Shown here: piece after piece, positions 1 through 32,778 of the stretch
Layout: every line of letters begins with the position of its first letter
Numbering within the stretch: position 1 is the first letter of the stretch
Source: Bacillota bacterium
GTDB lineage: Bacteria > Bacillota > Dethiobacteria > Dethiobacterales > Dethiobacteraceae
Direction of reading: 5' to 3'
Assembly (NCBI GenBank): GCA_018725565.1
Contig: QLUR01000032.1
Location: 1-32,778 of the forward strand
Length of the DNA: 32,778 nucleotides
Translations under genes and position numbers: made by a program
Notes under the pieces: generated by a model
The model's input: the letters and a program-made list of their open reading frames with translations, nothing else
Database searches by the model: none
What the model was told of the DNA's origin: nothing

Positions 1-4
1 GTGA

Positions 5-46
5 AGGCCGCAATCCCTTTGTTTGCAAGGGTCGCGGCCTCTTTTT
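5..46 (+). terminator. Rho-independent terminator of an upstream gene
   Basis: Arms AGGCCGC and GCGGCCT enclose a second stem (CCCTT/AAGGG), and TTTTT follows at once. It must end a plus-strand unit that lies before the window. The minus strand has no T-run on the other side, so it would not stop the chromate transporter genes. Confidence 0.8.
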
Positions 47-159
47 GTTCTGTTGAGCTGTCAAAGTCAGGATTATACAACGTCCGTTGGCAAAAAAGCA
101 AATAAAAAAACTTGTTCTGAAGAATTTAGGATAAATATGTGATGATAATTCGGCAGGCT

Positions 160-681
160 CTAAAGATAGTGCAGAACGAGTCCGGCCAGAGCGGCACTGA
201 GCAGGACTATGACCGGGTGTAGTCTGGTTAAAAGCAGGAGTAAAAAAACAGAGCAGCCGATCACGACCGAAGCAGGATCTGTCAGCGCCGTACGGGCGAC
301 AAACACGGCAGCGCTGATTATAAGAGCGATGACGGCTGGCCTTAATCCATGGAAGGCGGCCTGCACCAGGGCGTGCTCATAAAAGCGTCTAAGGAAGGCG
401 GCGGCCAGAAGCATAAATATCACTGACGGCGTGACCACACCGGCCGTAGCCAGTATTGCGCCTAAAATCCCGCCGGTTCGAAAGCCGATAAAAGTTGCGG
501 CGTTAATGGCTACCGGGCCGGGCGTCATTTCCGCCACGGCAAGGATGTCAACGAATTCTGTCAGAGTCAGCCAACCGTGCCGCTCAATGATTTCTTTTTG
601 AATCAGCGGCAACATTACATAGCCTCCGCCGATACTAAACAGCCCGATTCTGCAAAACGCGAGGTATAGCTCGATGAACAT
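160..681 (-). CDS. chrA: Chromate transporter, half-size CHR protein (second of pair)
   Basis: Inner-membrane protein of the CHR (chromate ion transporter) family. It is 173 residues, the usual length of the short-chain CHR proteins that act as pairs. Near the N-terminus it has the family signature FSIGGGYVMLP, followed by TPGPVAINAATFIGFRTGG, and the rest is mostly hydrophobic helices. Its ATG overlaps the TGA of the upstream half (TGATG), so the two are translationally coupled and probably form a heterodimer with opposite topology. Known members export chromate or take up sulfate-like anions; the true substrate here is not shown by sequence. No ChrB-type regulator is seen beside the pair. 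Confidence 0.9.
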   Translation of the reverse strand: MFIELYLAFCRIGLFSIGGGYVMLPLIQKEIIERHGWLTLTEFVDILAVAEMTPGPVAINAATFIGFRTGGILGAILATAGVVTPSVIFMLLAAAFLRRFYEHALVQAAFHGLRPAVIALIISAAVFVARTALTDPASVVIGCSVFLLLLLTRLHPVIVLLSAALAGLVLHYL

Positions 682-1220
682 CAGCAGTTTTCACCTTTGT
701 CAGCCTTACGGAAAAGTACTATGCCGGTCAGCGCACCCAAAATGATGATAAAAGACGGGTGAACTTCAAAATAAATGGCCAACATCAGAAAAATTACAGT
801 CAGTGTGACGCTCCGCCGGTCTTTTAAGGCCGGTTTACCAAGCTTGACTACCGCGGCAGCAATAAGTGCGGCAACAGCCGGACGGATTCCGGCGAAGGCC
901 GCCGACACTTGCGGCCATTGGGCGAACTGGGTGAAGGTGCCGGCAATAAGCAGGATGATTAGGAAAGAAGGCAGCACCGTGCCGGAAAGCGCGGCGAACG
1001 CGCCGGGTACGCCGGCCATTTTGTAGCCGATATAGACGGCGGTGTTAACAGCCACTGCCCCGGGAGCAGACTGAGCCATTGACAACACATCAACAAATTC
1101 TTCATTGGAAAGCCAGTGTTTTGCCGATACCACCTCCTGGCGGATGACGGGCAGCATGGCATAGCCGCCGCCAAAAGTGGTGGCTCCTATTTTAAAGAAA
1201 GCCAGGAAAAGTTGGCGCAT
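681..1220 (-). CDS. chrA: Chromate transporter, half-size CHR protein (first of pair)
   Basis: First gene of the two-gene CHR operon, 179 residues. The motifs are FGGGYAMLPVIRQE near residue 18 and APGAVAVNTAVYIGYKMAG about 35 residues later, which match the paired half in 160-681 position for position. That fits an ancient duplication of a single CHR domain. An AAGGAGG lies 13 bases before the ATG, rather far. The gene is divergent from cwlD, and only about 70 bp separate the two starts, so any promoters are close together; I could not pick out a convincing one. Family assignment is firm, chromate as physiological substrate is only the family name. Confidence 0.9.
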   Translation of the reverse strand: MRQLFLAFFKIGATTFGGGYAMLPVIRQEVVSAKHWLSNEEFVDVLSMAQSAPGAVAVNTAVYIGYKMAGVPGAFAALSGTVLPSFLIILLIAGTFTQFAQWPQVSAAFAGIRPAVAALIAAAVVKLGKPALKDRRSVTLTVIFLMLAIYFEVHPSFIIILGALTGIVLFRKADKGENC

Positions 1221-1291
1221 TTTAAAAGACCAGCCTCCTTGATTCTAAGTAGCTGTAACCCTTCATACGCTTTTAGCGGGGAGGAGTGCTT

Positions 1292-2032
1292 TTGCGAGTC
1301 GTGCTGCTGTTATCGTCCGCAACCGGCAAAAGAATTTGTACAATACTGCTTGGTATGTTACTTATATTAGTAATTATATTTTTTCTGCACCGGGAACTTG
1401 CGGATAATCAGCCTGCCGTTCAGACCGGCCTGCCGCTGTCCGGCAGAGGAATTGTCATTGACCCGGGTCACGGCGGCTATGACCCAGGCGTGTTTCGCCG
1501 CTCATTGACTGAAAAAAACCTGAACTTAGCTATTTCTCTGGTGCTGCGCGATTATCTGCAGGGAGGCGGCGCCCGTGTAATCATGACGCGGGAAACAGAC
1601 CGTGATTTACTGGTGCTGCCGGCGGCTGGTCCCCGGAAAAGGCTGGATATGAAAAACAGGCTGGCGATCATTAGGGCGGCAAACCCCGATCTGCTGGTCA
1701 GCATCCATGTCAATGCCTCTCCCTCTCCCCTTTGGTCAGGGGCTCAGGTGTTCCATAAGCGGAATTGCGCGCACGGTCATAAACTGGCATTATTAATCCA
1801 GGAGGAGCTGAAACGGGTGCTGCAGAATACAAACCGGCCGGCCCAAGAGGGGGATTTCTTCCTGCTCAACGAGGCGGGCGTTCCGGCGGCGCTGGTGGAG
1901 GCCGGTTTTATTTCCAACCCGGAGGAAGCGCGGCTTCTGGCTGATGAGCGGTATCGTTCACGCTTGGCTTGGGCTGTATACCTGGGCATTATCAGGTACT
2001 TTGACAGTGTGTATTCGCCAGCTGCTGATTAA
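1292..2032 (+). CDS. cwlD: N-acetylmuramoyl-L-alanine amidase CwlD (spore cortex)
   Basis: Zinc amidase of the Amidase_3 family. CwlD removes the peptide side chain from muramic acid so that muramic delta-lactam of the spore cortex can be made. One membrane anchor lies at about residues 15-33 and the amidase domain fills the rest. Visible zinc ligands and catalytic positions are the His of IDPGHGGYDPG, the Glu of LTEKNLNLA, the His of VSIHVNAS and the Glu of ALVEAGFISNPEE. Length (about 246) matches CwlD. Start choice: GGGGAGGAG (1278-1286) overlaps the GTG at 1286, so the TTG at 1292, seven bases after GGAGG, is better placed; GTG 1286 cannot be excluded. It supports a spore-forming host. 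Confidence 0.88.
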   Translation: MRVVLLLSSATGKRICTILLGMLLILVIIFFLHRELADNQPAVQTGLPLSGRGIVIDPGHGGYDPGVFRRSLTEKNLNLAISLVLRDYLQGGGARVIMTRETDRDLLVLPAAGPRKRLDMKNRLAIIRAANPDLLVSIHVNASPSPLWSGAQVFHKRNCAHGHKLALLIQEELKRVLQNTNRPAQEGDFFLLNEAGVPAALVEAGFISNPEEARLLADERYRSRLAWAVYLGIIRYFDSVYSPAAD

Positions 2033-2100
2033 TTCCTATGCATCGGACCATAATTTACGGTCAAATGCAGTTCTGGCTATAAATTTAAATATGGATGCCC

Positions 2101-2129
2101 TTAACACCCGGGTAAAAATACTTTATAAT
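2101..2129 (+). promoter_or_regulatory. Sigma-A type promoter for the AmmeMemoRadiSam-cdaA-glmS genes
   Basis: TTAACA (2101-2106), a 17-base spacer, then a perfect TATAAT (2124-2129). Transcription would start near 2136, about 90 bases before the ATG at 2227. The leader holds a 7-bp hairpin (CCTGGAC/GTCCAGG, 2156-2176). No terminator is seen before 10065, so this may be the main promoter of the six following genes. Confidence 0.6.
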
Positions 2130-2155
2130 CAAAATGTTGGGACAAACTATTTTAG

Positions 2156-2176
2156 CCTGGACTGAAACTGTCCAGG
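2156..2176 (+). other. Hairpin in the leader of the LigB/AMMECR1 gene
   Basis: Perfect 7-bp stem with a 7-base loop, 50 bases before the ATG. No T-run follows, so it is not a terminator. It may protect the 5' end or affect ribosome access. Confidence 0.4.
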
Positions 2177-2226
2177 CAGTATCTGCAGTAACCCTGACCC
2201 GGTAAAAAAGAGGGGATGATCCATTA

Positions 2227-3618
2227 ATGTCGGGAAGGATTGTGCATGCCGGTATTTATCCCCACCCTCCGGTGCTTGTCCCCGCGGTGGGCGGTCTTGA
2301 AACGCAGAAGCTGGCAGCCACTACTGCCGCGCTTTCCCAGTTATCCGAGCGGGTTAAAGAAGCTGAACCAAATGTTTTACTGCTGATTTCACCGCACGGT
2401 CAATTGCAGCCTGACGCGCTGTCCCTGTTGGGCGGGGAACTTCTGACCGGAACATTTTCCCGCTTTGGCGCTGCCGAGATAAATTTTAGCTGCCGGAACG
2501 ACCGGGAGTTGCTCGCCGCAATCCTTGAGGAATTCAGCAGAGCCGGGCTGCCTGTTACCACCACACAAACCGGCCGCCGGAAAGGCGAGGCAGCCGCTGC
2601 CTTGGACCACGGAGCGCTTGTGCCTCTTTATTTTCTCGAGCAGGCCGGCGTCCATGTGCCGCTCGTCCATCTTACTTATGCTTTTTTGCCGCCGGAGCAG
2701 CTTTTTGCCAGCGGGCAGGCGGTGAAACATGCTATAAAGCGGCTTGCCCGCCGCACGGCCCTGGTGATCAGCGGCGACCTTTCCCATCGCCTTTTGCCCG
2801 GCGCGCCGGCTGGATTTACACCCCGGGGGCGCGAATTCGACCGGTTAATGATTGAGCTGCTGCAAGCTTACGATGTACAGGCTATCTTGGATTTAGACGA
2901 AAAACTGCTGGAAGACGCCGGGGAATGTGGCTACCGCTCGCTGCTGATTGGCCTTGGCGCTCTGTCAGATGAAACGGTCATACCGGAAATCCTGTCTTAT
3001 GAGGGGCCGTTCGGCGTCGGTTACCTGGTTGCCGACCTGTCGCCCGGCCGGGTTAACAGCGTGTGCGTTGCACGCGGAGGAGGGGAAGGGCAAAGCGGCC
3101 GGACTGTCGGGGTGGAGAGCGAACATGTGCGCCTGGCGCGTCTGGCGCTTGAAACGTATGTCAGGACCGGAAAGGTAATACCCGTACCGGACGGGGCATC
3201 TTTATCCCGGGAAGCTGCCGGTGTCTTTGTTTCCATAAAAATTGACGGCAAGTTGCGTGGCTGTATGGGAACCGTAGAAGCGGCACACAGGGATTTGGCC
3301 GCAGAAATTATTGCCAACGCTATCTCCGCAGGGACTGCCGACCCGCGTTTTAAGCCGGTTGGCCGGCAAGAACTGGACCTCCTGGAATATGGGGTGGACG
3401 TCCTTTCTGTACCGGAGGAGATTTCAGGCCCAGAGGAATTGGACTCCCAAAAATACGGCGTAATTGTGCAAAGCGGGCACAGGCGGGGCTTGCTTCTGCC
3501 TGCCCTGGAAGGCGTTGACTCGGTGCAGGAACAATTGGCCATTGCCCTGCAGAAGGCCGGGATCCTGCCGGGGCAAAGGTACCGGATTTTCCGCTTTACG
3601 GTCCGCCGCTACCGTTAG
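2227..3618 (+). CDS. LigB/MEMO-like and AMMECR1 fusion (AmmeMemoRadiSam system A/B)
   Basis: A 463-residue fusion. Residues 1 to about 280 are a class III extradiol dioxygenase/MEMO-type fold, with His13 (YPHPP), His57 (ISPHG), ALDHGALVPL and SGDLSHRL in the expected order of metal-site motifs. Residues from about 300 to the end are an AMMECR1 domain, with its hallmark LRGCMG at 343-348. The next gene is the matching radical SAM protein. These three parts form the AmmeMemoRadiSam set known from comparative genomics; its chemistry in bacteria is not settled, so no substrate is assigned. GAGGGGA stands nine bases before the ATG. The link of the set to cdaA by position may or may not be functional. 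Confidence 0.88.
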   Translation: MSGRIVHAGIYPHPPVLVPAVGGLETQKLAATTAALSQLSERVKEAEPNVLLLISPHGQLQPDALSLLGGELLTGTFSRFGAAEINFSCRNDRELLAAILEEFSRAGLPVTTTQTGRRKGEAAAALDHGALVPLYFLEQAGVHVPLVHLTYAFLPPEQLFASGQAVKHAIKRLARRTALVISGDLSHRLLPGAPAGFTPRGREFDRLMIELLQAYDVQAILDLDEKLLEDAGECGYRSLLIGLGALSDETVIPEILSYEGPFGVGYLVADLSPGRVNSVCVARGGGEGQSGRTVGVESEHVRLARLALETYVRTGKVIPVPDGASLSREAAGVFVSIKIDGKLRGCMGTVEAAHRDLAAEIIANAISAGTADPRFKPVGRQELDLLEYGVDVLSVPEEISGPEELDSQKYGVIVQSGHRRGLLLPALEGVDSVQEQLAIALQKAGILPGQRYRIFRFTVRRYR

Positions 3619-3650
3619 AGAGGAAGGCCTGTTGCAGACAAGGAGGCTAT

Positions 3651-4658
3651 ATGCGCGAAGCATTGTTTTATGAAGGGAAAACGCCTGGCGTTCGTTGTCT
3701 CCTTTGCCCGCATTATTGCCGCCTGCAAAATGGAGAAACGGGAATTTGCGGTGTGCGGCGTGAACATGGGGGCAAACTGTACAGCGAGAACTACGGACTG
3801 TGTGCAGCAAAAGCGCTGGATCCGGTAGAAAAAAAACCGCTCTACCATTTCTATCCGGGGCGGAAAATCCTTTCTCTTGGGACGCTGGGCTGTAATTTGC
3901 AGTGCGGTTTTTGCCAAAACTGGCATCTTTCACGCAGTACACCGGCAGTGGAAACGGTCCGCCTGACTCCCTCAGAAGTAGTGGTTATGCTGGAGCAACT
4001 TAATGATTGCTTGCCTGTCGGTGTGGCTTACACCTATTCAGAACCCGGAATATGGTACGAATTTGTACTGGATACGGCCCGGGCTGTCCGAGAAAGCGGC
4101 CGTAGAAATGTCTTGGTCACCAATGGTTTTTTGAACGGGGAACCGCTGTTGCAGTTATTGCCGCTGATTGACGCTTTCAATATCGATGTTAAGTCGTTCC
4201 GGGACGATTTTTACCGTAAATTTTGCGGCGGGCGCCTTGAAGATGTACGAAACTATGTAGAAATTGCCGCCGCCGCAGCCCACGTGGAACTGACTTATCT
4301 GGTTATACCCACGCTCAATGACAACGAACAGGAGATACTGGATTTTGTGCGATGGGTAGCCAGCCTGAATCCGGCAATTCCCGTGCACCTCACCCGCTAT
4401 TTCCCTCAAGCCAGCTTTACTTTGCCGCAAACACCACTTGCTGTGCTTAACCGGCTGTGGGAGGCAGCCAGGGAAACACTGCCGTACGTATACCTTGGCA
4501 ATGTCCACGGCAATACGGCCGCGAACACCTATTGTCCTTCCTGCGGCAAAGAGCAGGTGTTGCGCCGCGGCTGGCAGGCGACCTGCCTGCTGCAAAACGG
4601 GAGTTGTCCGTTTTGCGGCAGACAGGCTGATATTATTAACTCACCTTCAGGCAGGTAA
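3651..4658 (+). CDS. AmmeMemoRadiSam system radical SAM protein
   Basis: 335 residues. The radical SAM 4Fe-4S motif CNLQCGFC is at residues 81-88, flanked by QNWHLSR, typical of the pyruvate-formate-lyase-activating-like members. An extra cysteine-rich N-terminus (Cys16, 19, 23, 33) and a C-terminal zinc-ribbon-like part (YCPSCG ... CPFCG) are also family traits. AAGGAGG lies four bases before the ATG, and 32 bases separate it from the fusion gene, so the two are surely co-transcribed. Family members accompany AMMECR1 and MEMO proteins and may modify a protein or small molecule by radical chemistry; the target is unknown. The family call is firm, the function is open. Confidence 0.9.
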   Translation: MREALFYEGKTPGVRCLLCPHYCRLQNGETGICGVRREHGGKLYSENYGLCAAKALDPVEKKPLYHFYPGRKILSLGTLGCNLQCGFCQNWHLSRSTPAVETVRLTPSEVVVMLEQLNDCLPVGVAYTYSEPGIWYEFVLDTARAVRESGRRNVLVTNGFLNGEPLLQLLPLIDAFNIDVKSFRDDFYRKFCGGRLEDVRNYVEIAAAAAHVELTYLVIPTLNDNEQEILDFVRWVASLNPAIPVHLTRYFPQASFTLPQTPLAVLNRLWEAARETLPYVYLGNVHGNTAANTYCPSCGKEQVLRRGWQATCLLQNGSCPFCGRQADIINSPSGR

Positions 4659-4721
4659 TTGCAGGCCAGGCAGCGAATAAGAGCCCTGGCAATCCGGCAG
4701 CGCAAGGAGGGCATACTACTG

Positions 4722-5531
4722 ATGGCCAATTTTCTGCAGACACTTACGGCTCTTAGCTGGCGCAGCGTACTGGATATTGCTCTTGTAACCTTTGTCTTTT
4801 ATAAGGCAATTGTTCTTATCCGGGGAACGCGGGCTGAGCAGCTGGTGAAAGGCCTGGTTATTATGCTGATTGCCGCGGTGCTGTCCGGCCAGCTCGGCCT
4901 GTCTACGTTTCACTGGATTCTGCGGCAGACGCTGACTCTTGGTCTTGTTGCCATCCCGATTGTTTTTCAGCCGGAGCTGCGCCGGGCATTGGAAACGCTT
5001 GGTCGCGGCAAGATCTTTGCGCGCAGCGACTTCCTGGCTGAAAAAGAAGTGGAGCATATGCTCGACGAACTAGTCAAAGCGATAGAGGTGCTGGTAAAAA
5101 AGCGGCTTGGCGCACTGGTGGTTCTGGAACGTGAGACTGGACTAAACGAGATTATTGAAACAGGCATAGTAATCGACGGCCAGGTTTCCGCCGAACTGCT
5201 GATTAATGTTTTCCTGCCACGCAGCCCTCTGCATGATGGAGCAGCAATTATCCGCGGCAGCCGCCTGATGGCTGCCGGGTGTTATCTGCCGTTGACCGAA
5301 AACCCTAATCTGAGCAAAGAATTGGGGACGAGACACCGGGCGGCACTTGGCGTGTCAGAACACTCGGACGCAGTGGCGCTGGTGGTTTCGGAGGAAACGG
5401 GAGTAATTTCTCTCTCGGTTAACGGTAAGTTGACCCGCTATCTTGACGAGAAAACATTGAAACAAATGCTGCGCGGGTTCTGCAAATCTTCCGGCGGCGG
5501 GCGGAATTTTTGGCAGTGGAGGTCGGGCTGA
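4722..5531 (+). CDS. cdaA: Diadenylate cyclase CdaA
   Basis: Makes c-di-AMP from two ATP at the membrane. Three hydrophobic helices lie within residues 12-85, a linker helix follows, and the DAC domain covers about 100-250, with DGA at 172-174 and RHR at 204-206, both needed for catalysis. The 269 residues fit the family (about 273). AAGGAGG (4704-4710) fixes the ATG at 4722; an upstream in-frame start at 4659 would give a charged N-terminal tail that other CdaA proteins lack. The stop overlaps the cdaR start (TGATG). The order cdaA-cdaR-glmM is conserved in Firmicutes, and CdaR and GlmM are known to bind and control CdaA. Confidence 0.95.
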   Translation: MANFLQTLTALSWRSVLDIALVTFVFYKAIVLIRGTRAEQLVKGLVIMLIAAVLSGQLGLSTFHWILRQTLTLGLVAIPIVFQPELRRALETLGRGKIFARSDFLAEKEVEHMLDELVKAIEVLVKKRLGALVVLERETGLNEIIETGIVIDGQVSAELLINVFLPRSPLHDGAAIIRGSRLMAAGCYLPLTENPNLSKELGTRHRAALGVSEHSDAVALVVSEETGVISLSVNGKLTRYLDEKTLKQMLRGFCKSSGGGRNFWQWRSG

Positions 5532-6463
5532 TGGCGCGTCTGCTAAACAGAAACAATGGCGCCAAGGTGTTGGCTTTTTTCATGGCTCTGTTGCTTTGGT
5601 TGCATGTCACCGGCGAAACTTTGCCGGCTGACAATGCGGAAGTAATCAGACCTTTTAGTAACGTGCCTCTTTCCTGGCGCAACCTTGATGAACGTATGCA
5701 GCTGTCGGAAATACCGGCGGAAATTGACATTGTCCTGCGGGGTGCTGCTGTGGCCATTGAAGGGATGGCTCCGGACGAACTGGAAGTTTTTGTTGACTTA
5801 AGAGGCCTCGGGGAGGGGCAGCACCGCCTGACGCCAAACGCAGTGGTGCCAAGAGGGGTCAGCGTTATTTCCTACCGTCCGCAGCAGGTAGTCGTGTTGT
5901 TAACTGAGACAATTGTTCAACAAAAGCCCGTTTCCCTGGAGATTAAAGGGCAACCGGCAGCAGGATTGGTAATGGGGGAGGCCCGCCTGAATCCCGGGTA
6001 TATTTTTGTGCACGGCACACGTGCCCTGCTGCCTAAAGTCTATCAGGTCAAAGCTTCAGTCGATGTGTCGGACACTGCTGCTGACTTTCGCCAGTTGGTA
6101 GAAGTTCAGCCGCTGGATGAGGCGGGGGAAACAGTCCGGGGCGTGACGCTGAACCCCCCCCAGATAGAGGTGCTGGTGCCGGTTTCCAAGCCCCGGCGAG
6201 AGGTACCTGTCCGGGTGCAGCTGGAAGGTGAACCGGCGAGAGGCTTTCAGATACGCCAGGTAAATGTCACACCGGAAACTGTCATGCTGCAAGGCTTGGA
6301 AAATGAGCTGAAAAGATTGGCGGAAGTGCTCACTCTTCCGGTCAGCGTAGCGGGAGCTACTGCCAATATTGTCAAGGAAATAAGCATAACCGTTCCGGAT
6401 ACAGTTGAAGTAACAGGCTCCGGCAAGGTGGTTACTGTTGAAGTGATTATTGAACCGCGCTGA
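5531..6463 (+). CDS. cdaR: CdaA regulator CdaR (YbbR repeat protein)
   Basis: Membrane-anchored extracytoplasmic protein that controls CdaA. One transmembrane helix is at about residues 14-30 (VLAFFMALLLWLHV), followed by about three YbbR-type beta domains up to residue 310. Start: GGAGG (5518-5522) sits eight bases before the ATG at 5531, which overlaps the cdaA stop, so the two are coupled. A longer TTG start at 5510 is possible but has no ribosome site. After the stop only 11 bases remain before the tandem repeat array that separates cdaR from glmM, an interruption that is not usual in this operon. Confidence 0.9.
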   Translation: MARLLNRNNGAKVLAFFMALLLWLHVTGETLPADNAEVIRPFSNVPLSWRNLDERMQLSEIPAEIDIVLRGAAVAIEGMAPDELEVFVDLRGLGEGQHRLTPNAVVPRGVSVISYRPQQVVVLLTETIVQQKPVSLEIKGQPAAGLVMGEARLNPGYIFVHGTRALLPKVYQVKASVDVSDTAADFRQLVEVQPLDEAGETVRGVTLNPPQIEVLVPVSKPRREVPVRVQLEGEPARGFQIRQVNVTPETVMLQGLENELKRLAEVLTLPVSVAGATANIVKEISITVPDTVEVTGSGKVVTVEVIIEPR

Positions 6464-6474
6464 CACTAATCTGG

Positions 6475-6867
6475 TATGGCGCCGCTTATCGGCGCAAGTC
6501 CTTGCGTCAAGAAGCAAGAAAGACGAGGCGCGAGGGAGCGAGGCGACGCAGTCGTACCGTGTGGTACATCGAGGAGATGAGTCGACTGAGAACGAAGTAT
6601 GGCGCCGCTTATCGGCGCAAGTCCTTGCGTCAAGAAGCAAGAAAGACGAGGCGCGAGGGAGCGAGGCGACGCAGTCGTACCGTGTGGTACATCGAGGAGA
6701 TGAGTCGACTGAGAACGAAGTATGGCGCCGCTTATCGGCGCAAGTCCTTGCGTCAAGAAGCAAGAAAGACGAGGCGCGAGGGAGCGAGGCGACGCAGTCG
6801 TACCGTGTGGTACATCGAGGAGATGAGTCGACTGAGAACGAAGTATGGCGCCGCTTATCGGCGCAAG
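6475..6867. repeat. Three perfect 123-bp tandem repeats plus a 24-bp partial copy
   Basis: Units start at 6475, 6598 and 6721, identical as far as I can read; a fourth begins at 6844 and stops after 24 bases, exactly where the glmM ribosome site AAGGAGGT (6865-6872) begins. Each unit holds three potential hairpins: GCGCC/GGCGC with a 7-base loop, CTTGC/GCAAG with an 8-base loop, and GTACC/GGTAC with a GTGT loop. The unit length is a multiple of three, so four reading frames stay open through the array; I regard these as a by-product. It fills the whole gap of more than 400 bases between cdaR and glmM. Confidence 0.95.
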
Positions 6868-6877
6868 GAGGTAAAGG

Positions 6878-8221
6878 ATGGGCAGACTGTTTGGCACCGA
6901 CGGCATCCGCGGCCTAGCAGGTGTTGAGTTGACTCCTGAAATGGCTTTTAAGGCTGGCCGCGCCGCGGCTTACGTCCTCACACAAAAAAACATGCGGCCG
7001 CCGCATTTCCTGGTGGCCCGCGATACACGTGTTTCAGGTCCGCTGCTGGAGGCAGCCCTTACCGCCGGGTTGGCTTCAGTCGGTGCCACCGTCTATCTTG
7101 CGGGGGTTATCTCTACTCCGGCTGCAGCTTATCTGACGCGCTTTTGCGGCGGCTGTGGCGGGGTAATGATTTCCGCTTCCCACAACGACTATCCGGACAA
7201 TGGCCTTAAATTTTTCAATGCCGACGGCTTCAAACTTCCTGATGAAAGTGAAGAAGAAATTGAGCGCCTGTATTTTTTGCCGGACGACAAGCTGCCAAGG
7301 CCATCGGCTGCCCGGATCGGACGTATCCAACCTTTTGCTGATGCTGAAGAGAGATACCTGAATTTTTTGCTTGGTACTGTTACCCGGCGCTTTGACGGAT
7401 ACCGGGTGGTCCTGGACTGCGCCAACGGAGCCGTCTTTAACCTGGCGCCACATGCTTTTCGCGCTCTTGGTGCAGAAGTTGCGGCGATCCACGCCTCGCC
7501 CGACGGTCTGAATATCAACAAAGACTGTGGTTCCACCAATTACCGGGAGGTGGCCAGAGCTGTGCGGGAAATAGGCGCCGACCTAGGATTTGCTTTTGAC
7601 GGCGATGCCGACCGGGTGCTGGCGGTCAATGAGCGCGGTGAATTGGTTGACGGAGACGCCATAATGGCAGTTTATGCGACCCATTTGCAGGAACAGGGGC
7701 GACTGCGCCACAATACACTGGTGTCGACCGTCATGAGCAACATCGGGCTTGACAAAGCGGCAGAGGTTGCCGGCTTTCGTGTGCTAAGGACCAAGGTAGG
7801 CGACCGGTACGTCCTTGAAGAAATGCTGGCCGGCGGTTATAATCTGGGCGGGGAGCAATCCGGCCATATTATTATGCTCGACCACAGCACCACCGGAGAC
7901 GGCCTGCTGGCAGCTCTGCAACTTATGTCGCTCGTCGCCGGCTCCGGCCGCCCGCTTTCGGCTTTATCCGGCCATATCCAGCGTTACCCGCAGGTACTGG
8001 TCAACTGCCGCGTGGCGAGACGTGAAGGCCTGGCAGAAAGCGAGCGCCTCCGCCTTGCGGTTGCGGAAACCGAACAAATCTTAGCCGGGCGCGGCCGCCT
8101 GCTGGTGCGCCCCTCCGGCACCGAGCCGCTGGTGCGGGTTATGCTGGAAGGACCGGATGAAAACGAACTGCATATACTGGCTAACAGGCTGGCGGAAGTA
8201 ATCCGGGCAGAACTAGGTTAA
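6878..8221 (+). CDS. glmM: Phosphoglucosamine mutase GlmM
   Basis: Converts glucosamine-6-phosphate to glucosamine-1-phosphate for UDP-GlcNAc and so for peptidoglycan. 447 residues, the normal length. The catalytic phosphoserine motif ISASHN has Ser101, the metal loop DGDADR is at 241-246, and the sugar-binding GGEQSGH and the phosphate-binding RPSGTEPLVRVM are in place. The catalytic motif reads SASHND rather than the common SASHNP, a mild change. AAGGAGGT lies five bases before the ATG and its first three bases belong to the last partial 123-bp repeat. GlmM of other Firmicutes inhibits CdaA by direct binding, which fits the shared operon. Confidence 0.96.
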   Translation: MGRLFGTDGIRGLAGVELTPEMAFKAGRAAAYVLTQKNMRPPHFLVARDTRVSGPLLEAALTAGLASVGATVYLAGVISTPAAAYLTRFCGGCGGVMISASHNDYPDNGLKFFNADGFKLPDESEEEIERLYFLPDDKLPRPSAARIGRIQPFADAEERYLNFLLGTVTRRFDGYRVVLDCANGAVFNLAPHAFRALGAEVAAIHASPDGLNINKDCGSTNYREVARAVREIGADLGFAFDGDADRVLAVNERGELVDGDAIMAVYATHLQEQGRLRHNTLVSTVMSNIGLDKAAEVAGFRVLRTKVGDRYVLEEMLAGGYNLGGEQSGHIIMLDHSTTGDGLLAALQLMSLVAGSGRPLSALSGHIQRYPQVLVNCRVARREGLAESERLRLAVAETEQILAGRGRLLVRPSGTEPLVRVMLEGPDENELHILANRLAEVIRAELG

Positions 8222-8238
8222 GGAGGGATCAGTCAGAA

Positions 8239-10065
8239 GTGTGCGGAATAGTCGGTTATATCGGGGAGCGTCAAGCTTACCCCATCCTGATAGAGGGTTT
8301 GAAAAAACTGGAGTACCGTGGCTATGACTCAGCCGGAGTGGCGCTGCTGTGCAACGGAAGCCTGGAACTTGCCAAATCGGTAGGCAGGCTGGCAGCGCTG
8401 GAAGAAAAGGTCGGGCAAGTTGTCCCGTCCGGCTGCACAGGCATCGGACACACCCGCTGGGCAACTCATGGGCGCCCAAGCGACGCCAACGCTCATCCTC
8501 ACAGTGACTGCAGCGGGGAATTTGTGGTCATTCATAATGGGATTATAGAAAACTACCTGCCGCTCCGAAACTGGCTGCAGTCACTGGGACACCGCTTTTG
8601 CTCGGATACCGACACCGAGGTGCTGGCACACTTGGCAGAGCACTTCTATAACGGGAATCTAGGAGATACGATGCGCAAAATCATGGCGCACGTCCATGGC
8701 TCATACGGCCTGGTACTGATGACTTCACGTGAACCGGAAGTACTGGTTTGCGCCCGCAAAGACAGCCCGTTAATTATCGGCCTCGGTGAAGGGGAAAACT
8801 TTATCGCCTCAGATATCCCGGCTCTCCTTAAATACACTCGCAAGACTTATCTTTTAAATGACGGCGAACTTGCTCTGGTCACCAAGTCAGCCGTCCGCGT
8901 GGAAAACGCGCAGGGCGAACGTCTGGCAAAACAGGTATTTCACGTTAAATGGGATGCAGTTTCTGCTGAAAAAGAGGGATATGAACATTTTATGCGCAAG
9001 GAAATCCACGAACAAGCCAGAGCGGTGCGGGACACCATGCGCGGCCGCCTGACCGAAGACGGGCAGGTAACCCTGCATGAACTCGGGCTTCTGCCGGAGC
9101 GAGTCAGGGCTTTGCACAAAATAGCGATTGTCGCCTGCGGCACGGCTTACCACGCCGGACTGGTCGGCAAATATGTTTTTGAAAAATTGCTCCGTATCCC
9201 GGTGGAGGTCGATATTGCTTCGGAATTCCGTTACCGCGAACCGCTGCTTTCGCCTGATACCCTAGTTGTGGTTATCAGCCAGTCTGGCGAAACAGCCGAT
9301 ACTCTGGCCGCGCTGCGCCTGGCCAAGGAAAAAGGCTGCCCAGTGATTGCGGTCACCAACGTAGTCGGCAGTTCAGTTTCCCGCGAGGCTGACCATATCG
9401 TCTACACCTGGGCCGGCCCGGAAATAGCAGTAGCTTCCACCAAAGCTTATACGACCCAGCTAATCGTTCTATACCTGCTGGCTCTCCAGCTGGGGGCCTG
9501 GAACGGAACCGTTGAAGCTTCTGAAATTGCCCGGATTGCCGCAGCCCTGCAGGAACTGCCGGCGCAAATCGACGGACTGCTGCACAAAGAAGAGCTGTTA
9601 AAAGATTTCTCCCGCCGTATTTCTGCCTGGGAAGACGCTTTCTTCATCGGGCGCGGCCTGGACTGGGCCGTAGCACTGGAAGCTTCGCTTAAACTAAAAG
9701 AGATTTCCTATATTCATGCCGAAGCATATGCTGCCGGGGAACTAAAGCACGGCACCCTGGCGCTGATAACGGAAAATATTCCGGTTATCGCCCTGGCCAC
9801 ACAGCCGCATCTTTATGAAAAGATGTGGAGCAACGTCCAGGAAGTAAAGGCACGCGACGCCCAGATACTTGCTATTACCATGGAAAGCGAAGAAACAAAA
9901 AGCCAAGGTGCGGACGCCATCTTTACCGTTCCGGCGACTCTCCCGCTCCTGGCCCCAGTGCTCACCGTTATCCCCCTGCAGCTGATTGCTTACCATACCG
10001 CCGTCTTGCGCGGCTGCGATGTCGACAAGCCGCGTAACCTGGCCAAAAGCGTCACGGTTGAGTAA
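8239..10065 (+). CDS. glmS: Glutamine-fructose-6-phosphate aminotransferase GlmS
   Basis: Makes glucosamine-6-phosphate from fructose-6-phosphate and glutamine, the first committed step to UDP-GlcNAc and the substrate of the adjacent GlmM. 608 residues. Cys2 (MCGIVGYIG) is the N-terminal glutaminase nucleophile, the glutaminase domain runs to about 220, two SIS domains follow, and the conserved C-terminal tail KPRNLAKSVTVE is intact. The GTG start follows AGGAGG (8221-8226) and only 17 bases separate it from the glmM stop. There is therefore no room for a glmS ribozyme directly before the gene, in contrast to many Firmicutes. Confidence 0.97.
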   Translation: MCGIVGYIGERQAYPILIEGLKKLEYRGYDSAGVALLCNGSLELAKSVGRLAALEEKVGQVVPSGCTGIGHTRWATHGRPSDANAHPHSDCSGEFVVIHNGIIENYLPLRNWLQSLGHRFCSDTDTEVLAHLAEHFYNGNLGDTMRKIMAHVHGSYGLVLMTSREPEVLVCARKDSPLIIGLGEGENFIASDIPALLKYTRKTYLLNDGELALVTKSAVRVENAQGERLAKQVFHVKWDAVSAEKEGYEHFMRKEIHEQARAVRDTMRGRLTEDGQVTLHELGLLPERVRALHKIAIVACGTAYHAGLVGKYVFEKLLRIPVEVDIASEFRYREPLLSPDTLVVVISQSGETADTLAALRLAKEKGCPVIAVTNVVGSSVSREADHIVYTWAGPEIAVASTKAYTTQLIVLYLLALQLGAWNGTVEASEIARIAAALQELPAQIDGLLHKEELLKDFSRRISAWEDAFFIGRGLDWAVALEASLKLKEISYIHAEAYAAGELKHGTLALITENIPVIALATQPHLYEKMWSNVQEVKARDAQILAITMESEETKSQGADAIFTVPATLPLLAPVLTVIPLQLIAYHTAVLRGCDVDKPRNLAKSVTVE

Positions 10066-10085
10066 TACTTTTCGGTCCTTTATCT

Positions 10086-10217
10086 GTCGGCAAGGAAAAC
10101 TACAGCGGCAAGTTCTTCATAAGGATTCCTAAAAGCCTACACAAAAAATTGTCCATTGAGGCTCAAAGAGAAGGTATCTCGCTGAACCGGTATACCCTTT
10201 ATAAACTGAGCCGGTAG
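10086..10217 (+). pseudogene. Remnant of a HicB-type antitoxin (C-terminal DNA-binding part)
   Basis: A frame without a usable start ends at the TAG 10215-10217. Its last ~37 residues read like the ribbon-helix-helix end of HicB proteins: SGKFFIRIPKSLHKKLS, then EAQREGISLNRYTLYKLS. The N-terminal HicB half and any hicA are missing. It lies between glmS and the Phd/RelE module, suggesting an earlier toxin-antitoxin system at the same spot. Resemblance was judged by eye. Confidence 0.6.
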
Positions 10218-10303
10218 CCGCTTTCGCTACGCAGCTCTTCAGGGCAAAGTCATAAATCATTGTTGCTGATAAATTTGATGTATTATTTTACGAATGAAAA
10301 GGG

Positions 10304-10309
10304 TATAAT
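10304..10309 (+). promoter_or_regulatory. Possible -10 box of the Phd/RelE module
   Basis: A perfect TATAAT 28 bases before the ATG at 10337. At 17 bases upstream there is no good -35 box (TATTAT), so strength is doubtful; toxin-antitoxin promoters are often autorepressed. Confidence 0.35.
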
Positions 10310-10336
10310 AACAACAAAGAAGGGGGGTTGCTATCA

Positions 10337-10591
10337 ATGCCAAACATTAAGCCTATATCAGATTTAAGAAATTACAACGAAATCTTGCGGGACATAGTCG
10401 TAGGTGAACCAGTGTTTTTAACCAAAAATGGCAGAGGGAAATATGCTATTATTGATATTAATGAATATGAGAAATTAAAGGCCTCACTAAAGCTGATGTC
10501 ACAGCTTGCCCAAGGAGAACTGGCTGCGAAAGAGAAAGGATGGATGACAATAGAGGAAGTGGAATCGGAACTGGGGCTTGAGGATGTATAA
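10337..10591 (+). CDS. Phd/YefM-family antitoxin
   Basis: 84 residues. The N-terminal half (PISDLRNYNEILRDI, then PVFLTKNGRGKYAIID) is the Phd/YefM DNA-binding fold, and the C-terminal half is a charged helix that would wrap the toxin. It should neutralise the RelE-type toxin of the next gene and repress its own promoter. Start: AGGGGGGT lies eight bases before the ATG at 10337; a TTG at 10328 overlaps that ribosome site. The stop overlaps the toxin start by eight bases. The module is AT-richer than the neighbouring glm genes, a sign of horizontal gain. Confidence 0.85.
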   Translation: MPNIKPISDLRNYNEILRDIVVGEPVFLTKNGRGKYAIIDINEYEKLKASLKLMSQLAQGELAAKEKGWMTIEEVESELGLEDV

Positions 10592-10907
10592 GCTGAAAAT
10601 TTCGCCCGAAGCTAAAGACGATTTAGCTAAAATTAAAGCCTGCATTTCTCAGGAACTTTGCAATCCACAGGCAGCTGTAAATCTTGTTACTAAAATGACC
10701 AAAAAGATGCGCAGGCTGACAGAACACCCCGGAATAGGTTCGCCGCTGTCTTCCATCATAGATATACAGACAGATTACCGTTTTCTTGTCTGTGACAATT
10801 ATCTGATGTTTTACAGGTACGAAGATGGAATTGTTTTGGTGTCAAGAATCTTATACAACAGGCGGAATTATACGCGTATCCTGTTCGGCGATTTGCCAGA
10901 TGACTGA
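10584..10907 (+). CDS. RelE/ParE-family toxin
   Basis: 107 residues with the order of the RelE/ParE fold: YKLKISPEAKDDLAKI at the start, EHPGIGSPL in the middle, and YRFLVCDNYLMFYRYEDG and RILYNRRNY at the end. RelE members cut mRNA at the ribosome while ParE members poison gyrase; sequence alone does not decide here. It overlaps the antitoxin gene by eight bases. A strong terminator (10986-11020) follows about 80 bases after the stop. Confidence 0.85.
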   Translation: MYKLKISPEAKDDLAKIKACISQELCNPQAAVNLVTKMTKKMRRLTEHPGIGSPLSSIIDIQTDYRFLVCDNYLMFYRYEDGIVLVSRILYNRRNYTRILFGDLPDD

Positions 10908-10962
10908 AGAAAGCAAAGTTTCAGGGTTGGATCTCCAAAGCCCCTACAAAACTGGGGCACAG

Positions 10963-11051
10963 TTAACCGTCTAAGCAGCGCTCTCGCGCCGGGGATGAGT
11001 TCCCCGGCGCTTTTGTTTTTCCTGCCAGATATAATTCAGTATGGTGTTCCT
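10963..11051. repeat. Terminator-bearing direct repeat, copy 1
   Basis: About 89 bp, closely matched by 11891-11975. The shared parts are AAGCAGCGCT or GAGCAGCGCT, the hairpin, then CCTGCCAGATATAATTCAGT and ATGGTGT. The two copies bracket the vapBC module, in the same orientation. A short piece (GGTATGGCGTCCCTCGA) recurs at 12410-12426. Confidence 0.8.
10986..11020 (+). terminator. Rho-independent terminator after relE
   Basis: Perfect 10-bp stem GCGCCGGGGA/TCCCCGGCGC with loop TGAGT, followed by TTTTGTTTTT. It lies inside the first terminator-bearing repeat. Confidence 0.9.
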
Positions 11052-11087
11052 CGAATTAAAAGTTAGCTTTTCCAAATGACTCCCGCA

Positions 11088-11105
11088 TGTTATACTTAAT
11101 GTATA
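11088..11105 (+). promoter_or_regulatory. Extended -10 and palindromic operator of vapBC
   Basis: TG-T-TATACT (11088-11096) is an extended -10 box. It merges with a palindrome TATAC-TTAAT-GTATA (11091-11105), a likely site for the ribbon-helix-helix antitoxin encoded 27 bases downstream. No good -35 box is seen, which an extended -10 can tolerate. Confidence 0.5.
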
Positions 11106-11131
11106 GCAAGAAGAAACAGGAGGGTTTAAAA

Positions 11132-11416
11132 ATGGTTGAGAAAACGCGCCTGAAAGCCGTCAGATTTCCTGAATCCCTTGCCAGAGACTTAAGTAAGTAT
11201 ATACAGCGTGGCAGGCAAAGTGAATTCATTATCCAGGCTACTGAAGAAGCTCTGATTCGTTTGAAGCAGGCCAGCGCCCTGCAAGAATGTCGAGGCGTCT
11301 ATAAAGCAGAGGATTATCCCGAATTCGAAACCAGGGAAAGCACTGAAGCGTGGGTAAGAAATCTGCGCCAGGAAGCTGAAGCAAGAATGTCCGGGTCGAT
11401 TCAGGATGAAAAGTGA
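11132..11416 (+). CDS. vapB: VapB-type ribbon-helix-helix antitoxin
   Basis: 94 residues. The N-terminus (RLKAVRFPESLARDLSKYI, then GRQSEFIIQATEEAL) is a ribbon-helix-helix DNA-binding domain, and the acidic C-terminus should bind the PIN toxin. The ATG at 11132 follows ACAGGAGGGT at eight bases; a longer in-frame ORF from 11087 overlaps the promoter and is rejected. The gene overlaps vapC by 11 bases. It is likely to repress its own transcription at the palindrome 11091-11105. Confidence 0.8.
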   Translation: MVEKTRLKAVRFPESLARDLSKYIQRGRQSEFIIQATEEALIRLKQASALQECRGVYKAEDYPEFETRESTEAWVRNLRQEAEARMSGSIQDEK

Positions 11417-11825
11417 AACGCCGGTTAAAGGTTTTTTGCTGGATACTACGGCATTGATTGCTTTCCTGCGGGGTGACAGGCAAACAATCGAACTTTTGGA
11501 GACTCTCCGGGGAAAAGCTCCTCTTGCAGCTTGTCCCGTAACCGTAGCTGAAGTCTTTTGCGGGGCCAGGGATAATGAATTGGTTTTAACAGACCACTTT
11601 CTTTCCAGCTTAGTGTTTTTCCCCATTGACTATGAGACATCCCGGCTAGCTGGACGCTGGCGCTCGAGCTTTGCTGGAAAGGGCATTACCCTGAGCCTGC
11701 CCGATACTCTAATAGCTGCTGTGGCCATCAAAAACAGCTTGGTTTTGGTAACGGCCAACAAAAAACATTATCCCATGGAGGAGTTGATAATCATCACTCA
11801 TTGTGCAGGAAATGGGCGTCGTTGA
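11406..11825 (+). CDS. vapC: VapC-type PIN-domain toxin
   Basis: 139-residue PIN-domain ribonuclease. Acidic metal-binding positions are Asp13 (LLDTTALI), Glu49 (TVAEVFCG) and Asp100 (LPDTLIAA). The fourth site reads VTANKKHY, like the TxNxxHF form common in VapC. VapC enzymes cut tRNA or rRNA at single sites; which one is not predictable here. The start overlaps vapB, the usual coupling. The second terminator-bearing repeat follows 66 bases after the stop, so the module is framed on both sides by the same element. Confidence 0.87.
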   Translation: MKSETPVKGFLLDTTALIAFLRGDRQTIELLETLRGKAPLAACPVTVAEVFCGARDNELVLTDHFLSSLVFFPIDYETSRLAGRWRSSFAGKGITLSLPDTLIAAVAIKNSLVLVTANKKHYPMEELIIITHCAGNGRR

Positions 11826-11890
11826 CAATACCGACATTTACCGCTTAATGTACCTGACTCTGTTTGGCGAATGGCTGCAGTAGTTTAAAT

Positions 11891-11975
11891 TTAATCCGCT
11901 CTGAGCAGCGCTCGCGCCGGGAACTACTCCCCGGCGCTTTTGCTTTTCCTGCCAGATATAATTCAGTATGGTGTC
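11891..11975. repeat. Terminator-bearing direct repeat, copy 2
   Basis: Second copy of the element at 10963-11051, with small differences in the hairpin loop and one arm. It fills most of the stretch between vapC and the coiled-coil gene. Confidence 0.8.
11914..11947 (+). terminator. Rho-independent terminator after vapC
   Basis: Stem GCGCCGGG/CCCGGCGC with an intervening loop, followed by TTTTGCTTTT. It is the counterpart of the terminator after relE. Confidence 0.88.
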
Positions 11976-12018
11976 CCAATAATACGTCCCAGCAAAATTT
12001 GTCCGTTGAACTGCTGTT

Positions 12019-12387
12019 CTATTTACTGCGTCTAAAGATAATTTCCTCGTGCTTGGATACCTGAGCTTCAACACGGTCAAGTTTATCCGAGATAAGTTTA
12101 TCCCCGTCAAATAAGGCGCCCAGCTTTTGGCCGTGGTCGTGCTCGATTTTGATGACAATAGCCTTGACACTGCCCAGTTCGGTTTTGACACTGCCCAGTT
12201 CGGTTTTGACACTGCCCAGTTCGGTTTTGACACTGCCCAGTTCGGTTTTGACACTGCCCAGTTCGGTCTTGATTTCAGACATTCCTGTCTCAAGATTCAG
12301 AAGCCGCTTATCTACGTCCAGTAGCCTCCCATTTAAGTCAATATACATCTTTTCAAGCAGGCTCAGGATTTTTTCTCCGTTTTCCAC
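12019..12387 (-). CDS. Small coiled-coil protein with ELGSVKT heptad repeats
   Basis: Function not recognised. About 122 residues, predicted all-helical. Five identical heptads (ELGSVKT) in the middle are encoded by five 21-bp DNA repeats, flanked by non-repeated helices (LLDVDKRLLNLETGMSEIK before, KIEHDHGQKLGALFDG after). It has no signal peptide or membrane helix, so it is probably a soluble rod that forms a dimer or trimer. CAAGGGAG overlaps the GTG at 12396 but stands eight bases before the in-frame GTG at 12387, which I prefer. Copy number of the repeats can change by slippage without a frameshift. Similar small coiled-coil proteins occur near mobile DNA, but this is only an impression. 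Confidence 0.6.
   Translation of the reverse strand: MENGEKILSLLEKMYIDLNGRLLDVDKRLLNLETGMSEIKTELGSVKTELGSVKTELGSVKTELGSVKTELGSVKAIVIKIEHDHGQKLGALFDGDKLISDKLDRVEAQVSKHEEIIFRRSK
12166..12270. repeat. Five 21-bp tandem repeats inside the coiled-coil gene
   Basis: Units start at 12166, 12187, 12208, 12229 and 12250 (plus strand GACACTGCCCAGTTCGGT plus three bases). They are identical apart from the edge of the last unit and encode one heptad each. Confidence 0.95.
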
Positions 12388-12396
12388 AAGATTCAC

Positions 12397-12566
12397 TCCC
12401 TTGAAATTCGGTATGGCGTCCCTCGACTTGTCCCGATATACTCCAGTAATTCCGCGTATTTTGCCAAATTCCTTTCTGTCGCGCCCTGCTTCCGTTTATA
12501 GAAATTGAGTGTGCGTCCCCGAATCGCTGTGTTATGTAACCTTAATACGGTAATTTTAATGGAAAT
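12397..12566. other. Non-coding stretch before the PstS-like promoter
   Basis: No gene is supported here. With the promoter and leader that follow, the gap to the next CDS is about 450 bases. A short piece of the terminator-bearing repeat (12410-12426) is present. A 68-codon minus-strand frame (12393-12599) is protein-like only in its second half and has no ribosome site. Confidence 0.5.
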
Positions 12567-12620
12567 TTTAACCTCGGTTAACACTACTTCTCTAACCACT
12601 TAACATTGCCCCGCTATAAT
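12567..12620 (+). promoter_or_regulatory. Putative PhoP-box promoter of the PstS-like/pseudopilin operon
   Basis: TTTAACC (12567), TTAACA (12578) and TTAACA (12600) are spaced by one and two 11-base turns, and a perfect TATAAT lies at 12615-12620, 15 bases after the start of the last box. Firmicute PhoP binds TTAACA-like hexamers repeated about every 11 bases. The same arrangement with the same distance to TATAAT recurs at 19433-19487. The gene downstream encodes a phosphate-binding protein, which supports the reading. Confidence 0.65.
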
Positions 12621-12849
12621 GAAAGCGGGCAGGGTACATGCCCTAAAGGTCCGCAAGTACCGTTCGGGCCTGCCGCAACTAATGGTCGGGAGGTGGTGAG
12701 GGTAGAGGATCGGCAGAGAAAGTCTTAAGAAAGCATCCTAGTGACTGACAACTGAAAAGACAAGGGTAGGCAAACCGACAACATGAACAGGCTCGCAAAA
12801 AACTTTTGGCACATTGATGCCAAAAAAATTATACCAAGGAGGAAGCAAA
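12621..12849 (+). other. Long structured 5' leader of the PstS-like gene
   Basis: About 220 transcribed bases precede the GTG. Possible hairpins are GGGCA/TGCCC (12627 onwards), AGGTCCG/CGGGCCT (about 12647-12678), and an 8-bp stem TTTTGGCA/TGCCAAAA at 12804-12825, just ahead of the ribosome site AAGGAGG (12836-12842). I could not match it to a known riboswitch class. Confidence 0.45.
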
Positions 12850-14721
12850 GTGAAGAAAAGATTTAAGTCGATTTTTCTTTTAGTAGCCATGCTGGTCCTC
12901 TCCCTGGTCCTGGGCAGCGTGGCGCCGCTGGCCGCGCCGGCGGAAGCGTCCGCCGCCCCGACCATTAACGGGCAGACAGTGACAACCCGCCGTATCGGCG
13001 CGACCCGCGGGCGCGGCGGTGTGGAACTGGCCAATGCGGCCTCGCTCCGGACAGCGCTGCAGCAGACAAGTGTTGCTGCGGTGGCTGAAGTCACCCCCGG
13101 CTCCATGCTGATCCGGCACGGCAGCCATGAACTGTTTATCCTGGCAGGCAGCCGCACCGCTTTCTTGACGACCGGCGTCGGCACCGCCACCCCGAGTACC
13201 AGAAATATTACCTTAACGGCGCTGCCGCAGACCGTGGCAGCCCGTGATCTGTTTGTACCGTTTGCCGACGTAGTGCGCCATTTAGGCGGCAGCTTCAGCA
13301 CCGCCCGTGTCGCCACCGTGCGGGCTGCCGCGCCGGCGGGCCCGTTCGCGTTTGATGCTGCCAATCCTGCCAGAGACCGCGATGTAGTTGCAGTCTCAGG
13401 CGTGCGCATGGTCGGCCGCGGCGCCACTTTCCCCAATACCCTGTACGGAAGCGGCGTGACGCCTGCGGTTGGTTCGTGGGTATACGGGTTCAGAGCTGCC
13501 TCCCAGGATATTGGTGGCGGCATCTCTGGCTATAACGTAACTCTCGCCGGCGCAGCTCCCGTGGGTACTCCCGTGGGTACTGATGGAGTTCCCCGTCCTG
13601 CTGATGCCATAACCGGCTCCGGTGTTGGTGTGGATGCTGTCCGTCTGCGCCTTGCCGATTTCGGCGGCACCGATATGATCAGTCTCGTGCCAGCCGCTGT
13701 TTTGGAAGCCTTCCCGGCCATCCCCACCGCCAAAGGCGGCGTGGCAGTGCTCTTTAACGTGAATGACACCAATGGCGTTCGTATCCGCCACCTGAACTTG
13801 ACTGCCGATATTATTGCCCGTATTTACCTCGGTCAAATCACTCGTTGGAACGACGCGGCGCTCGTCCGGCTCAACCCGGGCGTAGCCCTGCCGAATGAAG
13901 TTATCCAGGTGAACTGGCGTCCGGACGTTTCCGGCACCACGGAAATCTTCACAGCTTACCTGAACGCCGCTTCGCGCGTTTGGCGGGAGACGCTGACGTC
14001 CGCGCAGCGGACTACTGTAGACACGGATGATGTGGTCACACCCGGCGTTGGCGGTTGGACAACTCCGAGCCATGCCGCTATGACCGTGCAAACTGGTCAC
14101 CACCGCACAGGCGACGGCGGCAGCAGAATGCGGGACAGGGTTGCTAACACTACCGCTGCTGCAGGTGGCTCACCTGTTGCCACTAACGACGCTCATTTCG
14201 GAGCCGCCAATAATTCCATTGGTTTTGTCAGCTATGGCGACGTTGTTGGCTTTTTTAACGCCAACCGCATTGGTATAGCCCGCGTGCAAAACCGCGCCGG
14301 GATTTTTGTCCTGCCGCTCCTGGCCAATGTGTACGCCGCCGGCATCGGGCACGGCAACGTGCTGGCCCACCCGGTCAACTCCGCCAATCCCGGCGCCTAC
14401 CCCATTACCGGCCTGACCTGGATTATGGTAGAAAGAGACCCTGGCGTGGCTAAGCCTGTCGGCGACTCGGTGCAGATCGCTGATGGCGACCCTGCCATTC
14501 CCGGTAATCAACCCGACACTCTTATCACAGCGCAAGGCGCCCTAGCAGACGCCGACCTTACGGCTGCGCTCCAGCGCAACGCCGTGGTAGCTGACTTTAT
14601 CCGCTGGGCGGTCGTGCAAGGCTTTGGCGATGCGCAAGCGCGCAGCTTGCACATGGCGCCGCTGACGCCTACCATGAAGCGTGAAGCCGCCAGATTGCTT
14701 GAGACAATCCGGATTAACTAA
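12850..14721 (+). CDS. Secreted PstS-like phosphate-binding protein with extra N-terminal domain
   Basis: 623 residues from the GTG at 12850, seven bases after AAGGAGG. A signal peptide (residues 1-36, cut near ASA) has no lipobox Cys, so the protein is probably released or surface-bound by other means. Residues ~37-155 resemble the copper amine oxidase N-like domain of Clostridia (INGQTV ... AARDLFVPFADVVRHLGG). From ~185 a PstS fold follows: GRGATFP (189-195), DFGGTD (270-275), LTADIIARIYLGQITRWND and RPDVSGTT (357-364), so the phosphate ligands of E. coli PstS are kept. Long Ala/Gly/Thr-rich inserts make it nearly twice the normal PstS length. No pstCAB follows; pseudopilins do, 50 bases on. 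A role as pilus-borne or secreted phosphate binder is inference. Confidence 0.8.
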   Translation: MKKRFKSIFLLVAMLVLSLVLGSVAPLAAPAEASAAPTINGQTVTTRRIGATRGRGGVELANAASLRTALQQTSVAAVAEVTPGSMLIRHGSHELFILAGSRTAFLTTGVGTATPSTRNITLTALPQTVAARDLFVPFADVVRHLGGSFSTARVATVRAAAPAGPFAFDAANPARDRDVVAVSGVRMVGRGATFPNTLYGSGVTPAVGSWVYGFRAASQDIGGGISGYNVTLAGAAPVGTPVGTDGVPRPADAITGSGVGVDAVRLRLADFGGTDMISLVPAAVLEAFPAIPTAKGGVAVLFNVNDTNGVRIRHLNLTADIIARIYLGQITRWNDAALVRLNPGVALPNEVIQVNWRPDVSGTTEIFTAYLNAASRVWRETLTSAQRTTVDTDDVVTPGVGGWTTPSHAAMTVQTGHHRTGDGGSRMRDRVANTTAAAGGSPVATNDAHFGAANNSIGFVSYGDVVGFFNANRIGIARVQNRAGIFVLPLLANVYAAGIGHGNVLAHPVNSANPGAYPITGLTWIMVERDPGVAKPVGDSVQIADGDPAIPGNQPDTLITAQGALADADLTAALQRNAVVADFIRWAVVQGFGDAQARSLHMAPLTPTMKREAARLLETIRIN

Positions 14722-14771
14722 CTGAAAGTTCTTGAGTCTGACTCTAAATAATCTGTTAAGGAGTGAAAGAA

Positions 14772-15677
14772 GTGAGAGGTTTGCGTAAGATTTTGCATAG
14801 CCTGCGCGCATCTTCCGGCGGTTTCACACTGCTTGAACTCGTCGTGGTGCTGGCGATTATGGGCTTTTTGGTAGCGATGATTGCCCCCCGTTTGGCCGGG
14901 GTAGTAGCCGGGGCGCAGCGCAATGCGGACGACACCAATATCAGCCGGCTGCTGCAGGCCACGAGCCAGTTCCAGGAGCGTACCGGCCGCCTGCCGGCGG
15001 AAATGACCAACCTGGTGGTAGAGACCGGTACGGACGAATACCAGGCCCCGAACGTCAGCAACAACGACCCGGGGGACGGTAAAGAAGCTTTCTCGGCTGA
15101 CCTGGGAGCCGTCCTGCCGCTGCACATCCACTTATTAAGCGAGGCGGAGGCAAACGAGCTGATTCGCCTGGGCATCACCGAAGTGCGCAACTTTAACCCC
15201 AGCACGGCGGTGGATCCGCTGTACAACGGGATACCTGCTCTGGCGCCCACTCTGGAAAGGGTGCCGGTAGACGCCGATACCCCGGTGCTGATGGTCGGCG
15301 CAGGGCACGATGTGGGCGGCTGGGTGAACAGCCTGGGTGTAGCTCAGAATATTTTGCATCCCTCTTTTGCCTACCGCATCGTCCTGGGATTTGGCCAGGA
15401 CAGCGAACTGGTGACGGAGGGGCAGCTGCAAGGAGCAGCCATCAGCCCGCAGGGCACCCAAACCGACAATTACCTGTTTAACAATTACCTGCTGGTGCTG
15501 CCGCGCCTCCAGGCTACCATTGATCGCGGTCCTGACGTCCTGGAAGTAACGGCCAGCAACGCCGCCGGGCAGGAGGAAACCTTTGACCTGACCGAACGGC
15601 AGCGTAACTTTGAACTGACCGTCCTGAGCCCGGAAGGCAGAACCGTTCCGCCGGCCACGGTCTGGACCATCCAGTAA
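14772..15677 (+). CDS. Large type IV pilin-like / pseudopilin protein 1
   Basis: 301 residues. A short positive leader ends in GG, then Phe18-Thr-Leu-Leu-Glu22 and a long hydrophobic helix (LVVVLAIMGFLVAMIAP): the class III signal cut by a prepilin peptidase and methylated at the new N-terminal Phe, with Glu5 for assembly. The globular part of about 250 residues is much bigger than in major pilins and has no cysteines that I see. Start: AAGGAG (14758-14763) overlaps the GTG at 14763, so GTG 14772 at eight bases is chosen. It lies 50 bases after the PstS-like gene, with no terminator between, and is followed by a strong terminator (15760-15794). No prepilin peptidase is encoded in the window. 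Confidence 0.85.
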   Translation: MRGLRKILHSLRASSGGFTLLELVVVLAIMGFLVAMIAPRLAGVVAGAQRNADDTNISRLLQATSQFQERTGRLPAEMTNLVVETGTDEYQAPNVSNNDPGDGKEAFSADLGAVLPLHIHLLSEAEANELIRLGITEVRNFNPSTAVDPLYNGIPALAPTLERVPVDADTPVLMVGAGHDVGGWVNSLGVAQNILHPSFAYRIVLGFGQDSELVTEGQLQGAAISPQGTQTDNYLFNNYLLVLPRLQATIDRGPDVLEVTASNAAGQEETFDLTERQRNFELTVLSPEGRTVPPATVWTIQ

Positions 15678-15685
15678 ACCAACCC

Positions 15686-15713
15686 TAACCCGAGCTCTCC
15701 CTAAGGGAGAGGA
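15686..15713. repeat. REP-like palindromic element (inverse orientation)
   Basis: CTCTCCC-TA-GGGAGAG with a preceding CCCTAACCC. This is the reverse orientation of the element type at 22328-22366 and 32699-32742. Confidence 0.6.
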
Positions 15714-15720
15714 GAATTAA

Positions 15721-15740
15721 CGGCACACATGCGTGTGCCG
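15721..15740. other. Hairpin CGGCACAC/GTGTGCCG
   Basis: Perfect 8-bp stem with ATGC loop, 20 bases before the terminator at 15760. It may be a processing signal or part of a bipartite terminator. Confidence 0.45.
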
Positions 15741-15759
15741 CCAGACAAGGGTATTTTGC

Positions 15760-15794
15760 AGGCGGGGGCCGTCAGCCGGTCCCCGCCGGTTTTT
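15760..15794 (+). terminator. Terminator after pseudopilin 1 (first of three related hairpins)
   Basis: GGCGGGGGCC/GGTCCCCGCC stem, then GGTTTTTT. Near-identical hairpins stand at 16455-16490 and 19538-19573. Confidence 0.88.
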
Positions 15795-15821
15795 TCGGGA
15801 AACGGGAAAGAGGATAACCCT

Positions 15822-16067
15822 CTATTTTCCTGTGTGCCTGGTGTACAATTCTAAAAAATCAGCTAAACTCATTTCCAAGTCATCTCTGATTATTTTACGC
15901 AAAAGCCCTTTAGGGAGGTCATCATTTGCATGCACGGGAACAGTGGTTACCCTTCCATCTTCTGATCTCAGCCTCACATGGGAACCCCTTGTTCTGATGA
16001 CAATGAAGTTTATGGATTCCAAAAATCTTATGAGCTCTTTGCCTGAAAGCGTAGGGATTTTATACAT
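15822..16067 (-). CDS. hicA: HicA-type mRNA interferase toxin
   Basis: 81 residues with the HicA double-stranded-RNA-binding-like fold: SGKELIRFLESINF, the catalytic-His motif RGSHVRLR, and VPVHANDDLPKGLLRKIIRD. HicA cuts mRNA independent of translation. It overlaps hicB by eight bases and is distal in the operon. The gene is clearly AT-richer than the flanking pilin genes and lies antisense between two of them, so it was probably gained as a module. A plus-strand frame over the same place is a shadow. Confidence 0.88.
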   Translation of the reverse strand: MYKIPTLSGKELIRFLESINFIVIRTRGSHVRLRSEDGRVTTVPVHANDDLPKGLLRKIIRDDLEMSLADFLELYTRHTGK

Positions 16068-16281
16068 TACAATGCATTTCCAGTTCTCTAAACCCTATGA
16101 ATTTGTTAAGCTCTTCGACCTTCGTTTCCTCAAGGCACATTTCTATAACTTCTCTTATATTCACCAGTGCTTCGTCGATCGTTTTGCCGTAAGAGTGGCA
16201 ACCCCTGAATAACGGACAACTTACGATATAACACTCATCTTCATCCATTTCAACAATAATGGGTAAATGTAACTTCGCCAT
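16060..16281 (-). CDS. hicB: HicB-type antitoxin (short form)
   Basis: 73 residues from the ATG at 16281: a degenerate RNase H-like fold (HLPIIVEMDEDECYIVSCPLFRGC, split here as LPIIVEMDEDE and YIVSCPLFRGC), then helix TIDEALVNIREVIEMCLEE. It lacks the C-terminal DNA-binding part found in longer HicB proteins. An alternative ATG at 16320 would sit only about two bases after the predicted transcription start (promoter 16329-16357), giving an almost leaderless 86-residue form. I prefer 16281 because HicB proteins normally begin right at the first beta-strand, although only a distant GGAG precedes it. Confidence 0.8.
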   Translation of the reverse strand: MAKLHLPIIVEMDEDECYIVSCPLFRGCHSYGKTIDEALVNIREVIEMCLEETKVEELNKFIGFRELEMHCNV

Positions 16282-16293
16282 TTTTTCGGCACT

Positions 16294-16418
16294 CCAGCCC
16301 TTTCGTGGTGATTGCACCATTTATGTTCATTGTAGCATAGGCAGCAGTTGCTGACAATCAGGGGCTAACCCGTGATCAGTGCCGGCAAGCGGAGCAGCGG
16401 GTAATCGGACGAAGGGGG
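16294..16418. repeat. Duplicated segment R1, copy A (promoter-bearing)
   Basis: 125 bp that match 19240-19364 with three mismatches and no gaps. It includes the minus-strand promoter at 16329-16357 and the first codons of the longer hicB frame. Confidence 0.93.
16329..16357 (-). promoter_or_regulatory. Promoter of hicBA
   Basis: On the minus strand TTGTCA, a 17-base spacer and TACAAT, each one base from consensus. Transcription should start near 16322. The identical promoter stands before the HepT gene at 19275-19303. Confidence 0.75.
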
Positions 16419-16454
16419 AGACTTGGCCACTCCTCCCCACCTTTATTTTTATTT

Positions 16455-16490
16455 GGCGGGGGCCGGCTGACGGTCCCCGCCGGCTTTTTT
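16455..16490 (+). terminator. Terminator hairpin between hicBA and pseudopilin 2
   Basis: GGCGGGGGCC/GGTCCCCGCC, then GGCTTTTTT. No plus-strand gene ends here, so it either insulates the downstream unit or acts as an attenuator left from a longer leader, as copy B (19538-19573) suggests. Confidence 0.82.
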
Positions 16491-16539
16491 GCTGCGCCGG
16501 CGCCGCAACAGTTGTGTTGCCCCGCCATTCGGACTTTAT

Positions 16540-16590
16540 GTTAAGGGAAAGTTTAAGTGAATGTTATGTAGATGTTATATTTTGGTTAAC
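16540..16590 (+). promoter_or_regulatory. Array of five phased GTTA-type hexamers before pseudopilin 2
   Basis: GTTAAG (16540), GTTTAA (16551), GTTATG (16563), GTTATA (16574) and GTTAAC (16585): steps of 11, 12, 11 and 11 bases. It looks like a multi-box PhoP site, but no clear -10 box follows at the usual distance. The array is copied exactly at 19623-19673. Confidence 0.5.
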
Positions 16591-16744
16591 CCGGTAAAAG
16601 GGCAGGAGGCCGCGCGGGCCGGACGAATAAGGATAACATAGGGTTGGCAAGATGCCGGCCCTATATGGGGAACCGGCTCCATATGGGATGCCGGCCGCAT
16701 ATAAGACTTATCTTTGCTGGACGTCATAGTTGTGCTGTCGTTAA

Positions 16745-16761
16745 GCCGGCAAGATGCCGGC
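16745..16761 (+). other. Hairpin GCCGGCA/TGCCGGC in the pseudopilin 2 leader
   Basis: Seven-bp stem with AGA loop, 25 bases before the ATG. Its right arm AGATGCCGGC also occurs at 16650 and in variant form at 16688 and 16785, so the leader 16640-16790 seems built from short repeated pieces. Confidence 0.4.
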
Positions 16762-16785
16762 TCCACAGGGGGAAGGGAGAGCGGG

Positions 16786-18609
16786 ATGCCGGTTTCACAA
16801 AGCTGTAGTTGTGCTAAAGATAAAATAGCGCCGTCAGGAGGCTGGGACCACTCAAAAGGCTTTACGCTGATGGAGGTCATTATTGTGCTGGCGGTGCTGG
16901 CCATGTTTGCCGCGATGGCTGTGCCGCTGGCCGGCCGGCTGGAGGCGCGGGGGCGCGAGCGGGAAACGGAACGGCGCCTGGAGCTGGTGCGCGAGGCCAT
17001 GCTGGGGCGGCGCGGCGCGCTCGACGCCGGCGGCAGGAGGGTTTTGGCAGGGTATGCCGGCGATCTGGGCGGGTTGCCGCCTTTGCGCCGCTCCGTTTGG
17101 GAGGCAGTTTACCAAAGATGGGGGTGGCCGGGCGAAACCGTTGTTGATGGGCGGTTTGCCGATGGGCAGGAGGCGCAAAGCTACTGGGCCTCTGGCATGG
17201 GGCAGCCGCGCAACCTGTGGGTGCCGCTGCCGCCGGGAGGAGCCCCCAATCCTTCGGAGCCACGTTGGCGCGGTCCCTATTTGCACGAGCCGCGAGATGA
17301 GTTCCCCGGCAATGCGGACCATTTGCGCCGGACGTCCGGGGAGCGGCTTGCGGGGCTTACGGAAGCACAGCGCCGCGCAGCCGAGGCGGCCAACCGGGAG
17401 ATCGAGATGCGCCAGACGGCGGGGAGGCTGGCTGACGCCTGGGGCCGGTCGCTGCTCTTTTACTATGTGGCCCCTGGTGGTGGGGGTGCGCACCACGGCG
17501 TGGCCACGGTACACACTACTGTCTACCTCGTTTCTGAGGGGCCGGACCTGCACAGCTCACGTCCAGAGTTTCCGTCGTATGATACAAGCCGGCCGGAAAA
17601 CAGGGATAACCTGGTGCTGGTCATTACGCCGCAGGAGTGGCATGACGTGGCGCGGACAGAGGAGACGAGACGGCTGCTGCGGGCGGCCGCCGACGTGCTG
17701 GTGGGCCGGTGGGGGCCGGTCGACCGGCTGGGCCGGCCGGTGTTCGGCGGGTATGTGGGCGACCAGGGTATTTGGCCTGACCTCTTTGCCTGGCAAGAGA
17801 TGCCGACGCCGTGGCGGCAGGTAACAGGGCGGTGGGAGCAAGACGCGGGAAATCTGGTATGGGTACCGCCGGCGCCGGCGGACGTGGTCGCCGGAGAGGT
17901 TTATGGACAGCCGCGGGGGCTGTGGACGCGGGATACGAACGGAGACGGCACGGCGGAGCCGCCAGTGCCGCCCGATTTACGGTTGCCGCCTGACCCGGGT
18001 GATCGGAACAGGAATGTGCTGCTGGGCTTTGGCTGGCGCGGGGCTTATCTGCCGCGCCCGGAGGGGACGGGTAAGGCGGAGGTGCTGCGGGATGCCTGGG
18101 GCGTACCGCTGGAGTTCCGGCTCTCGCATGCTGAGGATCCCGACCCGCCGCCGGCCCAGACGCTGACCATTACCAGCGCCGGGCAGGACGGGGTGCTGCG
18201 CACGGACGACGACCTGCTGGAAACGGTGCCGCGCCATTTTGACGTGCGCCGTCCCCTGCCGGAAAACATTTTTACCTTAGAAGGAAGAGTAGTTAATGAA
18301 ACAGATCAGGACCGCTGGTTTCGCGTCCGGCTGCACGCCAGCCCCGCCAGCCAGCCCGCTGTGCCGGCGCCGCCCACCGTGCCGCAGTTGGTGTACGGGA
18401 GGATGACGGTGCAGGGGCAGATCTACGGGAACACCTGGCAGTTCATCCTTCCGGCGGCTAGGAGCAGCGCCGGGCCGCGCCTGCTGGAGCTGGTGGAAGT
18501 CAGCGAGACGGGCGACTTCATCAGCAGGCAGGACTGGACGACGGTGTTTGTCGGCAGCGGCGGCACGGCCACGCCGGAGCGGGAGCCGCTAATCTTGAGA
18601 GCACGCTAA
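16786..18609 (+). CDS. Very large two-domain pseudopilin 2
   Basis: 607 residues from the ATG at 16786 (GGAAGGGAG six bases before). The 25-residue leader with two Cys ends in SKG, then Phe26-Thr-Leu-Met-Glu30 and the helix VIIVLAVLAMFAAMAVPLAG: a class III prepilin signal. The globular part is two related GspG-like halves. Each has a G(Y)xGDxGxxPxL segment, GQPRxLW, WRGxYLxxP, LxDAWGxxLxF and a glycine-rich strand near the end (SEGPDLHS in half 1, SAGQDGVLRTDDD in half 2). A C-terminal beta-rich tail follows (~510-607). This is several times the size of GspG, so it may sit at the tip or serve as a minor pilin. The downstream gene in this copy is a truncated pilM. Confidence 0.82.
   Translation: MPVSQSCSCAKDKIAPSGGWDHSKGFTLMEVIIVLAVLAMFAAMAVPLAGRLEARGRERETERRLELVREAMLGRRGALDAGGRRVLAGYAGDLGGLPPLRRSVWEAVYQRWGWPGETVVDGRFADGQEAQSYWASGMGQPRNLWVPLPPGGAPNPSEPRWRGPYLHEPRDEFPGNADHLRRTSGERLAGLTEAQRRAAEAANREIEMRQTAGRLADAWGRSLLFYYVAPGGGGAHHGVATVHTTVYLVSEGPDLHSSRPEFPSYDTSRPENRDNLVLVITPQEWHDVARTEETRRLLRAAADVLVGRWGPVDRLGRPVFGGYVGDQGIWPDLFAWQEMPTPWRQVTGRWEQDAGNLVWVPPAPADVVAGEVYGQPRGLWTRDTNGDGTAEPPVPPDLRLPPDPGDRNRNVLLGFGWRGAYLPRPEGTGKAEVLRDAWGVPLEFRLSHAEDPDPPPAQTLTITSAGQDGVLRTDDDLLETVPRHFDVRRPLPENIFTLEGRVVNETDQDRWFRVRLHASPASQPAVPAPPTVPQLVYGRMTVQGQIYGNTWQFILPAARSSAGPRLLELVEVSETGDFISRQDWTTVFVGSGGTATPEREPLILRAR
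16862..16977. repeat. Duplicated segment R3, copy A (5' part of pseudopilin 2)
   Basis: 116 bp encoding the pilin helix and the following charged stretch. Its eroded copy is 19721-19836. Confidence 0.93.
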
Positions 18610-18613
18610 TCAC

Positions 18614-18667
18614 GGGGAGGATGACGATTGTTTCAGGCGCTGGCGCTGGAAATTGACGGGCCGGTGA
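18614..18667. repeat. Duplicated segment R4, copy A (5' end of pilM)
   Basis: 54 bp with ribosome site, TTG start and 13 codons, matching 19888-19941. The match breaks sharply at 18667. Confidence 0.93.
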
Positions 18668-18777
18668 CAGGCAGCGATGAAATTTGGATTTTTATGTGTG
18701 GCGCTGCAAAAATTCTGTTACGTAGCCGAAGTATTGTTCATACATCTGAATGGCTTCTGAAATGCTCTGGTAAACAA
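18628..18777 (+). pseudogene. Truncated pilM start
   Basis: The TTG at 18628 with GGGGAGGA before it is the same start as in the intact pilM (19902). Thirteen codons (MFQALALEIDGPV) agree apart from one residue, then the frame runs into foreign sequence antisense to hepT and stops at 18775-18777. It is a breakpoint product, not a working gene, but a short peptide could still be made. Confidence 0.8.
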
Positions 18778-19117
18778 TAAGGTCATCTATATTCTCGTAC
18801 TCGCGCACGATAATATTGCGTTCACCGGCGGACGGAGCAATTCTTAAGGCAAATTCGTGGGGGATCAGGCCGGTTTTAGCGCTTTCGATAAACGAGCGGT
18901 AAAAATCGGGCGGTGGGGGAAAGCCTTCATCCACCAGCACATGAGAGTTAATATCCGAAGCTACATCAACCAGCAACTGTATCAGGCGCTCCGCTGTCCG
19001 CTTAATCAGGTAATTTCCCTGGTAATCCTGGAAGCTGTATTTACTTATTCCTTTCAGTTCATCCAGGTACTGGCGGAGCTTGACCAGCTTGCGTTGTACC
19101 AGTAAATGCTCTACCAT
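18692..19117 (-). CDS. HepT-like (DUF86) HEPN protein, catalytic His replaced
   Basis: 141 residues, all-helical HEPN/DUF86 family: LRQYLDELKGISKYSF, KRTAERLIQLLVDVASDIN, FPPPPDFYRSF, and the signature region around residue 100. HepT toxins use R-x4-6-H as RNase motif. Here it reads R100-N-I-I-V-R105-E-Y, with Arg (CGC) where His (CAC) is expected, a single base change. No complete MntA nucleotidyltransferase antitoxin lies next to it. So it looks like an orphan, probably inactive toxin. GGGGG lies ten bases before the ATG. A promoter identical to that of hicBA stands upstream at 19275-19303. Confidence 0.75.
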   Translation of the reverse strand: MVEHLLVQRKLVKLRQYLDELKGISKYSFQDYQGNYLIKRTAERLIQLLVDVASDINSHVLVDEGFPPPPDFYRSFIESAKTGLIPHEFALRIAPSAGERNIIVREYENIDDLIVYQSISEAIQMYEQYFGYVTEFLQRHT

Positions 19118-19232
19118 TTTGCATACCCCCGAATTTTTTGCTTTGGGCTAAAGTTGTAAATTCTGAGCGTTGCAGGCCATCTGATTTACGGTACTCTTCG
19201 GCAAGGTCTTTTTTGAACTGTTCCGCTTCCAT
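19059..19232 (-). CDS. Small ORF upstream of and overlapping hepT, unrecognised
   Basis: 57 codons from the ATG at 19232. The first ~38 residues (MEAEQFKKDLAEEYRKSDG, then LQRSEFTTLAQSKKFGG) look like real charged-helix protein, while the end runs in another frame through the hepT start and is low quality. It may be the tail of a lost partner gene or a short antitoxin. There is no GSxxRG nucleotidyltransferase motif and no good ribosome site. Confidence 0.25.
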   Translation of the reverse strand: MEAEQFKKDLAEEYRKSDGLQRSEFTTLAQSKKFGGMQNGRAFTGTTQAGQAPPVPG

Positions 19233-19239
19233 CGGCGCA

Positions 19240-19364
19240 CCAGCCCTTTCGTGGCGATTGCACCATTTATGCTCATTGTAGCATAGGCAGCAGTTGCTGA
19301 CAATCAGGGGCTAACCCGTCATCAGTGCCGGCAAGCGGAGCAGCGGGTAATCGGACGAAGGGGG
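19240..19364. repeat. Duplicated segment R1, copy B
   Basis: Matches 16294-16418 (three mismatches in 125 bp). It carries the minus-strand promoter in front of the HepT gene. Confidence 0.93.
19275..19303 (-). promoter_or_regulatory. Promoter of the hepT region
   Basis: TTGTCA, 17 bases, TACAAT on the minus strand, the same as the hicBA promoter in copy A. Transcription would begin near 19268, about 150 bases before the hepT ATG. Confidence 0.7.
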
Positions 19365-19432
19365 GCGCGGTTGAATCCGGGAATATCAGGGCTGGAGGAA
19401 ACATTGGCGGCAGCCAAGCGAATAATGGAAAA

Positions 19433-19487
19433 TTTAACCGCAGTTTAACATAACTTCGTATGTAACTTAACATTGTGCGGCTATAAT
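19433..19487 (+). promoter_or_regulatory. Putative PhoP-box promoter before the pilM operon
   Basis: TTAACC (19434), TTAACA (19445) and TTAACA (19467), spaced 11 and 22 bases, with TATAAT at 19482-19487. The last box to TATAAT distance (15 bases) equals that in the PstS-like promoter at 12567-12620. This element is absent from copy A, where R1 and R2 are only about 8 bases apart. Confidence 0.65.
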
Positions 19488-19493
19488 ATCAGT

Positions 19494-19573
19494 AGTTAAA
19501 TAATAAAGCCACTCATCCCCACCTTTATTTATATTTAGGCGGGGGCCGCCAGCCGGTCCCCGCCGGCTTTTTT
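19494..19573 (+). ncRNA. Possible short leader RNA between Pho-type promoter and terminator
   Basis: Transcription from the TATAAT at 19482 should start near 19494 and meet the strong terminator at 19538-19573, giving a transcript of about 80 bases. No ORF or ribosome site is evident in it. It could be a small RNA or an attenuated leader of the pilM operon. Confidence 0.35.
19538..19573 (+). terminator. Terminator hairpin downstream of the second Pho-type promoter
   Basis: GGCGGGGGCC and GGTCCCCGCC arms, then GGCTTTTTT. It lies between a promoter and the pilM operon, so readthrough or antitermination would be needed unless another promoter (near 19623-19720) is used. Confidence 0.82.
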
Positions 19574-19622
19574 GCCGCGCCGGCGCCGCAACAGTTGTGT
19601 TGCCCCGCCATTCGGACTTTAT

Positions 19623-19673
19623 GTTAAGGGAAAGTTTAAGTGAATGTTATGTAGATGTTATATTTTGGTTAAC
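19623..19673 (+). promoter_or_regulatory. Array of five phased GTTA-type hexamers before pilM
   Basis: GTTAAG 19623, GTTTAA 19634, GTTATG 19646, GTTATA 19657, GTTAAC 19668. Identical to the array at 16540-16590. GATATATT at 19715-19722 could be a weak -10 box in this copy. Confidence 0.5.
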
Positions 19674-19719
19674 CCGGTAAAAGGGCAGGAGGCCGCGCGG
19701 GCCGGACGAATAAAGATAT

Positions 19720-19875
19720 ATTACGCTGACGGAGGTCATTATAGTGCAGTCGGTGCAGGCCATGTTTGCCGCGATGGCTGTGCCGCTGGCCGGCCGGCTG
19801 GAGGCGCGGGGGCGCGAGCGGGAAACGGAACGGCGCAAGGACTATAAACTGTGGACTAAAAACTTTCCACTGTAA
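19720..19875 (+). pseudogene. Eroded 5' fragment of pseudopilin 2
   Basis: R3 copy B (19721-19836) encodes the pilin helix, but the leader peptide is gone and the helix now reads TEVIIVQSVQAMFAAMAVP, with Met to Thr, Leu to Gln (twice) and Ala to Ser against the intact copy. After ETERR the frame leaves the pilin and stops at 19873-19875. It cannot make a pilin. Confidence 0.85.
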
Positions 19876-19887
19876 ACTGAGGTAACC

Positions 19888-19941
19888 GGGGAGGATGACA
19901 ATTGTTTCAGGTGCTGGCGCTGGAAATTGACGGGCCGGTGA
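19888..19941. repeat. Duplicated segment R4, copy B (intact pilM start)
   Basis: Partner of 18614-18667. Here the reading frame goes on into the full pilM gene. Confidence 0.93.
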
Positions 19942-21671
19942 TCCGTTGTGCGGTGGTGGCGCGCAAGGGCTTAAAAAAGGTGACTATCTCCCGGCATGAG
20001 AGCTTTACCCGGCTGGAGGAGGAAGGCGCGCCTCTAAGCCCTGACGAGTTGTCCATGGTTACGGCGCGGCTGACGGCTATTCCGCAGGATTGTGTGGTGG
20101 TTACGCCTAGAGCGGCTTTTTTGCAGGTGGCGCTGCCGGAAATGCAGGCGGTGTCCGCCTGGAAAGGCCGGGCGCGCAAGGTGCGCGGCGCGAAGCTGGC
20201 CGCGGCGCTGCGGCAGGAGACGGAAGCGTATACCGGGACGGCGGCCGAGGAAATGCTGCTGGGGTACGAGCGGCTGCCGGAAGCGGAGAACGAGTTTTGG
20301 GTAACGGCATTTCCGCTGGAGGAGTACCGGCAGCTGAAAGAGGTGCTGGCGGCAGGCGGCTTAAGGTTAAAGCGCGTCTATCCGCCGGACTGCTGTTTTG
20401 CGGTGGCGGCGGCTCATTTTATGGCGCCTGGCGCCGGGCAGTGCCTGGTAATCGATGCCGGATCCGGAGCTTTGCGCCTGGCGAATTACGAGCGGGGGCG
20501 CCTGTATAGTTACCGGTCGGTACCGCTGTTTGAGATGCGGCAGTTTGGTGAGTTTACCCGCGAAGACTGGGAACAGCTGCTGGCGGAGCTTGGCTTGGAG
20601 AAGGCGGAGCTGGCGCGGACCTGGGCCGGCAGGACTAAGGGGGGAGAGCCGGCGCTTTCTGTTACGGGGGTTGGGTCGCTTGAGGAAAGTGTGCCGGTAT
20701 TTTTAAAGAGTTTTTTGGACCGGGAAGTTACAGCGCTGGCGATGCCGGCGGGAGAGATGGTGACAGCGGGAGTTTGCGGCGGAGACTATGCGACAGTGGC
20801 CGGGGCAGGTTTGCGGGAACTGCTGTATCCGTTTCTTCCGGGACGTGCTTTGGGGGTCAGCGACCAGCTGCCTATTTTGCAGCAAGCAGCGCAAAAGGCC
20901 TACCTGGCGCCTGTTGCAGTGGTGCTGCTGTCCTTTTTGGTGCTTGGCGGCCATTATTTATTGATTATCCGCCAAATTGGGGCGGCAGAGGCTGAACTGG
21001 CGGTACTGGCGCGGGAGCGGGAGGAGGTGCGCGGCGCCGTGGCCAGGATGCAGGAAGATGAAAAAAAGGTAACAGAGTTTACGGAAAAGCGCCTGCTTTT
21101 GGCTGATAAGGTGGATTATCTGCAAAACAGGCTGCCGCAGTATGGCAGGCTGCTGCACGCCGTGCTGGCCGCTATGGATGCGGAAGCCGGCATGGCCATA
21201 AAGTTCGTGCAGATAGAGCTGCTGGAGCAGGGGAAGCAGTTTATCGTTTCCGGGGAAAGCGCGGACTCCGGCTCCATTCACCGCTTGGCGGTGGCGCTGC
21301 AGGGGGAAGAATGGTGCGCTTTTGGCAAGGTGGAGGAGATCGTCCGCGAGGTGCGGGAGGAGGAGGCTTTGGCAGAGCCGGGGTTTGTGGAGGAACTGCC
21401 CGGACCATTGCCGCCGGAGGCAGGGCCGCTGCCGGGGGAGGAGCTGCCTGGCATGGGAGATGGAGAAGAGATATTGCCTATGGAGGAGGATCCGTTTGCC
21501 GGACTGCCGGAAGAAGCGGCATTTGCGGAGGAAGCGGTGCCGACGGTGGTGTTTACATTTAAAACAAGAGTGATGCTGCGGCCGGAGTTTTTCCCGGAGC
21601 GCCCCTTTGAGGAAAAGGTGGAGCCGGTAACGGAAGAGCCGGAGGAAGAGCAGGAGGAAGAAGTGTTATGA
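19902..21671 (+). CDS. PilM-PilN-like fusion, inner-membrane platform of the pilus
   Basis: 589 residues. Residues 1 to ~315 are a PilM/GspL-type actin-like ATPase fold (VLALEIDGPVIRCAVV at the start, CLVIDAGSGALRL in the middle). One membrane helix at ~334-354 is followed by a coiled coil and a PilN-like ferredoxin fold up to ~480, then about 100 residues rich in Glu and Pro (PMEEDPFAGLPEEAAFAEE; EEPEEEQEEE at the end). So PilM and PilN, normally two genes, are one chain, as in GspL. The TTG start at 19902 is fixed by GGGGAGGA seven bases before; the ATG at 19895 overlaps that site and opens only an 11-codon frame. The stop overlaps the next start (ATGA). Confidence 0.82.
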   Translation: MFQVLALEIDGPVIRCAVVARKGLKKVTISRHESFTRLEEEGAPLSPDELSMVTARLTAIPQDCVVVTPRAAFLQVALPEMQAVSAWKGRARKVRGAKLAAALRQETEAYTGTAAEEMLLGYERLPEAENEFWVTAFPLEEYRQLKEVLAAGGLRLKRVYPPDCCFAVAAAHFMAPGAGQCLVIDAGSGALRLANYERGRLYSYRSVPLFEMRQFGEFTREDWEQLLAELGLEKAELARTWAGRTKGGEPALSVTGVGSLEESVPVFLKSFLDREVTALAMPAGEMVTAGVCGGDYATVAGAGLRELLYPFLPGRALGVSDQLPILQQAAQKAYLAPVAVVLLSFLVLGGHYLLIIRQIGAAEAELAVLAREREEVRGAVARMQEDEKKVTEFTEKRLLLADKVDYLQNRLPQYGRLLHAVLAAMDAEAGMAIKFVQIELLEQGKQFIVSGESADSGSIHRLAVALQGEEWCAFGKVEEIVREVREEEALAEPGFVEELPGPLPPEAGPLPGEELPGMGDGEEILPMEEDPFAGLPEEAAFAEEAVPTVVFTFKTRVMLRPEFFPERPFEEKVEPVTEEPEEEQEEEVL

Positions 21672-22312
21672 AAAGAAAGCTTACTAAGCTGGAATTATAC
21701 GGGGTGGTGGCCGTGCTGCTGGCCGCTGCCTTTTACGGTTACCTGACGCAGGTTTATGACCCGGCTGAAGCCAGGCTGGCAGCTGTTAACAGCGAGATTA
21801 GCGCGGCGCAGGCGGAAATCCGCCAGCAAAGAGGCGTACTGACCGGGGCGCCGGCGGTGCGGGAAAAAGCCGCGGGGCTGGAAGCGGCGGCAGCGGAGCT
21901 GGAAGCGGCGCTGGCCGAAATCAGAAAGACGGCCAAAGCTGATGATGACCGGGCGGTGACCGAGGCGATGGACCTGATCGACGAGCTGGCTGCGGGAGAA
22001 AACCTGACGGTCAAAGAGCTGAGATTCGGCAGGAGGATTGCCGTGCTCGGGCAGGAGCCGGAAGCGGCGCCGGCGCGGCGGCGGGGCGAGCCGGAGGTTG
22101 TGCCGACAATCAGGGACCGCTTGGGCTGGCAGGAATACCGGCTGGTATTCAGCGGCAACCGGCAGGAAATTATTGCTTTTATGGGACGCTTGGCGCAGGC
22201 TGTCTGGCTGGTGCGGGTCAATGAGTTAAGGGTGGACGTGGTACCGCCGCCAAGAGAGGGCGGGGGGCCGGCGCTTGGTGAGTATGAAATTGCCCTGACG
22301 CTTGTGCTATAA
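21668..22312 (+). CDS. PilO/GspM-like pilus assembly protein
   Basis: 214 residues: short cytoplasmic start, one membrane helix (~11-28), a long coiled coil (~35-95, Ala/Glu-rich), and a ferredoxin-like C-terminal domain (YRLVFSGNRQEIIAFMGRL ... VNELRVDVV ... YEIALTLVL). This is the PilO plan; the family is poorly conserved in sequence, so the call rests on topology and place in the operon. It is coupled to the PilM-PilN fusion by ATGA overlap. A REP-like element separates it from pilT. No PilP or secretin gene is present, as expected for a single-membrane cell. Confidence 0.75.
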   Translation: MKRKLTKLELYGVVAVLLAAAFYGYLTQVYDPAEARLAAVNSEISAAQAEIRQQRGVLTGAPAVREKAAGLEAAAAELEAALAEIRKTAKADDDRAVTEAMDLIDELAAGENLTVKELRFGRRIAVLGQEPEAAPARRRGEPEVVPTIRDRLGWQEYRLVFSGNRQEIIAFMGRLAQAVWLVRVNELRVDVVPPPREGGGPALGEYEIALTLVL

Positions 22313-22327
22313 GCTGCTGCTGCTCTG

Positions 22328-22366
22328 AAAATCCCCTCTCCCTCTGGGAGAGGGGCAGGGTGAGGG
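22328..22366. repeat. REP-like palindromic element
   Basis: CCCCTCTCCC-TCT-GGGAGAGGGG with GCAGGGTGAGGGG after it, in the gap between the PilO-like gene and pilT. This repeat type is widespread in bacteria and recurs at 32699-32742 and, reversed, at 15686-15713. It could terminate or stabilise mRNA within the operon. Confidence 0.75.
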
Positions 22367-22385
22367 GAATACGAGGGGGAAGGAA

Positions 22386-23516
22386 ATGGCGGAAGGACAG
22401 TTTTTAACGATCGAAGCATTGCTGCAGGAAGCCAACTCCCGGGAAGCCACAGACCTTCATTTTAACGCCGGTTTTCCCGTCACGTTCCGGATCCATGGGA
22501 AACTGGTGCCCGCCGGGGATGCTTTGGAGCCGGAGGCAGTACGCGCACTGCTTTTTCAGTTGCTGACACCCGGACAGCAGAGGGCGCTGGATGAGCGGCG
22601 CTCGGTGGACTGTGCGGTAAGTTTTAAGGGAAGCGGTCGTTACCGGGTTCACATCTATTACCAGCGGGGGGCATTGTCCGGGGCGATCCGCAAACTGGCT
22701 GACGAAATTCCCAGTCTGGAAGCCCTTGGTCTGCCGCCGGCGGTAAGCAGGCTGGCGGAACTTAAAATGGGCCTGGTGCTGGTCACGGGCGCCACCGGCA
22801 GCGGTAAAAGCACGACGCTGGCCTCGCTCGTTGATTTGATTAACAATACCCGTGAACAAAACATCATTACAGTTGAGGACCCGATAGAATATGTCCATTA
22901 CTCCAAAAAGAGCCTGGTCAGCCAGCGGGAAATCCATACCGATGTCCCGTCTTTCCCGGATGCCTTGCGCGGAGCGCTGCGGGCCGACCCGGATATCATC
23001 CTGGTCGGCGAGATGCGGGACCTGGAAACGATCCGGACGGCCATTCTGGCTGCTGAAACGGGGCACCTGGTGTTTTCCACCCTTCATTCGCGTGATGCTT
23101 CCTCCACCATCAACCGCATTTTGGGGGTTTTCCCTGCCGAGGAACAGCAGCAAATACGCCAGCAGCTTTCCGTATCGCTTAAAGCCGTTATTTCTCAACA
23201 GCTCCTGCCTAAACCAGATGAGAAGGGCCGGGTGCTGGCCTGCGAACTGATGCTGATTACTCCGGCCATTGCCAACCTGATCCGCCTGGGCAAGGCGGAC
23301 CATATTTACATAGCGATCGAAACCGGGATGCGTCTTGGGATGCAGACTATGGAACAGTCATTAACAGAGCTTTATCAGTCCGGGAAAATCAACCTGGAAA
23401 CTGCTTTGCACTCCGCCAGGAGTCCTGAGCTCGTCCAGCACCGCCTGAAGACCGGGGAAACAAATAAGAACCGGGCCAAGGTTATCGAACCACAGGTATT
23501 TGCCAAAAAGAAATAA
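22386..23516 (+). CDS. pilT: Type IV pilus retraction ATPase PilT
   Basis: Hexameric cytoplasmic motor that depolymerises pili. 376 residues. N-terminal PAS-like part (ATDLHFNAGFPVTFRIHGKL), Walker A GATGSGKS at 135-142, Asp box TVEDPIEYVH, Walker B DPDIILVGEMRD, His box TGHLVFSTLHSRDAS and the PilT-type AIANLIRLGK region (AIRNLIRE in classical PilT). A retraction motor argues for a real dynamic pilus and not only a type II secretion pseudopilus. An AAGGAA ribosome site precedes the ATG. Gene order PilO-pilT-pilB-pilC is compact. Confidence 0.93.
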   Translation: MAEGQFLTIEALLQEANSREATDLHFNAGFPVTFRIHGKLVPAGDALEPEAVRALLFQLLTPGQQRALDERRSVDCAVSFKGSGRYRVHIYYQRGALSGAIRKLADEIPSLEALGLPPAVSRLAELKMGLVLVTGATGSGKSTTLASLVDLINNTREQNIITVEDPIEYVHYSKKSLVSQREIHTDVPSFPDALRGALRADPDIILVGEMRDLETIRTAILAAETGHLVFSTLHSRDASSTINRILGVFPAEEQQQIRQQLSVSLKAVISQQLLPKPDEKGRVLACELMLITPAIANLIRLGKADHIYIAIETGMRLGMQTMEQSLTELYQSGKINLETALHSARSPELVQHRLKTGETNKNRAKVIEPQVFAKKK

Positions 23517-23528
23517 AGGGGATGGCTG

Positions 23529-25175
23529 ATGCCTAAGCAGCGGTTGGGTGAATTTTTGCTGTCACGGGGGATAATCAGCAATGAGGAGCTGCAGAAAATT
23601 CTGCGCGGCCAGCGTGGCGGGGGAGAGAAACTAGGGAGCTTGCTGGTAAAGCAGGGAGTGCTGACGGAGCAGCAGCTGTACAGGCTGCTGGCGGAATTTT
23701 TCGGGCTGGAATATCTGGAGCTTTCCTCGCTGCAACCGGAGGCCGCGGCAGCGGCAGCCAGCGGGATTCCGGCGGGACTGGCGCGCAAGCAGAACATTGT
23801 GCCGGTGTTTTTGGAGGGGAATGCCCTGGCAATAGCCGCTGCCGGTCCTGTTCCCACGCCGGTGCTGGAAAATTTGCGCCGCCTGAGCGGGCGGCAGGTA
23901 CGCCTGGTCCTGATGTCTCCCGAAGAGCTGGTGCTGGCTTTCAGCTATGTCTATGAAGGCGTAAAACCTGAACGGACGGTAAGCGCGCCGGTTCTGCCGC
24001 AAAGCGATGCTCCGGGAGCGGTGGAGCTGCTGGAGCAAATCTTAAATAAAGGCATAGAATTTGGGGCTTCCGATGTCCACCTGGAGCCGGAGCCGGAAGC
24101 GTTGCGGGTCAGGTTTCGCGTGGATGGTGTTCTGCAGACGACTGACCTGTTTCCGCCGGAGGTGGCCGGTGCGGCCATTGCCAGGCTGAAGGTGATGGCG
24201 GGAATGAATATTGCTGAACGGCGTGCCGCCCAGGACGGAGGCTTTAAGTTTTCACCGGCGCGCGGGGGGGAGAACAACACTGTTTCTGTACGGGTGGCTA
24301 CGGTTCCCAGTATTTACGGGGAAAGGGCGGTGCTGCGCCTGCAGGCCGCCGGGAAAGAATTTTCCCTGGAAAAACTTGGGTTTGAGCCGGACCATTTGCA
24401 GTCGCTGCTAAAGGTGCTGCACGCGCCGCACGGCATCTTTCTGACTACCGGGCCGTCGGGCAGCGGGAAGACGACGACTCTTTACTCGGCGCTTGATCAT
24501 TTGCGCTCTGATGCATTAAATATAGTGACCATTGAGGACCCGGTGGAAAAGGCCATCAAGGGGATCACCCAGACGCAGATTGAGCAGAAATATCCCTATC
24601 AGCAGGCGCTGCGCTCCATTTTGAGGTTGGACCCCGATATTATCATGGTCGGTGAAATCCGGGACGGTGAAACGGCAAGGCTGGCTTTGCAGGCGGCGCT
24701 GACCGGGCATCTGGTGCTTTCCACCCTGCATACCAATGATGCTACAGGCGCGGTCGCCCGCCTGGTGGATATGGGGTGTGAGCCGTTTCTGGTCAATGCT
24801 ACAGTGCTCGCGGTGCTGGCACAGCGGCTGGTACGCAAGCTGTGCCAGGCCTGCCGCCGTCCGTATCAGGCTGACCAGGCGGAATTGGCAACATTGGGCT
24901 TGGACAGTGCTGCCGCGGGGCGGGAAATATTCTATGCCGCCAGCGGCTGCGGCGAGTGCAAGGGGCAGAAATACAGGGGCAGGATCGGGATTTATGAGCT
25001 GCTGGTAATTGATGCCGGCTTTAAAAAACAGGTAGGCCGGAGAGCCGACCCGGAAGCGCTGCGGGAGTACGCACTGCAGGAAGGCATGCGTTCCCTGCGT
25101 CAGGACGGTATTCTGAAAATCCGTCAGGGACTTACTTCGGTGGCGGAAGTGCTGTCCTCCACCGCAGAGCATTAA
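23529..25175 (+). CDS. pilB: Pilus extension ATPase PilB/GspE
   Basis: Assembly motor of the pilus. 548 residues. N-terminal GspE-II/MshEN-type region (RLGEFLLSRGIISNEELQ ... LGSLLVKQGVLTEQQL), which in relatives can bind c-di-GMP. Then the catalytic core with ASDVHLEPE, Walker A GPSGSGKT (308-315), Walker B LDPDIIMVGEIRD, TGHLVLSTLHTNDA, and the zinc tetracysteine C439xxC442 ... C474xxC477 that marks PilB/GspE and is absent from PilT. It starts 12 bases after the pilT stop region. The MshEN-like domain makes control by a cyclic dinucleotide possible; that is inference. Confidence 0.93.
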   Translation: MPKQRLGEFLLSRGIISNEELQKILRGQRGGGEKLGSLLVKQGVLTEQQLYRLLAEFFGLEYLELSSLQPEAAAAAASGIPAGLARKQNIVPVFLEGNALAIAAAGPVPTPVLENLRRLSGRQVRLVLMSPEELVLAFSYVYEGVKPERTVSAPVLPQSDAPGAVELLEQILNKGIEFGASDVHLEPEPEALRVRFRVDGVLQTTDLFPPEVAGAAIARLKVMAGMNIAERRAAQDGGFKFSPARGGENNTVSVRVATVPSIYGERAVLRLQAAGKEFSLEKLGFEPDHLQSLLKVLHAPHGIFLTTGPSGSGKTTTLYSALDHLRSDALNIVTIEDPVEKAIKGITQTQIEQKYPYQQALRSILRLDPDIIMVGEIRDGETARLALQAALTGHLVLSTLHTNDATGAVARLVDMGCEPFLVNATVLAVLAQRLVRKLCQACRRPYQADQAELATLGLDSAAAGREIFYAASGCGECKGQKYRGRIGIYELLVIDAGFKKQVGRRADPEALREYALQEGMRSLRQDGILKIRQGLTSVAEVLSSTAEH

Positions 25176-25215
25176 TATTACGGCGTCCCTGTAACTTGGG
25201 AGGAGGAAGCGCAAA

Positions 25216-26286
25216 GTGAAGGCAAAGCTGGAAATGCTGCTGGTACGGATCACGCAGGTAAAACAGGCGGAGGTAGTGCTGCTGCTCAAACAGCTGGCGG
25301 CGCTGATTGCCTCCGGCCTGCCTCTGGTCCCCTGCCTGGTGACGCTGATTGAGCAGACGGCAAACCGGCGGCTGCGTTATACGTTAAGCAGGATAAAAGA
25401 AGATGTGGAACAGGGGAAGCCGCTGAGCGAGGCGATGGACAAATTCCCCCGGGTCTTCCCGCTGACGGTGCGCAATACCGTCAGGGTGGGCGAGGCCAGC
25501 GGTTTGTTGGAAGGGGCTATGGAGCAGGTGGCCGGCTTTATGGAGGAAGATGCCTCTTTTCGCGGGGAGATTATCACCGCTTTGGTATATCCGGCGATTG
25601 TTTTTGCGGCTACGCTTGGGGTGACCGGTTTTATGGTGCTGGTGGTTATTCCGCAAATGATCCCCTTTCTGGAGATGATGGGCGGGGAAATGCCCTGGAA
25701 CACCAGACTGCTGGTCAGCATTACAGCCTGGGCTACGGAAAATGCCGTTACAGGCGCCTATTCCCTGGGTACCGCCGTGCTTGCTTTTGTGATGGCCGGG
25801 CGCACCCGGCGCGGCAGGTACGTGATTGACAGCCTGAAAACGAAGCTCCCGCTGTTTGGCCAGTTAATCAGTTACGCCATTATTGTCCAGTTTGCCAAAA
25901 CCATGCATTTGCTGATCACCAGTGGGGTGACCATTACCGAAGCGCTGAAAACGGTGCGGGATGTGGACAGGAACTCAGTGGTCCGCCGGGCCATTGATGT
26001 CTGTATCGGCAGTGTCCTGCTAGGTGAGAGCCTGTCCGAGGCGATGGGGAAATTTAAGCCGGTTTTTCCGCCGCTGGTGCGCAGCATGACCAGGGTAGGC
26101 GAGGAGACCGGTACCATGGACGCGGCCATGAAACGGATCGGTGATATCCACTATACTATTTTAAAAAGCTACATAAAAAGGCTGAATGCCGCCCTGGAGC
26201 CGGTGCTGCTCATTTTTTTGGGCGGCATGGTCGGTTTTGTGGCGGCAGCGATGATCGGCGGCATCCTGGCCAGCTATGAGATGTAA
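25216..26286 (+). CDS. pilC: Pilus platform protein PilC/GspF
   Basis: Polytopic inner-membrane core of the assembly platform. 356 residues with two T2SSF domains. The first (LLLKQLAALIASGLPLVPCL ... FPLTVRNTVRVGEASGLLEGA) and the second (FAKTMHLLITSGVTITEAL ... PPLVRSMTRVGEETGTMDAAM) show the same motif order, with membrane helices at about 130-150, 175-200 and 325-352. The N-terminal extension is shorter than in longer PilC proteins. GTG start with GGGAGGAGGAAG before it. It is the last clear pilus gene here; no prepilin peptidase follows. Confidence 0.92.
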   Translation: MKAKLEMLLVRITQVKQAEVVLLLKQLAALIASGLPLVPCLVTLIEQTANRRLRYTLSRIKEDVEQGKPLSEAMDKFPRVFPLTVRNTVRVGEASGLLEGAMEQVAGFMEEDASFRGEIITALVYPAIVFAATLGVTGFMVLVVIPQMIPFLEMMGGEMPWNTRLLVSITAWATENAVTGAYSLGTAVLAFVMAGRTRRGRYVIDSLKTKLPLFGQLISYAIIVQFAKTMHLLITSGVTITEALKTVRDVDRNSVVRRAIDVCIGSVLLGESLSEAMGKFKPVFPPLVRSMTRVGEETGTMDAAMKRIGDIHYTILKSYIKRLNAALEPVLLIFLGGMVGFVAAAMIGGILASYEM

Positions 26287-26377
26287 TTCTTAATTTAGGC
26301 GGCGGGCAGGAAGAATTTGTTGACGGGGTGAATACTACCATCAATTGCATAACTAATGCACGGGAGGTGTGGCTGAC

Positions 26378-27937
26378 GTGATTAATGGGGAGGCGATTGA
26401 CGCTAATCCTGTAAGTAATGACGCTTCACCGGCGGGAGGCAAGACATTTTTGCCGGATAAAGCCGACAGATATTTGGCTGTTGCCAGCTTTGTGCTTGGC
26501 TTTTTGTTTATGAGGTGGCTGTTCTTCTCCTGGCAGGGGTGGGGAGTATCGCTGTTTACCTTGTTCTTTAGCGGAGCCACCCTGCTTTACCTGCGCTCCA
26601 AAGGAAAGAAGCTTGCCGGAGAGTCGTGGTACTGGCTAGCAGTACTCGCTGTGGTGGGGCTGAGCTTTTCGCTGTGGGAGGGCAGGGGTGTGTTTGGCTG
26701 GCGCGCCTTGTTGCTGTTTGCTGCGGCTTTTTACTGGGTGCAGGTTGCGGCCGGCCGAACGCTGCTTGGCCGGACCAGTGACTGGTTGCTCCTTGACTTG
26801 CAGTGGATGCTTTCTGTCACATTTAAACATCTGGGCGCCCAATACCGCAGCCTGTGGGTTTCGGGCTGGCGTCCGGGGAAAAAAGCAGCCGGCGATGTCT
26901 GGTCAATAGGGCTTGGCGTGCTGTTTGCCTTGCCGGTGATCTGGATAGTCGGTCCGTTGCTTGCCGCTGCCGATGCGGGCGGCTTTGCAGCGCTCCTTAG
27001 GACCTTGTGGGAGCCGCTGACCTGGCTGCCGGCTGTCGATGCCCTTTTGTTGGTGCAGCTAGTACTGTCTGTCCCTGTTGCCGCGTTTATCTTTGCCTTG
27101 CTGGCCGGCAGCGTTCACCGTGAAGGGCAGGGAAGTTTCAAGGCCAGGGAAGCAGAAAGCGCCATGCAGGCGTTTCGCGTACTGCCGGCGTTGACGGTTT
27201 ATACATTGCTGTTATTGTTGAATGTGCTGTATTTGGTTTTTATCCTGACGCAGCTCCCGTATTTCTTCTCCGCTTTTTATGGCCGAATTCCGCCGGGCTG
27301 GGAGTCGTATGCCGAATTCGCCCGCCGCGGTTTTTTTGAGCTATGTGCCATCGCCGTGATCAATTTGGCGGTGCTGGCCGGGGCTCATCTTGGCATTTCT
27401 GTTGCGAAGCGGCACACGATGGCACTAAGGGTACACAGTATCTGGCTGTCAGTTCTCACCCTGCTGCTGATTGCGACCGCTTTCAGCAAAGTGCTGCTCT
27501 ACATCAGCACCTTTGGCCTGACCATCCAACGCCTGTTGCCAAGCGTTTTTCTTGTCTTTCTGGCGGTTGTGTTCTGCGGGGTGATATTGCGGCAGGGCCG
27601 GCAGTTTTCTGTTATACGCCTTGCCTTGTTCACTGGCGTGACACTGGTGAGCCTGCTCTGCGTGCTCGATACCGACGGATTGGTGGCAAAATACAATGCC
27701 GACCGTTACTTGGCCGGCACCCTTCAAGAGTTTGACACGATTGTTCTTTACCGGGCAGGCGCCGCCGGTGTTCCTGCGGCCTTACTGTTGTATGGGAAGA
27801 GTGATAACCGCGAGTTGCGTGAAGCGTTGTCCAGGTATCTGATTTTTAAGGAGCAGCACACCGCGCGCATTGCCGGTACCATGCAGGACACGTTGCAACA
27901 TGCGTTGACCCGCCGAAAACTGGCGGCACATAAATGA
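26378..27937 (+). CDS. DUF4173-type multi-pass membrane protein
   Basis: 519 residues from the GTG at 26378, which stands ten bases after GGGAGG; the GTG at 26369 is too close to it. Roughly 10-12 membrane helices. The family pattern is seen in SYAEFARRGFFELCAIAVIN, FGLTIQRLLPSVFL and LDTDGLVAKYNADRYLAG. Its function is unknown. It starts 91 bases after pilC on the same strand without a terminator, so it could be co-transcribed with the pilus genes. It meets the next gene tail to tail with only 22 bases between stops and no visible terminator. Confidence 0.75.
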   Translation: MINGEAIDANPVSNDASPAGGKTFLPDKADRYLAVASFVLGFLFMRWLFFSWQGWGVSLFTLFFSGATLLYLRSKGKKLAGESWYWLAVLAVVGLSFSLWEGRGVFGWRALLLFAAAFYWVQVAAGRTLLGRTSDWLLLDLQWMLSVTFKHLGAQYRSLWVSGWRPGKKAAGDVWSIGLGVLFALPVIWIVGPLLAAADAGGFAALLRTLWEPLTWLPAVDALLLVQLVLSVPVAAFIFALLAGSVHREGQGSFKAREAESAMQAFRVLPALTVYTLLLLLNVLYLVFILTQLPYFFSAFYGRIPPGWESYAEFARRGFFELCAIAVINLAVLAGAHLGISVAKRHTMALRVHSIWLSVLTLLLIATAFSKVLLYISTFGLTIQRLLPSVFLVFLAVVFCGVILRQGRQFSVIRLALFTGVTLVSLLCVLDTDGLVAKYNADRYLAGTLQEFDTIVLYRAGAAGVPAALLLYGKSDNRELREALSRYLIFKEQHTARIAGTMQDTLQHALTRRKLAAHK

Positions 27938-27959
27938 CGATGCAAACAACCTGCTGCGG

Positions 27960-29069
27960 CTAGATTTTCCCCTTCTCCCGGGCGATGCGCAGCATTTGCT
28001 CTTTTTTGTCTTTAGGCGGAATGTGCAGCGCAGTGCGTTGCCGGAGGCTGAGGGCCGCAGACTGACAGGCGGAAACACACGCTCCGCAGCCAAGACAGCG
28101 GTCCGTTAAAATGGCCGCCCGTTCGCCGTCCGGGGCGGAAAGCAGTTCAATGGCCCGCACGTGGCAGCGTTCCAGGCAACTGCCGCAGCCGACACAGGCC
28201 TCGCTGTCTATTTCCGGGATAAAGTTGCCGGGGTGTACGGAGTATACCCCGTGGTCCCTGATGGAACGCAAAGGGCCGCAGCAGCAGCCGCAGCAGTGAC
28301 AGAGATAAGCCGGGTTGTTCCGGACATTGTCTACCAAGTGAACCAGGCCCAGGCGCTCTGTTTTTTCCAGTACGCGCAGCAGCTCATCGACAGTGGCCGG
28401 CCGGGCAAATTTGCGGCGTATCAGCCATTCCGCAGCGTTCCCCAAGGAAGTGCAGACATCTGTCAGCGGGGCATCGCAGACACTCCCTCTGTGCAGAGCC
28501 TGGTGGCGGCAGTAGCAGGTTCCTAAAGCGCCTCCGCCGGAAGCGCGAATCACGGCCGACGCTTTTTCATAATCCAGCACTTCGGTATGCACATCAGCAG
28601 GCAGTTGGTTCTCATACGTCCAGGTGCGGAAGATTTTTGTCTCCGCCCCAAAAAATTCTTCCGTAACTCCCGGTTCATGGTGGTAGCGCTCAAAGAGCTC
28701 GGCCAGTTCTTTAAGAGGCAGCCTGCCGTCGGTACGCATGAAGGTATATTCAAAGAAACCGACGACCAGCGGGGAAAGCAGGTAAAATGTTTCTGTGCCG
28801 CGCGGTAAATCGATAACGAGGCCCTTGACGGCCATCTCCTCCAGGTGAGCGGTGATTTCCTCGCGGCTTAACCCAGAGATTTCAGCCAGTTTATCCGCGG
28901 AGGAAAAGCCCGCCGGGAACTTGCCGCCGATTTCCGCTTCTTTTTCAGTGTACATAATTTTCAGGATCTGCAGCAGCGTCTCGTTTAGCGGTGCCCCAAC
29001 CGGGTTCTTGTCGAGGCGATTGGCCAATGCTTTGTATACTTCTTCCTTGGCAAAAGTGAGATGTCCCAT
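27960..29069 (-). CDS. Winged-helix and 4Fe-4S ferredoxin-domain protein
   Basis: 369 residues. The N-terminal third has a MarR/ArsR-like winged-helix pattern (LAEISGLSREEITAHLEEMA). The middle has an unusual cysteine cluster (GTCYCRHQALHRGSVCD and CHCCGCCCG). The C-terminus has two ferredoxin motifs, CVGCGSCLERCH and CLGCGACVSACQ, for two 4Fe-4S clusters. Related clostridial proteins are annotated only as 4Fe-4S proteins; a redox-sensing or electron-transfer role is inferred. GAGAGGA stands nine bases before the ATG. It is a single gene facing away from the DUF151 gene; the ~270-bp gap between them holds a large palindrome. Confidence 0.75.
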   Translation of the reverse strand: MGHLTFAKEEVYKALANRLDKNPVGAPLNETLLQILKIMYTEKEAEIGGKFPAGFSSADKLAEISGLSREEITAHLEEMAVKGLVIDLPRGTETFYLLSPLVVGFFEYTFMRTDGRLPLKELAELFERYHHEPGVTEEFFGAETKIFRTWTYENQLPADVHTEVLDYEKASAVIRASGGGALGTCYCRHQALHRGSVCDAPLTDVCTSLGNAAEWLIRRKFARPATVDELLRVLEKTERLGLVHLVDNVRNNPAYLCHCCGCCCGPLRSIRDHGVYSVHPGNFIPEIDSEACVGCGSCLERCHVRAIELLSAPDGERAAILTDRCLGCGACVSACQSAALSLRQRTALHIPPKDKKEQMLRIAREKGKI

Positions 29070-29175
29070 GTCAACGCATCCTCTCTGTAATTTACATTTA
29101 CGCAGGCGGGTTTAAGATGTTTATTCGGGTGAAGCGGCGAAAATCCTGCCTAAGCAGCCAATTTTCCGGATACAG

Positions 29176-29204
29176 TTGTTGTCGCTGTAGTTTTATGTTA
29201 GACT
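29176..29204 (+). promoter_or_regulatory. Possible promoter of the DUF151-acpS genes
   Basis: TTGTTG, a 17-base spacer and an extended -10 TGT-TAGACT (29196-29204). The palindrome at 29251-29278 lies just inside the predicted transcript. Confidence 0.4.
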
Positions 29205-29250
29205 GGAAATGAACTGCTGGCTGTTATAAACTACAGGCAACATCGTAAGA

Positions 29251-29278
29251 CTAGCGCAAAACCGCGGTTTTCCGCTAG
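29251..29278. promoter_or_regulatory. 28-bp near-perfect palindrome upstream of the DUF151 gene
   Basis: Outer arms CTAGCG/CGCTAG surround a perfect AAAACCGCGGTTTT; only one symmetric pair fails. No T-run follows, so it is not a simple terminator. It may be an operator or an RNA hairpin in the leader, 62 bases before the start codon. Confidence 0.6.
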
Positions 29279-29340
29279 CCGAAACGTCGAAAATGCAGGA
29301 CGTATTTTCCACGTCATGTATAGAGAGCGGAGGTGCAGTC

Positions 29341-29769
29341 GTGCTGGAAATGAAAGTTAAGGCGGTTACTGTGGGTCAAAGCGGAGAGTTCTCCGTATTG
29401 CTGACAGACAGGGAAGAAAAGAAGGTCCTGCCGATTGTGGTCGGCCCGCTGGAGGCTCATAATATTGCGTTGCCGCTGCAGGGAGAAGTGCCTCCCCGCC
29501 CGCTGACACACGACCTGCTGAAGACTCTGGTGCAGCAGCTGGGGGGCGCGGTGGAAAAAATAGTGATTACCGATATCCGGGACAATACTTATTTTGCCGA
29601 AATTTATCTGCGGCATGACGGGCGGGTCAGCATCATCGATTCCCGGCCAAGCGATGCCATCGCCCTGGCCTTGCGCTTTGCCGTGCCTATTTTTATGGCG
29701 CCTTGGCTGGTTGAATTTACCTATGACCTGGCGGATATCGCCTTTGATAACCGGGAAGAAACACATTGA
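29341..29769 (+). CDS. Bifunctional nuclease family protein (DUF151)
   Basis: 142 residues from the GTG at 29341, seven bases after GGAGG; an upstream ATG frame from 29293 runs through the leader and is rejected. The family pattern is clear: LPIVVGPLEAHNIALPLQG, PRPLTHDLLKTLVQQLGG, YFAEIYL and DSRPSDAIALALRF. Members include stress-linked proteins with RNase and DNase activity in plants and plain DUF151 proteins in thermophiles; the bacterial role is uncertain. Its TGA overlaps the TTG start of acpS, so the two are coupled. Confidence 0.9.
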   Translation: MLEMKVKAVTVGQSGEFSVLLTDREEKKVLPIVVGPLEAHNIALPLQGEVPPRPLTHDLLKTLVQQLGGAVEKIVITDIRDNTYFAEIYLRHDGRVSIIDSRPSDAIALALRFAVPIFMAPWLVEFTYDLADIAFDNREETH

Positions 29770-30170
29770 GCGGCCAACTTCTTAGCTTGCGCTGCGGCAT
29801 TGATTTAGTTGAAATCGGGCGGGTCAGGCGTGCTTATGAAAAGCGTCCGCAAATCTTTCTGGGCCGGTTTTTCACGGCGGAGGAACTGTCATATTTGCAG
29901 GGCAGGCCGCATCTGGCAAAGCACCTGGCAGTACGCGTGGCTGCAAAAGAAGCAGTGTTTAAGCTGCTTGGCGCGGGGCTGGGAGAACTGTCATGGAAAG
30001 AAGTCGAGATATTATCACAGGTCAGCGGTGAGCCGGAGGTGGCGTTGTATGGCCGGGCGGAAGCACTGGCCAGGAAAGCCGGGCTGGGCCGTATTGCTTT
30101 GTCCCTCAGTCATTGCCGTGAATATGCAGTGGCCCAGGCGGTAGCCGCCTTCCGGGAAGGCAGTGAGTAA
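29766..30170 (+). CDS. acpS: Holo-[acyl-carrier-protein] synthase AcpS
   Basis: Transfers 4'-phosphopantetheine from CoA to acyl carrier protein. 134 residues. Motifs: GIDLVEIGRV with the metal Asp, RFFTAEEL, VRVAAKEAVFKLLGAG and ALSLSHCREYAVA. The TTG at 29766 overlaps the DUF151 stop and has only a weak GGGAAG before it. An internal TTG at 29787 would start the protein right at RCGIDLVEI, closer to the usual length of about 125; either is possible. Confidence 0.93.
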   Translation: MSGQLLSLRCGIDLVEIGRVRRAYEKRPQIFLGRFFTAEELSYLQGRPHLAKHLAVRVAAKEAVFKLLGAGLGELSWKEVEILSQVSGEPEVALYGRAEALARKAGLGRIALSLSHCREYAVAQAVAAFREGSE

Positions 30171-30198
30171 TTGGGTGTTGGAAATATAGAAAACATGC

Positions 30199-30227
30199 TT
30201 GACGGCTGCGCCACTTTCTGTTACGCT
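30199..30227 (+). promoter_or_regulatory. Possible promoter of the iscR-iscS-iscU genes
   Basis: TTGACG, a 17-base spacer and a poor -10 TACGCT, 43 bases before the ATG at 30271. A weak -10 fits a regulated promoter, but the support is modest. Confidence 0.4.
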
Positions 30228-30270
30228 GAAAATGCCGAGCGAATTTATCGGGATTAAGGGAGGTGGCGGG

Positions 30271-30696
30271 ATGAGATTAACCGCTAAGGGGGAATACGGT
30301 GTCCGGGCTATGACTATCCTGGCGCTTGACTTCCGCACCGGTCCTGTCCCCTTGCGTGAAATTGCCATGAGGGAAAATATCTCTTATCAGTTCCTGGAGC
30401 AGATTGTCCTGCCGCTTCGCCGCGCCGGCCTGATTAACAGCGTGCGCGGGGCAAAAGGCGGTTATGCCCTGGCGCGGCCGCCGGAACAAATTAAAGTAGG
30501 GGAAATAGTCCGTGTTTTGGAAGGACCCATTGCTCCGGTTGGGTGTGTGGCGGACGGCAATGAGGAATCCTGTGCCCGCAGTCCGGCCTGCCTGACCCGC
30601 GGTATTTGGGAGAAGCTGCGCGACCGGATGGAGCAGGTGCTGGACGAAATTACTTTGGCTGATGTAATCTGTGTGCCCAATATTAAGGACGAGTGA
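30271..30696 (+). CDS. iscR: Rrf2-family Fe-S regulator (IscR-like)
   Basis: 141 residues with an N-terminal winged helix (MRLTAKGEYGVRAM ... REIAMRENISYQFLEQIV ... GAKGGYALARP) and three Cys at 92, 101 and 107 for an Fe-S cluster. The C-x8-C-x5-C spacing resembles clostridial IscR/CymR relatives and differs from C-x5-C-x5-C of E. coli IscR. It stands 29 bases before iscS, so it likely senses Fe-S status and controls this operon. AAGGGAGGT fixes the start at 30271; a longer GTG frame from 30199 overlaps the promoter. Confidence 0.88.
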   Translation: MRLTAKGEYGVRAMTILALDFRTGPVPLREIAMRENISYQFLEQIVLPLRRAGLINSVRGAKGGYALARPPEQIKVGEIVRVLEGPIAPVGCVADGNEESCARSPACLTRGIWEKLRDRMEQVLDEITLADVICVPNIKDE

Positions 30697-30725
30697 ATTC
30701 ATTAATTGAAGACAGGAGGTAAACG

Positions 30726-31895
30726 ATGGCCAAAATTTACTTGGACCACGGGGCGACCACTCCGCTGCACCCGGAGGTCTTGGAAGCAATGAAGCCTTAT
30801 CTGACAGACCTTTTTGGCAATCCCTCCAGCCTGCACTCTTTTGGCAGAGAGGTCCGCAAAGGCCTGGAGGAAGCACGGGAAAAGGCAGCGGCAGCGATTG
30901 GCGCTGAAGAACGGGAAATTGTTTTTACTTCCGGCGGCACCGAGTCCGATAACTTGGCTATCCGCGGCGTAGCCAGAGCCGCCCGGCAGCGGGGCAACCA
31001 CATCATAACCAGTGCCGTGGAACACCACGCTGTGCTTGACGCCTGCTTAGGGCTGCGTGAGGAGGGGTTTGACGTCACCGTACTGCCGGTGGACGGGTAC
31101 GGCATGGTGAGGGTGTCGGATGTGGAGGCTGCCATCACCGATCAGACGATCCTGATCAGCATAATGCTGGCCAACAACGAAGTGGGGACTCTCCAGCCTG
31201 TGGCTGAAATCGGCAAAATCGCACGGGGAAGGGGGGTTGTCTTTCACACCGATGCCGTGCAGGCCATCGGCAACCTGCCGGTAAATGTCAACGATCTGCA
31301 CTGTGACCTGCTGGCTCTATCAGCCCATAAACACTACGGGCCAAAAGGGGTCGGGGTCCTGTATGTGCGAAAGGGCACACGACTAAAAGTCTTTAATTTC
31401 GGGGGCTCGCAGGAGCGCAAGATGCGTCCCGGCACAGAGAACGTGCCAGGCATTATCGGGATGGGACGCGCTATTGAATTGGCTGTACAGGAGCTGGACA
31501 AAAAAGCGGACAGGATTCGGAAACTGCGCGACAAACTGATTGCGGGGGTCCTGGAGATCGGTGATGTCCGCTTAAACGGGCATCCGACGGAGAGATTGCC
31601 CGGAAACGTCAACGTCAGTGTCCGCTATGTAGAGGGTGAATCGCTGATTCTTAGCCTGGATTTAAAAGGTATCGCCGCTTCCAGCGGGTCAGCCTGTACA
31701 TCGGGGTCTCTTGACCCCTCGCATGTACTGCTGGCCATGGGCCTTGACCACCAGACTGCACACGGGTCGCTGCGCCTGACATTAGGTGCCGGCAACACGG
31801 AGGAGGAAATTGACTATGTGCTTTCAGTTATGCCGGAAATTGTGAGCCGCCTGCGTTCCATGTCCCCGGTTTACGCCGGACAGCGCCGCGACTAA
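30726..31895 (+). CDS. iscS: Cysteine desulfurase IscS/NifS
   Basis: PLP enzyme that takes sulfur from cysteine and hands it to IscU for Fe-S assembly. 389 residues. PLP Lys202 lies in SAHKHYGPKG, the N-terminal YLDHGATTPLHPEVLEAM is typical, and the catalytic Cys324 lies in the flexible loop SGSACTSGS. AGGAGGT sits well before the ATG. Neighbours iscR and iscU confirm the role in general Fe-S assembly and argue against a thiamine or tRNA-thiolation task only. Confidence 0.95.
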   Translation: MAKIYLDHGATTPLHPEVLEAMKPYLTDLFGNPSSLHSFGREVRKGLEEAREKAAAAIGAEEREIVFTSGGTESDNLAIRGVARAARQRGNHIITSAVEHHAVLDACLGLREEGFDVTVLPVDGYGMVRVSDVEAAITDQTILISIMLANNEVGTLQPVAEIGKIARGRGVVFHTDAVQAIGNLPVNVNDLHCDLLALSAHKHYGPKGVGVLYVRKGTRLKVFNFGGSQERKMRPGTENVPGIIGMGRAIELAVQELDKKADRIRKLRDKLIAGVLEIGDVRLNGHPTERLPGNVNVSVRYVEGESLILSLDLKGIAASSGSACTSGSLDPSHVLLAMGLDHQTAHGSLRLTLGAGNTEEEIDYVLSVMPEIVSRLRSMSPVYAGQRRD

Positions 31896-31918
31896 ACAAA
31901 ACTTTTGAGGTGGACGGA

Positions 31919-32323
31919 ATGTATACAGAAAAGGTGATGGAGCATTTTACTAATCCCCGGAACGTTGGAGAGATTGCTGACGCTGACGGCATGGGTGAAG
32001 TGGGGAATATGAAATGCGGCGACATTATGCGTATCTACATCAAGGTCAACGAACAGGACGTTATCGAAGACATTAAATTCAGGACTTTTGGCTGTGGTGC
32101 CGCCATCGCTACCAGCAGCGTGGTAACCGAGATGGTTAAGGGCAAGACTCTTGATGAAGCGCTGGAGGTGACAAACAAACAAGTGGCTGCCGAACTGGGC
32201 GGACTGCCGGAAAACAAGCTGCACTGTTCCAATCTGGCTGCCGACGCTTTACACAAGGCGATAGAGGATTACCGCAATAAGAGGGTTGCTGAAAAATCAA
32301 ACTTAAAGGAGACCGGTAAGTGA
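31919..32323 (+). CDS. iscU: Fe-S cluster scaffold IscU (NifU N-terminal type)
   Basis: 134 residues. All scaffold ligands are present: Cys33 and Asp35 (KCGD), Cys59 (FGCGAAIATSS), His102-Cys103 (LHCSNLAADALH). Nascent clusters are built here with sulfur from IscS. Start ATG 31919 with GAGGTGG at seven bases; the GTG at 31910 overlaps that ribosome site. The GTG start of the next gene overlaps the stop (GTGA). No HscA/HscB or ferredoxin genes follow, the usual simple clostridial form. Confidence 0.94.
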   Translation: MYTEKVMEHFTNPRNVGEIADADGMGEVGNMKCGDIMRIYIKVNEQDVIEDIKFRTFGCGAAIATSSVVTEMVKGKTLDEALEVTNKQVAAELGGLPENKLHCSNLAADALHKAIEDYRNKRVAEKSNLKETGK

Positions 32324-32685
32324 ATATTATTGAACAGGCCAAGCAACTGGGGGAAGCTATTCTGGCTACTCCGGAGTATAAGAGTTTTCAGGCGGCAAAA
32401 GTGGGGATGGAAAACAACGAGGAAGCAGGGAAGCTGTTGGAAACCTTGCAAGAGAGACGGCAGGCCCTGCATGAAGTGCGCCTGGCCGGCGGCGATGTCA
32501 AAGAAGAGGCCGATAAATTGTGGTCACACCAAAGGCAAATGCTGGAGAACAAGACAATCAGCGAGTACCTGGACAAAAAACGGGATCTTGAGAAATTACT
32601 GGCTGATGTTAACGAGGTGATTGCCCAGGCCACCGGTATGGAAACAGGCCGGCCGGCTGGCGGCTGCGGCGGCGGCTGCGGCTAG
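32320..32685 (+). CDS. YlbF/YmcA-family protein with C-terminal Cys motif
   Basis: 121 residues, helical Com_YlbF fold (EAILATPEYKSFQAAKVGME ... ISEYLDKKRDLEKLL), ending in GGCGGGCG with Cys116 and Cys120. In Bacillus the YlbF-YmcA-YaaT complex carries 4Fe-4S clusters and stimulates RNase Y processing and Spo0A phosphorylation. Here the gene overlaps iscU, which links it by position to cluster assembly. AAGGAG stands nine bases before the GTG. Which of YlbF or YmcA it matches cannot be decided by eye, so no symbol is given. Confidence 0.85.
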   Translation: MNIIEQAKQLGEAILATPEYKSFQAAKVGMENNEEAGKLLETLQERRQALHEVRLAGGDVKEEADKLWSHQRQMLENKTISEYLDKKRDLEKLLADVNEVIAQATGMETGRPAGGCGGGCG

Positions 32686-32698
32686 ACTGCCGCCGCCC

Positions 32699-32742
32699 AG
32701 AAAATCCCCTTACCCTCCGGGAGGGCAGGGTGAGGGGTATTT
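32699..32742. repeat. REP-like palindromic element after the isc genes
   Basis: AAAATCCCC at one end and GGGGTATTTT at the other, with CCCTCC-GGGAGGG inside. Same type as 22328-22366. The terminal T-run lets it serve as a plus-strand terminator. Confidence 0.75.
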
Positions 32743-32758
32743 TCATCCTTCCGATGGC

Positions 32759-32777
32759 GCCCCCGGTTTGCGGGGGC
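32759..32777 (+). terminator. Hairpin at the window edge, probable terminator
   Basis: GCCCCC/GGGGGC with a 7-base loop. The window ends before a T-run could be seen, so the call is open. Confidence 0.4.
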
Positions 32778-32778
32778 A

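Follow-up and report, generated by a model that had tools for sequence, protein, structure and literature searches.

The analysed window, a stretch of 32,778 nucleotides, represents contig C39 in an assembly of 2.67 Mb (G000) and carries on its plus strand an operon of eight genes (12850–26286). They encode a PstS paralogue, which we named PstSx, two large prepilins and then, in this order, a PilM-PilN fusion, a PilO-like protein, PilT, PilB and PilC; the operon plus its promoter span 12568–26286. The PstSx operon is known from four genomes, three of them from one family: besides G000 these are the Clostridiales MAG CROMO_A_104 (G002), CROMO_A_128 (G017) and Ca. Formimonas warabiya DCMF, whose genome is complete (CP017634, here DCMF). 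The features of the locus are as follows:

12568–12620, plus strand: PhoP-type box before PstSx, with TTAAC repeats at 0, 10 and 32 followed by the −10 element TATAAT (12615–12620)
12621–12849, plus strand: PstSx mRNA leader of about 230 nt with the RBS AGGAGG
12850–14721, plus strand: PstSx, composed of a signal peptide for Sec, a stalk-like N-terminal domain that has diverged, and a phosphate-binding domain of the PstS type
14763–15677, plus strand: pilin1, a GspG-like prepilin of 304 aa, probable major pilin
15678–15793, plus strand: hairpin region after pilin1 with a terminator-like stem-loop (15761–15793)
15822–16278, minus strand: HicA/HicB toxin-antitoxin insert in the pilin1/pilin2 interval, missing from G002 and DCMF, which have short pilin1-pilin2 gaps
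16785–18609, plus strand: pilin2, a large prepilin (582 aa mature), probable modular or tip pilin
18613–19901, plus strand: duplicated and rearranged segment with a second pilMN start, a HepT toxin (minus strand), a Pho-box copy (19434–19487) and a remnant of the pilin2 N-terminus
19902–21671, plus strand: PilM-PilN fusion, assigned from profile matches
21668–22312, plus strand: PilO-like protein, assigned solely from its position and its resemblance to the counterparts at the other loci
22386–23516, plus strand: PilT retraction ATPase (TIGR01420, 443 bits, cut-off 319)
23529–25175, plus strand: PilB extension ATPase with MshEN (c-di-GMP type) domain and T2SSE (5e-116)
25216–26286, plus strand: PilC/GspF platform protein (T2SSF, 4.7e-53)

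The pilus machinery

The gene set of the initial annotation was recovered in full, including the PilO-like protein, which gave no significant Pfam match. For PstSx the GTG at 12850 was preferred as start codon over a TTG at 12814 because of the RBS and the relatives; the start codon of pilin2 is uncertain, its longest ORF beginning at 16714. Both prepilins show the N_methyl motif over its cut-off (pilin1 4.7e-6, pilin2 2.2e-7), and a prepilin peptidase (PF01478, 8.8e-20) is encoded elsewhere in the same genome on contig C13. The PilM-PilN fusion had no match as a single sequence, but a profile from eight genomes matched PilM (2ych, 1.7e-7) and weakly PilN (3jc8, 0.036). A match to the NCBIfam model BasE within the operon reflects a distant ATPase only. 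For pilin2 a tandem GspG repeat had been suspected by eye, but self-BLAST found none. Its AlphaFold model is of low confidence (pLDDT 56) and shows a C-terminal part made of beta structure only; a Foldseek search with this model gave nothing significant (best E 0.04). No secretin (PF00263) was found in the operon or in six genomes, with a working positive control (rings in 6 of 14), which fits a monoderm envelope. Unlike a T2SS, the locus encodes the retraction ATPase PilT, and the secretin GspD is absent.

Since DNA is a phosphorus source and monoderm competence pili import DNA (PMC12040237), one might think of a Pho-induced competence-type pilus that takes up DNA for its phosphorus, with PstSx as an accessory. 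Judged from the pilus genes this is very improbable, as PilB scores 236 bits against the ComGA cut-off of 300 and the table of ComG components in PMC10191384 does not include PilM-N-O.

Phosphate control of the operon

The spacing of the TTAAC repeats before PstSx is found again upstream of PstSx in G017 and G002, with a weaker array in DCMF, and most canonical pstS promoters of the family have the repeats at 0, 11 and 33. In each of the four genomes the Pho-box score before PstSx was reached by 0 of 100 dinucleotide shuffles; the score before pilin2 did not exceed all of its shuffles. Using the strict pattern TTAAYN{5,6}TTAAYN{16,18}TTAAY we obtained five sites in the 2.67 Mb of the own genome, which belong to pstSCAB, pstB-phoU-phoP-phoR, phosphonate use, PstSx and the copy before pilM. 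As the pattern was written after both promoters had been seen, the matches at PstSx and pstS are not independent. In the own genome two held-out matches exist, one at pstB-phoU-phoP-phoR and one at the 2-aminoethylphosphonate operon; G002 and G017 contribute further ones at genes for lipoprotein PstS. The reversed pattern, serving as control, gave no site in these three genomes. The PstSx promoter of DCMF is not recovered by the strict pattern, whose control is noisy there (two sites each for pattern and control), and the box in this genome is therefore weak evidence.

The initial annotation had placed a second PhoP-type box before pilM. This box (19434–19487) is present, but it lies in a duplicated segment (16286–16982 versus 19232–19841), and an independent ancestral Pho control of pilM was thus rejected; the box before PstSx stood. 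In G002 and DCMF the gap between pilin2 and pilM measures 26 bp and 60 bp, leaving no room for a second Pho box. Likewise, pstCAB had been noted as missing, which is true for the pilus locus but not for the genome, where a canonical pstSCAB with its own PstS is located on contig C41. The candidate regulator is encoded on contig C25 beside pstB, phoU and a histidine kinase; it matches the YycF and PhoB models, both below their cut-offs, and was named phoP because of its place beside pstB and phoU.

The long PstSx leader is also found in G017, G002 and DCMF and had no match in Rfam, either at the gathering thresholds or at E<=5. As the four leaders align poorly, we make no RNA claim. Strong hairpins follow pilin1 at the same place in all four genomes (fold z −3.2 to −4.7, with −4.7 in the window), and they would fit a high output of PstSx and pilin1 and a lower output of the machine. 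The operon linkage and the predicted Pho promoter are well supported by the sequence, and a response of the operon to low phosphate would be expected.

The PstS paralogue

PstSx matches PBP_like_2 (5.7e-11), and PstS models match it below their cut-offs (128.6 bits for the NCBIfam PstS equivalog, cut-off 205). It aligns over its full length with the stalk-plus-PBP PstS of the same family (hhalign 9.6e-52), and its stalk domain no longer matches PF07833. A Sec-type signal is present and there is no LPxTG; the PstSx of the window is free of any cysteine and therefore has no lipobox. None of the four PstSx has the DINGGG signature within its first 60 residues. AlphaFold gave no usable model of PstSx from four sequences (pLDDT 34).

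In order to map the phosphate pocket PstSx was aligned to solved PstS, with T10 and F11 being placed via the canonical PstS; the ligand roles of these residues we take to be those of E. coli PstS. The equivalents of T10, F11, S38, D56, R135, D137, S139, G140 and T141 are identical in the PstSx of the window, G017 and G002 (P 1e-4 for nine identical residues across the three), and DCMF shows the exchanges T10S and D137E. The earlier statement that the phosphate-binding residues are kept therefore holds for three proteins, and for DCMF with these two substitutions. Between the window and G017, dN/dS is 0.19 for PstSx and 0.08 for pilin1 and lies between 0.05 and 0.21 for the six operon genes compared (PstSx, pilin1, pilin2, PilM-PilN, PilT and PilB), all ratios being rough because dS is near or above 1. 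Judged from its sequence, PstSx keeps the PBP domain and the phosphate ligands of PstS proteins, and phosphate binding is predicted.

This conservation bears on the possibility that the pilus moves or attaches phosphate-starved cells, with PstSx acting as adhesin or local phosphate sensor and not as scavenger. Both PilT and the MshEN-bearing PilB would suit such a role, as would the large pilin2, which looks modular and, in its low-confidence model, rich in beta structure in the C-terminal part, and adhesive appendages of P. aeruginosa contain PstS (PMC3195088, PMC7922408). We nevertheless regard it as unlikely, since a fully conserved pocket exceeds the needs of an adhesin and the operon has no signalling gene, an OmpR/PhoB-type regulator being found downstream in DCMF only.

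PstSx shows neither a pilin N-terminus nor a recognisable docking domain, and its attachment to the filament is therefore assumed. Alternatively, the filament could be a T2SS-like piston pushing PstSx through the cell wall, where PstSx would act free or on the surface like DING or ElpS. This would go along with the GspG-like pilin1 and with a soluble, Sec-exported PstSx that has no anchor. It also has precedents in Caulobacter ElpS, which is released T2SS-dependently under phosphate starvation (PMC2996285), and in a P. aeruginosa DING protein reported to be type II-secreted, according to a title cited in PMC7922408. However, PilT is encoded in every copy of the operon, the six genomes lack a secretin, a monoderm can release proteins simply by Sec export, and the canonical PstS of the own genome is likewise unanchored and has no adjoining pilus. 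Secretion is thus rather unlikely.

Conservation and phylogeny

The whole operon is present in identical order and with different flanks in G002 and DCMF. In G017 the genes are split, with PstSx-pilin1-pilin2 at the end of one contig and pilMN-O-T-B-C on a different, small one, both pieces presumably being joined into one operon. The gap between PstSx and pilin1 is 23–41 nt in the window, G002 and DCMF. A scan of 98 genomes of the class revealed full-length pilin1 in exactly three genomes, the same three that have PstSx. Among 398 genomes of the phylum PstSx was found only in G000 and G002 (E<1e-280), both with the operon, and its scores of >930 bits are followed by 171 bits for a canonical-type PstS matching in the PBP part only. 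The linkage of the PstS-like gene to pilins in relatives, a check proposed by the initial annotation, thus held in both scans and at the relatives' loci. Full-length pilin1 without PstSx occurs in G297, G411, G316 and the loci L030 and L031, always along with pilin2, pilMN, pilT and pilB.

In the phylogenetic trees PstSx forms one clade (support 100/100) with a long stem branch of 1.25. The PstSx-linked PilB and PilT also form one clade each (100/99 and 98/97), which are separate from their PstSx-free counterparts and far from the housekeeping type IV pili of four genomes. From scans and trees we conclude that the association of PstSx and pilus arose once and was then kept, as far as the sampled genomes tell. 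The existence of a sister pilus clade without PstSx means that the filament does not need PstSx.

PstSx might also be a spare transport binding protein with a convenient Pho promoter that came to lie beside a general pilus by chance, as its collinearity with the canonical stalk PstS could suggest. The adjacency is shared by DCMF and three genera of one family, PstSx forms a single clade with a long stem, and the co-occurrence within the class is perfect, all of which make mere neighbourhood very unlikely.

Proposed function

According to our model low phosphate would lead the PhoP-type regulator (contig C25) to activate the promoter at 12568–12620. Transcription up to the hairpin would yield abundant mRNA for PstSx and pilin1, and some of it would read on into pilin2 and the genes for the assembly machine. 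PstSx would be exported by Sec and, having no recognised lipid or cell-wall anchor, would partner the filament as a non-pilin. There it could bind phosphate or phosphate-bearing surfaces beyond the cell wall, and PilT retraction may return the filament so that phosphate is handed over to the canonical PstSCAB transporter. In the type IV filament family, pilins are often accompanied by modular pilins and by effectors at the tip that are not pilins (PMC10191384), and PstSx may fit such a partner because it is the first gene and lies beside the probable major pilin.

That the locus is a Pho-controlled pilus operon with its own PstS, supported by the gene calls and the Pho box, we consider highly probable. 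The whole mechanism, a dedicated Pho-controlled retractable monoderm type IV pilus with PstSx at or near the filament, is a tentative proposal falling just short of even likelihood, in which the attachment of PstSx, its stoichiometry and the delivery by retraction would have to be as modelled. An active scavenging organelle with many PstSx copies along the Pho-induced pilus, drawn back by PilT in order to load PstSCAB, is doubtful. The filament may capture phosphate or adhere to mineral, and PilB might be under c-di-GMP control through its MshEN domain. For the secretion of phosphatases, also suggested initially, we obtained no support: PhoA-type alkaline phosphatase (PF00245) was found neither in G000 and DCMF nor among the strict Pho-box genes, and in G002 and G017 it is located on contigs other than that of the operon.

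As DCMF, the dominant organism of its enrichment culture (PMC8163858), carries a copy of the operon, the low-phosphate behaviour could be tested there; pili and PstS are not mentioned in the main texts of the DCMF papers.

Comparison with known systems

Monoderm type IVa pili as described for Streptococcus sanguinis and Clostridioides difficile (PMC6916266) likewise have PilB, PilT and PilC, no secretin and modular large pilins; they also have PilM-N-O, of which the PilM-PilN fusion and the PilO-like protein would be the counterparts, and PilM and PilN are fused in C. difficile. A Gram-positive version with PilT, initially thought to be undescribed, is thus already known, as is the PilM-PilN fusion. 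In contrast to these pili, the operon described here has a Pho-box promoter, a PstS paralogue as first gene and two very large GspG-like pilins, and the PstSx-linked pilus forms its own clade apart from the housekeeping type IV pili of the same genomes. In the searchable literature, outside of which many subscription papers lie, we found no description of a type IV pilus operon that is Pho-controlled and includes a PstS of its own, including in Firmicutes.

In P. aeruginosa (PMC3195088, PMC7922408), the PstS appendages and DING proteins also involve a PstS-like protein, which is expressed at low phosphate and located on surface filaments. P. aeruginosa is a diderm, we found nothing in those papers that connects these proteins with a type IV pilus operon, and PstSx has no DING signature. 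Caulobacter ElpS with its adjoining T2SS (PMC2996285) is similarly a phosphate-starvation protein whose gene adjoins a machine belonging to the type IV filament family, and this machine handles its release. Unlike PstSx, ElpS is an outer-membrane lipoprotein tied to phosphatase activity in a diderm with a full T2SS.

The canonical PstS of the family (stalk plus PBP, contig C41) shares with PstSx the collinearity over the whole length, the pocket residues and nearly the same Pho-box spacing, but PstSx has insertions and a diverged stalk and adjoins pilins instead of pstCAB. The same idea of binding proteins on a filament is found in the archaeal bindosome, where substrate-binding proteins bearing class III signal peptides are part of a type IV-like assembly; PstSx differs by its Sec signal. 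The new elements in a monoderm type IV pilus are Pho control and a PstS as partner. The operon ties such a pilus to one nutrient, sharing its promoter logic with phosphate uptake and having the binding protein first, and if our model is true, nutrient acquisition would join the known jobs of monoderm pili.

The pilus locus of the window is crowded with toxin-antitoxin genes, which lie at four sites:

10328-10907, Phd/YefM-ParE toxin-antitoxin genes
11406-11825, PIN toxin gene
15822-16278, HicA/HicB toxin-antitoxin genes
18692-19117, HepT toxin gene

Two of these sites break up the pilus operon in the window genome, whereas the operons of the same-family relative G002 and of Ca. Formimonas warabiya DCMF are not broken up by them. 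Inside the operon we also found a duplicated segment (16286-16982 and 19232-19841, 89-96%), which carries an N-terminal remnant of the large prepilin pilin2 and in its second copy a Pho box, and the start of the PilM-PilN fusion gene pilMN (19887-19941) is repeated at 18613-18667. Elsewhere in the window, 21-nt tandem repeats at 12143-12293 (TTGACACTGCCCAGTTCGGTT) are located within a minus-strand coiled-coil ORF, and a long tandem repeat at 6450-6917, between glmM and a CdaR-like gene, shows as repeated peptides in several frames.

A PhoA-type alkaline phosphatase (L030 6007-7695) is encoded on the opposite strand 2.3 kb upstream of a pilus operon lacking the PstS paralogue PstSx. In DCMF the gene immediately 3' of pilC (L029 19639-20334) encodes a regulator of the OmpR family that closely resembles PhoB and YycF.

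Two further ORFs occur among the PstSx-free sister operons:

L064 7833-8078, L065 13935-14156, L030 9230-9589 and L031 8438-8695, conserved ORF of ~75 aa (AHTNEMVLAKI...) preceding pilin1
L064 9348-10556, L031 10211-11515 and L065 11388-12647, hydrophobic ORF of ~400-430 aa between pilin1 and pilin2

For the L064 copies, the small ORF gave no match in Pfam or NCBIfam and the hydrophobic one none in Pfam; judged by eye only, the latter resembles an O-antigen ligase or pilin glycosylase.
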